A stretch of DNA of 64,000 nt, from assembly GCA_007133065.1 (NCBI GenBank), contig SLNJ01000056.1, positions 1 through 64,000 of the forward strand, written 5' to 3'. The first letter of the stretch is position 1. Every line of letters begins with the position of its first letter. This DNA comes from Opitutales bacterium (GTDB lineage: Bacteria; Verrucomicrobiota; Verrucomicrobiia; Opitutales; Oceanipulchritudinaceae). The translations under genes and the position numbers were made by a program. Shown here in pieces: positions 1-64,000 of the stretch. The notes below the pieces were generated by a model, which saw nothing but the letters and a program-made list of their open reading frames with translations, did no database searches and was not told where the DNA came from.

Positions 1-547
1 GAGACCTCAGTAACAAATCAATGGTTGAGCGAGCACTTGTACATGGGAGCTCCGAACGCGATCAGCAGCGCTTGCGGCAAATACGAGCGCGAGGTTCAAA
101 ACAGATGCAAGTACGCCAAACAACTGCGGAATCTTAGAAATGAACAGTGACCCCTGCCTCGACAATCTGATCGCAGCGCGCCTCATTGGGCGGCGCGAAG
201 GGGTCGAACGTAGAATATAAATATTGCCGAGAGGGGGCTGCAAAACGCTCCGGAATCTTGGAAATGAACCGTTCTCCCTGCTGCAGCCCGCCCCCTCCGC
301 TCGTATTTGCCGCAAGCACTGCTTTCGATTCGCAGTTTGCGCGCGATCGCTCCGAGCCTCCAACGTGGGGAGAGTTCAATCAAATCCTTGTTCCGACCTG
401 AAATCGATCGGCCCATGCCGTGGAAGATCGAGAGATCGGGTGGTTCGCGGAGAACGCCGCCCTTCGACAGGCTTGAGGGTGGAAGAGCCGTACCCCCGTG
501 TGCACCGCGCCAATGGCGTCCGTTCCGCCGCATGGCGCTGAGCAGTC
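1..547. other. Non-coding region downstream of mutS, with mosaic repeats
   Basis: I see no convincing gene here. Open frames exist on both strands, but they are Arg/Pro/Ser-rich, lack recognisable domains and look like GC-rich chance frames. The one structured part is a set of short repeated blocks between about 63 and 325, listed separately. The stretch may be a decayed intergenic repeat element. It begins at the window edge, so the far end of a neighbouring gene could lie just outside. Confidence 0.5.
63..322. repeat. Mosaic short repeat: one inverted pair and one direct pair
   Basis: Bases 63-87 and 298-322 form an inverted pair: the core CTTGCGGCAAATACGAGC at 70-87 is present as its reverse complement at 298-315, and only one base differs over about 25. 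A second block, GGAATCTTRGAAATGAAC, occurs in direct orientation near 128-146 and 250-268, each copy followed by a similar CCCTGC stretch. One segment is thus repeated inverted and the other direct, as in an intergenic repeat that was copied and rearranged. I found no further copy in this window. No family name is claimed. Confidence 0.6.
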
Positions 548-3103
548 TTAGAACAGTTCCAGTTGCGGGGGTTGGGCGGTCGATTCTGCGCCGGCTTTTT
601 TCTGTTTCATCCGTTTTCGCAGGAGGTTGTGGCTCGAATCCTCGGACTCCAGTTTCTCGAGGATTCCCTTGGCCCGTTCGATGACCGAGGCGGGGAGGCC
701 GGCGAGGCGGGCGACCTGGATGCCGTAGCTGCGGTCGGTGGCGCCGGGTGTGACCTGCCGGACGAAGATGATTCGGTCGTTCCACTCCTTGACAGCCACC
801 GAGTAATTGCGCACCCGTTCGCATTGATCGGCGATCTGGGTCAGCTCGTGGTAGTGCGTCGCGAAGAGGGTGCGCGGTCCCTGCGGCCTGTCGCCGTGCA
901 GGTGTTCGACGACGGCCCACGCGATGCTGAGTCCGTCGTAGGTACTCGTCCCCCTGCCGATCTCATCGAGGATGACCAGGCTCCGGTCGGTGGCGTTGTT
1001 GAGGATGTTGGCGGTCTCGTTCATCTCGACCATGAACGTCGAATTGCCCCGCGCGAGTTCATCGCTGGCGCCCACTCGGGAGAAGATGCGGTCGACCAAG
1101 CCGATGCGACAGTCCCTCGCCGGGACCCACGAGCCGACTTGCGCCATAAGCACGATGAGCGCCACCTGCCGGATATAGGTGCTCTTGCCCGCCATATTCG
1201 GGCCGGTGATGATGGCGATCTGCTCGCCGGATGCGGACAGGGCGGCATCGTTGGGAACGAACGACTGGGTTCCCGCGAGGCCGTCGGGTTCCTTGCGCAT
1301 CATCTGTTCGACCACCGGATGCCGTCCCTCGGAGATCTCGAGCGCATCGCCCTCATCGAGCTGAGGCCGGCAGTAATCGCAGTCGCGGGCGATTCGCGAC
1401 CAGCCGATGAAGAGGTCGATCTCGGCGAGGGCGGCAGCCACGGCTTCGAGTGCTTCGGCCTCCTCGAGAACCGCGGTAATCAGCTCGCGAAACAGCTCTT
1501 CCTCCCGGGCGATCGCCTTTTCCTCCGCATGAAGGATCGCGCGTTCCTTTTCCTTGAGCTCCGGGGTGTAGTAGCGTTCCGCGTTAACCGTGGTCTGCTT
1601 GCGCACGTAATCCTCGGGAACGAGGTGCAGGTTGGTTTTGGTCACCTCGATATAGTATCCGAATGCGCCGTTGTAGCGGATGCGAAGCTTGCGGATGCCT
1701 GTCCGCTCCTGTTCCCGTTTTTCGAGGTCGGCGATCCAGCTCTTGTTGTCGCGGCTCAGGCCGCGGAGCTGGTCGAGGTCGGAATCGTACCCATCGCGCA
1801 GGTACCCACCGTCGGTCAACTGTCCGGACAGTTCCTCTTGCAGCGCGCGTTCCAGGAGCGTACGCAGTTCCGGGAAGTCCCGCACGCGCTCCGCAACGCT
1901 CCGGACCGCATCGCCTGGAATCTGCTCCAGCACTTCGCGGATCATTGGCAGTTGCTGGAGGGTGTCGCGGACGCCGCCCAATTCGCGGGGTGTTTTGATG
2001 CGGTTGCGAAGGCGGCCGAGGATGCGGGGCAGATCGCGGACGCACTTGAGGTACTCCTGGAGTTCCGCGGCGCAGCCGGGATCCTCGAGAAACTCCTCCA
2101 CACACTGCTGCCGCCGACGCAACTCTTCCAGCTCGAGCACGGGCGCACTGAGGTAGCGTTCCAAAAGGCGCGCTCCGGGGGCGGTCGCGGTTGCATCCAT
2201 TGCGGCGAGCACGCTTCCGTCGCGCCCGCCCGATGCCGAGCGAAAGACCTCCAGATTGCGCAGGGTCGCCGGATCGAGCAGGAGAGCGGCGCCGGTGCGG
2301 TACTCGCGCAAGCGGCGCAGGTTCCGCGGCGGACTGCAGAGGCTGTCGGTTGCGTACGCGATCAGGGCGCCGGCCGCGCCGAGCGCGGGGTGGCCGCGGT
2401 CGATGCCGAACCCGTCGAGGTTGAGCACGCCCAGGGTCTCATGGACCATACGAAGTCCATCCTGTTGGGAGAACTGGTATTCCGGTTGGCGGTTGCAGGT
2501 GCGGCTCGAGCAGAGTTGCTCGAGCTGCTGAATCCATCCCGTTCCGGAGTGGGAGTGCATCCACGCCTCCCAACTCTGCTCCGGAACGAGGACTTCGCGC
2601 GGGTCGATTGATGCGAGGACGGAGAGCAGGTTTTCCGGGCGGGATTCCGTGGCGATCTGAAAATCTCCGGTGGTGAGATCGAGCCAGGCGGCGCGGAGTT
2701 CTCCATTCTCTCCATCGAGTGCGAGCAGGTAGTGATTGCTGCGCGAGTCGATCTGGTGGTCCTCGAGGGTGGTCCCCGGGGTGAGAATCCGGGTGAGCGC
2801 CCGTTTCACGATTTTCCCCGGCCTGGGCGTTTCGACCTGGTCGCAGACCGCGACCTTGTACCCCTGGGCCAGAACCTTCTGGATATAGGTGTCGGCCGCG
2901 TGATAGGGGATTCCCGCCATCGGTTGTCCGTTGCGCCGGGTGAGGGTGATGCCGAGGAGTTGCGCGCCCCTTCGCGCGTCGTCGTCAAACATCTCATAGA
3001 AATCACCCAGGCGAAACAACAGCAAGGTGTTCGCGGACAGACCGCGCCGCACCTCGCTGTATTGCCGCATCATCGGGGTGAGCGATTTCTTTGCAGTCGC
3101 CAT
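548..3103 (-). CDS. mutS: DNA mismatch repair protein MutS
   Basis: This is a full-length MutS (851 aa, the usual size). It recognises mismatches and small loops and starts methyl-independent or strand-directed repair with MutL. The N-terminal mismatch-binding domain carries the Phe-x-Glu element in GDFYEMF near residue 35, which inserts at the mismatch. The ATPase domain has the Walker A motif GPNMAGKST near residue 635, the Walker B motif VILDEIGRGTSTYDG near 715 and ATHYHEL. The C-terminus ends QLELF, a typical beta-clamp-binding pentapeptide. The start ATG at 3103 lies opposite the divergent AsmA-like gene, with about 110 bp between them. Codon use looks like its neighbours. No mutL is present in the window. 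Confidence 0.97.
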   Translation of the reverse strand: MATAKKSLTPMMRQYSEVRRGLSANTLLLFRLGDFYEMFDDDARRGAQLLGITLTRRNGQPMAGIPYHAADTYIQKVLAQGYKVAVCDQVETPRPGKIVKRALTRILTPGTTLEDHQIDSRSNHYLLALDGENGELRAAWLDLTTGDFQIATESRPENLLSVLASIDPREVLVPEQSWEAWMHSHSGTGWIQQLEQLCSSRTCNRQPEYQFSQQDGLRMVHETLGVLNLDGFGIDRGHPALGAAGALIAYATDSLCSPPRNLRRLREYRTGAALLLDPATLRNLEVFRSASGGRDGSVLAAMDATATAPGARLLERYLSAPVLELEELRRRQQCVEEFLEDPGCAAELQEYLKCVRDLPRILGRLRNRIKTPRELGGVRDTLQQLPMIREVLEQIPGDAVRSVAERVRDFPELRTLLERALQEELSGQLTDGGYLRDGYDSDLDQLRGLSRDNKSWIADLEKREQERTGIRKLRIRYNGAFGYYIEVTKTNLHLVPEDYVRKQTTVNAERYYTPELKEKERAILHAEEKAIAREEELFRELITAVLEEAEALEAVAAALAEIDLFIGWSRIARDCDYCRPQLDEGDALEISEGRHPVVEQMMRKEPDGLAGTQSFVPNDAALSASGEQIAIITGPNMAGKSTYIRQVALIVLMAQVGSWVPARDCRIGLVDRIFSRVGASDELARGNSTFMVEMNETANILNNATDRSLVILDEIGRGTSTYDGLSIAWAVVEHLHGDRPQGPRTLFATHYHELTQIADQCERVRNYSVAVKEWNDRIIFVRQVTPGATDRSYGIQVARLAGLPASVIERAKGILEKLESEDSSHNLLRKRMKQKKAGAESTAQPPQLELF

Positions 3104-3216
3104 GGGTTCTCAGATCCGTAAAGCATCCCAGCAGGCCAGATTTCCAGGGAGCCGTCAACTGTGCGCGTGCCTCCGTGTCGCTTGATTTTTAATCGGGCGA
3201 GCGTTACGATGCCGGT

Positions 3217-5379
3217 GTGTTTTGGAAATCGATCAGGCTCGTTTTGCTGTTTCTCGCCGCGGTGGTCGCGCTCGCTGTGGTTGCGGGGCTGACGTTCTTT
3301 TATTCGCCGGGGATGCAGAAATGGCTCTTCGTCACCGTGCTCGAGCGGCAGCCCGATGTTTCCGTGCAGGTCGAATCGGTTCGTTTCAGTGTTGGCCGGA
3401 TCGAGGCGCGGGAGTTGTTTATCCTGCGCGGAGTGCAGGGAGTGAGCCTCGGCAAAGCGGATGTCCGGATCGCCCTCTGGCCGCTCCTGCGCCGCAGCGA
3501 GATTGTGATTCGAGATGGTGTGGTGCGCGATCTGCTAGTCGACGCCAGCCGACCGTTTCCGGTCCCTTTGGCGTTCGAGCGATTGGACGATCGCGGAGGT
3601 TCGAAGGTCCCGGATCCGACCGTCCGGCAGGATCCGCGGCCGCCTCGTTCCCCTCCCATCGATTCGCCGGCCGCGGTGGATCCGGAACCCGCGCCCGGGC
3701 CGGAGTGGTTGGCGGAGGCGATCGCACCGTTGAGGAACCTGCCGTTGCGGTTGCGAATCGACCACCTGGAGTCCAACGGGACGGTTCTCCTTCCTGGCGG
3801 CGAGCGCCTGCGATTCGCATTTGTGGTGGACGACCTGCGCCCGGGCGCCGCCGGGGACACGGTTTTTGAGCTGCAGGTGCAAAGCGGCCCGGCGATGGCG
3901 GATCTCTATTCGGAGGTGCGCGTGAAAGGATCGGCCCGGATGCACCAGGCGGCTGCCGGCGGCTTCGAGCGAATTGAGTCCGAACTCTCCGCATCCTTGA
4001 GCGGATCGCAGTGGGCGGCTGACGCAAAGGCATGGACCGATCTGGCGGTCACCGTGATGCCGGCCGGCGACGGGGCGCCGATTCGCTTTGATGGAGCGTG
4101 GGAGATCTCGGGGCTGGGCGACGGTTCGGTGGCGCTTGCCGGGAGTGCGCGCGGGGAGATTGCGGGGAACGGTGTGATGGCCCTGACGGTGCCGGCTCTA
4201 CTGACCGGGGAGCGCGGAGAGTCCGACGTTGTGGTCGCAGGGACTGTCGGATGGTTTGAGGATCCGATCGGCTTCTCGCTGGAGGTGGATGGGGAGCGCG
4301 TCTACCTGGAGGACGTGGAGGCGCTGCTCGCGGCATTGGCTCCCGGGGAGGCGGCTCCACCGGTGGTGACGACACCGGCACCGACACCGGCCCCGCCCGA
4401 TCGGCGCACACCGCGGCGACCGTCGCCCCCTCCTGAGACACCGCCGGCGCCGCGAGACCCCACAGCACGGTCGACTGTGCCCCCGGCATTGCCGGTCTGG
4501 TCTGGATGGGAAGGGGATGCCGCGGTGCGTCTGGATTCCGTCCGCTACGCGAACCAGGCAGCCCACAATGTTCAGGCCGATGTGGCGGTCCGCGGCGATG
4601 CCGTGCGTCTTGCGCGTCTGTTTTTCGACCTTGAGGGACAACCGGTGGAGGCATCCGGCGTCCTGGCGTTTGACGTCACGGAGGCCGCGCCGTATCGGCT
4701 CGCCGGCGATATCTCTGCGGAGGGTTTCGACGCCGGCGCATTCCTGCGCGATCGCGAGCCCGGAGCGCCGCCGTTGGTGGAGGGCGTGTTTTCGGTGCGA
4801 GGGACGGTGTCGGGAGTCGGGGCCGATCCGCTCGGTGTTGCCGATGCGATAACCGGGGTATTGCGGATCGACGGCGCGCACGGCCGGGTTCGTCTGATCG
4901 CGCCGGAGGACGCACGGGTTAAGGCTGGCTTGACCATTGCAGGCATCGCCAGCCAGTTCCTCGGCGGCCGCGGCGCGGTCGAGGCCGCCGCCCGCCTTGC
5001 CGAGGAGCTGCAGGAGGTGCCATACGACCGGCTGGAGGTTCACGTGGTGCGCGAACCCGACCTCGATTTTGATCTTCGCCGCATGGCTGTCATCGGTCCG
5101 GTGGTTGCACTGCATGGAAGCGGGATTATCCGCTATCGGGAGGGATGGCCGATTCCGGTCCAGCCGCTGGAAGCCGCCCTCCAGATTGCGGTGCCTGAAG
5201 AGAGTGCGATCGCGCGCCAGCTCGAGCAGCTGAAGCTGCTCTCGGGCGAGCGCGGTGACGACGGACTGCTTCTGGGACCGGAGTTTCGGGTGAGCGGTAG
5301 CCTCGGCGCCTGGCGGACCAACCTTATGGAGATTCTGACCCAGGCTCTGACGCGACATATGGGCGGAGAAAGGCCGTAA
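3217..5379 (+). CDS. AsmA-like membrane-anchored periplasmic protein
   Basis: A 720-aa protein with one N-terminal transmembrane segment (about residues 4-27, LVLLFLAAVVALAVVAGL) followed by a long beta-rich periplasmic region. The overall plan, a short anchor, repeated strands describing 'base'-type domains and a C-terminal part similar to AsmA/TamB/YdbH-type lipid-transfer scaffolds, suggests a role in envelope lipid transport. That is inference from architecture, because I recognise no diagnostic motif. Two Pro-rich, low-complexity linkers (about residues 128-160 and 385-425) separate three domains. The start is GTG at 3217; no ATG lies close to the anchor. It is transcribed divergently from mutS and is not in an operon with the next gene. 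Confidence 0.6.
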   Translation: MFWKSIRLVLLFLAAVVALAVVAGLTFFYSPGMQKWLFVTVLERQPDVSVQVESVRFSVGRIEARELFILRGVQGVSLGKADVRIALWPLLRRSEIVIRDGVVRDLLVDASRPFPVPLAFERLDDRGGSKVPDPTVRQDPRPPRSPPIDSPAAVDPEPAPGPEWLAEAIAPLRNLPLRLRIDHLESNGTVLLPGGERLRFAFVVDDLRPGAAGDTVFELQVQSGPAMADLYSEVRVKGSARMHQAAAGGFERIESELSASLSGSQWAADAKAWTDLAVTVMPAGDGAPIRFDGAWEISGLGDGSVALAGSARGEIAGNGVMALTVPALLTGERGESDVVVAGTVGWFEDPIGFSLEVDGERVYLEDVEALLAALAPGEAAPPVVTTPAPTPAPPDRRTPRRPSPPPETPPAPRDPTARSTVPPALPVWSGWEGDAAVRLDSVRYANQAAHNVQADVAVRGDAVRLARLFFDLEGQPVEASGVLAFDVTEAAPYRLAGDISAEGFDAGAFLRDREPGAPPLVEGVFSVRGTVSGVGADPLGVADAITGVLRIDGAHGRVRLIAPEDARVKAGLTIAGIASQFLGGRGAVEAAARLAEELQEVPYDRLEVHVVREPDLDFDLRRMAVIGPVVALHGSGIIRYREGWPIPVQPLEAALQIAVPEESAIARQLEQLKLLSGERGDDGLLLGPEFRVSGSLGAWRTNLMEILTQALTRHMGGERP

Positions 5380-5427
5380 ACGTACAAGAGCCGAGGCAAG
5401 CGGTTGTGTTGTCGCTTCCTGGACGAG

Positions 5428-5474
5428 CAGGCTGTTGGAAAACCGGGACGATCGCCCGGTTCTCCAACAGCCTG
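5428..5474. repeat. Perfect-looking 20-bp inverted repeat (hairpin)
   Basis: Arms at 5428-5447 (CAGGCTGTTGGAAAACCGGG) and 5455-5474 are complementary at 19 of 20 positions, with a 7-base loop. No T-run follows, so it is not a standard Rho-independent terminator, although it could stabilise the 3' end of the AsmA-like transcript. The CAGGCTGTTGRAAAA-type arm resembles short dispersed hairpins and transposon ends found in many genomes; that resemblance is from memory and unverified. No second copy was seen in the window. Confidence 0.7.
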
Positions 5475-5547
5475 CCAAGGCCTGGCTTCGATGGTGGGGT
5501 GTTTTCAGTTGCGACGGCGCGGGCAATCGACGTACAAGACAACCTAT

Positions 5548-6798
5548 ATGTCCGATATTGAGTGTTCGAAGGCTGTCCGACCGTTTCATGTGATGACGAA
5601 GCCGGCTGGGCCGATGTGCAATCTTGCCTGCGACTATTGTTTTTACCTGGAGAAGCATGCGCTCTTTCCGGGAGGGCGCGCGTTACGCATGTCGGACGAC
5701 ATGCTCGAACGGTATGTCCGCGAGTACATTGCCGCACAACCAGGGCCGGAGGTGACTTTTGCCTGGCAGGGGGGCGAGCCGACGTTGATGGGGCTGCCTT
5801 TTTTTCGCAAGGCGGTGGACTATCAACGCCGGTTCGCGATGGGAAAGCGGATTAGCAATGCTCTGCAGACGAACGGGACGCTGCTTGACGAGGCGTGGGG
5901 GGCGTTCTTAAAGGCCGAAGACTTTCTGGTGGGGATCAGCATCGACGGACCGCGCGAGGTGCACGATCGGTATCGCGTGCGGCGCGATCGGGAGCCCAGT
6001 TTCGATCAGGTGATGCGCGGGCTGGAGATCCTGCAACGGCACGGAGTCGCTTACAACACCCTCACGTGTGTCCACGCTGGAAACGCCCGCCGCCCGCTGG
6101 ATGTGTATCGGTTTCTCCGCGGGATCGGGAGTCGGTACATGCAGTTTATCCCGATCGTGGAGCGCCGGCCGCAGGAGGCGGAGCAACGGTTGGGGATGCA
6201 GCGCGGAGGGCCTCCCGCCGCAGATGCCGCGCGCGCCGAGGACGTCTATTCATGGAGCGTTCGGCCGGATGATTTCGGTTATTTTATGATCAAAATATTC
6301 GACCGATGGGTGCGCAACGATGTCGGCAACGTCTTTGTTCAGCACATCGACAGCGCTCTGGGCAGCTGGCTCGGCGTCGGAGCCGGGCTTTGCGTTTTCG
6401 ATGAGACCTGCGGACGGGCGCTGGCGATGGAGCACGATGGATCGGTTTACGCCTGCGATCACTACGTGTATCCGGAGTTTCGGCTTGGCCGCCTGGGGGA
6501 AGATTCCTTGGCGAAGATGGCGGACTCGAGGCGCATGAGCGCGTTCGGTGACGCGAAGCGGGAAACGCTCCCACAGCAGTGCCGCGCGTGCGCGGTTCGA
6601 TTCGCGTGTAACGGCGGATGCCCGAAGCATCGATTCACCTCGACGGCGTCCGGCGAGACGGGCCTCAACTACCTGTGTGAGGCGTACGATGCATTCTTCC
6701 GCCACATCGAACCATGCATGCGTGTCATGGCGGAACTCTACCGCTCCGGCCGTCCGCCTGCCGAGATCATGAAACGGGTGCGCGGGGGTCGGATTTGA
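5548..6798 (+). CDS. Anaerobic sulfatase-maturating enzyme (radical SAM, SPASM)
   Basis: A 416-aa radical SAM protein that should oxidise the active-site Cys or Ser of a sulfatase to C-alpha-formylglycine without oxygen. The radical SAM cluster motif is C24-x3-C28-x2-C31 (MCNLACDYCFY), followed by the WQGGEPTLMG motif. The second half has the SPASM-type cysteines (DETCGRALAMEHDG, YACDHY, QQCRACAVRFACNGGCPKHRF region), which bind two auxiliary Fe-S clusters. Length and motifs match the anSME family. The frame stays open upstream to 5404, but homology begins near ATG 5548 (MSDIECSKAVRPFHVMTKPA), so I use that start; no clear ribosome site precedes it. An FGE-type enzyme for the same modification lies two genes downstream. 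No sulfatase substrate gene is in the window. Confidence 0.88.
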   Translation: MSDIECSKAVRPFHVMTKPAGPMCNLACDYCFYLEKHALFPGGRALRMSDDMLERYVREYIAAQPGPEVTFAWQGGEPTLMGLPFFRKAVDYQRRFAMGKRISNALQTNGTLLDEAWGAFLKAEDFLVGISIDGPREVHDRYRVRRDREPSFDQVMRGLEILQRHGVAYNTLTCVHAGNARRPLDVYRFLRGIGSRYMQFIPIVERRPQEAEQRLGMQRGGPPAADAARAEDVYSWSVRPDDFGYFMIKIFDRWVRNDVGNVFVQHIDSALGSWLGVGAGLCVFDETCGRALAMEHDGSVYACDHYVYPEFRLGRLGEDSLAKMADSRRMSAFGDAKRETLPQQCRACAVRFACNGGCPKHRFTSTASGETGLNYLCEAYDAFFRHIEPCMRVMAELYRSGRPPAEIMKRVRGGRI

Positions 6799-6844
6799 GA
6801 TCCTGGTTTGACTCGCCATCCATTGTGTTCATTTTTTTAACACC

Positions 6845-7426
6845 ATGGAGCTTCCCAAGGCTACGTATCCTCCGTCGCTTCGCAAATGGATTGACCACGC
6901 GCCCGAGATGCCGCTGGGCCCCGGTGAGCCGGTCGAGGCGGGCGCCTCGCTTCGAGAGATGCCGCTTGAGGCGATCTTCGAGGAGGGAACGGTCCACGAC
7001 GCGGCCATGGCCCGCTGCTGTCTGGCCGGTCTCTTGCTGCGTTACAACTGGCTGAAGGCTTCGCATGCGTTGAGCCAATCGGTGCTGAATGCGACCGGGA
7101 GCTACTGGCACGGTATTATGCATCGTCGCGAGCCGGACTACGGCAACGCGAAATATTGGTTTCAAAAGGCTGGGAGCCATCCCATCTTTCCGCTCCTGGC
7201 AAATGCGGCGCATGAGTTGAACGACGCGTTCCGCCACGTGCCGGAGGCCGGTTTTCTGAGTGAACTGACGTCCTGGTCCCCAGGGGCATTTGTCGATCTC
7301 TGTGAGAACGTGATCGATTCGGGAAGCGAGGCCGAGCAGTTGGCCGTGCGGATACAGAGGGAGGAATGGGATCTTTTGATGGCTTATTCTTACTTAGCCG
7401 CCACCACAGCGCAGACGTCGCTATGA
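6845..7426 (+). CDS. Conserved-looking hypothetical protein between two sulfatase maturases
   Basis: A 193-aa soluble protein that I cannot assign to a named function. It has no signal peptide or membrane segment. The most distinctive stretch is SYWHGIMHRREPDYGNAKYW (near residues 88-107), followed by a Phe/His-rich HPIFPLL motif. Such a Trp/His/Arg cluster suggests a ligand- or metal-binding site, and I recall similar unnamed proteins in soil bacteria, but this was not checked. The stop codon overlaps the start of the FGE-type gene by 4 bases (ATGA at 7423), so the two are probably translationally coupled. A role linked to sulfatase or sulfated-substrate use is possible from context only. 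Confidence 0.7.
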   Translation: MELPKATYPPSLRKWIDHAPEMPLGPGEPVEAGASLREMPLEAIFEEGTVHDAAMARCCLAGLLLRYNWLKASHALSQSVLNATGSYWHGIMHRREPDYGNAKYWFQKAGSHPIFPLLANAAHELNDAFRHVPEAGFLSELTSWSPGAFVDLCENVIDSGSEAEQLAVRIQREEWDLLMAYSYLAATTAQTSL

Positions 7427-8412
7427 CGGAGGAACGCGGGACGAAGCGCTGCTGCACGCCTGCGAGCGGTCGGGAAGGCGCCGTGGCGGGCGCGGTGACG
7501 GATGTCGCCGTGGGGGGATCGACCCAAGGGATGATCCGCGTCGCGAGCGGGCGTTTTCTGATGGGAAACGAAGACGCCGATGCGTGGCTCGAGGATGGGG
7601 AGGGACCGGTCCGCGAGGTGCGGCTCGATGCGTTCTTTCTCGATGCCACGGCTGTCACGAACGCTGCGTTCGCACAGTTCGTTGACGCGTCCGGATACAT
7701 CACCGAGGCGGAGCGTTTCGCGTGGTCGTACGTGCACCAGAGCCGTCTGCCGAACCACCTGCGGCGGAGGATCGGGCAGGATCGTACCGTGGCCGGCCTG
7801 CGCTGGTGGTACGCGGTCGAGGGCGCGTGCTGGCGCAAACCGGAAGGTCCCGGATCCAACATCAAACGCCGCATGGATCACCCGGTGGTCCACGTCTCGT
7901 GGAACGATGCCGAGGCCTATTGCCGGTGGGCGGGCAAACGGCTTCCGACCGAGGCTGAGTGGGAATGCGCGGCGCGCGGAGGTCTGGAGCAGCGGAAGTA
8001 TCCGTGGGGCGACGAGCTTACACCGGCCGGAAAACACCGCTGTAACATCTGGCAGGGGCGTTTCCCGGACCGTGACACCGGAGAGGACGGCTATCGCGGG
8101 ACGGCTCCGGCGCGTGCATTCCGGCCGAATGCTTTCGGGTTCTACAACATGTCCGGCAACGTCTGGGAGTGGTGCGCGGACTGGTTCAGTCCCACCTGGG
8201 GCCTCAACGGATCCCGTGAAAATCCCCGCGGTCCGGATGTTGGAGAGGCCAAGGTCATGAAGGGGGGCAGCTATCTCTGCCACCACAGCTACTGCAACCG
8301 ATACCGCGTGGGCGCGCGGACCGCGAACACCTCCGACTCCTCCACCGGAAACTGTGGGTTCCGCTGTGTCGTGGACGTTTCGGATTCACAGTGCTGTATT
8401 GTGTCGCATTGA
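7423..8412 (+). CDS. Formylglycine-generating enzyme (SUMF1/FGE type)
   Basis: A 329-aa member of the FGE-sulfatase domain family. True FGEs use copper and oxygen to convert a sulfatase Cys into formylglycine. The catalytic pair is present: GGSYLCHHSYCNRYR with Cys286 and Cys291, the same spacing as the active-site pair of human SUMF1. Other family landmarks are MIRVASGRFLMGNE, DHPVVHVSWNDAEAYCRWAG, RLPTEAEWECAARGG, YPWGDE and NMSGNVWEWCADW. Many FGE-fold proteins lack these cysteines, so their presence argues for real maturase activity. I chose ATG 7423, which overlaps the upstream stop (ATGA); the frame could also start at 7366. This is the aerobic counterpart of the anSME two genes upstream. 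Confidence 0.88.
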   Translation: MTEERGTKRCCTPASGREGAVAGAVTDVAVGGSTQGMIRVASGRFLMGNEDADAWLEDGEGPVREVRLDAFFLDATAVTNAAFAQFVDASGYITEAERFAWSYVHQSRLPNHLRRRIGQDRTVAGLRWWYAVEGACWRKPEGPGSNIKRRMDHPVVHVSWNDAEAYCRWAGKRLPTEAEWECAARGGLEQRKYPWGDELTPAGKHRCNIWQGRFPDRDTGEDGYRGTAPARAFRPNAFGFYNMSGNVWEWCADWFSPTWGLNGSRENPRGPDVGEAKVMKGGSYLCHHSYCNRYRVGARTANTSDSSTGNCGFRCVVDVSDSQCCIVSH

Positions 8413-8424
8413 TCCCGGACCCTG

Positions 8425-9177
8425 CTAGATCTGGAAATCCAGGTTGCCGGAGCGTTCATGCAGGCCACACTCGCGTTTGATCCCGTTGAACCGCGTCTCC
8501 TCTGCAGAGATCCCGTCGGTCACGGGCCGGCTGCTGTGCCAGTCGCCGATGCTGACGTATCCCTGTTCCCACAACGGATGATACGGGAGTTCGTGCTCGG
8601 TCAGGTAGTGGAAGATGTCGCGGTCGGTCCAGTCGATCAACGGATGAATTTTCCAGGTTCGGTTCTGACGCGAGACAATGCCAAGATCCTTGCGGGTCGT
8701 AGCCTGTGAGCGACGCAGCCCCGCCAGCCACGCCTCCGCACCCAGTTCCCGCAAGGCCCGGTTCATCGGTTCCACCTTGTTGATGAACCCGTATTTGACC
8801 AAATCGTCGCGTGAGCCCTCCCAGAGTTTGCCGTACAGGGCCTCCTGCCGGGCCGCGGTCATCTGCGGGGTGTAGACTTTCAGGTTCAAGTCCAGGCGTT
8901 CCGTCAACTCCTCCGCGAAACGATACGTCTCCGGGAAAAGATATCCCGTATCGATGAAGACGACTGGAATCTTCGGCGCCTGCCGGGTGACCATGTGCAG
9001 CATGACTGCTGATTGAGCCCCAAAACTTGTACTGAGCACAATTCCGTCGCCGAAGCGGTTCAATGCCCACCGTACGCGATCCGATGCGCCAACCTGGGCC
9101 AGCTCCCGGTTGTGCCGGGCCAGGGCGCCGTCCTGCGTGTCGGTACGCCGATTGCTCTCTTGCGTTGAGATGTCCAT
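8425..9177 (-). CDS. cysH: Phosphoadenylyl-sulfate (PAPS) reductase
   Basis: A 250-aa cytosolic reductase of assimilatory sulfate reduction. It reduces PAPS to sulfite with thioredoxin or glutaredoxin. Seen motifs are the nucleotide-binding [14 protein letters not shown] loop, [21 protein letters not shown] and the C-terminal catalytic cysteine in ECGLHERSG. The CC...CxxC motif that binds a [4Fe-4S] cluster in APS reductases is absent, so PAPS is the more likely substrate. It stands alone on the minus strand, next to genes for siroheme-type tetrapyrrole synthesis that a sulfite reductase would need. A palindrome lies just upstream of its start. Confidence 0.92.
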
Positions 9178-9183
9178 GGATTT

Positions 9184-9197
9184 TATACTTTAGTATA
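9184..9197. promoter_or_regulatory. Palindrome TATACTTTAGTATA in the cysH-cobA divergent region
   Basis: Six-base arms TATACT and AGTATA are exact reverse complements around a TT centre, 7 bp upstream of cysH and 122 bp upstream of cobA. Each arm also resembles a -10 box (TATACT) on its own strand, so one site could act on both promoters. The sequence context (sulfur assimilation) suggests an operator for a sulfur or cysteine regulator. The regulator is not identifiable from the window. Confidence 0.4.
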
Positions 9198-9318
9198 CAT
9201 GGCAAAATACTCAAGATTTATTCTGGCTTGGCAACGAGTTTTTCGCGCCCGCTGTGATTCCACCGGTTCTTTCGGATTTGCTAATCAAAGTGGGGTGCGA
9301 TTAACTGCCCGGTTTTGA

Positions 9319-10071
9319 ATGCAAGGCGGAGTGGTATATCTCGTCGGGGCTGGTCCGGGAGATCCAGACTTGATCACGGTGCGGGGCAAGGCATTGATCA
9401 CCTCGTGTGATGCCCTCGTGTACGACTACCTGGTCAACCCGTCGCTCCTGGATTGGACTGCGGAGGGCTGCGATCAAATCTGCGTCGGCAAGCGCCCCGG
9501 CTTTCACTCGCGGTCCCAGGAGGAGATCGCCAACCTGCTGGTCCGTCTCGCCCGGGAGGGACGATCGGTGGTGCGACTGAAAGGGGGCGATCCTTTTGTA
9601 TTCGGCCGCGGGGGCGAGGAGGCGGCGCATCTGCGGGAGCAAAACATCCGGTACGAGGTCGTGCCGGCGGTGACCGCGGCTCTCGCATCCGCGGCGTACT
9701 CCGGAATACCCCTGACACATCGTGGCCACAGCTCGGCGCTGGTTTTCTTGAGTGGGCACGAGGATCCGGACAAGGGGACCGGAGGAATTGACTGGCGGGC
9801 TTACGCGCGCCTTCCTGCGACGCTCTGTCTTTACATGGCCATGGGACGCCTGGAGCGGATCGTGGCGGAGTTGCAGGCGGGCGGAATGGCCCCCGGCACC
9901 CCCGTTGCGGTTGTCCAATGGGCGACGACTCCCCGGCAGCGGACTTGCCTGACAACCGTTGAATCGGTCGCGGCGGAGGTGGAAAGACTCGGATTCGGCC
10001 CTCCGGCTGTGGTCATCATCGGTCCGGTGGCACAGTATGCCGAAACGCTGGGGTGGTTTGAGGAGAGGTGA
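9319..10071 (+). CDS. cobA: Uroporphyrinogen-III C-methyltransferase
   Basis: A 250-aa stand-alone SUMT that methylates uroporphyrinogen III at C2 and C7 with SAM to give precorrin-2, the branch point to siroheme and cobalamin. Family motifs are VYLVGAGPGDPDLITVRG at the N-terminus, LKGGDPFVFGRGGEE near residue 90, GIPLTHRG near 130 and the SAM-binding GPVAQYAE region at the end. It is not fused to a CysG-type dehydrogenase/chelatase, nor to a HemD domain. The stop overlaps the next gene, a CbiX-type chelatase, so the two form an operon. Its neighbours suggest use for both siroheme (with CysH) and corrinoid supply to the methyltransferase island downstream. Confidence 0.95.
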   Translation: MQGGVVYLVGAGPGDPDLITVRGKALITSCDALVYDYLVNPSLLDWTAEGCDQICVGKRPGFHSRSQEEIANLLVRLAREGRSVVRLKGGDPFVFGRGGEEAAHLREQNIRYEVVPAVTAALASAAYSGIPLTHRGHSSALVFLSGHEDPDKGTGGIDWRAYARLPATLCLYMAMGRLERIVAELQAGGMAPGTPVAVVQWATTPRQRTCLTTVESVAAEVERLGFGPPAVVIIGPVAQYAETLGWFEER

Positions 10072-10916
10072 TGATTGTTTTTCTCAGCGACAATGGCTCG
10101 TTGCGTCCGGAGGTATGGCGGAATCTGAGCCGGGTTGCGGCCGCGCTGCAGGACCGGATCGGCGTGCGTGTTCGTCCGGCGTCGGTCTTGCACAGCAACC
10201 GGATCCCCCCCGCGGCCCTGGGGGGTGAGCGAGCGGTTATCTTCGAGGAGGCGTTGCGTGAGGAACGGGATGCCGGCTGGGAGCGTTTCTGTGTCCTCCC
10301 GTTTTTCATCGGGCCGACCCGGGCGATAACACAGTATCTTCCCCGGGTCATCGACCGGGTGTTGGAGCGGAGAGAGCGCGCACGCGGAACAATCTCCTCC
10401 GCGCCCTTTATCTACCCGGGAGCCTCTCTGGACGACGGGTTGCTTTTGGATCTGTTGGAGCGCCGAACGCGCGGCATCATCGAACAGGAGTGCGAGCATC
10501 AACCGCCGGTGATTCTTGTCGATCACGGTTCGCCTGAACCGGCAGTAACCGCGGTTCGGGATAAGCTTGCAGAACGGCTGAGCGAACGGGTCCGCGACGT
10601 GGCGCCGGTCGTAATCCCGGCGTCGATGGAGCGTCGAGCGGGAGCCGAGTATGACTTTAACGAACCGTTGCTGGCGACCGCGCTGAGGCGCAAGCCGTGT
10701 GCATCCGGGACGGTCGTCCTCATCCCGCTGTTCCTTGCGCCGGGCCGGCATGCGGGAGCGGGCGGAGACATCCCGGTGATCTGCTCCGCCGCGGAAGCGG
10801 AAAATCCGGAACTGCGGATCGCGCGTGCGGATCTCCTGGGTGTCGGCGACACGATCGTGGAGATCCTTGCCGCCCGGTTTCAGATGTGGCGGGAGGGGAA
10901 CCGTATCTGTTTGTGA
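10071..10916 (+). CDS. CbiX/SirB-type sirohydrochlorin chelatase
   Basis: A 281-aa protein of the class II chelatase fold, with two related halves. It should insert Co2+ or Fe2+ into sirohydrochlorin for cobalamin or siroheme. The second half has the metal-binding ILVDHGSPEPAV motif, where the His is the usual ligand; the first half has the degenerate counterpart VFLSDNGSLRPEV, in which the His is lost. ATG 10071 is preferred because GGAG sits 5 bases upstream; GTG 10068 would also fit. It overlaps the cobA stop. The precorrin-2 dehydrogenase expected between these two steps is not in the window. Confidence 0.82.
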   Translation: MIVFLSDNGSLRPEVWRNLSRVAAALQDRIGVRVRPASVLHSNRIPPAALGGERAVIFEEALREERDAGWERFCVLPFFIGPTRAITQYLPRVIDRVLERRERARGTISSAPFIYPGASLDDGLLLDLLERRTRGIIEQECEHQPPVILVDHGSPEPAVTAVRDKLAERLSERVRDVAPVVIPASMERRAGAEYDFNEPLLATALRRKPCASGTVVLIPLFLAPGRHAGAGGDIPVICSAAEAENPELRIARADLLGVGDTIVEILAARFQMWREGNRICL

Positions 10917-10971
10917 AATAGAAATGCCATGGGCGAATCCACTTCGAAATGGATTTTGGGTTGCGTTTCGG

Positions 10972-11075
10972 ATCAGATTCGCTTCAATCTGATTATGATT
11001 CCGGTCTGACCCGGATTCTCTGATTTACACTCAAACAAATCCACGTGAAGGCGCAGAACCTCCGGAAGGTTGCGC
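10972..11075. terminator. Two hairpins between cbiX and the methyltransferase island
   Basis: The first hairpin has 8-bp arms ATCAGATT (10972-10979) and AATCTGAT (10986-10993) around a 6-base loop. The second is at 11051-11075, with AACCT/AGGTT plus GCGC/GCGC arms and a small bulge. Neither is followed by a T-run. They may end the cobA-cbiX transcript or form the leader of the GSMT gene. No known riboswitch consensus was recognised. Confidence 0.35.
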
Positions 11076-11152
11076 TCAAGTAGCGTCTCGGGTGGCATGT
11101 GGCTGCATGCGGACCGGGAGCGCGTCTTCCCAAAACGACAGAATAGGGGAAA

Positions 11153-11992
11153 TTGACTCTGAAAACACAGAAAACACAAGAATTCGGCAAGAATCCCGTC
11201 AAAATGCGGGAAACCGATCACTATCGCCATGAGTACGTGCCTGGTTTTGTCGACAAGTGGGACGACTTGATCGACTGGGATCAGCGCGCCAAAACGGAGG
11301 GAGAATTCTTTATCGAACACCTGAAGGCGCGCGGCACCAAAACCGTTTTGGACGTCGCCGCCGGTACCGGGTTTCACTCGGTCCGCCTCCTGGAGGCCGG
11401 GTTCCGCGTCGTGTCGGCCGACGGGAGCAAGGAGATGCTCGGGAAGGCCTTTGATAACGCGTTCAGGCGAGGGCACGTGCTGCGAACGGTGCATGCCGAT
11501 TGGCGTTCCCTGAACCGCGACGTTCACGGTGAGTTCGACGCAGTGATCTGTTTGGGCAATTCATTTACGCACATGTTCGAGGAGCGGGATCGCCGGAAGG
11601 CGCTTGCGGAGTTCTACACCATGTTGAAGCACGACGGCGTGCTCATGCTCGACCAGCGCAATTACGATCGCCTGCTCGACGCGGGAGTCACCACCAAGGC
11701 AGGCAAGCACACGTACTACTACTGCGGGGACGACGTCACCGCCGAGCCCGAGCATGTCGACGAAGGTCTGGCCCGTTTCAAGTACTCGTTCAAGGACGGG
11801 GCCGAATACCACCTGAACATGTTCCCATTGCGGAAGAACTACACGCGCCGTCTGATGCGTGAGGTCGGGTTTCAAAAGGTCGAGACCTACGGCGATTTCC
11901 AGGAGACATACCGTGAGGACGAACCCGACTTCTTCATTCACGTCGCCGAAAAGTACTACGACGAAACCGAGGAGTTCCACCTCGATGACTGA
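11153..11992 (+). CDS. Glycine/sarcosine N-methyltransferase (GSMT)
   Basis: A 279-aa SAM-dependent methyltransferase that should carry out the first two steps of betaine synthesis: glycine to sarcosine to dimethylglycine. It matches the halophile GSMT family over its whole length: FGKNPVKMRETDHY, the SAM site VLDVAAGTGFHSVRLLEAGF near residue 65, ICLGNSFTHMFEE, LMLDQRNYDRLLDAG, KHTYYYCGDDV and YHLNMFPLRKNYTRRL. The start is taken as TTG 11153, because the family-conserved FGxxP segment lies upstream of the first in-frame ATG (11204). It is separated by about 680 bp from the corrinoid operon that contains the partner SDMT, so it is probably transcribed on its own. Confidence 0.88.
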   Translation: MTLKTQKTQEFGKNPVKMRETDHYRHEYVPGFVDKWDDLIDWDQRAKTEGEFFIEHLKARGTKTVLDVAAGTGFHSVRLLEAGFRVVSADGSKEMLGKAFDNAFRRGHVLRTVHADWRSLNRDVHGEFDAVICLGNSFTHMFEERDRRKALAEFYTMLKHDGVLMLDQRNYDRLLDAGVTTKAGKHTYYYCGDDVTAEPEHVDEGLARFKYSFKDGAEYHLNMFPLRKNYTRRLMREVGFQKVETYGDFQETYREDEPDFFIHVAEKYYDETEEFHLDD

Positions 11993-12671
11993 TTGAAGTT
12001 TCTCGAGCCCTTTGGAACGCGTTGCGCCGCTCACCTCGGTGCGATCGGGTGATCCGTGTCGAGCCCTGACTCAAAGTTGACCGTGTTTTCGATTCTTTGG
12101 GTTGGTTGTCTGCGGCGGTAGGGCAGAGCGGCGGAGCGAGCGGAGCTACAGAGCTGCGGAGCGGGGAGCGCGGTGCCAAACGGTCAACCCATGGCCGGGC
12201 CGGACCGTGGCGTCTGGGGGGTAGCGAGCGGGTCAACGACAATGATTCTTCGCTGTCCGCACGATGACCAGGCGTCCGCGCCGGGCCGTCTGTGCGGCAA
12301 GCTCAGCGTTGTACCTGTGCGGACCGGGTTGAGGCTTTGATGCAGCCTTCAAGGCCCTTGGGATCCGGTTTTGTTTTGTTGCACCCGTGATGCAATCCTC
12401 CGCTTCTGAGAAAAAAGCTTTACTCGATCTGAAAGCTGCGATTAAACTCCGGTAGGAGAGATAACAAAGATAGCTACGCAGAAGGATCAAGCCGCTGTGT
12501 TGCACATGGAAACCGGTCGCGTGAATAGCCGGAAGGGTTGGACACGCGCTCTGGCGCCGTCTTCGGGTGATTGAACCACCCGAACGCGGATTTTTGTGAG
12601 CAACGGCTGAAAAGATCAACAAAGAGGTATAACAGGAGACATTCCATCTCATATTCCAAGAAGGTATGACC
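11993..12671. other. Long leader/intergenic region before the corrinoid operon
   Basis: No gene is supported in this 679-bp stretch. It contains an inverted pair GTTGACCG (about 12077) and CGGTCAAC (about 12180), a G/C-rich low-complexity patch at 12118-12175, and a terminator-like hairpin near the end (see 12557-12595). Its length suggests a long 5' leader with regulatory structure. I compared it by eye with cobalamin, glycine, SAM and SAH riboswitch consensus elements and recognised none. Confidence 0.5.
12557..12595 (+). terminator. Terminator/attenuator-like hairpin upstream of the corrinoid protein gene
   Basis: Arms TTCGGGTG (12562-12569) and CACCCGAA (12577-12584) pair perfectly around a 7-base loop, with a possible outer CCG/CGG extension and TTTTT at 12591-12595. 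It sits 77 bp before the start of the corrinoid protein gene and far from the GSMT stop. A role as an attenuator of the operon is therefore as plausible as simple termination. Confidence 0.45.
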
Positions 12672-13331
12672 ATGACATTTGATATGAAAGAGATAGTAAA
12701 CGGTGTGATCAAAGGGAAGATCGACGAGGTTAAGGCCCTTGCCGAACAGGCTCTTAGCGAAGGCATCAGCCCTGAGGAGATTTCATCTCAAGGGCTCGTC
12801 GTCGGCATGGACGCCGTGGGCGAGCGCTGGAAGAACGACGAGATGTTCATGCCCGAGGTGCTGCGAAGCGCCAAAGCAATGAGCAGCGGGATGGACGTGA
12901 TCCGCGATCAGCTGGCCGAGAAGGACAACCAGGTTGGCACAATGGTGATTGGAACGGTCGAGGGCGACCTCCACGATATCGGAAAGGACCTGGCCGCTAT
13001 GATGTTCGAAGGGGCCGGCTATAAGGTGGTGAATCTCGGTGTCGATCAACCGAGCGAGGTTTTCATCGAAGCCGTAAAGGAGCACAGACCACAGCTGCTT
13101 GGAATCTCGGCGCTCCTGACCACGACGATGCCTCGGATGGGTGATATCATCAACGAGCTCAAGGAAGCGGGCATCCGCGAGCAGGTGACCGTGATTATCG
13201 GGGGTGCTCCGGTGACGGATGATTTCTCGGAATCCATTGGAGCCGATATCTATGCCCCCAACGCACGCAGCGGCGTCGAGCGTGCCCGCGAATTCTTCAA
13301 GAAGAAGTCGGCTGAGAGCGGTTCGAACTGA
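12672..13331 (+). CDS. Corrinoid-binding methyl carrier protein (MtgC/MttC type)
   Basis: A 219-aa cobalamin-binding protein of the methionine-synthase/MttC class. It shuttles a methyl group on cobalt between an MttB-family methyltransferase and a second methyltransferase. The helical cap domain occupies residues 1-85; the Rossmann B12 domain carries the DxHxxG motif GDLHDIGKD, in which His101 is the lower cobalt ligand, then LLGISALLTTTM and VIIGGAPVTDDF. I prefer ATG 12672 because AAGAAGG lies 7 bases upstream; ATG 12666 is in frame but only 1 base from it. It is the first gene of the corrinoid operon and the shared partner of both MttB homologues. Confidence 0.93.
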   Translation: MTFDMKEIVNGVIKGKIDEVKALAEQALSEGISPEEISSQGLVVGMDAVGERWKNDEMFMPEVLRSAKAMSSGMDVIRDQLAEKDNQVGTMVIGTVEGDLHDIGKDLAAMMFEGAGYKVVNLGVDQPSEVFIEAVKEHRPQLLGISALLTTTMPRMGDIINELKEAGIREQVTVIIGGAPVTDDFSESIGADIYAPNARSGVERAREFFKKKSAESGSN

Positions 13332-13350
13332 GGCATTGAGGAGCGATATT

Positions 13351-14805
13351 GTGAAAATGAACCAATCTATTAACCGAACGCCGCGATTCCGCGTGCTCTC
13401 GGATGACCAGATCGAGCGAATTTATTTCGCCGCCTTGGATGTCCTGGAGCGTGCCGGGGCGATGGTGTTTCAAGAGGACGCGCTCGAGCTCTTCCGCCAA
13501 AGCGATGCCGTGGTCGATACGAACAACCGGGTGCGCGTGCCGGCTTCAATGGTCGAGCAGGCTATTAAATTCTACCCGCGCAAGATTACGCTTCAGGGGC
13601 GCGACGGGGTGCGTTCGCTGCATATTCAGAAGGATTCGGCCTCGTTTGGAACAGGATCGGATCTGCCGTTCTGCTACGACCGCAAGACCGGCGAACGGCG
13701 CCGAACCACACTCGCGGATATCCGCGATGCGGCCCGCTTGTGCGATGTTCTGCCGAACATCGACTTTTTCATGAGCCACGGCATCGCCAGCGATGCGCCT
13801 CTGCCGGAAACCTACGACCGGCACCAGTTTCTGTCCATGCTGGAGGGGTGCACCAAACCGATGGTGGTCACCAGCGTCGATGGCGAGGGGTTGGAAGACC
13901 TTTGGCGGATGGCGTGCGTGGTACAGGGTGGAGAGGACGAATTCCGCCTGAACCCGCTTTTCGTTGCGTACATCGAGCCGATTTCGCCGCTCAAGAATGA
14001 TCGGACTGCCGTCGAAAAGCTGCTGTTCGCTGCTGAAAAAGGCATTCCGGCGATGTATACGCCGTGCCCGAGCGCGGGTGCGACTGCGCCGAGCACGATT
14101 GCAGGCATGCTCGTGCAGTCGCTTGCCGAAACATTGCTGGCGGTCGTCCTTTGCCACCTCAAGAAACCGGGCATGCCCTTGATCATGGGCGGGGTGACCA
14201 CGGTGCTCGATATGCGCAAATCAACGTATTCGTACGGCGCGCCCGAACTCTCACTGGCTTCCGCCGCCAACACGGATATTTCCAAATGGCTCAACCTGCT
14301 GATGTTCAGCACCGGTGGCTGCACCGATGCCAAAATCGTGGACGAACAGGCCGCGGCCGAGATGACGACGAGCCTCTTCTATGCTTCGCTCTCCGGGGCG
14401 AGTCTGATCCACGATGTGGGTTACATCGACAGCGGGACGAATGCCTCGCTCGAGGCCCTGGTGCTTAACGACGAGATCATCGGCATGTGTCGCCAGTTCT
14501 GCAAGGGCATCAACACCGAGAAGGAGTACCTCGCACTCGATCTTATCGACGAACAGGGACCGGGGGGCGAATACTTCACCACCGATCACACGTACGAGCA
14601 CTGGCGCGAGTGGTTTCTGCCCAAGCTGCAGGACCGTTCGGATTGGGAAACGTGGGTTGCCAACGGTTCCAAGAGTATGACCGATCGGGTCAACGAGCGC
14701 ACGCAGCACCTGCTGGATACCCACGAAACGGAACCGATTCCGGAGGATCTTCACAAGGCGATCAAGGAGATCGTGGATGCCGCGGACGCGCGGCACGCCG
14801 GGTAG
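13351..14805 (+). CDS. MttB-family methyltransferase 1, without pyrrolysine
   Basis: A 484-aa member of the trimethylamine methyltransferase superfamily. Non-pyrrolysine members such as MtgB transfer a methyl from glycine betaine or related quaternary amines to the corrinoid protein. Landmarks are NRTPRFRVLSDDQIERIY at the N-terminus, KPMVVTSVDGEGLEDLWRMA, YIEPISPLKND, YSYGAPELSLASAA, STGGCTDAKIVDEQAA and EQGPGGEYFTTDHT. There is no internal TAG, so it is not a pyrrolysine enzyme; its stop codon happens to be TAG. GTG 13351 has GAGGAG 7 bases upstream and is preferred over ATG 13357. The gene follows the corrinoid protein by 19 bp and is paralogous to the next gene. The true substrate is unknown. 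Confidence 0.88.
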   Translation: MKMNQSINRTPRFRVLSDDQIERIYFAALDVLERAGAMVFQEDALELFRQSDAVVDTNNRVRVPASMVEQAIKFYPRKITLQGRDGVRSLHIQKDSASFGTGSDLPFCYDRKTGERRRTTLADIRDAARLCDVLPNIDFFMSHGIASDAPLPETYDRHQFLSMLEGCTKPMVVTSVDGEGLEDLWRMACVVQGGEDEFRLNPLFVAYIEPISPLKNDRTAVEKLLFAAEKGIPAMYTPCPSAGATAPSTIAGMLVQSLAETLLAVVLCHLKKPGMPLIMGGVTTVLDMRKSTYSYGAPELSLASAANTDISKWLNLLMFSTGGCTDAKIVDEQAAAEMTTSLFYASLSGASLIHDVGYIDSGTNASLEALVLNDEIIGMCRQFCKGINTEKEYLALDLIDEQGPGGEYFTTDHTYEHWREWFLPKLQDRSDWETWVANGSKSMTDRVNERTQHLLDTHETEPIPEDLHKAIKEIVDAADARHAG

Positions 14806-14852
14806 CCTGCGAGCCGGCGCTATGATGCGACAATAATACAAAGGAGTTTACT

Positions 14853-16346
14853 ATGGGATGTACCCGAATGAACCTGACCGAGAACCGAACGCCCCACTTC
14901 GAGGTGCTTTCGGATGACCAGAAGGAGACGATCTATAACGGCATGATCAAGACCCTCAACACGACGGGGGCAAACGTGCATCACGAAGGGGCGCGCGAGT
15001 TGTTATACTCGCACGGTTGCGATGTGGATGGCATCCGCGTGCGCATTCCACCGCAGCTGGTGCTGCGGGCGCTGGCAAGCGCACCGCCGGTGACCGAGAT
15101 CTTCTGCTGGGACGGCGATTTGCGAAAGAAGATTCTCGTCGAGCGGGGCCGCAGCTATTTTGGTCCGGGACCGACGCCGCCGAACTTCATTGACCCTGAT
15201 ACGCTCGAACGGCGACCCTATTTGCGCAAGGATGCGACCACGGTGGCCCGGGTATGCGATGCGCTGCCGAATATCGGTTTTGTGCAGTCACTCGGATCGA
15301 TCAACGACGTAACGGGCCCGTTGGCCGATATCTATGAATTCGCGGACATGATCCGCAATACCACCACTCCGGTCATGAGCTGGTCCTTTGCCCGCGAGGG
15401 TTGTCGGGACCAACACCGGATGGCGATTGCCATGGCCGGGGGTGAGGAGAACTTCAAGCGCCGCCCGAACTACATCTTCTATGGGGAGCCGATTTCGCCT
15501 CTGGTCAGCGATTTCCACGCGATCGACAAGTGCATGTACTGTGCCGAGCACCGGGTTCCGCAGGTTTACAGTCCCTGCTCGATCGGCGGCGGAACGGTAC
15601 CCGCAACCCATGCGGGACAACTGGTGGTTGCGCTTTCGGAGTCGATGGTGGGTGTCGTTGTGGCCCAACTGCTCAACCCGGGCACGAGCATCATCATCGG
15701 GGGGGTGCAGTCGATCCTGGATATGCGCCACAGCATCTATTCCTACGGAGCGCCCGAGCTGAGTATTCTCAGCGCCGCGATGACCGAGATGGCTCACTAT
15801 TGCGGCCTGCCCATGTACTCCACCTCGGGCTGCACCGATACGAAGAAAATGGATGTCCAATCCGCGATGGAGGCTGCGTTCTCAATCAATGCAGCGATGA
15901 TGAGCGGCGCTGACTTCGTCCACGACAACGGCTATACAGAGTCGGGGATCACCGGTGATGTCTTTCAGACGGTGATGGACGATGAACTGATTGGTATGGC
16001 CCGGATCATCGAGAACGGTGTCGAAGTGACCGAAGAGACCATGGCGGTCGACGTGATTTGCAACGGCGGACCCGGTGGGCATTATCTACACGAAGACCAT
16101 ACAATGAAGTGGTTCAAGACGGACTGGACTCCCACTTTGATGGAGCGTGGCAGCTATGAAGACTGGGTCGCCGAGGGCAAGACCTCGATGAAAGACTGGA
16201 TTCTCGCCAAGACGCGCGATCTTATCGCCAATCACGAAGGACCGCGAGAGAAGGTGCCGGAGGAAGCCGATGAAGCGCTCGAGGAGATTCTTAAGGAGGC
16301 TGAAGCCCGCGTTGCCCAAGGGGCTCCTGAGACAAAAGCCGGATGA
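14853..16346 (+). CDS. MttB-family methyltransferase 2, without pyrrolysine
   Basis: A 497-aa paralogue of the preceding gene with the same order of motifs: NRTPHFEVLSDDQKETIY, YGEPISPLVSDFHAIDKC, YSYGAPELSILSAAM, STSGCTDTKKMDVQSAM and NGGPGGHYLHEDHTMKW. The two are diverged enough (TGGCTDAKI against TSGCTDTKK in the region facing the corrinoid) to suggest different substrates, for example betaine and another N-methyl compound. There is no in-frame TAG. A good ribosome site (AAGGAG) precedes ATG 14853. The 3' end overlaps the next gene by 4 bases. Confidence 0.88.
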   Translation: MGCTRMNLTENRTPHFEVLSDDQKETIYNGMIKTLNTTGANVHHEGARELLYSHGCDVDGIRVRIPPQLVLRALASAPPVTEIFCWDGDLRKKILVERGRSYFGPGPTPPNFIDPDTLERRPYLRKDATTVARVCDALPNIGFVQSLGSINDVTGPLADIYEFADMIRNTTTPVMSWSFAREGCRDQHRMAIAMAGGEENFKRRPNYIFYGEPISPLVSDFHAIDKCMYCAEHRVPQVYSPCSIGGGTVPATHAGQLVVALSESMVGVVVAQLLNPGTSIIIGGVQSILDMRHSIYSYGAPELSILSAAMTEMAHYCGLPMYSTSGCTDTKKMDVQSAMEAAFSINAAMMSGADFVHDNGYTESGITGDVFQTVMDDELIGMARIIENGVEVTEETMAVDVICNGGPGGHYLHEDHTMKWFKTDWTPTLMERGSYEDWVAEGKTSMKDWILAKTRDLIANHEGPREKVPEEADEALEEILKEAEARVAQGAPETKAG

Positions 16347-18394
16347 CGTACGCTATGAAGGAAACCGTTATCGGGATCGATACGGGAGGCACCTTCACCG
16401 ACGGCGTGCTGATGCGCTATTCGACACGGGAGGTGCTTTCGATCGCCAAGGTTCTGACCACGCACCACGATCTCAAGGAAGGCGTGATTCGCGTGATCGA
16501 TGCCCTCGAGATTGAGGAGGTCGACCATGTCAAGCTCGTGGGGATCAGCAGCACATTGGCGACCAACTCCATCGCTCAAGGGAGGAATCGGTCGGTAGGA
16601 CTTCTCCTGATCGGTTACGATCGTGAACTGGTGGAGCGATTCGAACTCGGCGAGAAACTCGGAGCCGACCGGATCGCATATGTGGCCGGCGGGCATAATG
16701 CCAGGGGAATTCCCCTGGCGGATCTGGACGAAGAGGCGGTTCTTGCGTGGATCGAGCGAATTGCCGGGGAGGTGGACGCGATCGCCGTCTCCAGTTATTT
16801 CAGCCCGCTGAATCCCGATCACGAACGGTGTGTTGAGGAGATGATCCGTGCGCGGTGCGGACTTCCGGTGGTGCTCGGGCACCAGCTCTCCACCCGGCTT
16901 GACTCGGTCCGTCGCGCCGCCACCGCCGCGCTCAACGCCTCATTGGTGGCGGTAATGCATGAGTTTGTGGACGCGGTTCATTGTTCGTTGCGCGAGCACC
17001 GCATCGCAGCCCCACTCATGATCGTGCGAGGCGACGGCACCCTGATGCCCTATGGAGAAGCGGTGCGAAAACCCGTCGAAACCGTGCTCTCAGGTCCGGC
17101 TGCCAGCGCCAACGGCGCCTGTTTCCTGACCGGGAGGCGGGATATGCTGGTACTGGACATGGGGAGCACCACCACGGATATGGCATTGGTCAGCGACGGT
17201 CGGGTGGTGGTCAGCGAAGCGGGAGCCCGGGTTGGTTCGACTCAAACCTCGGTGGAGTCGGCGCGCATCGTCACCCTGTGCGTCGGGTGCGACAGCCGGA
17301 TCGTCGTAGACCGTGACAATACCGTGACGGTCGGACCGGACAAGATCGTTCCCATTTCGCTGTTGGCCGCTCGCGAGCCCGAAGTCGCCCGTAAGATCAC
17401 CGCGCTCTCCGGCCAGAGCCCGGCGAACTGGCGTGCGACGGATGTTGAGTACTGGTTTCTCAGCAAGGAACCCGATGCCTCCGAGGTGGACGAGGATGAG
17501 GCCCGGGTTGTTGCCGCATTGCGAGATGGGCCGCGGAGTCTGACCGACCTGCTGGCCGCGTTCGGGGTGTATCACTACAGCCACCTTCGGGTGGAAGCGC
17601 TCTTTCGCTCCGGAATCGTCGGGGCCGCCGCGTTGACGCCGTCGGACCTGTTGCACGTGAACGGGACGATGGAGCTCTGGAACGAAGCAGTCGCCCGTCA
17701 GGCCGTCCGGGTGATCTGCCAGGTGACCGGCAGAAATCGCCAGGATTTCGTGGACGGCACGCTCGAGCGGATCGTGCTCATGATCGTTGAGCAAGCGATG
17801 ATCTTTCTGGCCTGCCAGGATCTCAGCAACACGGAGATGCCCGCGCGTGTCGATGGCAAATGGGGCCGCTGGTTGTTTGAGCAGATGACCGAAGGGACGA
17901 ACCCCTATCTCTCTCTGAATCTGGACAGTCGATACCCTCTGGTCGGGGTCGGAGCGCCGGCGAAGTTCTTCATAGGCAGGGTGGCCCGGATCCTTTCGGC
18001 ACCGTTCAATGCACCCCTGCACTACGAGGTCGCTAATGCTGTGGGCGCCGTGTCGGGATTGGTGATGGAAACGCGGGAGGCAATTGTCTTCGAGCGCGAG
18101 ATTGATGAAAAGCGCTGCTGCGTCGTGAAGATCGGCGGCGAGACACGGCGTTTCCCCGCGTGGGACGATGCCTGCGCGTTTGCCGAGGCACAGAGCTCTC
18201 GGGAGGCATGGCGCGCCGCCTCCGAGGCCGGGGCGACCGATCCGCAGGTCGAGATGGTCCGGCGACAGGAAGGTGGACTCTATCGTTTTCTGGCTCGTGC
18301 AATGGGCAATCCGCGCCTCTCCGAGGAGCGGAAGGATGCGGAAATAACGGACGAAAAGACAGGAGATATCCTATGCAAATCATTGGTGAGTTGA
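16343..18394 (+). CDS. Hydantoinase/oxoprolinase-family (ASKHA fold) protein
   Basis: A 683-aa protein whose N-terminal half matches the hydantoinase A/oxoprolinase family: VIGIDTGGTFTDGVLM (phosphate loop), GISSTLATNSIAQG, LSGPAASANGACFL and the second ATP loop VLDMGSTTTDMALVSDG. The C-terminal part (from about residue 370) is less typical. Members of this family sit in MttB-type operons, where they may be ATP-dependent activators or may open ring or amide substrates; the function here is unproven. A CVGCDSR cysteine pair near residue 313 could bind metal. ATG 16343 overlaps the upstream stop; ATG 16355 is an alternative. The end overlaps the MtgA-type gene by 22 bases. Confidence 0.75.
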   Translation: MTYAMKETVIGIDTGGTFTDGVLMRYSTREVLSIAKVLTTHHDLKEGVIRVIDALEIEEVDHVKLVGISSTLATNSIAQGRNRSVGLLLIGYDRELVERFELGEKLGADRIAYVAGGHNARGIPLADLDEEAVLAWIERIAGEVDAIAVSSYFSPLNPDHERCVEEMIRARCGLPVVLGHQLSTRLDSVRRAATAALNASLVAVMHEFVDAVHCSLREHRIAAPLMIVRGDGTLMPYGEAVRKPVETVLSGPAASANGACFLTGRRDMLVLDMGSTTTDMALVSDGRVVVSEAGARVGSTQTSVESARIVTLCVGCDSRIVVDRDNTVTVGPDKIVPISLLAAREPEVARKITALSGQSPANWRATDVEYWFLSKEPDASEVDEDEARVVAALRDGPRSLTDLLAAFGVYHYSHLRVEALFRSGIVGAAALTPSDLLHVNGTMELWNEAVARQAVRVICQVTGRNRQDFVDGTLERIVLMIVEQAMIFLACQDLSNTEMPARVDGKWGRWLFEQMTEGTNPYLSLNLDSRYPLVGVGAPAKFFIGRVARILSAPFNAPLHYEVANAVGAVSGLVMETREAIVFEREIDEKRCCVVKIGGETRRFPAWDDACAFAEAQSSREAWRAASEAGATDPQVEMVRRQEGGLYRFLARAMGNPRLSEERKDAEITDEKTGDILCKSLVS

Positions 18395-19173
18395 TTAACG
18401 CAAGTCGCAAATCGATCGGCAAGGCGATCAAGAATCGCGATGCTGCAATGATAGGGAGGATCGCAAAGCAGCAGGTCGCATGCGGCGCTGATTACGTTGA
18501 TGTCAATGCCGGGGTTTTTGTCGGTGATGAGGCCGAGTATCTCAAGTGGCTGGTCGAGACGGTTCAGGAGGCTGTGGACGTTCCGTGCGCCATCGACAGT
18601 CCCGATCCCAGAGCCGTGGAAGCGGCCCTCGCGGTCCACAAGGGCACGCCGATCATCAACTCGATCTCAATGGAGAAGGATCGACACGACAACCTGCTGC
18701 CAATCCTTGCCGGGACCGATCTCAAGGTGATCGCGCTGTGCGTCGAGGACGGTGCGATGCCCGAAACCAAGGAGGATCGCCTGCGTATTGCCGGCCGTCT
18801 GGTCGATGATCTGGTTCAGCATGATGTGCGAATTGAGAACATTTATATCGATCCGCTGGTTCAGCCGCTGGGTACAACGGATACCTGTGGCAAAGCGTTT
18901 CTTGATGCGATCGAAGCGATCCGCGAGACGTTTTCCGAAGCCCATACGATGTGTGGCCTGTCCAACATCTCCTATTGGCTGCCGAACCGCGGGTTCGCGA
19001 ACCAGATTTTCATGGCGATGGCGATCGCAAAAGGACTTGATGGCGCAATCGTCGATCCGCGTAATAAGCGAATGATGGCAACGATTCAAGCGGCCGAAAC
19101 GTTGATCGGACGCGATTCGTATTGCGAGAACTACCTGGAGGCCCACCGGAACAAGCTGTTTGAGTTTCCATGA
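18373..19173 (+). CDS. Methyltetrahydrofolate:corrinoid methyltransferase (MtgA type)
   Basis: A 266-aa pterin-binding (DHPS-like TIM barrel) methyltransferase. It should transfer methyl between the corrinoid protein and tetrahydrofolate, linking demethylation to central one-carbon metabolism. Landmarks are MQIIGELINASR, CGADYVDVNAGVF, PCAIDSPDPRAVEAAL, PIINSISMEKDR, IYIDPLVQPLGT and HTMCGLSNISYWLPNR, as in AcsE/MtgA enzymes. ATG 18373 has AGGAG 7 bases upstream, and the gene starts inside the end of the hydantoinase-like gene. The next gene, SDMT, follows after 31 bp. Confidence 0.9.
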   Translation: MQIIGELINASRKSIGKAIKNRDAAMIGRIAKQQVACGADYVDVNAGVFVGDEAEYLKWLVETVQEAVDVPCAIDSPDPRAVEAALAVHKGTPIINSISMEKDRHDNLLPILAGTDLKVIALCVEDGAMPETKEDRLRIAGRLVDDLVQHDVRIENIYIDPLVQPLGTTDTCGKAFLDAIEAIRETFSEAHTMCGLSNISYWLPNRGFANQIFMAMAIAKGLDGAIVDPRNKRMMATIQAAETLIGRDSYCENYLEAHRNKLFEFP

Positions 19174-19204
19174 TTCAACTCCGGAGAAAAAGAGAGGACA
19201 AGAA

Positions 19205-20044
19205 ATGAGTATTGATGGCAATAACGAGGACCTGGTCGATAAGACGAAGGCGTATTACGACAGTGACGACGCGCAGCAATTCTACTATTGGCTGTGGGGC
19301 GGGGAAGACCTCCATCTGGGAATCTACGAGCGCAAGGATGAGTCGATTCGGGACGCGAGCCGGAAAACCGTGATGCGGATGGCGTCGCTCTTGCCGAAGC
19401 TTGATGCGGACACCCGGGTGCTCGACTTGGGAGGTGGTTTCTCGGGATCAGCTCGCGCGCTGGCCGGCGAGTTCGGGTGTTCGGTAACGGTGCTTAATCT
19501 GAGCGAGCGCGAGAACGAACGCGGTCGGCGCATGAACAAGGAGAGAGGCCTGGACCACCTCATTACCGTTTACGACGGCAATTTCGAGGAAGTGCCCTTT
19601 GAGGACGACCGCTTCGATGTGGTCTGGTCGCAGGACGCCTTTCTGCATAGCGGCGATCGGAAGCGCGTGCTGGCCGAAGCGGTACGGGTGCTGGCGCCCG
19701 GCGGGCACCTGGTCTTTACCGATCCGATGATGACAGATGATTGTCCGAAGGATGTGCTACAGCCGATTTTCGACCGCATTCATCTCTCCTCTCTCGGCAG
19801 CCCCGGGTTTTATCGGAAGGCCGCGGAGGAGGTGAAATTGACGCTGTGTGAATACGTTGATCTCGATCCGCACTTGCCGATGCACTATCAGCGGGTTCTG
19901 GAGGAGACCGAGCGCAATGAGGCGCGGATCAAAGGCGAGATCTCAGAGGAATACATTGAGAATATGAAGAAGGGATTGCGCTACTGGATCGAAGGCGGTC
20001 GGAACGGCTACTTGACTTGGGGGATCTTCCTCTTCCGGAAATGA
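19205..20044 (+). CDS. Sarcosine/dimethylglycine N-methyltransferase (SDMT)
   Basis: A 279-aa SAM-dependent methyltransferase of the SDMT family from halophiles. It methylates sarcosine and dimethylglycine, giving glycine betaine. Family matches run the whole length: YYDSDDAQQFYYWLWGGEDL, the SAM motif RVLDLGGGFSGSARALAGEF, LNLSERENERGRRMNKERGL, VWSQDAFLHSGDRKRVLAEA, HLVFTDPMMTDDCPKDV and GRNGYLTWGIFLFRK. The start is ATG 19205, with a GA-rich ribosome site (GAGAGGA) upstream. It lies directly behind the MtgA-type gene and before the corrinoid activator, so the last step of betaine synthesis is embedded in a demethylation operon. Its partner GSMT is about 7 kb upstream. Confidence 0.9.
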   Translation: MSIDGNNEDLVDKTKAYYDSDDAQQFYYWLWGGEDLHLGIYERKDESIRDASRKTVMRMASLLPKLDADTRVLDLGGGFSGSARALAGEFGCSVTVLNLSERENERGRRMNKERGLDHLITVYDGNFEEVPFEDDRFDVVWSQDAFLHSGDRKRVLAEAVRVLAPGGHLVFTDPMMTDDCPKDVLQPIFDRIHLSSLGSPGFYRKAAEEVKLTLCEYVDLDPHLPMHYQRVLEETERNEARIKGEISEEYIENMKKGLRYWIEGGRNGYLTWGIFLFRK

Positions 20045-20155
20045 CCCGTCGGGTATGCAGTTACGAGGTTTCCCGAATCGCTTTGACGGTGCATCCCACC
20101 GTGTGGTGATACCCGCCCCGCAGCAGCCTTCCAAAGAACAGCCCATGAGGAAATC

Positions 20156-22126
20156 ATGACGGACTCCCCTGAAAAAACGCGAATGACGGCTCCGCACACG
20201 ATCTCAAATCCGGAGAAACGGGTCAGAGTCACGTTCGTGCCATCGGGGCGCTTCGTGCAGGAAATGCCGGGGACATCACTTCTCGAGACGGCCGCACGGG
20301 CGGGTTTTATCATCGAAACACCCTGTGGCGGGAATGGATCCTGCGACAAATGCAAGGTGAGGGTCGTCAAAGGGAAGCCGGAGGCCACCGAGATTGAGCA
20401 CGACCGCCTCACAGCCGCTGAACTGAACGAGGGATCCCGCCTTGCATGCCAAGTTTCCGTGGATCATGAGATGGAGGTTGAGCTCTATCCCGAATCGCTT
20501 CTCTCGGACCACCATAAGATCCTCATGGACGGGATGGAGGCGAGGGGCAAACTCGATCCGGTTGTGAGCAAGGTTTATTTTGATCTGCCGCCATCCGACC
20601 GGCGACTTCCGAAATCGGATTTGGAACGGTTGATGAGCGCGATCGGGGATGTGCGGGTCGGGTTAAGCCAGTTGCGGCGTATTCCGTCATTCATGCGAAA
20701 GAACAACTGGCGTGGCACCGCGGTGATCGCGGACGGCTCCCTCTTGCGCCTTGAGCCGGGCGACACGTCCGGCGAGCTCTTCGGGATTGCCTTCGATATC
20801 GGCACGACCTCGATTGTTGGTACGCTGATGGACCTCGCCACCAACAACGAGCTGCTGGCGGTCTCCGAACTCAACCCGCAGATCACGTTCGGGGATGACG
20901 TGGTGAGCCGGATTCTTCGGGTTCGCGATGACCCCGAAGCGCTCGTGGAGCTCCAGGAAGCGATTATCGGGACCCTTAACGGCATGATCGCTCGCATGAC
21001 CGAACGCATGCGCATCTCTCCCAATCGTATATACGAAGTCAGTGCGGCCGGGAATACGACCATGCAGCAATTGCTGTGCGGCCTGGACTGTTCAGCTCTC
21101 GCTCAAGTGCCTTTCGCACCGGTTTTCTCCAGGGGGCAGCGTTTTCAGACGGACAAACTCGGGTTGCACCTCAACCCCGATGCGCTCCTGTACGTGTTCC
21201 CTCAGATCAGCGGATTTGTAGGAGGCGATACGGTTGCGGCGCTACTGGCCTCACGGATGATTCACCGGCGCGACACCTGCCTGCTCATCGATATCGGGAC
21301 GAACGCCGAAATCGCCGTCCGTCGGGGCGATGCGCTGTTCGCAACGTCGACGGCCGCGGGTCCGGCTTTCGAAGGTGCACGTATTACGAACGGGATGCGA
21401 GGCCGTATCGGCGCCATTGAGAAGGTGGTGATCGACAGGGACGTTCATCTGAATGTGATCGGCGATGCTCGTCCGATCGGCCTGTGCGGCACAGCCCTGA
21501 TCGATACGGCGGCCGAATTGCTCAGGCACGGTTATCTCGATCCATTGGGACGGCTGGTTTCCGACGATGATCTTCCGGCTGATACTCCTCCGTCGATACG
21601 CCGCCGTTTCATCGGGGAGAAATCCGAGCGGCGCTTTATCCTCGCTTTTGAGGATGAGACGGGGTCCGACAACGACGTCGCTCTCTGGCAACCCGATGTG
21701 CAGGAACTGCAGTTGGCGTCCGGTGCGATCCGAGCGGGGATCAACATTGTGCTTCGCAAGATCGGTATCACTGCCGACGAACTGGACGAGGTGCTTCTTG
21801 CCGGTGCATTCGGCAACTTCATCCGTCGTGCGAACGCCCGTCGCATCGGGATGTTGCCGCAGGTGCCGGGAGATCGCATCAAGTTTATCGGGAACTCGAC
21901 ACTCCTGGGAGCCAAGCTCGCGCTGCTCTCGCAGGACAAACAAGAGGAGGCCGAGACGATCCAGCGCATGGCCCAGCGTATCGATCTATCCGGCGATGCG
22001 GATTTCCAACGCGAATTCGCGGATGCCATGGTGTTTCCCGATGGCGACCTCGACCGATGTCGTGACATCCCAACCTTTGCCGGCGCCCGGGAGAATGCCA
22101 TTGTGGTGCCGGCGCCCCCCGAGTGA
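20156..22126 (+). CDS. [2Fe-2S] corrinoid-activation protein (RACo-like)
   Basis: A 656-aa reductive activator of corrinoid proteins, which restores Co(I) from inactive Co(II) using ATP. An N-terminal plant-type [2Fe-2S] ferredoxin domain has cysteines C57, C63, C66 (ETPCGGNGSCDKCK) and C98 (LACQV). The rest is the DUF4445/ASKHA ATPase: FGIAFDIGTTSIVGTL near residue 210, NPQITFGDDVVSRI, AAGNTTMQQLL, CLLIDIGTNAEIAV, AAGPAFEGARI, ELQLASGAIRAGI and GAFGNFIRRANA. Size and domain order match RACo. The start ATG 20156 follows a GAGGA ribosome site. It serves the corrinoid protein of the same operon. Confidence 0.92.
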   Translation: MTDSPEKTRMTAPHTISNPEKRVRVTFVPSGRFVQEMPGTSLLETAARAGFIIETPCGGNGSCDKCKVRVVKGKPEATEIEHDRLTAAELNEGSRLACQVSVDHEMEVELYPESLLSDHHKILMDGMEARGKLDPVVSKVYFDLPPSDRRLPKSDLERLMSAIGDVRVGLSQLRRIPSFMRKNNWRGTAVIADGSLLRLEPGDTSGELFGIAFDIGTTSIVGTLMDLATNNELLAVSELNPQITFGDDVVSRILRVRDDPEALVELQEAIIGTLNGMIARMTERMRISPNRIYEVSAAGNTTMQQLLCGLDCSALAQVPFAPVFSRGQRFQTDKLGLHLNPDALLYVFPQISGFVGGDTVAALLASRMIHRRDTCLLIDIGTNAEIAVRRGDALFATSTAAGPAFEGARITNGMRGRIGAIEKVVIDRDVHLNVIGDARPIGLCGTALIDTAAELLRHGYLDPLGRLVSDDDLPADTPPSIRRRFIGEKSERRFILAFEDETGSDNDVALWQPDVQELQLASGAIRAGINIVLRKIGITADELDEVLLAGAFGNFIRRANARRIGMLPQVPGDRIKFIGNSTLLGAKLALLSQDKQEEAETIQRMAQRIDLSGDADFQREFADAMVFPDGDLDRCRDIPTFAGARENAIVVPAPPE

Positions 22127-22147
22127 ACCGGGAATGCTTGGCGCTCT

Positions 22148-22909
22148 GTGCCCCAGATGAAGAGAAACGTGACACGCTGCACCGGATCGAATTCACGGAT
22201 CGAAGAGCTTTCGGACGGGACGGTTCTCTTTGCATCCCTGCCGCCTGAGTTCAATGCTGACCGGATCCGCAAGGAGATGCGTTGCAATCCGGGATCGCGT
22301 GACGAAGCCTGTCTTGAGGAGATGCTTGCCTGTGCGGCCGCCAATGGACGGCCCAAGGCGCTCTACCGGCCATGTTATATCGATGCCCGTGACGGGAATG
22401 AGCATACGATTGAAGGGGTGACTTTTTCCGGCCCGCTTCTGCGCCGGCAACTTGCCGGTGTGCACCGCGTGTTTCCGTTTGTGGTTACGTGCGGTGAGGA
22501 ACTCACTGCGTTGGCGCCCCCGCTTGGAGAGGCGCTTGAACGATATTATTGGGGGAGCATCTGCACGGCGGTTCTGCGGAGTGCCCACCGCATGATGCGC
22601 AAGGATTTGCGCCACCGTTACCAGATACCGAGAACCGCCTATATCTCACCCGGATCGGGCGACCCCTGGCTCTGGCCGATTGAGCAACTTCGTGCAATTT
22701 TCGAACTCCTCGGAGACAAGCCGGAGATGATTGGAGTCGAACTCAGACCGAGCTGCGCCATGATACCCCAGAAATCAATTTGCGGCTTTCACTATGCCTC
22801 GGAAATCGAATTCCACACATGCCGGGCGTGCCACATGGAAGCCTGTCCCGACCGTCTGGTGCCACTCGATCCGGACTTCTGGAACGAATTGCGGCGGGCC
22901 GGCCGGTGA
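22148..22909 (+). CDS. MetH-activation-domain-like protein with a Cys-rich tail
   Basis: A 253-aa protein resembling the reactivation domain of cobalamin-dependent methionine synthase: AYISPGSGDPWLWPIEQL, FELLGDKPEMIGVELRPS and MIPQKSICGFHYASEI correspond to the SAM-binding and cobalamin-facing segments of that domain. No other MetH domain is present. The C-terminus adds cysteines (CAMIPQKSIC, then CRACHMEACPDR), a CxxCx4C pattern suited to an iron-sulfur cluster. It probably helps reactivate or handle the corrinoid protein of the operon. GTG 22148 and ATG 22157 are both possible starts. It is the last gene of the operon. Confidence 0.7.
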   Translation: MPQMKRNVTRCTGSNSRIEELSDGTVLFASLPPEFNADRIRKEMRCNPGSRDEACLEEMLACAAANGRPKALYRPCYIDARDGNEHTIEGVTFSGPLLRRQLAGVHRVFPFVVTCGEELTALAPPLGEALERYYWGSICTAVLRSAHRMMRKDLRHRYQIPRTAYISPGSGDPWLWPIEQLRAIFELLGDKPEMIGVELRPSCAMIPQKSICGFHYASEIEFHTCRACHMEACPDRLVPLDPDFWNELRRAGR

Positions 22910-22949
22910 GCGGGATGAGTGAACGTGAAATGGGTCCTGGCCCCGTTCT

Positions 22950-22966
22950 CCGGGCATGCCGCCCGG
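22950..22966. terminator. Short GC hairpin between convergent genes
   Basis: Arms CCGGGC and GCCCGG flank a 5-base loop, directly beside the stop of the minus-strand transporter gene and 40 bp after the corrinoid operon. There is no strong T-run on either side, so any terminator role is weak. Confidence 0.35.
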
Positions 22967-24787
22967 TCAAAACTCCCACACCCGCGGGATGATCACCATA
23001 CTGACCGAGAAATAGAGGAGGTTCAGCGGGAGGCCGACCTTGGCGAAGTCCGTAAAGCGATAGCCGCCGACCCCGTAGACATAGGTATTGGTCTGGTACC
23101 CGATGGGAGTCGCAAAGCTGGCGCTCGCCGCCACGCAGGTGGCGATGACGAACGGGCGCGGATCGACGCCGAGTGTCACGGCGAGGCCGATGGCGATCGG
23201 CGTCATCAGCACGACGCCCGCGTTGTTTGAGAGCATTTCCGTAAAAACCGTGGTAATCAGGTAGACCCCAGCGAGCAGGACGAGGGGCTTCCAGGCATCC
23301 GCAACGGTCGCGTCGACCAGGCTCACGAACGCTCCTGCAATCAGTCCCGAGGCTCCGGTGGTCTGCATCGCAACCCCCAGGCCAAGCATGCCGTAGATGA
23401 GAAAGAGGATGCTCCACTCGATGGAGTCGTAGCCCTCCCTTGGGGTGAGGCAGCGGGTGAGGAAGAGCACGGTCACGCCGATTAAGGTTGCGGCGGCGAT
23501 CGGAACAATGCCCAGCGATACCAGTCCGACGATCACGGCAATCGTACCGATCACGATCGGCGCGCGTCCGTGGCGGGACTGCGACGGGGTGGACGGCAGA
23601 TCGAGCAGTAGGATATCGTCGCTTTTGCGCAGCTCCTCCCGCGCCCTCTCGGTGCCCATCATGAGCAGCGTGTCGCCGAACTCCAGAGGCGTGCGCCGGA
23701 TGCGCTGGCGAATGTTGACACCGCGCCGATGGATTGCCAAGGGAACCATCCGATAGCGCTGTCGAAAATTGACCTCGCGCAGAGTCCGGCCGATCAGCGT
23801 GGAACGGGGTCCGATGACACCCTCGACCATCGAACCCTCATGGGCGGCGATGGTCTCAATTCCCATCTCCTGCTCGATCAGAAGGTCCATGCCCTCGACG
23901 CTTCGGGTGTGGGCGAAACCGGAAGGGCGGCAGGAGAGCACGAGGATATCGCCCTCCCGCAGCGGAGTCGTTGTCGTCTCCGCTGTCGGGACCTGTTGGT
24001 CATCGCGGGTGATTTCCAGGAGATGGATTCCCGATTTCCTGTGCAGCCCGGTTTCACCAAAGGTCTTGCCTATAAACGGGGAGCGGCGGGGGATGATCGC
24101 CTCGGTCAGGAACTCTTTGCGCTCTTCCTCTGAGAGGATGGCGGAAAGCGGTTCGCGGCTGGGGAGGAGGCGGTTGCCGAAAATGAGGAGGTAGACGGCG
24201 GCGGCGAAGAGAAGGGGCACGCCGACCCAGGCGATTTCAAACATCCCCAGCGGTTCCTGTCCGTACTGAACCATGATTCCGCTTCCGAGCAGGTTTGTGC
24301 TCGTTCCGACAAGCGTGCAGACGCCGCCGAAAATAGAAGCATACGAGAGAGGAATCAACAGCTTGGAGGCCGGAACGTCGAGACTGCGCGCGAGGCTGAG
24401 GACGACCGGCAGGAAGACCACGACGACGGGTGTGTTGTTGACGAACGCGGAGACCACCGCGACGCACAGGATCATGACAATCAGGAACGGGTAGAATCCG
24501 AGTCGGGCCAGGCCGGTCAGCTTGTAGGCGATGCCGTCGATCACGCCGGTCTTGTCCAGGGCCGCGCTGAGTATGAACATCGCTGCGACTGTCAGCGGGG
24601 CGTGATTGGCGAATACCCCGAACAGCTCTTCCATTTCCGGGAACGCGGAGTCCCACGGGAGCACCGCGAATACCAGGAGGACCGCAAACACGCAGATCGC
24701 GGTCAGATCGCTCGAGATTTTCTCAGCGATGAAACTGGTCAGTGCGGCGGCCAGGATAATGAGGATGATGACGATTTCCCAGGTCAT
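22967..24787 (-). CDS. SLC13/DASS-family anion transporter with RCK_C domains
   Basis: A 606-aa inner-membrane transporter. Two blocks of hydrophobic helices (about residues 1-195 and 390-606) surround a soluble middle region with two TrkA-C (RCK_C) ligand-binding domains (for example PRRSPFIGKTFGETGLHRKSG and PRSTLIGRTLREVNFRQRY). Transport landmarks include FVNNTPVVVVFLPVV, GTSTNLLGSG, MLSNNAGVVLMTP and ATPIGYQTNTYVYG, the last two being the typical repeated Na+/substrate-binding motifs. This layout is common in sulfate, citrate or unknown-anion carriers. ATG 24787 (MTWEIVIILI) begins right at the first helix; the frame is open to 24850. The substrate cannot be told from sequence. Confidence 0.85.
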   Translation of the reverse strand: MTWEIVIILIILAAALTSFIAEKISSDLTAICVFAVLLVFAVLPWDSAFPEMEELFGVFANHAPLTVAAMFILSAALDKTGVIDGIAYKLTGLARLGFYPFLIVMILCVAVVSAFVNNTPVVVVFLPVVLSLARSLDVPASKLLIPLSYASIFGGVCTLVGTSTNLLGSGIMVQYGQEPLGMFEIAWVGVPLLFAAAVYLLIFGNRLLPSREPLSAILSEEERKEFLTEAIIPRRSPFIGKTFGETGLHRKSGIHLLEITRDDQQVPTAETTTTPLREGDILVLSCRPSGFAHTRSVEGMDLLIEQEMGIETIAAHEGSMVEGVIGPRSTLIGRTLREVNFRQRYRMVPLAIHRRGVNIRQRIRRTPLEFGDTLLMMGTERAREELRKSDDILLLDLPSTPSQSRHGRAPIVIGTIAVIVGLVSLGIVPIAAATLIGVTVLFLTRCLTPREGYDSIEWSILFLIYGMLGLGVAMQTTGASGLIAGAFVSLVDATVADAWKPLVLLAGVYLITTVFTEMLSNNAGVVLMTPIAIGLAVTLGVDPRPFVIATCVAASASFATPIGYQTNTYVYGVGGYRFTDFAKVGLPLNLLYFSVSMVIIPRVWEF

Positions 24788-25005
24788 GAATGAAGTGATG
24801 GGATCTCCCTGTACTTGCCACTGTTGCCGTATCTGCTGTTGTCGAATCACCCCCGGCGCGCCGGGCCGGGTCGGTGATGGAATCGTGATGGGAGGAGACC
24901 AGATTTCGGGGGGCAGTCAAGCCATCCTTAAGGGGGGGTCTTCGCTGTTGACACCCTGGAAGCGCTGCCATTCTCTGGCAACTTGTTCCGATCGACCAGA
25001 TACCT

Positions 25006-26118
25006 ATGAGATTTTTCCGGATCTTCCTTGCCTCGTGCCTCCTGCCCGGTGCCATGATCGCCCAGCAATACCCGTTTTTCAGACCCCCTCCTGAGGATCC
25101 GAAGAACAAAGTGACGGTCTCCTATCGCCACATGATGCCGGTCGACGTCACCTTCTCCAATCTCGGGAGCATACCGTTTCGCGATCCCGTCCAGACCGGC
25201 AGCGCCGGCCAATTTCAGGGCCGTGATTACAACGACGGTTTCGTTTGGCTGGATACCACCTACGGAATTGGAATCGAGACCGACGGGCTGACATCGTATT
25301 TCGGATATCGCCGCGCCGAACAGGTCGAAGACAACCAGCTCTTTTTACACCAGCACGCTTCGGCATCCGAAGGGCGAGGGTTTTCGGATGACGCCGACGG
25401 CGGGGGGTGGGAAATCGCGGTGACGCGGGAGCTTCCCCGCTGGGAGAACGTCAGCTGGACGATCGCGCTCGGTTTCAACCACTTTACGATCGAGGATTCG
25501 GGCGGGTTCACCGCTACGTTGCTGCGCAGGCGGGACGTGTACGACTTCGGCGATCTCCCGATCCCTCCGGCAATTCCCTCGAGTGCCTCGGGTGTTCGCG
25601 GATATCGTGGAACGCAGACCCGGATGCAGCCGGGACCGGACAGCCCGGGACGTCCCCAACCGCTGGCGCCGGTGGACCCGGTCCATGACGCGTTCATCGA
25701 GCTTCCGCCGGTCCCCGGAGGCGTAGAGGGGCGGGGACGCTGGGAGTTGAGCAGCACATTCTATACGATTCGCACGGGGCCGCTCTACGATTGGAATCCA
25801 TGGCGAGGGCTTCACCTCCAGGTAGGCGCGGGTCTCGCCTCCGTATTCTACCACGGCGATTTCTTCGCCGATGAATCATTTCGAGTCGGCGAGAATGAGC
25901 GCAGCTTCTTCTTTGGTACCGAAAGAAATTCCGAGTGGCTGCTCGGAGGTTACGTCGATGTCAACATAGCCTATCGCGTGTCGGATCGGGTCGGTGTATT
26001 CGGGGGCGCCCAGTACCAGACGACAGGGGACTTCCGCGGTCGAAATGGCGAGCGCCAGGTGACGGTGGATATGGGCGGCACGCTCTTCATCACCGTTGGG
26101 ATGAGCATCCGGTTCTGA
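25006..26118 (+). CDS. Secreted protein, probable outer-membrane beta-barrel
   Basis: A 370-aa protein with a clear signal peptide (MRFFRIFLASCLLPGAMIAQ) and beta-rich sequence ending in Phe (TVGMSIRF), as in proteins inserted by BAM. A Pro-rich segment around residues 185-245 looks like an extended loop. No family is recognised. A TTGACA box lies at 24948-24953 in the divergent region, but its -10 partner is poor. It ends 10 bp from the convergent thrS gene. Confidence 0.65.
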   Translation: MRFFRIFLASCLLPGAMIAQQYPFFRPPPEDPKNKVTVSYRHMMPVDVTFSNLGSIPFRDPVQTGSAGQFQGRDYNDGFVWLDTTYGIGIETDGLTSYFGYRRAEQVEDNQLFLHQHASASEGRGFSDDADGGGWEIAVTRELPRWENVSWTIALGFNHFTIEDSGGFTATLLRRRDVYDFGDLPIPPAIPSSASGVRGYRGTQTRMQPGPDSPGRPQPLAPVDPVHDAFIELPPVPGGVEGRGRWELSSTFYTIRTGPLYDWNPWRGLHLQVGAGLASVFYHGDFFADESFRVGENERSFFFGTERNSEWLLGGYVDVNIAYRVSDRVGVFGGAQYQTTGDFRGRNGERQVTVDMGGTLFITVGMSIRF

Positions 26119-26128
26119 CCGTCTCTGC

Positions 26129-27955
26129 CTACCTCGCCGGGAGACGGCGCTCGAGGATCTGTTCCTGCAGCAGCGCGAATGCCTCGTTCCTGGAGTAGGT
26201 CCCATCGAGCGACTTGTCGATCCGGCATCGCAGGGAGACGCGGTCCTCCTCGGCCTCCCGTTTCCCCACCACCAGCATCGCCGGAATCTTTTCGATCTCG
26301 GCGCGCCGGATCTTGGCGCCGAGCTTGTCGGAGTGGTGGTCGACGCTGCATCGCACCTGGAGCGCTTTAAGGGCGCCCTCGAGCTCGCGGGCGTAGCATT
26401 CCTGTTCGTCCGTGATGGTGAGAATCCGGACCTGTTCCGGCGCCAGCCAGAACGGGAAATTCCCTGCGAAGTGCTCGATGAGCAGCCCCGTGAACCGCTC
26501 GAAGGAACCGAATGGGGCGCGATGAATCATGACCGGACGGTGTTCCTCGTTGTCCGATCCGATATAGGAAAGATCAAAGCGTTCAGGGAGGTTGTAGTCG
26601 ACTTGCACGGTGCCCAGCTGCCACTCCCGACCAATGACATCCCTGACAACAAAATCGATCTTTGGCCCGTAGAAAGCCGCTTCACCCGGTTCCTCCGAGT
26701 AGGGGACGTCGAGAGAACGCGCCATTTCGCGCAGTGCCGACTCGGCTTTATCCCACAGCGCCGAATCCCCCGTGTATTTTGAGGAGTCCGAATCCCGGAG
26801 CCCGATGCGTACCCGGTAATCACTCATCCCGAGCATGCGGAACACGATCTTGACCAGTTCCAGGCATCCGGAAATCTCAGAAGCGAGCTGGTCTTCGGTG
26901 CAGAAGATGTGCGCGTCATCCTGCGTGAACCCACGGACGCGGGTCATCCCGTTGAGCTCACCCGATTGTTCCCAGCGATAGACCGTGCCGAACTCGGCGA
27001 AGCGAACCGGCAGATCCCGATAGCTGTGAGGCTGGCTGGCGAAAATCTTCACATGCATCGGGCAGTTCATCGGTTTGAGAAGGAATCCCTCAATCTCTCC
27101 CGCATCGAGTTGATTGCTCAATTCAGAGCAGGAGCACCCTTCATCCGCGAGTGAATCGAGGGTCTGGCGCTCGACGATCGGATAGAACTGCGAGTCCTTG
27201 TAATATGGGAAGTGTCCGCTCGTGCGAAAGAGATCCAGCTTACCAATGTGAGGGGTGAACACTTGCTGATACCCCTGCTTGCGCAGCTCTTCCGAGATGA
27301 AGTTCTGCAGTTCCTGCCGGATGATGGCGCCTCTCGGAGTCCAGAGCACAAGCCCCTGACCCACGGTTTCATCCATGTGGAAGAGTTTGAGGTCACGTCC
27401 CAGTCGCCTGTGGTCCCGTTTTTTTGCCTCCTCCAAGCGCTCCAGGTGCTCGGTCAATTCAGCCTTCGTAGGGAATGCGGTCCCATAGATTCGCTGAAGC
27501 TGTTTGTTCTTCTCGTCTCCCTTGTGATAGGCACCGGCGATACTGAGGAGCTTGAAGGCCTTGACCTTGCTGGTGTACGGCACGTGCGTTCCGGCGCAGA
27601 GGTCCACAAACTCGCCGTTTCGGTAGAGGCTGACCGGTTCCCCCTCTGGAATATCGTTTAATCGGATAAGCTTGTACGGTTGGTCCTTCTCCCGAAAGAG
27701 CTGTTCGGCTTTCGCGCGAGTCGTATCGAGGCGTTCGAACCGTTGGTTCTCCTTTACTACCCGGCGCATTTCCGCCTCGATTTTCTCGAGGTCTTCAGCG
27801 GTGAATGGGTGGTCCAGGTCGAAATCGTAATAGAACCCGCTCTCGGTCGGAGGCCCGATATCGATTTTGGCATCTGGAAACAAACGCAGTACCGCGGTCG
27901 CAAGAATGTGCGCAGCCGAGTGCCGAAGCTCATCCAATGGGGTCATCGTTTTCAT
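26129..27955 (-). CDS. thrS: Threonyl-tRNA synthetase lacking the TGS domain
   Basis: A class II aminoacyl-tRNA synthetase of 608 aa. The N-terminal editing domain starts almost at once with HSAAHILATAVL (HxxxH) and has LCAGTHVPYTS; the catalytic core has KPMNCPMH, RWEQSGELNGMTRVRGF, TQDDAHIF and MIHRAPFGSFERF, whose Cys and two His bind the catalytic zinc. An anticodon-binding domain ends the protein. The usual N-terminal TGS domain of about 60 aa is absent, and there is no room for it upstream of ATG 27955 in a way that shows homology. A short insertion with CSCSEL precedes the KPMNCP motif. The gene diverges from the GH38 gene. Confidence 0.95.
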   Translation of the reverse strand: MKTMTPLDELRHSAAHILATAVLRLFPDAKIDIGPPTESGFYYDFDLDHPFTAEDLEKIEAEMRRVVKENQRFERLDTTRAKAEQLFREKDQPYKLIRLNDIPEGEPVSLYRNGEFVDLCAGTHVPYTSKVKAFKLLSIAGAYHKGDEKNKQLQRIYGTAFPTKAELTEHLERLEEAKKRDHRRLGRDLKLFHMDETVGQGLVLWTPRGAIIRQELQNFISEELRKQGYQQVFTPHIGKLDLFRTSGHFPYYKDSQFYPIVERQTLDSLADEGCSCSELSNQLDAGEIEGFLLKPMNCPMHVKIFASQPHSYRDLPVRFAEFGTVYRWEQSGELNGMTRVRGFTQDDAHIFCTEDQLASEISGCLELVKIVFRMLGMSDYRVRIGLRDSDSSKYTGDSALWDKAESALREMARSLDVPYSEEPGEAAFYGPKIDFVVRDVIGREWQLGTVQVDYNLPERFDLSYIGSDNEEHRPVMIHRAPFGSFERFTGLLIEHFAGNFPFWLAPEQVRILTITDEQECYARELEGALKALQVRCSVDHHSDKLGAKIRRAEIEKIPAMLVVGKREAEEDRVSLRCRIDKSLDGTYSRNEAFALLQEQILERRLPAR

Positions 27956-28156
27956 GAAATCCGTGCGGTTGCAGGTGGAAAACCACGAAAGAGAACGCAA
28001 AGTCGGACCGATGGCAACAATAAGCCTTGGCAGGGCTGAGGTGCCGACAATCCCGGATCTGCTCCTGTGATTCTGATTATCGTTGTGGCACGGGCCGCTG
28101 TAGAACGGCAAAAATTGGGCTCGTCATCGATTGCCGGGATTTCTATCGATTTCATC

Positions 28157-31100
28157 ATGCTGAAGCATCCTGATCTGACACTCGCACGCCTGCGGAAGGA
28201 CCGGAAGGATCGCCTGGAGCCGCTGATCTACCCGGCGTCGGCGCTGCTGGATGTGGCGGCGTGGGCTGTGCCCGGGGAGCCGGTTCCGCCGGAGGAGGCG
28301 TTGGCCGCCGACTATGAACCGTTCCCGGTCGGCGGTGCATGGGGACCGGAGTGGGGGACCTGCTGGTTTCGGTTTTCTGGCCGGGTCCCGGACGCATGGA
28401 AGGGCCGCCGGGTCGTCGCACGGGTGGCCCTCGGCTATCGTTCCGGGGAAGGATTCACGGCGGAGGGACTGGTTTTTGAGGGGGGACGGCCGACGCGCGC
28501 GGTGAATGTCCATCGCGACGAGATTCCGGTCTCCGACTCGGCGTCGGGCGGCGAACCGGTGGAATTTCACGTGGAGGCCGGGGCGAACGCCCGCTCGAGT
28601 GAGGGGGCGGGGCCGTGGGACACGCGCGCCCGGTACAGCGGCGAGCCTTACTTTCGCTTGACCCGGGCGGAACTCGCGGTGGTGGACCGCGCGGTTTGGG
28701 ATCTCTGGATTGACATGGGGTTGTGCCTCGATGCGATCGCGTGCCTGCCGCCGAACGCACCGCGGCGCGGGCAGCTCCTGTACGCGCTGAATGCCGCCTG
28801 GAACCGCTTCGACGAGCGGGATTCCGAATCGCCGGCACGGGTCCGCGAGGCGCTGCGCCCGATCATGTCGTGTCGCAACGGCGACACGGTGCACCGGATC
28901 TCCGCGGTGGGACACGCGCACATCGACACGGCATGGCTTTGGCCGCTGCGCGAGACGATCCGCAAGTGCGCCCGGACGTTTGCGACCCAGCTGCGGTACA
29001 TGGAGCAGTACCCGGAATATGTCTTCGTCTGTTCGCAGGCGGTGCAGTACGCGTGGATGAAGAAGCACTATCCGAAGATTTACGCAGAGATACGCGCGGC
29101 GGTGCAACGCGGGCAGTGGGAACCGGTCGGCTCGATGTGGGTGGAGAGCGACTGCAATATTCCCTCAGGCGAGTCGCTGGTCCGTCAGATTCTGCACGGG
29201 AAGCGGTTTTTCATGGAGGAGTTCGGAGTCGAGACCCGCGATGTCTGGATCCCGGACGTCTTCGGGTACAGCGCCAGTTTCCCGCAGGTGATGAACTCCG
29301 CCGGTATCCGCTACTTCCTCACGCAGAAGATTTCATGGAGCCAGTTCAACCGGTTCCCTCATCACACCTTTCACTGGCAGGGGATCGACGGCACCCGGAT
29401 TTTTACGCACTTTCCTCCGGCTGACACGTACAACGCGAACTTCACAGCGCAGCAGTTGAAGCACAATGAGGCCCGGTTCCTCGAGCACGACCGTGCCACA
29501 CGCTCGCTCTACGTCTATGGATATGGCGACGGGGGGGGCGGCCCGACGCCCTTGATGCTCGAAACCGCCCGGCGGGTCGAGGATTTTGAGGGGTTGCCGC
29601 AGGTCACCCTGGAGCGGGCGTCGGCGTTTTTCGAGAAGGCGGAGGCCGACGCGGTGGACCCCCCGGTCTGGAACGGCGAGCTCTACCTCGAACTGCACCG
29701 TGGAACGCTCACCACCCACGCGCGCAACAAGCGCTGGAACCGTCAATGCGAACAACTGCTCGGCGAGGCGGAATGGCTCGATGCGGTGGACTTCTTCCTG
29801 CTCGGGGGGAGCGGCCGTTCCGATGCGTCGATCGAGTCCGAACCGCCATCGCTCGCCGTCTACGAGTCGGACCCACACCCGAGCGGGGCGGCGCGCCGCG
29901 GGCGTGCAGGCGCGCTCGACCGCGCCTGGAAATTGCTCCTTCTGAATCAGTTTCACGACATCATCCCGGGTTCCTCCATCGGATGGGTTTACCAGGATTG
30001 CGCCCGCGACTACGCTGTGATCCGCACTCTTGGCGAGACGGCGCGCAACGACGCGCTCGCGCCGATACTCGAGCGCGTCGCGACCGGCGAGACCGAACAA
30101 CCGGCGCTCGTCCTCAATCCATTGAGCGTGCCGTGTGAAGCGGTTGTCGACGGACCCGGCGGAGGGCCGGTGCATGTCGCCGCTCCGGCCATGGGTTACG
30201 CCGTGCAGGACCTCGCAGGCACGGGTTTGCCCGAGGGAACCGATCCGGTGTCGGTGAAACGTGAGGGCGACCGGATCGTCGTGGAGAACGGACTGCTCCG
30301 CGTTGTGCTGGATCCGGATGGCCTGATCGAACGCCTGACCGATTTGCGTCTGCACCGCGAGGTGCTCGCGCCCGGCGAGCGGGGCAACGCGCTGCAGGTG
30401 CATCCCGACTACCCGCACAACTGGGATGCCTGGGACATCGATATCTTCTACCGGGAGAAGGTTGAATCACTCACAGAGCTGGAGGCGTGTGCGGTGCAGG
30501 AGGAGTCGCCGCTGCGTGCCACGGTTCTGCTGGTTCGCCGCTACGGGGAGTCGCGGATCGCGCAGCGGATGGTGTTGACCGCGGGGTCGGCTCGCCTGGA
30601 GTTTCACACGCAGGTCGATTGGAAGGCGCGCAAGCGGCTCCTCAAGGTTGCATTTCCGGTTGCGGTGCATGCGCCGCGCGCCACCTACGAGATCCAGTTC
30701 GGTCACGTCGAGCGTCCCACCCACTATAACACCAGCTGGGATATGGCCCGGTTCGAGGTCTGCGGCCACCGATGGGCGGACCTCTCGGAAGGCGACTACG
30801 GGGTGGCGTTGCTCAACGACTGCAAATACGGGTACGACATCCATGAGAACGTGATGCGCCTTTCGTTGCTGCGCGGTCCCGAGTCGCCGGACCCCACGGC
30901 GGACCTGGGCGAGCACGCCTTCTCCTACGCCCTGCTGCCGCACTCCGGAGATTTCCGGGCGGGCCGGGTAATCGAGGAGGCGGCCGCACTCAATGCTCCG
31001 CCCGCGGTGCATCCGCTGGAGCGTCGAACCGGTGGAGAACTCCCAGCCCGGATCTCGTGGTTCGAGGTCGACCGGCCGGGCACAATGATCTCAGCCGTCA

Positions 31101-31312
31101 AGGTTGCGGAGGAAGGCGATGCCCTGGTCGTGCGTCTCTACGAGGCCTACGGTACGCGGGGCCCTTGCACGCTGACGTGCCGCCTGCCCGTCCGCACCGT
31201 CGCCACCGTCGACTTGCTCGAGCGGGAGGAACACTCCCTGGAGCTCGAGGCCGGGCGGGTGACCTTCACGGTCCGTCCGTTCGAGATCGTTACGCTTAAA
31301 TTCCGCTTTTGA
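28157..31312 (+). CDS. Alpha-mannosidase, glycoside hydrolase family 38
   Basis: A 1051-aa GH38 enzyme that removes alpha-linked mannose with retention. Seen are the zinc and substrate motif AVGHAHIDTAWLWPLRET near residue 250, the nucleophile region WIPDVFGYSASFPQVM near 364, DGTRIFTHFPPADTYN, YGDGGGGPTPLM and NQFHDIIPGSSIGWVY. The N-terminal 240 residues are the usual beta-sandwich of the long bacterial form, and the C-terminal beta domain has MAPRF-like DMARFEVCGHRWADLSE. There is no signal peptide, so it is probably cytoplasmic. ATG 28157 (MLKHPDL) is preferred; the frame extends to 28067. recQ follows within a few bases. Confidence 0.93.
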   Translation: MLKHPDLTLARLRKDRKDRLEPLIYPASALLDVAAWAVPGEPVPPEEALAADYEPFPVGGAWGPEWGTCWFRFSGRVPDAWKGRRVVARVALGYRSGEGFTAEGLVFEGGRPTRAVNVHRDEIPVSDSASGGEPVEFHVEAGANARSSEGAGPWDTRARYSGEPYFRLTRAELAVVDRAVWDLWIDMGLCLDAIACLPPNAPRRGQLLYALNAAWNRFDERDSESPARVREALRPIMSCRNGDTVHRISAVGHAHIDTAWLWPLRETIRKCARTFATQLRYMEQYPEYVFVCSQAVQYAWMKKHYPKIYAEIRAAVQRGQWEPVGSMWVESDCNIPSGESLVRQILHGKRFFMEEFGVETRDVWIPDVFGYSASFPQVMNSAGIRYFLTQKISWSQFNRFPHHTFHWQGIDGTRIFTHFPPADTYNANFTAQQLKHNEARFLEHDRATRSLYVYGYGDGGGGPTPLMLETARRVEDFEGLPQVTLERASAFFEKAEADAVDPPVWNGELYLELHRGTLTTHARNKRWNRQCEQLLGEAEWLDAVDFFLLGGSGRSDASIESEPPSLAVYESDPHPSGAARRGRAGALDRAWKLLLLNQFHDIIPGSSIGWVYQDCARDYAVIRTLGETARNDALAPILERVATGETEQPALVLNPLSVPCEAVVDGPGGGPVHVAAPAMGYAVQDLAGTGLPEGTDPVSVKREGDRIVVENGLLRVVLDPDGLIERLTDLRLHREVLAPGERGNALQVHPDYPHNWDAWDIDIFYREKVESLTELEACAVQEESPLRATVLLVRRYGESRIAQRMVLTAGSARLEFHTQVDWKARKRLLKVAFPVAVHAPRATYEIQFGHVERPTHYNTSWDMARFEVCGHRWADLSEGDYGVALLNDCKYGYDIHENVMRLSLLRGPESPDPTADLGEHAFSYALLPHSGDFRAGRVIEEAAALNAPPAVHPLERRTGGELPARISWFEVDRPGTMISAVKVAEEGDALVVRLYEAYGTRGPCTLTCRLPVRTVATVDLLEREEHSLELEAGRVTFTVRPFEIVTLKFRF

Positions 31313-31326
31313 CAGGCTCCCGCCCG

Positions 31327-33444
31327 ATGACTCTCGAAGAAGCCCTCAAGCGTCACTTCTCATTCGATTCCTTCCGATCCGGGCAGGATGAGATCATCCG
31401 GGAGATCGCGTCGGGCCAGGACGTGATGGTCATCATGCCGACCGGGGGCGGGAAATCCCTCTGCTATCAGCTTCCGGCACTGATGAAAGACGGGGTTGCC
31501 GTGGTGATCTCCCCGTTGATCGCCCTCATGAAAGACCAGGTCGATGCGTTGGCCGCGCGCGGTATTCCGGCGGCGTTTCTCAACAGCAGCCTGAGTCCCG
31601 CCGCGCAGAGAGAGCGGCTCGACGGCCTGGCGCGGGGAGCCTACAAACTAATCTACATCGCTCCGGAGCGATTTCGGCACCGGCGGTTCATGGAGGAGCT
31701 CGCCAACGCGCCGATCTCGTTTTTCGCGATCGATGAAGCCCATTGTGTGAGCCAGTGGGGCCACGATTTTCGGCCGGATTACCTCCGGATCGGGCAATCC
31801 CTGGAACGGCTGGGATCGCCCCCTGTCTGCGCATTCACCGCGACCGCCACGCCCGAGGTCCAGGCGGATATCGTGAAGCATCTCAACCTGCGCGAGCCCC
31901 GCATCTATGTCACCGGGTTCTCCCGTCCAAACCTTGAGTTTCGGGTCGCCGAGACCGATAAAAAGGCGGAGAAACTCGGGCGGCTTGCCTCGATTATCGA
32001 AGCGCATCGGACCGGCATTGTCTACTGCGCTACCCGGAAGCGGGTCGAGGAGGTTTCGGAGCACCTGGCGGAGTGGGACATCGCCCATATTGCTTATCAC
32101 GGCGGCATGGAGGATGCGGAACGCGAGCGCTTGCAGGAGTCTTTCATTCGTCGCGAGGCGGACGTCGCGGTGGCGACCAACGCCTTCGGTATGGGTATCG
32201 ACCGGGCGGATATCCGCTTTGTCGTGCATTTTGAAATCCCGGGAAGCGTCGAGGCATACTACCAGGAGGCCGGGCGCGCCGGACGCGATGGACTCCCGGC
32301 GATCTGCGAGCTGTTCTTCAATTTCGCCGACCGCCGCACCCAGGATTTTTTCATCGACGGAAGCAATCCGGGCAAGGCGTGTATCGCGGATGTCTATCGC
32401 TTCCTCGTCGAGATGGCCGATGAGAACGGTGAGGTTCGCATGTCGCTGAACGAACTCTCCGATCGTCTTGGATCCAGAAACGGGATGATGGTCAGCACTT
32501 CCGTCAACCTGCTCACCCGGCTCGGCGTTCTCGAGCGGTTTGATATTCCGGGAGAGCGCATTCGCGGAACCCGGCTCCTGAAGCCGGACATCACCCCCGA
32601 GGAACTCCCTCTCGATGCCGCAGCACTCGCGGAGAAGGAGCGACGCGATCGCGCCAAGTTGCAGTCCGTCATCGACTATGGGTACGCGCGCGCCTGCCGG
32701 CAGCAGTGGATTCGCGGGTACTTTGGCGAAGCGGATCCGGATCCGTGCGGGGTTTGCGACTTCTGCCGCGCCAATCACCCGGACAATCTTCGCGAACCGC
32801 GTGAGGAGGAATGGGTCATTCTCCAGAAGGCGCTCAGCGGGGTCGCCCGCATGTCGCACCGGGGCGGTGGCGACGCGTGGCGCCCGCGCTTCGGCAAGGG
32901 CCGGATTATTCTCATGCTCTCGGGAAGCCGAAGCGAGGGCATGCGGCAGTTCGGCCTTGATCGCCTCTCCACCTACGGTGTGCTCAAACGCGAGAGCAGC
33001 CGCTATCTGCACGCGCTCTTCGATGAGCTGCTGCGCGCGGGATTGCTCCGGTCGACGGGCGGAGACCGGCCCCTGGTGACCTTGACCGCTCTGGGGGAGG
33101 CGGTGATGAAACGGGACGCGTCCGTGCAGTTGCTGTGGCCGGAGCGGGAGTCGGCCGGCGCGGCGCCGACCACGGGGGCGCCGGATGGTGCGCCATTACG
33201 ATTGGGCGCCGAACCGGACGGCGACCTTCTCGAACACCTGAAGAGGAAGCGCGCTCAGCTCGCGGCAGCCCAGGGCAAGGTCCCTCATTACCGGATCTTC
33301 TCCAACGCCGTGTTGGAATCGCTGGCAGCACAACAGCCGCAATCCGAGGAGGAAGCGCTCAGGATCCCAGGGATCGGTCCAAGCAAGGCACGCACTGTCC
33401 TTCCGGCTTTCCTGAAGATCATCCGGGACCGTGCGTCGCCGTAG
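31327..33444 (+). CDS. recQ: ATP-dependent DNA helicase RecQ
   Basis: A 705-aa 3'-5' helicase for recombination and fork repair. Motifs in order: the RecQ Q-motif region FSFDSFRSGQDEII, Walker A MPTGGGKSLCYQLP, DEAH box FAIDEAHCVSQWGHDFRPDY, ATPase motif TATATPEVQADI, ATNAFGMGIDRADIRFVVHF and YQEAGRAGRDG. The zinc site is CRQQWIRGYFGE with CGVCDFC; winged-helix and HRDC-like regions follow (LRIPGIGPSKARTV). ATG 31327 is chosen over TTG 31309, which overlaps the mannosidase stop. It may be co-transcribed with the GH38 gene, but there is no functional link. Confidence 0.95.
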   Translation: MTLEEALKRHFSFDSFRSGQDEIIREIASGQDVMVIMPTGGGKSLCYQLPALMKDGVAVVISPLIALMKDQVDALAARGIPAAFLNSSLSPAAQRERLDGLARGAYKLIYIAPERFRHRRFMEELANAPISFFAIDEAHCVSQWGHDFRPDYLRIGQSLERLGSPPVCAFTATATPEVQADIVKHLNLREPRIYVTGFSRPNLEFRVAETDKKAEKLGRLASIIEAHRTGIVYCATRKRVEEVSEHLAEWDIAHIAYHGGMEDAERERLQESFIRREADVAVATNAFGMGIDRADIRFVVHFEIPGSVEAYYQEAGRAGRDGLPAICELFFNFADRRTQDFFIDGSNPGKACIADVYRFLVEMADENGEVRMSLNELSDRLGSRNGMMVSTSVNLLTRLGVLERFDIPGERIRGTRLLKPDITPEELPLDAAALAEKERRDRAKLQSVIDYGYARACRQQWIRGYFGEADPDPCGVCDFCRANHPDNLREPREEEWVILQKALSGVARMSHRGGGDAWRPRFGKGRIILMLSGSRSEGMRQFGLDRLSTYGVLKRESSRYLHALFDELLRAGLLRSTGGDRPLVTLTALGEAVMKRDASVQLLWPERESAGAAPTTGAPDGAPLRLGAEPDGDLLEHLKRKRAQLAAAQGKVPHYRIFSNAVLESLAAQQPQSEEEALRIPGIGPSKARTVLPAFLKIIRDRASP

Positions 33445-33483
33445 CAGGCCTCGATTGCACCCTACGCGCACATCGAAATTCCT

Positions 33484-33515
33484 TTGACAAACGTGCGTTT
33501 GGGAACAACCATAAT
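33484..33515 (+). promoter_or_regulatory. Candidate sigma-70 promoter of the small outer-membrane protein
   Basis: A consensus -35 box TTGACA (33484-33489) is followed by CATAAT (33510-33515). The 20-bp spacing is longer than ideal, so the true -10 may differ. It stands 65 bp before the start of a gene that ends in a strong terminator, consistent with a monocistronic unit. Confidence 0.35.
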
Positions 33516-33580
33516 GGATTGGCTTCTGCAAGAGGATGCCAACCACCAGCAACTGTACACACAACCACATCCTGTTAACT

Positions 33581-34192
33581 ATGAACAAGAAACTTACACT
33601 GATTGCATGCATTGCCATGGCCGCGATAGCGACTCCCGCGTACGCGGACGGCTTGATCGGAGAAGATTACGCCTATGTAGGTGGAGGTTACCGAAATGTC
33701 GAAAGCGGACCCAATGGTCTACTTGGGACTGTTGGCGCCAACTTCGCCGTGCATACCGGCCCGGAATATGGAATCGATGTCCATACCTCATACGGTCAGG
33801 TGCACCTCAGCACCATGGGCGACAAGTTCCGCAGCCATGTGCTCTCCGTCGATCTGCGCGGGCATACCGTCATGGGAACCACGAAGCCGTTTGCAGAGTT
33901 CAACACCGGCTGGCAGTGGGACCGCACGGTCATTGGCCCGACCAAAACCACTGCCGATTCCCTGATCTGGGGATTCACTGTGGGCTCGGAGTTCGAGCTC
34001 ACCGACGCCGTCAGTCTCACGCCGTCGCTGAGCTGGATCCGATGGGACGACTTCCGGGCGAACCAGTTCTCGTTTGAACTCGCCGGGCACATGTGGGTGA
34101 CCGACACCCTCGGGGTGGGCCTCGCTTATACCCTTGGAGAGGGAAGCGACCTGACCCACACCGGTGAAGCGACGGTAACGTTCCGCTTCTAG
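33581..34192 (+). CDS. Small outer-membrane beta-barrel protein
   Basis: A 203-aa protein with a signal peptide (MNKKLTLIACIAMAAIATPAYA) and alternating beta-strand pattern ending in TVTFRF, the C-terminal Phe typical of outer-membrane barrels of about 8 strands. It is similar in plan to OmpA/OmpW-like porins, but I recognise no family motif. It is set off from its neighbours by a consensus -35 box and a strong terminator, so it is likely a well-expressed single gene. ATG 33581 starts the signal peptide; the frame is open 45 bases further. Confidence 0.7.
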   Translation: MNKKLTLIACIAMAAIATPAYADGLIGEDYAYVGGGYRNVESGPNGLLGTVGANFAVHTGPEYGIDVHTSYGQVHLSTMGDKFRSHVLSVDLRGHTVMGTTKPFAEFNTGWQWDRTVIGPTKTTADSLIWGFTVGSEFELTDAVSLTPSLSWIRWDDFRANQFSFELAGHMWVTDTLGVGLAYTLGEGSDLTHTGEATVTFRF

Positions 34193-34252
34193 TCGCGACA
34201 ATTAACGCAGGGGCGGGAGCCGGTCGAAACACGAACCGCTTCCGCGATTTTG

Positions 34253-34283
34253 CCGGGTGAGCGCAAGCTCACCCGGTTTTTTT
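34253..34283 (+). terminator. Strong Rho-independent terminator
   Basis: A perfect 10-bp stem CCGGGTGAGC/GCTCACCCGG with a GCAA tetraloop (34263-34266) is followed by seven T (34277-34283). It ends the transcript of the small outer-membrane protein gene. Confidence 0.92.
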
Positions 34284-34326
34284 CGGTGTGCTATTCCAGT
34301 TGGGATTGACGCGGATGCAACAAGCG

Positions 34327-34354
34327 TTGACTTCCACGTTGACCGGTTCAGAAT
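34327..34354 (+). promoter_or_regulatory. Candidate promoter for the lamin-tail/CotH gene
   Basis: TTGACT (34327-34332) and CAGAAT (34349-34354) are 16 bp apart, about 95 bp before the start. TTGAC occurs three times within about 40 bp here, so the site could be shifted. Confidence 0.3.
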
Positions 34355-34448
34355 GCCGTGTGAATCCGTTTAGATGCGGAAGGGGAATGCTTGGGGTAGG
34401 GGGAACTGTGAGCAGATTGCCCCCATCCGCCGCCATCAAAGCAATCGA

Positions 34449-37400
34449 ATGAGAGCCTTCCGAGCTAGCATCGCCGTCGCATACGGCGTCATCGCCTGCA
34501 TGATCTGCGCCCCGCTCGCCGCGGTACAGATCAATGAGGTCATGTCCTCCAACGGCGGTGTCGTGACGGATACGGCGGGCGACGCTCCCGACTGGATTGA
34601 GCTCTACAACTCTGGGGACAATGCGGTCTCCCTGTTGAGCTGGGGCTTGTCCGACGATCCGGATCGCCCCTTTCAGTGGGTCTTTCCGAATGTCGAGATC
34701 GCTCCCGGTGGATTTCTGATCGTCTGGGCTTCGGGTGAGGGGCTGAGCCCGGGTTCGGATGCGGTGCACACGAACTTTGCGATCAGCCGCGCCGGCGCCA
34801 CCCTTGCGCTCACGAAGCCTGACGATGTCTTGGCTGACTCCGTGGCCGTTCCCGAGCTTCCCCGCAATGTTTCATGGGGTCGCCAGCCGGACGGAAGCGC
34901 GACCTGGCGCTACTTCGACGAGCCGACTCCCGGGAGTGCGAACACCAGGCCGGGGTACGTTGCGGTCCTCGATCCACCGCAGTTCTCCCATGCCCCGGGA
35001 CGGTATCCCGAGGCGATCACCGTAACCGTCACCGGCGAGCCGGATGCGGTGCTGCGCTATACCGTGGACGGATCGATTCCCGATGAGCATGCTCCTGTGC
35101 TGGACGACGCGCTTCCTTTGGCCGGACAGACCGGGGAGCCGTACCGGTACGCCGGGATTTTCACCGCGGGGCCCAATGAACCGTTCGAGCCGCCCGAGGG
35201 CGAGGTCCGGCAAGCGCACACATTGCGCGTCCGGGCGTTCCGCGAGGATGCGTTGTCCAGCCCAGTTGCCACGGCGACATATTTTGTCGGTTCCGAGTAT
35301 ACAGATCCGTTTGAATTGCCGGTTGTTTCGCTTGTGACCGGACCCGATGGCTTCTTCGATCGCGAGGTCGGAATATACGGAGCCCGGCAACCCGATGCTT
35401 CGCAGGCCAGCAATTTCTGGAGACGCGGGCGGGAGTGGGAACGGCGCGTGCATGTGTCCTATTTTTCGGAGGCGGGGGATCCGTTGTTGGAACAGGACGC
35501 GGGTGTGCGTATCCACGGTGGCCTGACTCGTGGGTACCAAGTGAAATCGCTGCGGCTGTACGCGCGACGCGATTACGGCGAACGCTGGTTTGATCACCCG
35601 TTTTTTGGAGACGATGGAATGCCGCGCTACCGCAGGATTCTGCTGCGCACCTCCGGGAACGACTCCAGCCGGGGCACGTTGTTTCGGGACGCCTTTATTC
35701 ACCGACTTGTGGGGCACATGCGCTTTGACACGCAGGCCTACATGCCGGCCATCCTTTTCATCAATGGGGAATACTGGGGAATTCACAACCTCCGCGAGCG
35801 CTACGACCGCCACTATCTTTCCCAGGGGTACGACGTTCCCGAAGACAACATCGATCTGCTCACGGCCAATTCCGAAGTCAAGGAGGGCGAGGGCGGCGCC
35901 TACGAGGCGCTCCTGGACCTGCTCGAAGATCGCGGCCCCGATGATCCGGAACTCGCAGCCGAGGTCGAGGCCAGGATGGACGTCGACAACTACCTCGATT
36001 ACGTGATTGCCGAGATTTTTCTGAACAATACAGACTGGCCCCACAGCAACATTGATTATTGGCGCACCCGGGGTCTCCCTCCGGGTCGATCGTACAGGCC
36101 CGAGCATGACGGGCGTTGGCGCTGGCTGTTCTACGACCTCGATTTTGGGTACAACCTGTGGTATGACCGCGAGTCAGGGTTCTTTTCCCATACGTTCAAC
36201 ACGCTGGCCCACGCCACCGCGCCGGAGCAGAGCTCCATGGCGAATCCGCCCTGGTCCACTTTCCTGCTGCGCAGCGTATTGGGGATTCGCGCCTTCAGGG
36301 ACCGGTTCCTCAACCGCTATGCCGATCACCTGAACACGACGTTTCGCACGGATCGCGCGCACCGGATCATGGAGGAGATGGCGGATCGGATGCGCCTGGC
36401 CGTTCCCGAGCACACGCGGCGTTATCCTGCCCTGTTGTCGGAGGAGTCGTGGGAACGATCCCTCGAACACAAACGGATCTTCGCGGTGGAGCGTCCCGGG
36501 ATCGCGTGGGCACACCTGCTCGAACACTTTGACATTTCCGGAACCGTGATCCTTGAGCTTCATGTATCGGACCGCTCCGGAGGGACCGTCCTTGTCAACG
36601 ATCACCTGCTGCTCCACCCGGACGCTCCGGGATTCGAGGAGACCAACCGGGTGTTTCCGTGGACGGGTCGTTATTTCCGGGGCGTGCCGATTCGCGTCGA
36701 GGCTCTGCCTGCGCCCGGATACCGGTTCGAAGGGTGGGCGGATACCCCCGGGTCGGATCCGGTCCGAAGCCTGACGCTCGACGGGGATCGCGTCCTTGCC
36801 GCAGTGTTCATTCCGGACGAGGAGGCGGACGTCGCAGCGCATCCGCTTTCAGAGGGACCGTATTCCTTCGCCGAATGGTCGCCGGACGCTCCGGTCGGAT
36901 CGTATCCGCCGTTCATGCAATTCGTTGAATCCTCCTGGCCCGATCCTGATCTGCGTGCACCGCTGACCGGGGTCTGGACGCTCCCGTACAATCTGAATTC
37001 GCGCAGCCGCGTCGTCGGCCTGGACGAGGAGGGCGTCGGATTCCGCAACACCTCCAACCCGCAGCCCGACGATCGAAGCGGCTATGTCGCGGGGGCGAAG
37101 CTCGCCGTGGACACGCGCCGCCTGGAGGCGGCTCGCCTCGCGTGGACCGCGGGGACCGCGTCCCCCGCCGACCGCCGGTATCGATGGCGCCTTCAATACC
37201 GGGTTCTCGGAACGGGGGATTATGTCGACTTTCCGGACGGTGCCGGAGAACCTGTCGAGGTCTGGAGTGCGGACGAACCCTGGGCACGCACCGCGTGGAA
37301 CGGCCTGGAGTTTCCGGAGGAACTGCTCGGTCAGGCGCATGTGGAGTTGCTCTGGCGCTATGCGTCGTTTGATGACGGAGCGAGCGGTCCGCGCCCCGAG

Positions 37401-37778
37401 CTGTTTCTCGCCGATGTTCGGGTTACGGGCGAAGCGAAGGACGTTCCGGATCTGCTTCCCGAGGGAGCCTTTTGGCGTTCCTTCGATTACCGCGGCGACA
37501 ATTTCTTTAGCGCCCCGTGGTTCGGCCGGGTCTTTGCCGGTCATTCCCCATGGTTCTACCATGAATTGCACGGGTGGCTGTACGCTTACCCGTCGAACGG
37601 TGACGCACCGCCATGGTGGTGGGATCCGAAGATGGGGTTCGTTTGGACCGCTCCGGGACTGTACCCGCACCTCTACGCCGCCAGCGGCGGGTGGGCCGGG
37701 TGGTTCTTCTATCGATGGGGGACGCAGAGTCCGCGCGAGGTGTATTCATACGAGGAGAATCGGTGGATCGCATGGTAG
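34449..37778 (+). CDS. Secreted lamin-tail / CotH-kinase-like protein with Trp-rich C-terminus
   Basis: A 1109-aa secreted protein. After a signal peptide (residues 1-25) comes a lamin-tail domain (about 26-110: INEVMSSNGG, DWIELYNSGDNAVSL, PGGFLIVWASGEG), then a chitobiase-C-like beta segment (about 185-280: VTVTGEPDAVLRYTVDGS), and a CotH-type kinase-like domain (about 310-640: RILLRTSGNDSS, GEYWGIHNLRERYDRHY, RWRWLFYDLDFGYNL). Downstream are a bacterial repeat (PGYRFEGWAD) and beta-sandwich regions. The last 100 residues are rich in Trp/Tyr (GWLYAYPSNG, PPWWWDPKMGF, GWAGWFFYRW), resembling tails on PVC-group secreted proteins. ATG 34449 starts the signal peptide. The role is probably cell-surface or matrix attachment. 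Confidence 0.8.
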   Translation: MRAFRASIAVAYGVIACMICAPLAAVQINEVMSSNGGVVTDTAGDAPDWIELYNSGDNAVSLLSWGLSDDPDRPFQWVFPNVEIAPGGFLIVWASGEGLSPGSDAVHTNFAISRAGATLALTKPDDVLADSVAVPELPRNVSWGRQPDGSATWRYFDEPTPGSANTRPGYVAVLDPPQFSHAPGRYPEAITVTVTGEPDAVLRYTVDGSIPDEHAPVLDDALPLAGQTGEPYRYAGIFTAGPNEPFEPPEGEVRQAHTLRVRAFREDALSSPVATATYFVGSEYTDPFELPVVSLVTGPDGFFDREVGIYGARQPDASQASNFWRRGREWERRVHVSYFSEAGDPLLEQDAGVRIHGGLTRGYQVKSLRLYARRDYGERWFDHPFFGDDGMPRYRRILLRTSGNDSSRGTLFRDAFIHRLVGHMRFDTQAYMPAILFINGEYWGIHNLRERYDRHYLSQGYDVPEDNIDLLTANSEVKEGEGGAYEALLDLLEDRGPDDPELAAEVEARMDVDNYLDYVIAEIFLNNTDWPHSNIDYWRTRGLPPGRSYRPEHDGRWRWLFYDLDFGYNLWYDRESGFFSHTFNTLAHATAPEQSSMANPPWSTFLLRSVLGIRAFRDRFLNRYADHLNTTFRTDRAHRIMEEMADRMRLAVPEHTRRYPALLSEESWERSLEHKRIFAVERPGIAWAHLLEHFDISGTVILELHVSDRSGGTVLVNDHLLLHPDAPGFEETNRVFPWTGRYFRGVPIRVEALPAPGYRFEGWADTPGSDPVRSLTLDGDRVLAAVFIPDEEADVAAHPLSEGPYSFAEWSPDAPVGSYPPFMQFVESSWPDPDLRAPLTGVWTLPYNLNSRSRVVGLDEEGVGFRNTSNPQPDDRSGYVAGAKLAVDTRRLEAARLAWTAGTASPADRRYRWRLQYRVLGTGDYVDFPDGAGEPVEVWSADEPWARTAWNGLEFPEELLGQAHVELLWRYASFDDGASGPRPELFLADVRVTGEAKDVPDLLPEGAFWRSFDYRGDNFFSAPWFGRVFAGHSPWFYHELHGWLYAYPSNGDAPPWWWDPKMGFVWTAPGLYPHLYAASGGWAGWFFYRWGTQSPREVYSYEENRWIAW

Positions 37779-37852
37779 TTCTTTGTTCTTCTCATCTATT
37801 TGAGGCGCAGAAGCATGAACCGTCATGCTCCGATGTTACGAGGGGTTCGTCG

Positions 37853-38031
37853 ATGCCGCGCCTGGCGCTGGACGATCCGGAGGAATCCCGTGCGCCGAAC
37901 CCCGCGCTCCGCGCCCGGTTCGACGCGCTGGCGCGGATTTTCTCGAGATCGTCGCGCGCGCCCAGCGCGCCTCCAGCATGAAGGGGAACCCCGTGCCGTT
38001 GGATGACGAGGAACTCTACCGTGCCTTGTAA
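37853..38031 (+). pseudogene. Possible small gene split by a -1 frameshift
   Basis: A ribosome site GAGGGG lies 7 bases before ATG 37853. That frame reads MPRLALDDPEES through ARFDALARIF and then degenerates; the -1 frame continues sensibly as LEIVARAQRASS and PVPLDDEELYRAL to a stop at 38031. Joined at the ATTTTC near 37938, the two give a coherent protein of about 59 aa. It may be a sequencing error, a decayed gene or chance. I know no family for it. The rest of the 317-bp gap after the CotH gene shows nothing else. Confidence 0.35.
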
Positions 38032-38095
38032 GCGGTGTTGTGAATTAATGATCCCGATGCTTTACATTGGCTTTTTGTGATTTAAGACTATCCGT

Positions 38096-39271
38096 ATGGA
38101 ACTCGATGCCAGTAACCGAACCTTCCCACCATTCAGTCTAAAACGCCTGCTACAGACCTCCTTTGGTCCGGGGCAGGGCGAGCGGGTTTGTATTCTGATC
38201 GACCTCCCCGATCCGAAATCAATCAAAGACTTTGCGTTTCGCGACGACCCGTCCCTTGCGATCCAGAACTACGGCTATGAAGTCTTCTACAAAGGACTGC
38301 AAGACGGCGGTCTCGAGGAGATGAACTACACCGGCGGCGAGATTTTTGCCTATCGCGAGGTCGGGGGCAGCAATCTCGACTTGGACGATGACTGCTACGA
38401 TCCGGAGGGACGGGAGTTCAGCTTGGAGCGCGATATCTATCCGAACTATCAACTCGTGCTCGTCGTCTCCACTTACTCGGCGACGGCTCCCCTGACGGCG
38501 CAGGCCAAGCGTTTCGGGTTTCGCGGCGCCACCCTCCATGGCCTGAACCAAGTCATCCTCGATACCGGCCTCTCGGTCGACTACAAGCAGGTCAGCGCGG
38601 ATGCAGAAAAGCTCCGCCGGGGGCTTACACGCGCCGATCACTTCGAGCTCGATTTTGAGTGCGAGGGCCAGAAGACAACCTTGAAGCTCTTATGCAATGG
38701 GCAGGAGGCCCAGAAATCCCACGGTCTCTGTCCGCCCGGAACGCCGGACGTTGCGAACCTGCCTGCCGGCGAGGTCTACTTCGTCCCGGAGGGTGCGGAG
38801 GGGAAGTTTCCCTTTAAATACGGAGAGGAGACAGTCGGCCTGCTCGATGTGGAGGGAGGCAAAGTGGTGAGGTCGACCCTCATCTACGGAGATTACGAAC
38901 GAATCCGCGAGCACAACGAACGCCTCGTCGACGATCCCATGGTCGGTGCGATCGGCGAACTCGGATTCGGGACACAGGTGCTTCCTTTCTCCGGCCGGGA
39001 TATTCAGGATGAGAAAATCCTCGGAACGGTCCACGTCGCGACGGGGCGCAGCGACCATCTCGGTGGTACGCTGACCCCTGATTTGTTCAAACAGAGAAGG
39101 AACGCCTCACACGACGATGTTCTTTACGCGCCCCATAAGACACCCGAGGTGCGCTTGCCCGAGGTGCGCATGGTGCGGGGCGGCGAGAGCACGGTGATAC
39201 TTCAGAACTACAAGCCGGCCGATTATCTGATCGGCCTGCTCGAGAACGATCGAGCCGCCGCGCAGCCGTGA
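38096..39271 (+). CDS. M29-like aminopeptidase family protein
   Basis: A 391-aa soluble protein whose C-terminal half resembles M29 (AmpS/AmpT) aminopeptidases: NLPAGEVYFVPEGAEG, IGELGFGT, DEKILGTVHVATGRS and SHDDVLY carry the Glu, Glu, His and His-x-Asp expected for two-metal binding. The N-terminal half is diverged from classical M29 enzymes. It overlaps the next gene, an OvoA-type methyltransferase, by 4 bases (GTGA), so the two are likely translated together; it may hydrolyse a peptide or amide in the same pathway. That link is inference. Confidence 0.65.
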   Translation: MELDASNRTFPPFSLKRLLQTSFGPGQGERVCILIDLPDPKSIKDFAFRDDPSLAIQNYGYEVFYKGLQDGGLEEMNYTGGEIFAYREVGGSNLDLDDDCYDPEGREFSLERDIYPNYQLVLVVSTYSATAPLTAQAKRFGFRGATLHGLNQVILDTGLSVDYKQVSADAEKLRRGLTRADHFELDFECEGQKTTLKLLCNGQEAQKSHGLCPPGTPDVANLPAGEVYFVPEGAEGKFPFKYGEETVGLLDVEGGKVVRSTLIYGDYERIREHNERLVDDPMVGAIGELGFGTQVLPFSGRDIQDEKILGTVHVATGRSDHLGGTLTPDLFKQRRNASHDDVLYAPHKTPEVRLPEVRMVRGGESTVILQNYKPADYLIGLLENDRAAAQP

Positions 39272-40026
39272 GCGATCCATCCAACGATTACGAATCCGGG
39301 GAACTCCTCAGTCAGTACCTGATATTTCACTACGGAACCACGGAGGACCGCATGCCCTGGAAGTTCGGTCCCAGGCTTACGGAATCGTTCCCGGAGTCGT
39401 GTGTGCGACTACTTTTGGAAGCCGGACTCCGGCCGGACGGCCGGGCGCTCGATGTCGGTTGCGCAGTTGGCGCCGCGGCCTATGTGCTCTCCAGGAGTAT
39501 GTCCGCGGTTCGAGCTGTAGACACCAGTCAATCGTTCACCGCGGCGGCCGAGCGGATCGGGCGGGAGGGTCGGCACCCGGTCGACCTGATTTTTTCGGGC
39601 GATATCAGTCGACGGATCGACGTGGTGCTTCCGGTGGGCGCTCAGCCCGAACGCGTCCGGTTTGAGACGGGCGACGCCCATGCGCTTCCCGAAGCATGGT
39701 GCGATTTCGACGCCGTTCTGGCGTGCAACCTGCTCTGCCGCATGGCGCGCCCTGCGGCGTTCCTCGAACAACTCCCGCACCTGGTTCGTCCGGGAGGGTT
39801 GTTGCTCCTTACAACGCCCGGGACGTGGCTCGAGAGCTGTACCCCGCGTGAATTCTGGATCGGCGCCACTCCTGAACGCGGAGCGCCGCTGGAAGCCCTG
39901 AAGGCGGCCCTGGGCGACGACTTCACTCTCGAGCAACGCGTGGACCAGCCCTTCTGCATCCGCGAGCACCTGCGCAAGTATCAGTGGAGCGTGGCGGAGG
40001 CGACCCTCTGGAGGCGGAAGACGTAA
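39268..40026 (+). CDS. OvoA C-terminal-type 4-mercaptohistidine N1-methyltransferase (stand-alone)
   Basis: A 252-aa SAM-dependent methyltransferase matching the C-terminal domain of OvoA, which N-methylates 4-mercaptohistidine in ovothiol synthesis. Typical segments are YESGELLSQYLIFHYGTTED, RALDVGCAVGAAAYVLSR, VRAVDTSQSFTAAAERIG, RVRFETGDAHALPE, AVLACNLLCRMARP and TPGTWLESCTPREFWIG. In OvoA this domain is fused to a sulfoxide synthase; here it is separate, and no sulfoxide synthase lies in the window. The start is GTG 39268, overlapping the upstream stop. The partner gene may be elsewhere, or the substrate may differ. Confidence 0.72.
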   Translation: MSDPSNDYESGELLSQYLIFHYGTTEDRMPWKFGPRLTESFPESCVRLLLEAGLRPDGRALDVGCAVGAAAYVLSRSMSAVRAVDTSQSFTAAAERIGREGRHPVDLIFSGDISRRIDVVLPVGAQPERVRFETGDAHALPEAWCDFDAVLACNLLCRMARPAAFLEQLPHLVRPGGLLLLTTPGTWLESCTPREFWIGATPERGAPLEALKAALGDDFTLEQRVDQPFCIREHLRKYQWSVAEATLWRRKT

Positions 40027-40199
40027 GGCGGAAGGCGGGAGGGGATCGGGGTCAGGCATGAGCGGCAACGGCTCGGGTACATGCACCATCCCACGTCAAA
40101 CTCCACCGGCCTACGGCGCCGGGTGACCGCCCCGGCGGCGACGGGGCTGCGATTACGAGTAAGAGTAAGAGAGCGGCTTGCGCGCTCCAGCAAAGAGAA

Positions 40200-40237
40200 C
40201 CGCATCCCGGTCGTATGGGCGGGGGACCGGGATGCGG
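40200..40237. terminator. Bidirectional terminator hairpin between convergent genes
   Basis: A perfect 13-bp stem (CCGCATCCCGGTC at 40200-40212 and GACCGGGATGCGG at 40225-40237) with a 12-base loop lies between the OvoA-type gene (+) and ilvB (-). Only short T-rich stretches follow on either strand. Confidence 0.7.
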
Positions 40238-40261
40238 CATTTAGGCAGATGGGCGGGAAAG

Positions 40262-42028
40262 CTATCGGATCAGGATTTCCTTTGCGGAAGATCCGGCCTG
40301 GATGAACGGCATCACGTGCTCCGTATAGGGAACGATGACGTTGAGAAGGTACGGGCCGTCGAACTCAAGCATCTCCCTGACCGCCTCCCGAATCTCATCC
40401 TTGCGGATCACGCGGCGTGATTTGACACCGAATCCTTCACAGATGGTGACCCAGTCGGGATAGAGTCCGGCTTCATTATCCGGGCTTCCAATGTTTTCGG
40501 GATCGCAGAGGATCGTCTGTGCCCGCACGCCTTCATAGAGGATATCCTCCCATTGGACGACCATTCCGAGGTGCTGGTTGTCAAGAAGAAGGATCTTCAC
40601 GGGTATGTTCTCGCGCACGGCCGTGGCGAGTTCCTGCACGTTCATGAGGAAGGATCCGTCGCCGTCGACATCGATTACAGTGCGGTCGGGATGAGCGATC
40701 TTGGCGCCGAGGGCGGCGGGCAGGCCGAATCCCATCGTGCCGAGCCCCAGTGAGCTGATGTAGCTGCGCGGCTGGTGGAATCGGTAAAACTGGGCGGCCC
40801 ACATCTGGTGCTGTCCCACCCCGGTTGTAACAATCGCTTCACCTTGAGTCTCTTCGTAGAGAACCTGAATCGCCTCCTGGGAGGTGATATGTTTCGAGTT
40901 CTCGTACGAGAACGGGTATTCGTCACGCCACCCGTACACCTTACGGTTCCATTCAGAAAGATCCGGCTTCTCGAAACCGTGCTCTTCCGCGAGCTTGCAC
41001 AAGCGTTGCAAGGCATATTTGATCTCCGAGTGAACGGGGTATGGAACCACCTTGTTCTTGTGGTGTTCGCTCTTGTCGATGTCGATATGCACCACGGTTG
41101 CGTCAGGAGCGAATTTGGCGATGGCTCCCGTGATGCGGTCGTCGAAGCGAACACCCAGCGCGATCAGAAGATCGCTCTCGCAAACCGCCCAGTTGCCGGC
41201 GACGGTGCCGTGCATGCCGAACCATCGAAGGCTCTGCGGATGATCCTCGGGGAAGCCGCCCAGACCCATCAGGGTCGTGGCCACCGGGATGCCGGTAAGG
41301 TCCGCAAACGCGCGCAGTTCCCTATCGGCGTCGCCGGATACAATCCCACCGCCGGTGTACAGAACCGGGCGCTTGCAGCCCTGGATGAGATTGAGCACCT
41401 CGATCAGTTCGTTATCGCTCGCTTGCGGCGCCGGCTCGTATCCGGGGAGCTCCATCTCCTGGTCCAGTTGAGGCTCGAAAACCTTTTGCTGCACGTCCTT
41501 TGGGATGTCGATCACAACCGGTCCCGGGCGGCCCGTCCGGGCGAGGTGGAATGCCTCCTTGACGATGCGCGGCAAATCCTCGGCTCGGAGAACCAGGTAA
41601 CTGTGCTTCACGATCGGCAGGGTTATTCCGAAGACATCGGTCTCCTGAAAGGCGGTCTTTCCGATGAAATGCTGAAAAACCTGACCGGTGATCGCTACGA
41701 GCGGAATCGAGTCCATGAACGCGTCGGCAATACAAGTGACCAGGTTTGTGGCCCCCGGCCCGCTCGTGGCCATGCAGACTCCCGGCTTGCCTGTGGCGCG
41801 CGCGTACCCGTGCGCCATGAACCCACAACCCTGTTCGTGGCGCGGCAGAATCGTCCGAATCCGCGAGGGGCGGGTCAGCGCCTGGTGAATCTCCATCGAT
41901 GCCCCGCCCGGGTACGCGAATACCACGTCGACACCTTCCCGCTCGAGGCAGCGCACAAGGACGTCGGCTCCGCGCATCGGCGTTGCGACATCGGCTTTGG
42001 ATTGGTCGGTGGCGGCTTTCGTGGTCAT
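40262..42028 (-). CDS. ilvB: Acetolactate synthase large subunit
   Basis: A 588-aa thiamine-diphosphate enzyme that joins two pyruvates, or pyruvate and 2-ketobutyrate, in the first common step of Val/Leu/Ile synthesis. Landmarks are [38 protein letters not shown] with the catalytic Glu, [17 protein letters not shown], the FAD region, [20 protein letters not shown] and the ThDP/Mg site [11 protein letters not shown]...NQHLGMV. The start is ATG 42028 ([11 protein letters not shown]); the longer open frame to 42145 lacks homology. No ilvN regulatory subunit is adjacent, so it must come from elsewhere. Confidence 0.93.
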
Positions 42029-42432
42029 GTTGGTTCTCTCGTGTCGGATGTTTACGTGCAATGAAATCAGTGTGGGCTCGTGTGACAAGAATTTATCCAG
42101 GCAGCGGCTGCCTAAGGGGTGCTGGGCGGCTACGAAACGGGACAACGGACAGCGTCCGATCGCGTTCAGCCCGCGCTTGCGAGTCGACGTACTACCCCTG
42201 CGCCGACGACATCACCAGCCCGAGCCGAAACTCGATCGGCGGACCTTTTCTCAAGGCGTGTTGCGGGGTTCTTGCGCATAATGACCAATAAATTTGTCGG
42301 TTTTCGGCGGTGTTGTCCACCCTGAAATGCACCCGAACGAAAAATGAACGCTGCGTCCGTTGTTGTAGGAGGCTTCGATTTTTTTTCTATTCCGCTGTGG
42401 TATTTGCGGGGCGGGTTTCATACCGTGGCCCG
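42029..42432. other. Divergent intergenic region between ilvB and the YmdB-type gene
   Basis: A 404-bp gap. A hairpin AGGCAG/CTGCCT lies at 42099-42113 in the ilvB leader, with no T-run. A 36-codon open frame on the minus strand with several Val codons could be an attenuation leader but is not convincing. CATAAT near 42275 may be a -10 box for either direction. I see no RNA gene. Confidence 0.4.
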
Positions 42433-43242
42433 ATGCAGAGAGTGCTTTTCATTGGAGACATTGTTGGTCGCCCTGGTCGGGAGATCGTTATGCGGCGCCT
42501 CGGTGAACTGCGCCGCGAGGAGTCGATCGACCTGGTGGTCGCAAATGCGGAGAATGCGGCCGGGGGTGCCGGACTTACCACGGCGATCGCTCACGAGCTG
42601 CTCGCCTGCGGGATCGACGCACTGACCCTGGGCGATCACATATGGGACCAGCGCGGTTTTCCGAGTGAGATCGGCGAGCTGGCGAGAGTCTGTCGGCCGT
42701 ACAACCTGGCGCCGCAGTGTCCCGGACGCACCCATACGGTGATTGAAAAGGGCGGTTTTCGCCTCGGCGTGGTCACGGTTCTCGGACGTCAATTCATGGA
42801 CAAGATTCATGCGGATTGCCCCTTTCGCGCTGCCGACGCCAAGCTGCGGGAGCTGCGCGACCAGACCGATGCCGTGTTACTCGAGGTGCATGCCGAGGCA
42901 ACATCGGAGAAAATCGCCCTCGGCTACTACGTCGACGGCCGGGCCGCTGCGGTCCTCGGGACTCACACGCATGTCCCCACAGCCGACCCATGCATCCTTG
43001 CGCGTGGGACTGCATACATCACGGACGTGGGGATGACCGGTCCGTACCACGGTGTGCTCGGGCGGGAAATGCAACCGGTGATCGCCCGTTTTCTCGATGG
43101 CATGCCGCGCAAATTCCCCGTCGCCGATATGGATGCTCGTCTCTGCGGCTGCATTGTCGGGATCGATCGGGATTCCGGACTCGCCCTGGAAATGCGCTCG
43201 GTGTGCCTCCGGCAAGAGCGTGAGCGTGACACGGGAACGTGA
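42433..43242 (+). CDS. YmdB-family metallophosphoesterase (TIGR00282 type)
   Basis: A 269-aa dinuclear-metal phosphoesterase of the YmdB family, whose Bacillus member hydrolyses 2',3'-cyclic nucleotides and affects biofilm and sporulation choices. Metal-binding motifs are all present: RVLFIGDIVGRPGREIV, VVANAENAAGGAG, LTLGDHIWDQR, EVHAEATSEK and GTHTHVPTAD. ATG 42433 begins the family homology; 41 upstream codons in frame look non-coding. It stands alone between ilvB and a minus-strand secreted protein. Confidence 0.9.
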   Translation: MQRVLFIGDIVGRPGREIVMRRLGELRREESIDLVVANAENAAGGAGLTTAIAHELLACGIDALTLGDHIWDQRGFPSEIGELARVCRPYNLAPQCPGRTHTVIEKGGFRLGVVTVLGRQFMDKIHADCPFRAADAKLRELRDQTDAVLLEVHAEATSEKIALGYYVDGRAAAVLGTHTHVPTADPCILARGTAYITDVGMTGPYHGVLGREMQPVIARFLDGMPRKFPVADMDARLCGCIVGIDRDSGLALEMRSVCLRQERERDTGT

Positions 43243-43352
43243 CGGAGCGGGTGGCACGGGAGTGCGGAGGGCGCAGGGATTGAGAAGAACGCGGATTCGC
43301 GCGTGCGACTTGCTGATGTCGGGCTTGTTGATCCGGGGCTTCCGGTTCGCTT

Positions 43353-44294
43353 TCACTCCTCCGGTTGCGAGGGCGAATGCCGGCGGAGTTCGAGGCGGAC
43401 GCGGGCGCGGAGGAGGATGGCGTGATCGAGCGAGCGCTCCTCTTCGTCTGTAAGTTCGTACGAGGCTTCGATTTGCCAGGTGCCGGGGATGTTCCACTGC
43501 GCGGAGCGCTCGCGCGGGACTTCCCAGATGATCCCCGCGCGGTATGCGTGGGCGAGGCGGTCCTCCATCGGTTCGTCAATGTGTCGGAATGTGTATTGAA
43601 GCACGTATCCCAATTCGCCCGGCATATAGATCACGCCCGGGATGACTTCGGCGATGTGCTGGCGGGTCACCTCGCCGGGATCCGGGCGGCTGTGGCCGGG
43701 GGGGTTGAAGGACCGATCATAAACCAAGTTGAGTACGAGGAAGATCCGTTCCTCCAAAAAAGGGCGCATCAGTGCGAGGCGCGGTTCGACATGGGCGTAG
43801 CCGTCGATTAGGTCGGTCGGTGGCCGTCCAAGCGGCGTGCGTCCGTAAAGACTGAATGTTGCAATCGGCACCTGCTCCACGCGGGCGTCCAGGTTATAGC
43901 GGAATCCCAGACCCGCTTCACCGGGACTCCACTTCCGGCCGTCGCCGCTGCGAAACGGATTCGGCGTGACCGGCGTCCAGCCCGAGATTATTTCGAAATC
44001 ATCGGTCCAACCGTAGCGCAGTTCCATCGGGAAACGGATGAAATGTCGGCCGACAAAATCGCCGAGGCGGGGACGAATGTCGAGGGCCAGATCGAATGGA
44101 TCCAGGGTTCCGGGCAGGGTCGTATCGAAAAATTCGTTGACTCGAAACACCGGGGCCGCCCAGCCGCCGAGATTGTCGAGAAGCCGTGCATCATCCGGTG
44201 CCGCCGCGTCATCGGCGGATGTGGACGGCATGGCGGCAACAGAAAGGGCGAAGAGGGCAATGATTGCTTGAAATAGAAGCGTACGGGGGGTCAT
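43353..44294 (-). CDS. Secreted protein, probably outer-membrane or periplasmic
   Basis: A 313-aa protein with a signal peptide (MTPRTLLFQAIIALFALSVAAMPSTSA) and beta-strand-rich sequence. Segments such as FPMELRYGWTDDFEIISGWT, FRYNLDARVEQ and FSLYGRTPLG look like barrel strands of a transporter- or phenol-meta-pathway-type outer-membrane protein, but the C-terminus (SPSQPEE) does not end in the usual aromatic residue. No function is assigned. The tlyA gene is upstream on the same strand. Confidence 0.6.
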   Translation of the reverse strand: MTPRTLLFQAIIALFALSVAAMPSTSADDAAAPDDARLLDNLGGWAAPVFRVNEFFDTTLPGTLDPFDLALDIRPRLGDFVGRHFIRFPMELRYGWTDDFEIISGWTPVTPNPFRSGDGRKWSPGEAGLGFRYNLDARVEQVPIATFSLYGRTPLGRPPTDLIDGYAHVEPRLALMRPFLEERIFLVLNLVYDRSFNPPGHSRPDPGEVTRQHIAEVIPGVIYMPGELGYVLQYTFRHIDEPMEDRLAHAYRAGIIWEVPRERSAQWNIPGTWQIEASYELTDEEERSLDHAILLRARVRLELRRHSPSQPEE

Positions 44295-44410
44295 TCCGAT
44301 TCGAGCAGGCTGTGGGATTGTTCGGGATTATGCTCAAAAACATCCCTCTGGCAAGACGGGAAACCTGAAATGTTGGTGCCGGATATCCTGCTGCCCGAGC
44401 AACATTCCCG

Positions 44411-45187
44411 TCACGCCCCCGTCCCACCGTCCCCCTCGCGCCGCCATCCCAGAAGAAACTCACGGTTGCCGTCGGCACCGGTAATCGGGGAGAGGATCCA
44501 GCCGAGTTCGCGGGATTGAGGGAGGTTGGTGCGTGCGAATTCCCGGATCTCGCCCATGATGCGCTCGTGCACGGCCGGATCGCGGATGACGCCACGGCCC
44601 TTGTCAGCTTCCGCTCGCTCGGCTTCAAACTGCGGTTTTACGAGTGCGATCAGATGTCCCCCGGGCTTCAGAAAACGCCATGCCGCCGGGAGAACCTTGC
44701 GCAGCGATATGAAGCTCAGGTCCATGACGACGATGTCGTAGAGGGCATGGGGCAGCGCGCCCGGCTTGAGGTTGCGGGCGTTGGTTCGCTCCAGGTTGGC
44801 GACCCGGGGGTCCGTGCGCAATGTGTAGTGCAACTGCCCATACCCAACGTCCACGCACGTCACGTGGGCCGCTCCGGCCTGCAGGAGGCAGTCGGTGAAT
44901 CCGCCCGTCGATGCACCGATGTCGAGCGCTCGGATTCCGTCCAGGGGAACGGCGAAGCGCTCGAGAAATGCCGCGAGTTTGTCGCCTCCCCGTCCGACGT
45001 AGCGCGGGGGCCGGATGACCTCCAAGGGCAGATCTTCGCGGATGCGCTTCCCGGGCTTGTCGAGTACCGCGGTTCCCGAACGAACCTGGCCGGCCAGAAT
45101 CAGGTTTCGCGCCCGAGCACGCGTTTCGACCAATCCCCGCTCAACGAGCGATTCGTCCAGACGCACGTTACGCTGCCCCGAGGCCAT
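44411..45187 (-). CDS. tlyA: TlyA-family rRNA 2'-O-methyltransferase
   Basis: A 258-aa protein with an N-terminal S4 RNA-binding domain (VRLDESLVERGLVETRARAR) and an FtsJ-like methyltransferase domain (DIGASTGGFTDCLLQAGAA near residue 92, VDVGYGQLHYTLR, MDLSFISLRKVLP, LVKPQFE). TlyA methylates 2'-O of cytidines in 16S and 23S rRNA, which affects capreomycin sensitivity in mycobacteria; whether both rRNAs are targets here is unknown. It is transcribed away from the dcw cluster. Confidence 0.92.
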   Translation of the reverse strand: MASGQRNVRLDESLVERGLVETRARARNLILAGQVRSGTAVLDKPGKRIREDLPLEVIRPPRYVGRGGDKLAAFLERFAVPLDGIRALDIGASTGGFTDCLLQAGAAHVTCVDVGYGQLHYTLRTDPRVANLERTNARNLKPGALPHALYDIVVMDLSFISLRKVLPAAWRFLKPGGHLIALVKPQFEAERAEADKGRGVIRDPAVHERIMGEIREFARTNLPQSRELGWILSPITGADGNREFLLGWRREGDGGTGA

Positions 45188-45532
45188 ACCCTAGAACCCG
45201 AACAATTCCGTTCCCAGGGCAAGGATTTTTTTGCTGCGGGATTCACGCGACGCAAAGCGCCCGGGTGAAATGTGAACAACCTGTGAGCAGGTGGCCCCGC
45301 TGTCGCCGGGCGTTACGGGAAGAACGCGCCGTGCCCATGCAGCGATAGGGCCAGCTTATTATCTAAGTATCTGAATAAAAACCCATTACAATCGAATGGC
45401 TGTCCACCGCATGCATGAAGAGCCGGTGCGTGCCGGATTCAACACGTTAGGTAGCGTTGTTCACATTCGTCGACCGGGATACGCAAGACACGGTCAATCT
45501 GAGAGTTAGAGAAAAAAATTGGGGGATATGGC
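45188..45532. other. Upstream region of the dcw cluster
   Basis: A 345-bp AT-richer stretch between tlyA and the mraZ promoter. A small hairpin ACCTG/CAGGT lies at 45279-45292. No gene or recognised RNA is seen. It probably holds the promoters of tlyA and upstream control sites of the dcw cluster. Confidence 0.5.
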
Positions 45533-45577
45533 TTGACTCTCGGGGGCAAAATGGTGGAAAATGGTAGAAATTGGGGT
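45533..45577 (+). promoter_or_regulatory. mraZ promoter with three 10-bp MraZ-type repeats
   Basis: A -35 box TTGACT (45533-45538) is followed 18 bp later by GAAAAT (45557-45562). Three direct repeats with exact 10-bp period, AAAATGGTGG (45548-45557), AAAATGGTAG (45558-45567) and AAATTGGGGT (45568-45577), overlap the -10 region. In known systems MraZ binds tandem TGGGN or AAAGTG-type repeats at its own promoter and represses the dcw operon, so this is very likely its operator. Confidence 0.72.
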
Positions 45578-45586
45578 AATTGAGTC

Positions 45587-46048
45587 ATGGCGGGCATCAT
45601 AACACAATCGTCTATTGAGACCGATTACGTGGGGGAATTCTCCCATCAGCTCGACTCACGCAACCGGGTTACCATTCCGTCGCATTGGCGTGCGGAGGGG
45701 GACGATCAGAATTATTACATGGCGTGGCCGCATCCGGACGGTTGTATCGCCGTCTATCCTCCGCGGATGCAGCGGGAGTTTCTGCGCGTGGCGGAGTCGA
45801 TCAAGCAGAGTGATGCGCGTGGGCAACAGATGCTGCGCCAATTTTTTGGCAAGGCGCACAAGTTCGGGTGTGACAAGCAGGGCCGTGTGCTGTTGCCGGA
45901 GCCGCTAATCCGGCACGCCGGGATTCAAAAGGGCGTCGTCCTGGTCGGTCTCGGGAACAATTTCCAAGTGTGGAGCGCGGAGCGCCACAGTGTAACGGAA
46001 GAGGAAGACTTCAATCTGATACAAGCCATGACCGACCTCGGGCTGTAG
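45587..46048 (+). CDS. mraZ: MraZ, transcriptional regulator of the dcw operon
   Basis: A 153-aa DNA-binding protein with two SpoVT/AbrB-like half-domains, DYVGEFSHQLDSRNRVTIP near residue 15 and FGCDKQGRVLLPEPLIRHA near 85. It forms ring-shaped oligomers that bind tandem repeats at its own promoter. It is the first gene of the cluster, preceded by three matching 10-bp repeats. No clear ribosome site is seen 5-10 bases before ATG 45587. Confidence 0.95.
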   Translation: MAGIITQSSIETDYVGEFSHQLDSRNRVTIPSHWRAEGDDQNYYMAWPHPDGCIAVYPPRMQREFLRVAESIKQSDARGQQMLRQFFGKAHKFGCDKQGRVLLPEPLIRHAGIQKGVVLVGLGNNFQVWSAERHSVTEEEDFNLIQAMTDLGL

Positions 46049-46339
46049 CACGGTATGCGATGCCAGCTCGAACCGACCCAACCTCAAACGTTAAAACCGC
46101 TATGAAATGGACAGATAACCTACCCCGCACCGGTCTCCTCGACGATGGCGAGGCGCGCCACTATGGCGCGTGGGAGATGCCATCGCTTCCGCGTCTGAAT
46201 GCGGTTCCCAGCGGCCCGCAGCATCCTACTCTCGAGCTTTGCCGAAAACGTAACGCTTCCCGGGTTCAGGGGAGGAGGGGTATGCGATTTCTCCATGCGC
46301 TGTACCACGCCCGATAGATCACTTGGCGTTGCGGTTGTG
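46049..46339 (+). other. mraZ-rsmH spacer with two-tier RNA hairpin
   Basis: An unusually long 291-bp gap in a cluster where genes otherwise touch or overlap. A two-tier helix can form at 46144-46184: GATGGC/GCCATC outside and CGCGCC/GGCGCG inside, around an ACTAT loop. A 71-codon open frame (46102-46317) exists but has poor coding character. It may be an attenuator or an RNA-processing site. Confidence 0.4.
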
Positions 46340-47272
46340 ATGCCTGGACATCGTCCCGTCCTTTTGCACGAGGTGGTCGATCTGCTCGACCCGCGTCCGG
46401 GCGGGCGGTATCTCGATGCCACGTTTGGGGCCGGCGGGCATGCGCGGGCGCTGCTGGAGCGCGCTCCGGATGCACACGTGACGAGCGTCGATCGTGATCC
46501 TGCTGCGGCGAACCGGGCGGACGAGCTGGCGGCAGCGTTCCCGGGCCGGTTTCAGTTTTACGATATGGACTTCCGGGATCTGGCGGAGCTGGAGGCGGAA
46601 TGTTTCGACGGCATCCTCTTCGATCTCGGGGTCTCCTCGTTTCACTTCGACGAGGCCGGTCGCGGTTTCAGTTTTCGATTCGACGCTCCGTGCGACATGC
46701 GGATGGATCCGCGGCGGGGGATCTCCGCAGCGGAGTTCCTCGAGGGGGCCTCGGAGGAGGAGCTCGTGCGTGCCGTGCGCGATTTCGGCGAGGAGCGGCG
46801 GTGGCGCCGCGTGGTCTCCGCGATCCTGCGTGCGCGCGGAACGGGTGCTCTGCAGCGGACCGGTAGTTTCGCGGAGGTGGTTGAGCGCGCGCTTGGCTCG
46901 GCGCCGGCACGGCGCATGGTACGGATCCATCCGGCTACCCATACCTTCCAGGGAATTCGCATGGCGGTGAACGACGAACTCGGGGCTCTGGAGGCAGGCG
47001 CCACCGCGGGGTTCGATAAGCTGGCACCGGGCGGGGTGCTGGCGATCATCAGCTTTCACTCGCTCGAGGACCGGTGGGTCAAGCGCGCCTTCCGGCGTTA
47101 TTGCGGGCAACCCGAGCACGCGGAGGATTCCACTCCGGTCCAAGAGCGTCGGGCGGTGGCGAAAATGCTCACGCCCCGCCCGGTGACACCCGCCCCGGAT
47201 GAAATCTCAGAGAATCCACGAGCCCGTTCGGCAAAGCTGCGGGCGGTACGCAAACTCCCAGCCTCGCCCTGA
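46340..47272 (+). CDS. rsmH: 16S rRNA (cytosine1402-N4)-methyltransferase RsmH
   Basis: A 310-aa SAM-dependent methyltransferase that modifies C1402 of 16S rRNA in the ribosomal P site. Landmarks are HRPVLLHEVVDLL, YLDATFGAGGHARALLE near residue 25, DGILFDLGVSSFHFDEAGRG, DMRMDPRRG, HPATHTFQGIRMAVNDEL and SFHSLEDRWVKRAFR. ATG 46340 marks the start of homology (GTG 46337 adjacent is possible); the frame is open further upstream but non-conserved. FtsL follows after 3 bases. Confidence 0.95.
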   Translation: MPGHRPVLLHEVVDLLDPRPGGRYLDATFGAGGHARALLERAPDAHVTSVDRDPAAANRADELAAAFPGRFQFYDMDFRDLAELEAECFDGILFDLGVSSFHFDEAGRGFSFRFDAPCDMRMDPRRGISAAEFLEGASEEELVRAVRDFGEERRWRRVVSAILRARGTGALQRTGSFAEVVERALGSAPARRMVRIHPATHTFQGIRMAVNDELGALEAGATAGFDKLAPGGVLAIISFHSLEDRWVKRAFRRYCGQPEHAEDSTPVQERRAVAKMLTPRPVTPAPDEISENPRARSAKLRAVRKLPASP

Positions 47273-47275
47273 CTC

Positions 47276-47689
47276 ATGAACCACGTACAGCAGAAATACA
47301 TTTACCAGATGATCGCCCTCGTCTGCCTCATCCTGCTGGTCAGCGGCGGAGGTGGTCTCGGCATTCTCGTCCTGCGCCAGCAGATTTCGGTGAGTGCCGA
47401 ACGGGCGCGCCAGGCGGAACTGCAGATCGCGGGATTCGACCGGAAGATTCGGCAGATCGATGCGCGTATCGCGGCGGTGCACCACCCGGATGCGTTGCTG
47501 GAACGCTCCCGGGCGGTGGGCCTGCGTCTGCAACAGCCCGAGCGCAATCAGGTGATCCGCCTGGAGGCGGGCCCCGCCCAGCGCAGGTACGCGCAGCAGA
47601 CGCCGCCCTCGGTGGACTCCTCTTCCGATCCCCTCTTTATTTCAATCGACCTCGCCTTGATGGAACTGCCTGTGCGCGCGAAACCATGA
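47276..47689 (+). CDS. ftsL: FtsL-like cell-division protein
   Basis: A 137-aa bitopic membrane protein: one transmembrane helix (about residues 10-32, MIALVCLILLVSGGGGLGIL) followed by a coiled-coil region (ERARQAELQIAGFDRKIRQ). Position between rsmH and ftsI and the layout fit FtsL, which with FtsQ and FtsB-type proteins recruits FtsW/FtsI. Sequence similarity to other FtsL proteins is low, as is normal. It overlaps ftsI by 4 bases. Confidence 0.75.
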   Translation: MNHVQQKYIYQMIALVCLILLVSGGGGLGILVLRQQISVSAERARQAELQIAGFDRKIRQIDARIAAVHHPDALLERSRAVGLRLQQPERNQVIRLEAGPAQRRYAQQTPPSVDSSSDPLFISIDLALMELPVRAKP

Positions 47690-49494
47690 GCAAGGTTTTC
47701 ATTGCAGACTGGCGTTATCTGCTCCTGGTATCGGGATTGCTTTTTGGGTTTTCCCTGGTCCTCGGCCGGGTCGCCTACCTGCATGTTTGGAAAGCAGAGG
47801 AACTCGCCGGTATCGCGGAGCAAAATCGCAAGTCGATTCAGGTTCTAGCGGCACGGCGCGGGAACATCCTTGATTCGCGCGGCAATATCCTTGCCGCGAC
47901 GCGACCTTTGATCGAGGTCGGAATAGACCCGAAGGTTTTTCGCGAGGAGGACGCGAAGAAACTTCCGGAGCTTGCCCGCCTTCTGAACGTTCCCGAGGAG
48001 ACGCTGCGGGAGAAGGCGCGGCGGCGGACCCGTCGGGGAACCGCCCATCCCCAGGATATCCGCCTGGTCCGGTGGGTGAAGATCGCGGACGCGATCGACG
48101 ACGCCACCTATCGGGCGGTGCGTGATCTCGGAATTCGAGGCGTGTACGGGAATCGCTACTACGAGCGGAACTACCCTGCGGGCGACCTTGCGGCTCATGT
48201 GGTCGGGTATATCGGTTATATCGATGATCCATCGGAGGCGGAACCGGTCCTGCGTCCGCTGCTCGGAGTCGAGCGATTCATGGATTTCTACCTTCGCGGG
48301 CAGGATGGTTGGCGCGAGATGGAGCGGGACGGGCGCCGCCGCGAGCTGGCGCAGTATCGCCGCGAGCTGCGCCCGACGGACGGCCTCAACGTGGAGCTCA
48401 CGCTGGACATGGTGGTGCAGAGCATTGTCGAAACGGAGATCGAGCGACTGGTCGCGGAGTATTCGCCGCAGGGGATATCCGTGATCGTCAGCGATCCGCA
48501 TGACGGTCGCGTCCGAGCGCTCGCAAACTATCCCTCGTTCGACCCCAACCGATTTCACCGCTCGGAGGTGTCCCATCTCCGCAACCGCGCTGTCGGTGAC
48601 ATCTTCGAGCCGGGATCCACGTTCAAAATTGTGCCCGCCGCAGCCGCACTCAACGAGGGGATCGTGGCCTTGGACGATCAGTTCGATTGTTCGGTGGACG
48701 CGGTAGAGTACCGTGGGAGGACGATCCGCATGCCGCGCGACGTCACGCCGAACGGCCGCCTCGATTTCCGGGAGGTCGTCATCAAATCCAGCAACCGGGG
48801 CGCGGCGCTGCTCGGTATGCGGTTGGGCGAATCGCGGTTGCACGATTATTCGCGCGCGTTTGGATTCGGCTCGCGCACCGGCTGGGGTCCCGGTGCGGAA
48901 TCGCCCGGAATTCTGCCCCCGGTGCGAGAGTGGGACGGATTGACCATCAGTCGTATGCCGATGGGCCATGCCATCTCTGCAACGCCCCTGCAGCTGCATC
49001 AGGCGATGGGTGTCGTATCCAACGGCGGAGTTTTGATGGAACCGCTGATTGTGAATCGTGTCTTGGACCACGAGAGTAGCCCGCTTCTCGAGTTTGCACC
49101 TCGTGCGATACGGCGCGTACTGCGCGACGACACCGCCGCGGTGATGACCGAGATCCTGAATGCCGCCGCATCGCCCGGGGGGACCGCTTCCCTTGCGTAT
49201 ATCCCCGGTTACGAAGTGGCGGGCAAGACGGGAACCACGCAAAAGATCGTGGACGGACGCTATTCCAACGACTATCATATTGCGAGTTTTTCGGGTTTTT
49301 TCCCGGCTTCCAAGCCCCGCCTGGCGATTACCGTGGTCGTGGACGAACCGGAGATTCCGGGAACCGCCTATGGAGGACGGGTTGCCGCCCCCGCCTTCCG
49401 AAACATTGCGGAACAACTGATTCAGTATTTCTCGATTCCACCAACCGCTTCACGCGAGGAAACACCGATCGCATTGTGGGAGAGTAACCGATGA
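47686..49494 (+). CDS. ftsI: Division-specific transpeptidase (PBP, FtsI)
   Basis: A 602-aa class B penicillin-binding protein that cross-links septal peptidoglycan. It has an N-terminal membrane anchor (about 10-32), a non-catalytic pedestal (GNILDSRGNILAATRP) and a transpeptidase domain with Ser311 in EPGSTFKI (SxxK), SSN in KSSNRG and KTG in GKTGTTQK. ATG 47686 overlaps the ftsL stop. There is no PASTA domain. It ends with the ATGA overlap to murE. Confidence 0.95.
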   Translation: MSKVFIADWRYLLLVSGLLFGFSLVLGRVAYLHVWKAEELAGIAEQNRKSIQVLAARRGNILDSRGNILAATRPLIEVGIDPKVFREEDAKKLPELARLLNVPEETLREKARRRTRRGTAHPQDIRLVRWVKIADAIDDATYRAVRDLGIRGVYGNRYYERNYPAGDLAAHVVGYIGYIDDPSEAEPVLRPLLGVERFMDFYLRGQDGWREMERDGRRRELAQYRRELRPTDGLNVELTLDMVVQSIVETEIERLVAEYSPQGISVIVSDPHDGRVRALANYPSFDPNRFHRSEVSHLRNRAVGDIFEPGSTFKIVPAAAALNEGIVALDDQFDCSVDAVEYRGRTIRMPRDVTPNGRLDFREVVIKSSNRGAALLGMRLGESRLHDYSRAFGFGSRTGWGPGAESPGILPPVREWDGLTISRMPMGHAISATPLQLHQAMGVVSNGGVLMEPLIVNRVLDHESSPLLEFAPRAIRRVLRDDTAAVMTEILNAAASPGGTASLAYIPGYEVAGKTGTTQKIVDGRYSNDYHIASFSGFFPASKPRLAITVVVDEPEIPGTAYGGRVAAPAFRNIAEQLIQYFSIPPTASREETPIALWESNR

Positions 49495-51080
49495 CCCGGT
49501 CACCCCCTGATTCGAGGGCTGCGCGCCCGCTGATGCTGGCCGGAGCATTCTATCTTTTGACTCAAGCCGTCTCCCGGACTTACCGTATGAATACAAAATT
49601 ATCCGAGCTATTGCAGGGCATCCCGGTTCAGTCCGTGACCGGCGATCCCCACTCGCCGATCTCGGGTCTGTGCAGCGACAGCCGACGTGTTACTCCCGGA
49701 ACCCTCTTTTTTGCCTACGACGGACTGCGCACGGACGGTAATTTCTACATCGAGGAGGCCGTGCATCGCGGTGCGGCGGCGATTGTTTCGGAGCGGCCGG
49801 GCAGGGTCCCACCGCGTGCCGCTTATGTTCAGGTAGCGAACATCCGCCGGGTGATGGCCGATATCGCACGGCGATTCCACGGATTCCCGGAGCGGGACCT
49901 GGAGTTGATCGCCGTGACCGGTACCAACGGCAAGACGACTGTGACCACGCTGTTAAAGCACCTGCTTGAAGCGCCCGGCGAGCCGCCGGTCGGCCTGCTC
50001 GGGACCGTTGCCTACATGCTTGGCGATCGAACGCTGCCGGCGTACCGGACGACGCCTGAGGCGACCGATTTGCACGCGCTGCTCGCGCAGATGCGGGATG
50101 CGGGGTGCACGCGCGCGCTTATGGAAGTGAGCTCCCACGGAATCGAGCAGGAACGCGTCCGCAATGTCCCATTCCGGATCGCGGCGTATCTGAATCTGAC
50201 GCGGGATCACATCGATTACCACGGAAGCATGGAGGAGTACTTCTCAGTGAAGCGACGGCTGTTCACCGGTGAAACCGGGACCGTGCCCGAGATCGTGGTT
50301 CTGAACCGTGACGATCCCTACGCCGGGGAGCTTGAGAGTGCGGTTCCGAGGGATCGGCGCATTATCACCTTCGGACTGGCCAAGGAGGCCGACATCTACG
50401 CGGCCGATATCGAGATGCAACCGACCGGTACCCGGTTTCGCATCCACACGCCGGATGGCGATGCCGACCTGCAATCGCCCCTTCTTGGCCGGCACAACGT
50501 GAGCAACGTATTGGCGGCGTTCGCGATTGCGTCGGCTTCGGGCGCTTCGCTGTCGATCCTCGCGAAGCGACTGCGGGGCTTCCCCGGCGTTCCGGGCCGG
50601 TTGGAGAAGGTCGAAGCAGGTCAGGATTTCAACGTCCTTGTCGATTATGCACACACCGACGACGCGCTGCGCAACGTCCTCGCAATGCTCCGACCGATCA
50701 CACCGGGTCGGCTCCTGGTGGTATTCGGGTGTGGCGGCAACCGCGATCGTGCGAAACGACCGCTGATGACGGCTGCGGTGCTCGCCGATGCCGATTTTGC
50801 GTGGGCCACCTCGGACAATCCTCGCAGCGAGGCTGTTGCGGATATCTTCGCCGACATGCGTGAGGCGGTTTCTGCCGACTCGCCGATCATGTTTGTCGAA
50901 GACCGCCGCCGGGCCATCCATCTCGCGCTGCTCGAGGCCCGAAGCGGAGACACCGTACTCATCGCAGGCAAAGGGCACGAGACGTTCCAGGAGTTCGCGG
51001 ACTCGGTGGTTCCCTTTGACGACTGCCGTGTCGCGCGCGAGCTGCTCAGCAACCGGCTGGAGTCCACTCGAACCGATTGA
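49491..51080 (+). CDS. murE: UDP-MurNAc-tripeptide synthetase MurE (meso-DAP type)
   Basis: A 529-aa Mur ligase that adds the third residue to UDP-MurNAc-L-Ala-D-Glu. Motifs are the ATP loop VTGTNGKTTVTT, HGIEQERV, HNVSNVLAAFA, DYAHTDDALRNVL and DNPRSEAVADIF; the DNPR motif predicts meso-diaminopimelate as substrate. ATG 49491 overlaps the ftsI stop and has GGGAG 8 bases before it, giving a 32-residue hydrophobic N-terminal extension. ATG 49587 (MNTKLSELL) is where MurE homology starts, and it could be the real start. Confidence 0.93.
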   Translation: MTRSPPDSRAARPLMLAGAFYLLTQAVSRTYRMNTKLSELLQGIPVQSVTGDPHSPISGLCSDSRRVTPGTLFFAYDGLRTDGNFYIEEAVHRGAAAIVSERPGRVPPRAAYVQVANIRRVMADIARRFHGFPERDLELIAVTGTNGKTTVTTLLKHLLEAPGEPPVGLLGTVAYMLGDRTLPAYRTTPEATDLHALLAQMRDAGCTRALMEVSSHGIEQERVRNVPFRIAAYLNLTRDHIDYHGSMEEYFSVKRRLFTGETGTVPEIVVLNRDDPYAGELESAVPRDRRIITFGLAKEADIYAADIEMQPTGTRFRIHTPDGDADLQSPLLGRHNVSNVLAAFAIASASGASLSILAKRLRGFPGVPGRLEKVEAGQDFNVLVDYAHTDDALRNVLAMLRPITPGRLLVVFGCGGNRDRAKRPLMTAAVLADADFAWATSDNPRSEAVADIFADMREAVSADSPIMFVEDRRRAIHLALLEARSGDTVLIAGKGHETFQEFADSVVPFDDCRVARELLSNRLESTRTD

Positions 51081-51087
51081 TCGATCC

Positions 51088-52518
51088 ATGCCGTGTCACG
51101 ATCCGAACCTCTTCTCACGGTGGACGGGCGGCGTCTGGGAAGGCGAGCCCCCGGATCGAGTTTTCGGCTTCAGTATCGACACCCGCGAGATACGCGAGGG
51201 CGAGATGTTTGTGGCGATCTCCACTGCCCGCCGGGACGGGCACCGGTTTCTTCGCGATGCCCGGACGAAGGGGGCCGCTGCGGCGTTGGTGCGGGAGCCG
51301 GATCCACGGGTTGACATTCCACAGTTGGTCGTCACGGACCCCGTGGCGGCGCTTCAGGCGATGGCGGCACGGCATCGGACGCACTTCCACGGACCGATTG
51401 TCGCGGTGACCGGGAGTTGCGGTAAGACGTCGACCAAAGAATTGCTCGCACTGGTTCTCGGAGAGGAGGGAATCCACCGCAATGAAGGGAATCTGAACAA
51501 CCATCTCGGTGTTCCGCTGAGTCTCCTGGGATTGGATCCGGAACGTCACCGCTGCGGCATTGTCGAAATTGGCATCAACCGTCCGGGCGAAATGAGTCGC
51601 CTCGCCGCTCTCGTTCAGCCGGATGTGGTTGTCGTGACCACGGTGGGAGCCGCGCATCTGGAAGGACTTGAAAGCTTGGACGGGGTTGCAGCGGAGAAAG
51701 CGGCGCTGCTCGACGCGCTCCGGTCGGGTGGGACCGCTGTTTTCACTGCTGATTGCCTGCGCTTCAAACCGTTTCGGGAATGGAGGGGCGATGCGCGGAT
51801 CATGGTTTCCCCGAGCGCAGGTGACGAGACGGTGCCCGCTCCCGGGGGGGATAACACATTCAGTCTCGAGCCGACTGGCATCCCGGCCGGCCGGGATGTC
51901 GGGGTGGAGCAGGTGGCATGGGCTTTTGGTTCCTCCGATCGATCCGATTTGACCATTCCCCGGGTCTCGCGCGGCATGCGGAACAACATCGCCTTGGCTT
52001 GCGCGGTGGCGGCATGCCTCGGAGTCGATTCCGGCGCGTACCAGGAACGCCTGTTGCGCTGGCGTGCGGCTCCATTCCGCGGCGAACGGTTGCGGATCGG
52101 AGCTTCCGATTACTACATTGACTGCTACAATGCCAACCCCCAGTCGATGATCGACAGCATCGAGGCGTTCGAATCGATGTTTCCAGAATGCTCCCGGATG
52201 TACGTGCTCGGGTGTATGGAGGAGCTCGGACCGTCGGCTTCCGAGTGGCACGAATGGATTGGAGAGCGGTTGCTCCTGCGCGAGGGCGACGCCGTGATCC
52301 TGATCGGTCCGTACGCCGAGTCGTACCGCGATGGCATCGTACGGAGCGGTCGGTCGGTCCGGTCTGTACGCGTCGTGGAGGACCTGGCGGAGGCGCGCAC
52401 CGAGCTCGACGGGTTCCGGGGTGCAATCCTGCTCAAGGGCAGCCGCGTCTACGGGCTGGAGGCGCTCCTCCCCGAAAACTGGCGCGCATCCGCGTATGGA
52501 GGGCGAAAGGTATGCTGA
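51088..52518 (+). CDS. murF: UDP-MurNAc-tripeptide:D-Ala-D-Ala ligase MurF
   Basis: A 476-aa Mur ligase that adds D-Ala-D-Ala to UDP-MurNAc-tripeptide. Landmarks are VFGFSIDTREIREGEMFVAI (N-terminal substrate domain), VTGSCGKTSTKELL (ATP loop), EGNLNNHLGVPLSLL, VEIGINRPGEM and DCYNANPQSMIDSI. It lies 7 bases after murE and overlaps the start of mraY by 7 bases. It needs the ddl product encoded downstream. Confidence 0.95.
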   Translation: MPCHDPNLFSRWTGGVWEGEPPDRVFGFSIDTREIREGEMFVAISTARRDGHRFLRDARTKGAAAALVREPDPRVDIPQLVVTDPVAALQAMAARHRTHFHGPIVAVTGSCGKTSTKELLALVLGEEGIHRNEGNLNNHLGVPLSLLGLDPERHRCGIVEIGINRPGEMSRLAALVQPDVVVVTTVGAAHLEGLESLDGVAAEKAALLDALRSGGTAVFTADCLRFKPFREWRGDARIMVSPSAGDETVPAPGGDNTFSLEPTGIPAGRDVGVEQVAWAFGSSDRSDLTIPRVSRGMRNNIALACAVAACLGVDSGAYQERLLRWRAAPFRGERLRIGASDYYIDCYNANPQSMIDSIEAFESMFPECSRMYVLGCMEELGPSASEWHEWIGERLLLREGDAVILIGPYAESYRDGIVRSGRSVRSVRVVEDLAEARTELDGFRGAILLKGSRVYGLEALLPENWRASAYGGRKVC

Positions 52519-53612
52519 CATACCTGGCAGAACTGGAGGAGTTTTTCGGTCCGCTCAGGCTCTTTCGTTACCTGACGTTTCGCAGCGCGATGGCAGCCGG
52601 GACGGCTTTCGTGATCGGTTTCATCATAGCGCCGCCGCTGCTCGCCCGGCTGCGCGCACTGAAGATGGGGCAGCCTTTCCGTCAGGCGGCCGAGGTCGGG
52701 AAGCTTGCCGAGTTGCACTCGAGCAAGGGGGGAACGCCGACGATGGGGGGGTTGATCATATTCATTGCGGTGACTTCAAGCACGCTGCTTTGGGCCCGGC
52801 CGAATCTGTACATCTTAACGGCGCTTTTTGTGTTCACGGGGCTGACTGCGCTCGGGTTCGCCGACGATTACCTCAAGGTATCCCGGCGGCACAGCGGGGG
52901 ATTGCGGGGACGCTACAAGCTGTTGGCGCAGGGAGCCATCGCCGCTATCACCTTGGGATTGCTGCACCTCGACCCGGGCAGCGCCGCGCTGATCCGCGAA
53001 CTGTGGGTTCCGTTCCTCAAGAACCCGATAATCGCGGAGACGCCATACTGGCTGTTGATACCATTCTTCTTCGTAGTTCTGGCCGGAAGCAGTAATGCGA
53101 TCAACCTGACAGATGGCGCCGATGGACTGGCGGTCGGATGCACGATTACCGTCGCCCTGGTGTACGGAATCATGAGCTACGCGGTGGGACACGCCATCAT
53201 CGCGGATTACCTGTTTCTCCGGTTTATTCCGGGAGGCGGTGAACTGGCCGTACTATGTGCCTCGCTGGTAGCCGGGTGCATGGTCTTCCTCTGGTTCAAC
53301 GCGCATCCGGCCGAGGTGTTCATGGGAGACACCGGATCGCTGGCGATCGGAGGCCTGATCGGCGCCGTGGCGCTCATGGTGCTGCAACCCGTCACGCTGA
53401 TCATCATCGGCGGCATCTTCGTCATGGAAGCGTTCTCGGTGATCCTCCAGGTCGGCAGCTACAAACTCCGCGGCAAGCGGATTTTCCTTATGTCGCCCAT
53501 CCATCATCACTTCGAACTCAAGGGGTGGCCCGAGAGCAAGGTGGTGGTCCGCTTCTGGATTCTCTCGTTGTTTTTTGCCCTCGCTGGACTGGCAACCCTG
53601 AAACTCAGATGA
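52512..53612 (+). CDS. mraY: Phospho-MurNAc-pentapeptide transferase MraY
   Basis: A 366-aa inner-membrane enzyme with about 10 helices that forms lipid I from UDP-MurNAc-pentapeptide and undecaprenyl phosphate. Key motifs are KGGTPTMGGLIIF, GFADDYLKVSRRHSGGL (catalytic Asp pair), NLTDGADGLAVG and FMGDTGSLAIGGLIG, followed by PIHHHFELKGWPES. ATG 52512 overlaps the murF stop. It overlaps murD by 4 bases. Confidence 0.97.
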   Translation: MLTYLAELEEFFGPLRLFRYLTFRSAMAAGTAFVIGFIIAPPLLARLRALKMGQPFRQAAEVGKLAELHSSKGGTPTMGGLIIFIAVTSSTLLWARPNLYILTALFVFTGLTALGFADDYLKVSRRHSGGLRGRYKLLAQGAIAAITLGLLHLDPGSAALIRELWVPFLKNPIIAETPYWLLIPFFFVVLAGSSNAINLTDGADGLAVGCTITVALVYGIMSYAVGHAIIADYLFLRFIPGGGELAVLCASLVAGCMVFLWFNAHPAEVFMGDTGSLAIGGLIGAVALMVLQPVTLIIIGGIFVMEAFSVILQVGSYKLRGKRIFLMSPIHHHFELKGWPESKVVVRFWILSLFFALAGLATLKLR

Positions 53613-54919
53613 ACGCATCCCCTGCCAACCAGCCATCAAGCCTCGAGCCGGAGGTCCTTCGCAGGGCCCCGGTGGCGATCTTCGGTTGGGGGGTGAGCGG
53701 CAAGGCCGCCGGCGCGTTGCTCGACCGGCTCGATTGCCCGAGCATCGCCTACGACGAACGCGAGGGCGATCGCGCCCGTCGCACGTTTGGACCCGCGGAG
53801 GCGCGCGAGCATCACCTGGTGATCTACAGTCCGGGGTTCGCCTCGGACCATCCTTGGCTCAAAGTCGCAAGGGCGGGCGGATGCCGCTGCATCGGAGAGC
53901 TGGAGTTCGCATTTCACTTCTGGGAGGGTGAGATCATCGCAGTCACCGGAACCAATGGTAAGACCACGCTCGCGGAGTTCCTTACCTTTCTACTCAAGCG
54001 GGAGGGCAAGGATGCCGTGGCAGTCGGGAACAACGGATATCCCCTTTCGCGACTCGCGGTTCGTGCCGAGCATTCCCGCGTTACAGCGGTCTGCGAGATC
54101 AGCTCGTTTCAAGCTGAATCCCTCGAACAATTCCGTGCGGATGTGCTCTTCTGGACAAATTTCAGCGAGACGCACCTCGATCGCTATGCCGCGCCGCGTG
54201 ATTATTTTCTGGCGAAGTGGCGGCTTATCGAGCTGCTGCGACAGCCGAATCTCTACCTTTCCGCCGATGTTGCCGTGGCCGCCCGGGATTTCGGGTACGA
54301 TGTGCCCGGTATCGCCAGCATCGTCGACTGCGAGCCCCCCCTCAACTGGACGCTGCCCGAGAACTCCGCGTTCGCAGCGCGCTCGCAGCGGCGCAATCTG
54401 CAGCTGGTGCGGGCGTACTGGAAGGATCGCGGGGCCTCGGAGAGCGCGCTTCTCGAAGCGGCGGGCCATTTCGGCATTCGCGAACACCGGTTGCAGCGGA
54501 TTGCAGCGATCGACGGCGTCTCATTCTGGAATGATTCCAAGGCGACGAATTTCGCCGCCGCTCTCGGTGCGTTGGAGAACTTCGACCATGCCGTCATCTG
54601 GATCGGCGGTGGCGAAAACCGCGGCGGAGATATTGCCGCGTTCGCGCGCGCCCTGGCGCCGCGGGTGCGCGGGGCATTTTTGGTCGGAGAGACCGGGGAG
54701 GCAATGTGCGACCACCTCGCCGGGCACGGGGTGCCCGCCCGCGTCCGCGCCTCCGTCCCGGAGGCGGTCGCATCGGCGTGGGAGATGAGCGGTCCGAACG
54801 ATGCTGTATTGTTCAGTCCCGGATTCTCCAGCCACGATTCATTTCGCAATTACATCGAACGCGGCATCTGTTTCAAAAACGCGGTTTTAGGTTTGAAGAG
54901 CGAATCGACCCTTGATTGA
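53609..54919 (+). CDS. murD: UDP-MurNAc-L-Ala:D-Glu ligase MurD
   Basis: A 436-aa Mur ligase that adds D-glutamate to UDP-MurNAc-L-alanine. Seen motifs are VAIFGWGVSGKAAGALL (N-terminal Rossmann), VTGTNGKTTLAEFL, EISSFQAESLEQF, NFSETHLDRY, NDSKATNFAAALGAL and LFSPGFSSHDSFRNY. It starts at ATG 53609, overlapping the mraY stop. The longer open frame upstream is a shadow of mraY. Confidence 0.95.
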   Translation: MNASPANQPSSLEPEVLRRAPVAIFGWGVSGKAAGALLDRLDCPSIAYDEREGDRARRTFGPAEAREHHLVIYSPGFASDHPWLKVARAGGCRCIGELEFAFHFWEGEIIAVTGTNGKTTLAEFLTFLLKREGKDAVAVGNNGYPLSRLAVRAEHSRVTAVCEISSFQAESLEQFRADVLFWTNFSETHLDRYAAPRDYFLAKWRLIELLRQPNLYLSADVAVAARDFGYDVPGIASIVDCEPPLNWTLPENSAFAARSQRRNLQLVRAYWKDRGASESALLEAAGHFGIREHRLQRIAAIDGVSFWNDSKATNFAAALGALENFDHAVIWIGGGENRGGDIAAFARALAPRVRGAFLVGETGEAMCDHLAGHGVPARVRASVPEAVASAWEMSGPNDAVLFSPGFSSHDSFRNYIERGICFKNAVLGLKSESTLD

Positions 54920-54942
54920 ATTAAAATAGAGAACGCCAAATC

Positions 54943-55977
54943 ATGAAATTCACACGTATATTTGGAATCGTATTAGGCCTGCATGTTATGATCATCAGTA
55001 TCATCCTCGTGCAGCCGGGATGTCAGACCACTCCCGACAGGGCGGATGCGGCCGATCCTCAGCCCGCCGCCCGCGTTGCGGAAACAGAGCCGGAAGGCGC
55101 CGTCCACCCGGACTTCAACGCCGGGCTCGTCGCCGAACGGCGTCGTCCCGGCGATCGGCAACCGCCGCGCCGCCCGGACCGGCCGGTTGAATCCCGGGAT
55201 TTGGAAGCCGGCCGCACCGATGTGCTCGAGCCGCTTCGGCCCGCATCCCCAGAGCCCGATGATCTGGATGAGCCAGTCTCCACCTACACCGTGCAGCGCG
55301 GCGACACGCTCAGCGGCATCGCCCGGAGCCGCGGCGTTCGGCTTTCCGATCTCCTGCAGCTGAATGACCTGACTCGCGAGTCGACGATTTACGTCGGCCA
55401 GGAACTCAGAGTTCCCAAGGCGCCGGAAGGTGAATATGAGCGGGATCAGGAGGGAGTCGGATACGAGGTTCGCTCCGGTGATACCATCTCGCATATCGCC
55501 CGCCGACACAGCGTCAGTGTCAACGCCATCCGCGAGGCGAACAACCTCCGTGATGACACCATCTATGTCGGCCAGCAGTTAATAATCCCGGGGGCTTCGG
55601 CGGCCGCGCCACCTCCGGACGACGTCAGGAGGGAACGCGAACGCGCGCCGGAACGCGTGCCGGATGAAGGAATGATATACGAGGTGCGCGCCGGCGACAC
55701 GCTCGGCCGGATCGCCCGGCGCCATGGGGTTTCCGTCTCCGAACTGCGGGCCGCGAACAATATCCGGGGCGACATGATTCGGATCGGCCAAAAGCTGAGA
55801 ATTCCCGGTGTCGACACGGATCCCGAAGAGCCGGCGGAAACCGTGGAGGAACCGCCCGTCATGCGGCAGGTGCCCGTCGAGCGCGATGAAATCCCGACCC
55901 TCTTGGATCTCGAACGGCTCAGCCCTCTCGATGACGAGGAGATTCCACTGGTTCCGGTGGATGACGACGACCAATGA
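54943..55977 (+). CDS. LysM-repeat protein inside the dcw cluster
   Basis: A 344-aa secreted protein with an N-terminal signal or anchor (residues 7-24, ending in QPGC, a possible but atypical lipobox) and three LysM domains near residues 108-150 (YTVQRGDTLSGIARSRGV), 167-210 (YEVRSGDTISHIARRHSV) and 245-290 (YEVRAGDTLGRIARRHGV). LysM binds peptidoglycan GlcNAc. Between them are charged, Pro-rich linkers; the tail is acidic. It overlaps ftsW by 4 bases. A role in septal peptidoglycan is inferred from its position; no enzymatic domain is visible. Confidence 0.88.
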   Translation: MKFTRIFGIVLGLHVMIISIILVQPGCQTTPDRADAADPQPAARVAETEPEGAVHPDFNAGLVAERRRPGDRQPPRRPDRPVESRDLEAGRTDVLEPLRPASPEPDDLDEPVSTYTVQRGDTLSGIARSRGVRLSDLLQLNDLTRESTIYVGQELRVPKAPEGEYERDQEGVGYEVRSGDTISHIARRHSVSVNAIREANNLRDDTIYVGQQLIIPGASAAAPPPDDVRRERERAPERVPDEGMIYEVRAGDTLGRIARRHGVSVSELRAANNIRGDMIRIGQKLRIPGVDTDPEEPAETVEEPPVMRQVPVERDEIPTLLDLERLSPLDDEEIPLVPVDDDDQ

Positions 55978-57131
55978 TCGAACCGTATATCGACAGGAGA
56001 TCGGAGCGGTTGCCCGGGAGCGGCAGCCTTTCCACACTCGCGCTTCTCCTGGCGGTGGCGGCGTTGTGTATCCTCGGACTCCTTATGCTTTATAGCGTGG
56101 GGCGTTCGCATGACGGCGGTTCGGGATCGCACGTGATTCGACAATCCGTGTGGATGGTGATCGCGTGGTCGGCGCTTCTGATCACCTGGCGTATCCCGCT
56201 CGAACCGCTCCGGCGGTGTGCCTGGGGGATCGGGATTGTGTCGCTCGCCCTCCTGATCGTGGTGTTGATCCCCGGGATCGGGGTGATGGTCAACGGTGCC
56301 CGGCGCTGGATTGATCTCGGCCCTGTTCACATGCAGGTCTCCGATTTTGCAAAAATCGGGATGATCTTCGTGCTCGCTCACTACCTTGCCGCGAATCAGC
56401 GCAACCTGAAGGCGTTCTGGTGCGGGTACGCGGTTCCTTGCGGCATGATCGGGCTGGTATTCATCCTGGTGCTCCTGCAGCCGGACTTCGGCACGGCACT
56501 CTTATGTGCCTTGGTCGGGGCGGCGATGCTCTTTCTTGCGGGCGCGCGGATGGCATACCTGGTTCCCAGCGCGATCGCGGGAGTCGCCTTTTTCGCCACC
56601 GCGGTGTTCCACGATCCGGTCCGCCTGCGCCGTATCCTCGTATTCCTCGATGCCGAGGGGAATCGCACGGAGGGAGCCTACCAGTTGTGGCAGGCCATGC
56701 TCGCGTTTGGAGTCGGCGGCTGGACCGGGGTTGGGATCGGGAATGGCCGCCAGCAGCTCGCCTTCCTGCCCGAGGCGCACACCGATTTTATCTTTCCGAT
56801 CGTCGGTGAGGAACTGGGCCTCATCTTCTCAGCCCTGGTCGTGATCCTCTTTCTGGTGATCTTTACGATCATCGTGATACGGTTGCGCGCGGCGCCGAAC
56901 CTCTTTCATTTCCTCCTGGTTTTCGGGGCAATGCTGGCGGTGACTCTCCAGGCACTCACGAACCTGGGGGTCGCCACCGGCCTGCTGCCCACCAAGGGTC
57001 TTTCGCTGCCGTTCGTTAGCTACGGTGGTTCAAACCTGCTGGCCACGTTCATCCTACTCGGTTTGATTCTGAACTGCTTTCGCCAGTGGGAGCGCGGGGG
57101 GCTCAATCGCGCCAAGGAGGTCGCTGCCTAG
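55974..57131 (+). CDS. ftsW: Septal peptidoglycan polymerase FtsW
   Basis: A 385-aa SEDS-family membrane glycosyltransferase with about 10 helices that polymerises lipid II, working with FtsI. Landmarks are NGARRWIDLGPVHMQVSDFAK, LQPDFGTALLC, YQLWQAMLAFGVGGWTGVGI, PEAHTDFIFPIVGEELG and SLPFVSYGGSNLL. Position between murD and murG supports FtsW over RodA. The start overlaps the LysM gene stop. Confidence 0.95.
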   Translation: MIEPYIDRRSERLPGSGSLSTLALLLAVAALCILGLLMLYSVGRSHDGGSGSHVIRQSVWMVIAWSALLITWRIPLEPLRRCAWGIGIVSLALLIVVLIPGIGVMVNGARRWIDLGPVHMQVSDFAKIGMIFVLAHYLAANQRNLKAFWCGYAVPCGMIGLVFILVLLQPDFGTALLCALVGAAMLFLAGARMAYLVPSAIAGVAFFATAVFHDPVRLRRILVFLDAEGNRTEGAYQLWQAMLAFGVGGWTGVGIGNGRQQLAFLPEAHTDFIFPIVGEELGLIFSALVVILFLVIFTIIVIRLRAAPNLFHFLLVFGAMLAVTLQALTNLGVATGLLPTKGLSLPFVSYGGSNLLATFILLGLILNCFRQWERGGLNRAKEVAA

Positions 57132-57133
57132 CC

Positions 57134-58261
57134 ATGGGAGACTTTCTTATAGCATGCGGGGGAACGGGAGGACATCTCTCGCCGGGAATCGCGGTGGCGG
57201 AGCGCCTGAATGCGCGCGGTTATAACTCCTCCCTGATTGTGAGCCGGCGTGAAGTGGACAGCCGCCTCTGCAGAAAATACAAGGATTACACATTCATTCG
57301 AACGCCGGGCGTCCCGTTCTCGTGGAACCCGGTTCGAATGGTTTACTTCGGAGCCGAACAGCTGCGTGCCTTAATCTTTTCGCTGCGGTTGGTGCGGAAG
57401 GCCCGGCCGCTCGCGATCATCGCGTTCGGCGGTTATACCTCGGTCGCCATCGCGTTGGCCGGAGTCGTGCTGCGGGTTCCGCTCATCCTTCACGAGGCGA
57501 ACCGAAAACCGGGTCGCGCGGTGCGTTGGCTCGCCCGGTTTGCCGACCGCATCTACCTGCCGTCCGGCATCCGGATCGGAGTTCTTCAAGGAGCCAAGAC
57601 CCGGTCCCCGGGGTACCCGGTTCGCAAAGAGATTCGCCGCGTCTCCCGCGAGCGGGCACGGAGGGCCCTCGGCATCGACACACAGGGCAAACTGCTCGTC
57701 GTGTTCGGCGGCAGCCAGGGCGCCGGCGCGCTCAACGAATGGGTGCGCACGAATCTTCAGGCCTTGGGTGCCGAGGGAATCAACGTCTATTGCCTGACCG
57801 GGGTGGGGAAGGGGTCCGACGGCGTGTTCCAGTTCCAGGCCCCGGATGGGTCGCACGTGAAGGCGACGTTCACGCCGTTCAGCGACCGGATGGGAGACGT
57901 CCTCTCCAGCGCCGATCTTACCGTGGCCCGTGCCGGGGCCGGCTCGATCGCGGAGTTGATTCACTGCCATACACCGTCGATTCTGATCCCGTATCCGTAC
58001 GCATCGGATAACCACCAACGGGAGAACGCGCAATTCCTGGAGCGGCAGGGAGGCTGCCTCGTGCTCGACCAAACACGACTGCGCGACCTGTTCTCCGAGG
58101 TTCGCGAACTCATTTTCAACGACTGGCTTCTCGATCGGTTTCGGGATAATCTTCGGATGCTCGACGAAGGGGACAGCGCGGAGCGAATCGCGGACGACCT
58201 GACCAGGCTGCTGCGGTTGCGGCGGCAGAAGATCGGCGAGCGGAGCGCCGTGATGAATTAA
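57134..58261 (+). CDS. murG: UDP-GlcNAc:lipid I transferase MurG
   Basis: A 375-aa GT28 glycosyltransferase, peripheral on the inner membrane, that turns lipid I into lipid II. Motifs are FLIACGGTGGHLSPGIAVAE at the N-terminus, GGYTSVAIALAG, HEANRKPGRAVRWLARFAD, VVFGGSQGAGALNEWV and ADLTVARAGAGSIAELI. ATG 57134 is 2 bases after the ftsW stop, with AAGGAGG a little far upstream (12 bases). Confidence 0.95.
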   Translation: MGDFLIACGGTGGHLSPGIAVAERLNARGYNSSLIVSRREVDSRLCRKYKDYTFIRTPGVPFSWNPVRMVYFGAEQLRALIFSLRLVRKARPLAIIAFGGYTSVAIALAGVVLRVPLILHEANRKPGRAVRWLARFADRIYLPSGIRIGVLQGAKTRSPGYPVRKEIRRVSRERARRALGIDTQGKLLVVFGGSQGAGALNEWVRTNLQALGAEGINVYCLTGVGKGSDGVFQFQAPDGSHVKATFTPFSDRMGDVLSSADLTVARAGAGSIAELIHCHTPSILIPYPYASDNHQRENAQFLERQGGCLVLDQTRLRDLFSEVRELIFNDWLLDRFRDNLRMLDEGDSAERIADDLTRLLRLRRQKIGERSAVMN

Positions 58262-58262
58262 G

Positions 58263-60554
58263 ATGATCGCGGGGCAGCACCTCTACTTCATCGGTGTCGG
58301 CGGGATGGGAATGACACCGCTCGCGCTGTACCTGCTCCAGCACGGGGTTCGGGTCGGCGGAATGGATGACGCGATGCCCCCGCGCTTGCGGCGCCTCCTC
58401 CTCGACTGGGGTTGCGAAATCCAGGAACCGGGCGAAACGCTGCCTGGCGAAGTCGATCGCGTCGTGTACTCGAGCGGTGTCCCCGCGGATCACCCGCGGC
58501 TCCTTGAAGCGCGCGAGCGCGGACTGCCGATCGTGCGTCGGGGGGAGATACTCGCGGAACTCGCGCGGGAAAAGCGGTTTCTTGCAGTCGTCGGAAGCCA
58601 CGGAAAGACCACGACCACGGGCATGCTTGTCCATGCCGCCCGGCGCGCCGGGTTTGATTGCGATTACATCCTCGGTGGATTGTTTGCCGACCCGGACGAG
58701 CTTCCCGCGCGCTGCGGTGGAGCGTCATGGCTGATCGCCGAGGTCGACGAAAGCGACGGTACCATCGCCTCCTTCTCTCCGACTGCGACGCTTGTCGTAA
58801 ACCTGGATTGGGATCATGCCGACCGGTACGCGACGGAGGAATCACTCGTGGCGGAGTTCGAAGGGTTGCTCGGCCGGACCCGCGAGAGCATCCTGGTGCC
58901 GTACGAGCTCCGGACGCTCCTGGATAACCGCGACGATGCTCAGACCGCCCGGGTTGCGACCTTTGGGGCGCAGGGGGATTACCGGGCCGAGGAAGTCGCC
59001 GGGCGGCCGGGCGATGGGCTGCGCATCTCTCTGGACGGAGCGTTCCCGGCGCGCGAACTCTCTGTAGGTGCAGCAGGTGCCTTCAACGCACACAACGCAA
59101 CCGCGGCACTGGCAGCGGTGCACCTCCTGTGCGGGCGGATCCCCGAAGACGCGCTCTCCGGCTTTCCAGGGATTCATCGCCGCCAGACCTGCCTCTTCGC
59201 CGGAGAGAATCTTCGTGTGTTTGGAGACTACGCGCACCATCCCACCGAGATCGCCGCCTTGCTCAAACACTGGAGGGACTGGCTTCCCGATTGGCGCCTT
59301 CAGGTGGTGTTTCAGCCGCACCGCTACTCGCGGACGAGGCGGTTCCGGGATGAGTTCGTGAACTCCCTGAGCCGCGCGGACGATTTGTATTTGCTCGAAA
59401 CATACGGAGCGGGAGAGAAACCGCAGGCGGGCGGAAGGGCGTCCGATCTCCGCGATGCGTTCCCGGGGGCCGAGCAGCCGGCTATTCTTAACACCCGGGC
59501 GGATCTCGACCGTGTCCGGGCGCCCGGTACCAAGCCTTGCCTGCTTGGATTCGTGGGCGCCGGGGATATTGAATCGTGGGCGGAGGAATTTGTCGGATCG
59601 CTTCGGGTTCGACACGCAACCCGCGGTTCCTGGATCGAGCGCGCGCAACAAACGTTGTCGCCGCAGAGCGTGTTGCGCTGCGACGAGGCAATCGGCCCCA
59701 AGACGACTCTGCGGGTGGGCGGGATGGCGCGCTACTACAGCGAACCGTCCAACCTCGCCGATCTGCAACGGCTCCTGCACCTGGCTTGTTCGGAGGGGAT
59801 TTCGGTCTTCTTCCTCGGCCGGGGTTCGAATGTGATCGTTCCCGACGACGGTTTCGACGGGCTCGTGGTGCGCTTGACCGGTGAGGCCTGGAAGGGGATC
59901 GCCGCGTGCGAGGACGGGTCCCTGCGGGTCGGCGCCGGCGTGCGCACAAAAGAGCTGTGCGCGTTTGCATGCAGAGAGGGGTTCGGCGGGTTTGAATTTC
60001 TCGAGGGCATCCCCGGGACGGTAGGGGGGGCGCTCCGCATGAACGCCGGAGCGATGCATTGTTCGATGTTCGACGTGGTGCGAGCGGTTCAGGCGGTCGG
60101 CTACGATGGAGTGTACCGCGAGATCGATCACGACGCCTGTCGTGCGACGTATCGATCATGTCCGGGATTGCGTGATGCGGTTGCGGTCGGTGCATCACTG
60201 GAACCGGCATCACGGGAGTCGACGGACAGGATCCGCGAGACGATCCGGGATTTCTCCGAGCGCCGGAAGCGTACCCAGCCGCGCGAGCCGAGCGCCGGAT
60301 GCATGTTCAAGAATCCGGACGGCGCCTTCGCGGGACGCCTGATCGACGAACTGGGATTGAAGGGTACGAGCGTGGGCGGCGCGAAGGTCTCGGAGGTCCA
60401 CGGGAATTTCGTTGTCAACCGCGGGGATGCCACGGCCCGGGACGTCCTGGAACTGATTCGTCGCATCCGCGACACTGCGCGCCGCGAACGGGGGATTGTA
60501 CTCGAACCCGAAGTGCTGCTGCTCGGTCGCTCCTGGGAGGAGGTGCTGGAATGA
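58263..60554 (+). CDS. murC-murB: Fused MurC-MurB: UDP-MurNAc:L-Ala ligase and UDP-GlcNAc-enolpyruvate reductase
   Basis: A single 763-aa reading frame joins two steps of UDP-MurNAc synthesis. Residues 1-455 are MurC (FIGVGGMGMTPLALYLL, VVGSHGKTTTTGML, AEVDESDGTI, AFNAHNATAALAAV, FGDYAHHPTEIAAL, FQPHRYSRT). A linker follows, then residues about 470-763 are MurB (TTLRVGGMARYYSEP FAD domain, FFLGRGSNVIVPDDGFDG, LEGIPGTVGGALRMNAGA, SAGCMFKNPDG, VHGNFVVNRGDATA). The fused protein makes UDP-MurNAc by reduction and then adds L-Ala, though in reverse order along the chain. It overlaps ddl by 4 bases. Confidence 0.95.
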   Translation: MIAGQHLYFIGVGGMGMTPLALYLLQHGVRVGGMDDAMPPRLRRLLLDWGCEIQEPGETLPGEVDRVVYSSGVPADHPRLLEARERGLPIVRRGEILAELAREKRFLAVVGSHGKTTTTGMLVHAARRAGFDCDYILGGLFADPDELPARCGGASWLIAEVDESDGTIASFSPTATLVVNLDWDHADRYATEESLVAEFEGLLGRTRESILVPYELRTLLDNRDDAQTARVATFGAQGDYRAEEVAGRPGDGLRISLDGAFPARELSVGAAGAFNAHNATAALAAVHLLCGRIPEDALSGFPGIHRRQTCLFAGENLRVFGDYAHHPTEIAALLKHWRDWLPDWRLQVVFQPHRYSRTRRFRDEFVNSLSRADDLYLLETYGAGEKPQAGGRASDLRDAFPGAEQPAILNTRADLDRVRAPGTKPCLLGFVGAGDIESWAEEFVGSLRVRHATRGSWIERAQQTLSPQSVLRCDEAIGPKTTLRVGGMARYYSEPSNLADLQRLLHLACSEGISVFFLGRGSNVIVPDDGFDGLVVRLTGEAWKGIAACEDGSLRVGAGVRTKELCAFACREGFGGFEFLEGIPGTVGGALRMNAGAMHCSMFDVVRAVQAVGYDGVYREIDHDACRATYRSCPGLRDAVAVGASLEPASRESTDRIRETIRDFSERRKRTQPREPSAGCMFKNPDGAFAGRLIDELGLKGTSVGGAKVSEVHGNFVVNRGDATARDVLELIRRIRDTARRERGIVLEPEVLLLGRSWEEVLE

Positions 60555-61492
60555 GCCGAACACCGATCATCGCGGTTCTGCACGGAGGAGTGTCGGCGGA
60601 ACGGGAAGTGTCGCTCGTTTCGGGGATCGCGGTGTACGAGGCCCTCGAAGGCGCGTTTCCGGGGAGAGTCCAACTGTACGATCTCGAGAAACCGGAATTA
60701 CCGGACGCTCTCGACCCGGCGACCCACGTCGTGTTCCCAGTCTTGCACGGCACCTTCGGCGAGGATGGCGGGCTCCAATCGCTTCTCGATCGGGCCGGTT
60801 TTGCATACGGCGGTTCAGGAACGGAGGCGAGCCGCTTCTGCATGGACAAGGCCGCGGTCCGGGAGGTTGCGGCCTCCCGAGGGCTGCCTGTTCCCCCGGG
60901 AGCATGCCACACCCTGCCACCGCTCCCCCCGGTCGACACAATCGTCTCGGTCACCGGCGGAGATACCGTGATCAAGCCGCGATCGCAGGGGAGCAGCATC
61001 GACGTCCATTTTGCCGCCGGCGCGCCCGCCCTCGCGAGCACAATGGCGGGTCTGGCGGCCGGCGATTGGATCTTCGAGCAGCGCGTGATCGGGCGTGAAG
61101 CCACAGTAGGCGTGCTGGGCGGCCGGGCGATGGGGGTGGTCGAGATCGTTCCAGGCGATGGTTTCTATGATTACGAGCACAAGTACACCTCCGGGATGAC
61201 CGAATACCGCTTCCCCGCCGATTTTCCACAACCCGTTGTCGAGGCGCTCCGGTCGGCCGCCGAGCTGCTCTTCGAGCTGTGCGGTTGCCGCGACTTTGCG
61301 AGGGCGGATTTCATCGTCCGGGAAAACGGCGACTATCGTATCCTGGAGATCAATACGATCCCCGGATTGACACCGACAAGCCTGCTCCCGAAAAGCGCGG
61401 CGTGTATCGGATTGGACTTTCCCGGTTTGATACACCGCATGGCGGAACCGTCGTTCCGGCGGTTTTCCGAACTGATCACCAACCCGGTTTGA
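60551..61492 (+). CDS. ddl: D-alanine--D-alanine ligase
   Basis: A 313-aa ATP-grasp enzyme that makes D-Ala-D-Ala for MurF. Motifs are VLHGGVSAEREVSLVSG, FPVLHGTFGEDGGLQ, GSGTEASRFCMDK, VIKPRSQGSSIDV, FYDYEHKYTSGMT and ILEINTIPGLTPTSLLPK. The Tyr/omega-loop YDYEHKY fits D-Ala-D-Ala specificity rather than D-Ala-D-Lac. It starts at ATG 60551, inside the end of murC-murB. Confidence 0.95.
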   Translation: MSRTPIIAVLHGGVSAEREVSLVSGIAVYEALEGAFPGRVQLYDLEKPELPDALDPATHVVFPVLHGTFGEDGGLQSLLDRAGFAYGGSGTEASRFCMDKAAVREVAASRGLPVPPGACHTLPPLPPVDTIVSVTGGDTVIKPRSQGSSIDVHFAAGAPALASTMAGLAAGDWIFEQRVIGREATVGVLGGRAMGVVEIVPGDGFYDYEHKYTSGMTEYRFPADFPQPVVEALRSAAELLFELCGCRDFARADFIVRENGDYRILEINTIPGLTPTSLLPKSAACIGLDFPGLIHRMAEPSFRRFSELITNPV

Positions 61493-62445
61493 TGATGCCA
61501 AAGAAAGCAAAATCGACAAACAAGGCCCGCAGGTCCTGGAAGGATATTCCGCAGCACGGTGTACGGCACGCCTCGACCGTTGCTTCGAAACGGCGGCGGC
61601 TCGCCATGGCCACCCGCACGCTTGGAGTCGTGTGCGCGCTGGGAGCGTTGGCCGCCGGCTTGATGTTTGTAGCCTACCTGGTCCGTGACAACCAGCAGCG
61701 CCTCAGCTTCGCCGCGCCCACCAAACCGGCCGTTGAAGTGGTGTTTGAATCCGATGGCGTGCTATCCCGAGGGTGGTTCGCGGAGCACTTCCGGGATCCG
61801 GGGAAACCCCTCAGGGAGATCGATCTCCGATCGCTGAAAGAAGGGATTGAACGCCACGGCCAGATTCACAGCGCCCGGGTTTCCGTTCGCCTGCCCGATC
61901 AGCTCATCGTGCGGGTTCAGGAGAGGGAGCCGATTCTCCGGGCCCGCCTGCAGCCCTCGGATGCCGACCCGATCGATCTTCTGATCGCTTCCGACGGCAC
62001 CGTATACGCCGGCAGCGATTATCCTGCGCAGGCTTTGGCGCGCCTGCCGTACATCGCCGGGATTCGGGTCTCGCGGGAGGGCGACGGATTCCAGTCGCTC
62101 CAGGGGATGGAGACCTTGGCAGAGTTGCTGCGTCTCGCCCGAGTCGAGGCCCCGGAGCTATACCGGGGATGGCGCGTGGTCTCGTGCGAGCAATACGACG
62201 GCGATCCATACGCGTTGAACGCCGTGCTTAGAGTCCGCGGCCGGCACGTCCGTGAAGCGGTCTTTCTGCCGCATGATTTCGGACCGCAACTGGAGCGATT
62301 GAAACAGGTTGTCGAACACGCGCGCCGGGAAGGCGTTGGGCCTCCTTTGCACCGGGTGGATTTGACGCTCGATTCTCGGGCCGTGGTTCAGGTGACCGCG
62401 CCGGAATCGGTGTCGACTAACGTACGGGGAAACCGTTCATTCTAA
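61492..62445 (+). CDS. ftsQ: FtsQ-like cell-division protein
   Basis: A 317-aa bitopic protein: a basic cytoplasmic N-terminus, one transmembrane helix (about residues 42-62, LGVVCALGALAAGLMFVAYL), then a POTRA-like domain (SLKEGIERHGQIHSARVSVR, LPDQLIVRVQEREPILRAR) and a beta domain. Layout and position fit FtsQ/DivIB, which links FtsL-type proteins to FtsW/FtsI. Start codons ATG 61492 and ATG 61495 are adjacent. It is followed by ftsA. Confidence 0.85.
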   Translation: MMPKKAKSTNKARRSWKDIPQHGVRHASTVASKRRRLAMATRTLGVVCALGALAAGLMFVAYLVRDNQQRLSFAAPTKPAVEVVFESDGVLSRGWFAEHFRDPGKPLREIDLRSLKEGIERHGQIHSARVSVRLPDQLIVRVQEREPILRARLQPSDADPIDLLIASDGTVYAGSDYPAQALARLPYIAGIRVSREGDGFQSLQGMETLAELLRLARVEAPELYRGWRVVSCEQYDGDPYALNAVLRVRGRHVREAVFLPHDFGPQLERLKQVVEHARREGVGPPLHRVDLTLDSRAVVQVTAPESVSTNVRGNRSF

Positions 62446-62451
62446 TATGAC

Positions 62452-63672
62452 ATGAGCCAGAAAAGGATTATTGGAGCTGTTGAAATAGGAACCTCGAAAG
62501 TGATTGTTCTCGTCGGGGAACTCGACGGTCGCCGCCATCTGAACATTATTGGAAAAGGACAATCGACCAGCCATGGGGTCAGAAAGGGGGAGATTGTCGA
62601 CCTTAAGGCGGCGGCCGGATGTACGCATGCCGCCCTGATCGCCGCGGAGAAGAATGCGGGAGCGAACATCGAAGGCGTCTACCTGGCCGCCTCGGGCTCG
62701 CATCTCGCCGGGTTCGCGAATCGCGGGGTCACGAACGTCAGCGCCTCCGATGGCAGCATTCGAAACGCCGACGTGGCGCGAGCCTCCGCCGACGCCAAGA
62801 GCAAGGCGCTCCCCGCGGATCGGGTGTACGTCCATCATATGCGCACCGGATCCCTTGTCGATGGGCGGCGTGTGGACAACCCGCTCGCCATGGTGGGAGA
62901 GCGGCTCGAGATGACCTACTGGCATGTTCACGCGGACGAGCGGAAGATCCAGAATATGATCCGGGTGGTCAACGGGTTCGGACTCGACGTGGAGGATGTG
63001 ATTGTTTCGAGCATCGCCTCCGGAAGCATCATTGCCTCCCAGGAGGAGAAGGCGGCCGGGGTTCTCGTTGTCGATATTGGCAGCGGGGCGAGCGATTACG
63101 TGCTCTACCGGAACGGATGCATTCAGCGTTCCGGCGTCATCGCGGTTGGCGGCGACCATTTCACCAACGACCTGAGTATCGGATTGCGCATCAACGCTTC
63201 CAATGCGGAAAACATCAAGCATCGTTGCGGCAAGGCGATTGTCGACAAGCGCGACAAACAGGAACAGGTGCTGATGTACGGGGATCTGCGCATCGGCGAC
63301 CGCCCCATCCCGCGCAATGCGATCTACCGAATTCTCCACGCGCGCGCGGAAGAGTTGTTTATGATCCTCAAGAACAAACTCGGCAGCGCTCTCAACGCTC
63401 AAAATCTCCCCGGCGGAGTCATCCTGACCGGCGGAGGCTCCGCGCTGCACTCGCTTGGCGAGGCTGCGCGACCCGTGCTCGGGGTGGAGGTCAGGCTCGG
63501 CGAATCCCCGTCATGGGTCCGCGATATCGCATTGCGGCGCCCCGAGTACGCGACCGTGTTCGGACTCCTCTACTACGGGTTGAGTGCTCAGCAGAGCGAC
63601 GATGATGATGCGCAGGATGTAGCGGGCGGAGGACTTTTTCAACGCGTGGCGAAAATCTTCAATGTGGGTTGA
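62452..63672 (+). CDS. ftsA: Cell-division protein FtsA
   Basis: A 406-aa actin-like ATPase that anchors FtsZ to the membrane. Landmarks are [19 protein letters not shown], the 1C subdomain insertion ([15 protein letters not shown]), [52 protein letters not shown] and a C-terminal amphipathic helix [12 protein letters not shown] for membrane binding. It is 6 bases after ftsQ. Confidence 0.95.
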
Positions 63673-63675
63673 ACT

Positions 63676-64000
63676 ATGAGCGAGAACGACCATCTGGAAT
63701 CCCCCAATCGTCCGATCCGCGGTGCCGTCGAGGACGCCGTGCTCAACATCAAGATCATCGGCGTCGGCGGCGCAGGAAACAACGCGGTCGATCGGCTGAA
63801 GATGGATGATCTTTCACATGTCGGTCTCGCCGTTATCAACACCGATTCCAAGACGTTGAATGCGTCTCCGATCGCCGAGAAGCTGATGATCGGACGGACG
63901 GTCACCCGCGGGCTCAGCACCGGAGGCGAAGCCGACATCGGTCGACAGGCTGCGGAATCCGACCGCGAGGCGATTTCCCGGCTGGTGGAAGGGGTGGACC
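63676..64000 (+). CDS. ftsZ: Cell-division protein FtsZ (partial, cut by window end)
   Basis: Only the first 108 residues are in the window. The tubulin-like GTPase start is clear: [17 protein letters not shown] (loop 1), [14 protein letters not shown] and [20 protein letters not shown]. About 20 residues precede the core, as in many FtsZ proteins. ATG 63676 follows the ftsA stop by 3 bases. The rest lies beyond position 64000. Confidence 0.95.

Follow-up and report, generated by a model that had tools for sequence, protein, structure and literature searches.

OvoA is a bifunctional 5-histidylcysteine sulfoxide synthase/methyltransferase, and to our knowledge the EgtB/OvoA type of enzyme, together with its selenium kin, is the sole family that adds sulfur or selenium to C5 of histidine. 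OvoM and OvsM are stand-alone thiohistidine or selenohistidine N-methyltransferases, and OvoM acts in trans with OvoA. In the accessible part of PMC12631010, the introduction names OvoA alone. According to the available text of PMC7910607, NicX is a 2,5-dihydroxypyridine 5,6-dioxygenase, a mononuclear non-heme Fe(II) enzyme that opens an N-heterocycle and whose iron ligands are His265, Ser302, His318 and Asp320; VppE is given as a relative of NicX in the accessible part of PMC5003870. For the M29 peptidase LmAmpII, mutants described in the available portion of PMC7023490 indicate that each of the six residues of the EEHYHD set, the tyrosine included, is essential. The crocagin proteins CgnB and CgnE have an M29-like fold and act in a peptide natural product pathway; the accessible part of PMC10070186 reports two zinc ions bound by the M29-like CgnB and no peptidase activity observed for the two proteins.

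The window, by which we mean the whole stretch of 64,000 nucleotides that was analyzed, comes from a genome assembly of 3.68 Mb in 162 contigs that is 94% complete. Two adjacent genes on its forward strand are the subject of this work. P1 (38096-39271, 391 amino acids, ATG start) is a metalloenzyme-like protein of an unnamed family, recognized from its open reading frame and its predicted M29/NicX fold, and P2 (39268-40026, 252 amino acids, GTG start) is a stand-alone SAM-dependent N-methyltransferase of the OvoA-C/OvoM/OvsM family that falls in a clade of its own. The start of P2 and the stop of P1 share a 4-bp overlap, GTGA (39268-39271, forward strand), read from the sequence, which suggests translational coupling. 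A promoter scan detected none. We lean slightly toward the view that P1 and P2 carry out two steps of an OvoA-free pathway of the ovothiol type, with P1 in the place of OvoA.

The P2 methyltransferase and its relatives

Along its entire length P2 matched the NCBIfam model of the OvoA C-terminal methyltransferase, TIGR04345, with 166 bits (E 1e-48), which is 4 bits short of the curated cut-off of 170; five of its clade relatives scored over that cut-off, for example L097 (genome G078) with 226 bits and L152 with 238 bits. In the PDB sequence search its best solved relatives were OvsM 9bxh (E 9e-51, residues 5-250), the closest of three, OvoA 8khq (E 1.6e-36) and OvoM 9bxl (E 1e-30). The AlphaFold2 model of P2 (pLDDT 90.4, alignment of 26 sequences) has the OvsM/OvoM fold, with a Z of 31.8 to OvsM 9bxk (rmsd 1.6, 238 aligned) and of 31.1 to the 5-thiohistidine-bound OvoM 9bxn; the OvsM, OvoM and OvoA structures as a set gave Z values of 30-32, and the next protein, CARNMT1, gave 19.3. 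The first-pass annotation had described an OvoA-C-type methyltransferase occurring as a separate gene, and that description stands, P2 being a full-length homologue of TIGR04345, OvsM and OvoM that overlaps P1 by 4 bp.

Thirteen P2 residues (Y17, N154, R158, P184, W187, T192, W197, R232, E233, R236, K237, Q239 and W248) are identical to those of OvoM 9bxl, the compared site residues having been chosen by us. When 23 positions invariant in 13 known rows of the TIGR04345 family were considered, 18 were unchanged in 90% or more of 40 P2-type rows, and P2 of the window departed at one of the 23, with Ser75 instead of Ala. Position 234 is His in 42 of 46 P2-type rows and Thr in the three PDB rows (OvsM, OvoM and OvoA). 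P2 of the window is also unlike the usual residue at 69, 73, 75 and 110 and has the longest branch in the P2 clade (1.08), and it is for these reasons a diverged member.

A methyltransferase tree of 79 rows was produced with IQ-TREE, using a midpoint root for drawing only; the fused row L151, the 24th, was left out because it was too long and had stood alone at the root in the previous alignment and tree. The P2-type proteins formed a clade of their own with support of 100/95 under the midpoint root, and OvsM, OvoM and 23 fused OvoA rows lay on the opposite side (100/95). OvoM and OvsM (9bxl-9bxn; 9bxh, 9bxj and 9bxk) are like P2 in length, fold (Z 30-32), conserved motif and stand-alone gene, but OvoM is nested within the OvoA group whereas P2 lies in a separate clade, and their partners are OvoA or selenium enzymes whereas the partner of P2 is P1. 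Homology between P2 and the C-terminal domain of OvoA extends from end to end; unlike the bifunctional OvoA, P2 has no sulfoxide synthase domain. We infer with considerable confidence that P2 acts on 5-thiohistidine.

Fold and metal site of the P1 family

P1 scored 10.7 bits against the Pfam M29 model (PF02073), below the cut-off of 27, had zero matches in NCBIfam at E <= 1, and had no FGE-sulfatase match in Pfam, that is, no resemblance to a sulfoxide synthase of the EgtB/OvoA type. Searches of the PDB sequences by phmmer and by profile returned chance-level matches alone. Nine plasmid records were matched, none over 80% of P1 and with a best identity of 30.7%, the best match being a haloarchaeal aminopeptidase-like gene in another cluster. 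The closest solved fold to the AlphaFold2 model of P1 (pLDDT 93.0, pTM 0.89, 35 sequences) was that of NicX 7cn3 (Z 26.3, rmsd 3.8, 308 aligned; Foldseek E 7.5e-14). The best M29 structure, AmpT 2ayi, had a Z of 18.5 (rmsd 4.0, 298 aligned), which puts the model within the M29 fold, and crocagin CgnE and CgnB had Z values of 13.2 and 11.8, with the remaining rows shown at 7.1 or less.

The active site was mapped in an alignment of P1, three sister-family members, six ordinary M29 proteins and VppE from a Shinella plasmid, which was aligned to 7cn3 for the NicX numbering. Seven residues were invariant in 81 of 81 P1 sequences (E226, E288, H313, D320, H321, H339 and D341). Five of these, E226, E288, H313, H339 and D341, are the M29 metal ligands; the essential M29 tyrosine is missing in all 81, leaving five of the six EEHYHD residues, and the invariant Asp-His pair D320 and H321 adjoins the site of the missing tyrosine. 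Two of the four NicX ligands are matched in P1 (H339 and D341, equivalent to His318 and Asp320), and by alignment E288 and A315 occupy the remaining two ligand sites. The first-pass annotation had called P1 M29-like, which the M29-type fold and the five metal ligands bear out and the Pfam score and the absent tyrosine do not.

NicX and VppE thus offer the nearest solved fold and the C-terminal His-x-Asp ligands, at an identity to P1 of just 12-13%; P1 has Glu, Glu and His where NicX has Phe, His and Leu, and Ala where NicX has Ser302, and the five M29 ligands that are intact in P1 are in NicX reduced by two losses and one change. The M29 aminopeptidases (AmpT, PepS, AmpS and LmAmpII) share with P1 the fold, at a Z of about 18, and five of the EEHYHD residues, but differ in having the essential tyrosine, and the Pfam score of P1 is well under the cut-off. 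Since the defining residues of each class are incomplete in it, P1 belongs in neither the M29 nor the NicX class. CgnB and CgnE, which are like P1 in their M29-like fold, are smaller and belong to a peptide-natural-product pathway, and we know of no link between them and a thiohistidine methyltransferase. OvoA has no resemblance to P1 in Pfam, NCBIfam or model fold. The predicted P1 site is carboxylate-rich and could have room for two metals. Across the 54 loci with both proteins, the window included, median pairwise identity was 69.9% for P1 versus 50.8% for P2, and this stronger constraint on P1 fits a demanding reaction, although it is proof of none.

Distribution of P1, P2 and OvoA

A contig scan that covered all phyla and picks up close relatives alone gave P1 loci of which the best 80 of 207 had about 60-77% identity. 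These 80 were labeled as Opitutales, Puniceicoccaceae, Pedosphaera or other Verrucomicrobiota, with two exceptions, L061 (Phycisphaerales) and L069 (plain 'bacterium'). A P2 relative lay beside P1 in 58 of these best 80 of 207 loci, many of which were ended by contig edges; the gap between the two was less than 500 bp in 51 of the 58, five of these having the same 4-bp overlap, and 1.1-6.4 kb in the remaining seven. Around the same 80 loci (best of 207) the gene groups as widespread as P1 and P2 were antisense ORFs of P1/P2 only. The next widest neighbors, again in the best 80 of 207, were an upstream sugar-transferase-like gene (39 of 80 loci) and its own neighbors (24-25), which we read as the synteny of one lineage. 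The neighborhood comparison covers adjacent genes, and an unlinked third partner of P1-P2 could exist.

The whole-genome samples were from one phylum, called Verrucomicrobiota from the contig-scan labels. With cut-offs of >550 bits for P1, >140 bits for TIGR04345 and the curated value for TIGR04344, the first sample of 145 genomes contained P1 in 18, TIGR04345 in 22 and TIGR04344 in 4; the 18 P1 genomes were the 18 genomes with a stand-alone methyltransferase, and the other four were the OvoA genomes. TIGR04345 was matched at E <= 0.001 in 106 of the 145, the matches under 140 bits being short or weak (51 bits or less). Nine more of the 145 had weak P1-profile matches alone (best 22-83 bits), which the match ranges assign to a sister family and to ordinary M29 proteins. 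The larger sample comprised 387 genomes, apparently with the 145 among them; at cut-offs of E <= 1e-60 for P1 and E <= 1e-25 for TIGR04345 it yielded P1 in 57, TIGR04345 in 75 and, above its own cut-off, the N-terminal domain of OvoA in 18. All 57 P1 genomes had a P2-type methyltransferase, no genome of the 387 had P1 only, and the methyltransferase genomes without P1 were exactly the 18 OvoA genomes. P1 and OvoA occurred together in none of the 387, and the 57 P1 genomes hence do not have the OvoA in the same genome that is expected of an OvoM; by itself, this non-overlap falls short of significance (2.65 genomes with both would be expected; Fisher 0.088).

The pairing of P1 with P2 is far past chance. 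Fisher's test for P1 with a stand-alone methyltransferase gave 6e-61, a value that ignores kinship and is overstated. P1 and the methyltransferase were on one contig in 46 of the 57 genomes and on separate contigs in 11, and even on the same contig they could be distant, by 17 kb in G199 and by 460 kb in the single-contig G254; because of these cases the tie between them is more than physical linkage. Within families f7 and f8 the two genes were either both there or both missing, and the pair was present in 16 families.

The first-pass annotation had also noted that a sulfoxide synthase was missing from the window, and had proposed a search of the genome for one of the EgtB/OvoA type. Nothing over the TIGR04344 cut-off was found in the window or in its genome (94% complete), where the best score was 47 of 400 bits, in agreement with that observation. 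That best score belonged to an FGE-type protein encoded at 7366-8412, in which Pfam finds an FGE-sulfatase domain; we rejected it as a sulfoxide synthase on account of the weak TIGR04344 match and the Pfam assignment. Four FGE-domain proteins were found in the window's genome at E <= 0.001. Elsewhere, none of the 57 P1 genomes had a sulfoxide synthase over the TIGR04344 cut-off; a 126-bit match in G134 reads, by eye, as EgtB adjoining EgtD, and two P1 genomes, G008 and the single-contig G078, had zero TIGR04344 matches at E <= 0.001.

A stand-alone TIGR04345 protein was encoded elsewhere in the genome in 7 of the 18 OvoA genomes. All seven copies fall in the P2 clade (100/95), at two separate places, those of f5 grouping with the Opitutales P2 proteins (99/95), so that seven P2-clade members without P1 do have an OvoA in the same genome, as OvoM does. 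The fused methyltransferase domain of OvoA has lost conserved residues in all seven of these genomes; with positions numbered as in P2 of the window, all seven differ at E233, K237 and P184, six at Q239, five at N154 and four at R158. Of the 11 OvoA genomes in which no stand-alone protein is encoded, ten keep all six residues in the fused domain, with R236 changed to His in 7 of the ten. The remaining genome, G128, falls in the decayed clade; its OvoA is divided between two frames, and the search of the genome yielded no stand-alone copy. Because the 8 decayed fused domains form a single clade (100/100), the contrast of seven with ten represents one or a few events, and the Fisher value of 2.5e-4 for a decayed domain with a stand-alone copy ignores kinship and is overstated. 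The residue changes alone are no proof of a dead domain, given G128 and the His at R236 in 7 of 10 intact domains.

At four loci of OvoA genomes (L152-L155) an amino-acid-type ABC transporter lies 3' of the stand-alone gene, as called by Pfam for L152 and by reading of the neighborhood for L153-L155. The same transporter binding protein, 55% identical, lies 3' of P1-P2 in 6 of the best 80 of 207 loci, and because this protein follows the methyltransferase in both settings, L152-L155 resemble a P1 operon from which P1 is missing. This is most naturally read as a single 5-thiohistidine methyltransferase being served by either OvoA or P1. As alternative partners of one methyltransferase, P1 and OvoA appear to exchange, and P1 is therefore a candidate source of 5-thiohistidine with a role in making the thiol-histidine. 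Thus, P1 probably replaces OvoA functionally.

A putative ovothiol route and its alternatives

In the pathway that we propose, P1, as a metalloenzyme with the M29/NicX fold, would supply 5-thiohistidine instead of OvoA. At its simplest, P1 would use O2 to couple a thiol, that of cysteine, oxidatively to histidine C5, with the reaction taking place at the predicted Glu/Glu/His/(Asp/His)/His/Asp metal site. If cysteine is the donor, an ordinary PLP C-S lyase would then split off the cysteinyl part, and P2 with SAM would place a methyl group on the imidazole nitrogen (Npi) of 5-thiohistidine to give ovothiol A or a close relative. Whether P1 forms the C-S bond by itself we judge to be an even question. 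P1 has all five M29 metal ligands, unlike NicX, and for that reason its chemistry may instead be hydrolytic.

All 18 P1 genomes and all 4 OvoA genomes of the 145-genome sample had a heme-copper oxidase, as against 28 of the 123 genomes that have neither gene (Fisher 1e-10, which ignores kinship and overstates the link). The sampled P1 genomes are thus those of oxygen respirers, as an enzyme dependent on O2 would require; this permits the use of O2 by P1, and the link fits any antioxidant. The C-S lyase PatB was over cut-off in 16 of 18 P1 genomes, 4 of 4 OvoA genomes and 38 of 123 others (Fisher 3e-6, likewise blind to kinship and overstated). Since its spread tracks lineages and two P1 genomes, G078 and G008, are without a PatB over cut-off, the support that it lends to the pathway is weak.

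The first-pass annotation had suggested either a split ovothiol pathway or a related thiol-histidine product with a precursor that the hydrolase releases. The split without OvoA and the coupling of the two genes (57 of 57) are supported here; release of a precursor by a peptidase-type hydrolase is not, in view of the tyrosine absent from 81 of 81, a model nearest to NicX and the swap with OvoA. In its remaining form, P1 would free 5-thiohistidine from a peptide or conjugate in which another enzyme has formed the C-S bond on histidine, and P2 would then methylate it, which we consider unlikely. The M29 metal ligands E226, E288, H313, H339 and D341 of all 81 P1 sequences would suit such a hydrolase, as would the precedent of the M29-fold CgnB and CgnE (Z 11.8 and 13.2 to P1), which help to make a peptide natural product in the available text of PMC10070186. 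However, the tyrosine whose loss kills LmAmpII, according to the accessible part of PMC7023490, is the very residue that P1 is missing, no third real gene was as widely shared near the 80 loci (best of 207, many ended by contig edges), and an extra unidentified enzyme would be needed to explain the P1 genomes without OvoA. It is more improbable still that the pair is concerned with some other imidazole compound, with P2 methylating histidine or a histidine dipeptide and P1 making, cleaving or ring-opening the compound. CARNMT1 methylates a histidine dipeptide, carnosine, and the carnosine N-methyltransferases are the next-best fold matches of P2 (CARNMT1, Z 19.3), but P2 is far closer to OvsM, OvoM and OvoA (Z 30-32) and retains their motif, and P2-clade enzymes occur in the 7 genomes whose OvoA methyltransferase domain has decayed. 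The opening of an N-heterocycle by NicX, as given in the available text of PMC7910607, would be a model for the ring-opening variant.

Two further explanations seem to us very remote. A selenium variant, the ovoselenol pathway, would agree with OvsM being the closest relative of P2 by sequence (E 9e-51), but OvsM clusters with OvoA and OvoM outside the P2 clade, SelD (TIGR00476) exceeded its cut-off in none of 22 genomes (18 of which have P1) versus 2 of 14 control genomes, and TIGR04348, which we take to be the SenB model, was over cut-off nowhere in the window's genome (control also 0 of 14). The selenium route was rejected on these results, and the thiol product to which the first-pass annotation pointed is the reading that we prefer. 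Co-inheritance of P1 and P2 by descent alone, with no joint function, is suggested by the fact that the genomes searched were all of one phylum, in which close relatives share both genes, but it accords poorly with joint presence and absence within f7 and f8, a spread over 16 families, a pairing that holds when the genes are unlinked, and P1-only genomes numbering 0 of 387.

As far as literature searches reach, the P2 clade, its tie to P1, the occurrence of P1 and OvoA in separate genomes and their exchange are new. The searches covered mainly sources other than subscription papers and preprints; they returned nothing on ovothiol in Verrucomicrobia, on 5-thiohistidine with aminopeptidase or on OvoM with ovothiol, and, for OvsM by name, unrelated titles only. 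We propose tentatively, at somewhat less than even chance, that P1 represents a new class of C-S bond-forming metalloenzyme, not related to the EgtB/OvoA sulfoxide synthases, which uses the M29/NicX fold to make 5-thiohistidine or its cysteine conjugate, that P1-P2 is a second, independent route to ovothiol, and that OvoA displaced P1 in some lineages, with P2 being kept. If this is true, a second, unrelated enzyme would make ovothiol a case of convergent evolution, the Verrucomicrobiota would contain more ovothiol makers, invisible to searches based on OvoA, and P1 would be a new biocatalyst for the insertion of sulfur into imidazoles. The role of a widespread unnamed family, found in 57 of the 387 genomes sampled from the phylum, becomes testable with two genes.

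Relatives of P1 and their distribution

The metalloenzyme-like protein P1 has a sister family of approximately 360 amino acids carrying a GRSEHLGG motif, with members on L123 (616-1698), L124 (598-1677) and L126 (382-1443, minus strand). The tyrosine essential in the M29 peptidase LmAmpII is missing from this family, as it is from P1. Four genomes were matched by the sister family (G047, G074, G115 and G121), two of which also contain P1. A P1 gene was also found on a contig labeled Phycisphaerales (L061, 8001-9131), and its product was 71% identical to the window P1 in a contig scan from which the best 80 of 207 matches were kept; its presence there may reflect either misbinning or transfer. 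A P1-like 'aminopeptidase' on a plasmid of the haloarchaeon Salinigranum rubrum (L144, 5770-6726, within the region 3093-9345) is another M29/NicX-type protein, and its neighbors, DUF917, DUF1177, AroM and racemase genes, perhaps form a catabolic cluster with it.

Other genes of the window

A radical SAM/SPASM protein, a 193 amino acid ORF and an FGE-sulfatase-domain protein are encoded consecutively at 5404-8412, the last being the weak match to the sulfoxide synthase model in the window. Corrinoid methyl-transfer genes lie at 11153-22126, where a Pfam scan of the genes up to 16346 and from 20156 onward identified a methyltransferase and a B12-binding protein together with two MttB-type proteins and an activator of the RACo type.

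Decay of an OvoA domain and putative ergothioneine genes

Eight OvoA proteins, all of one clade (L177, L180, L182, L184, L170, L171, L173 and L096), have lost conserved residues from the fused methyltransferase domain and, as judged from sequence, are a case of a domain decaying within a bifunctional enzyme. Since G134, a genome containing P1, also has a gene pair that reads as EgtB-EgtD (L185, 230-2522; named by eye), ergothioneine and the product of P1 and the stand-alone methyltransferase P2 may coexist in the same organism.
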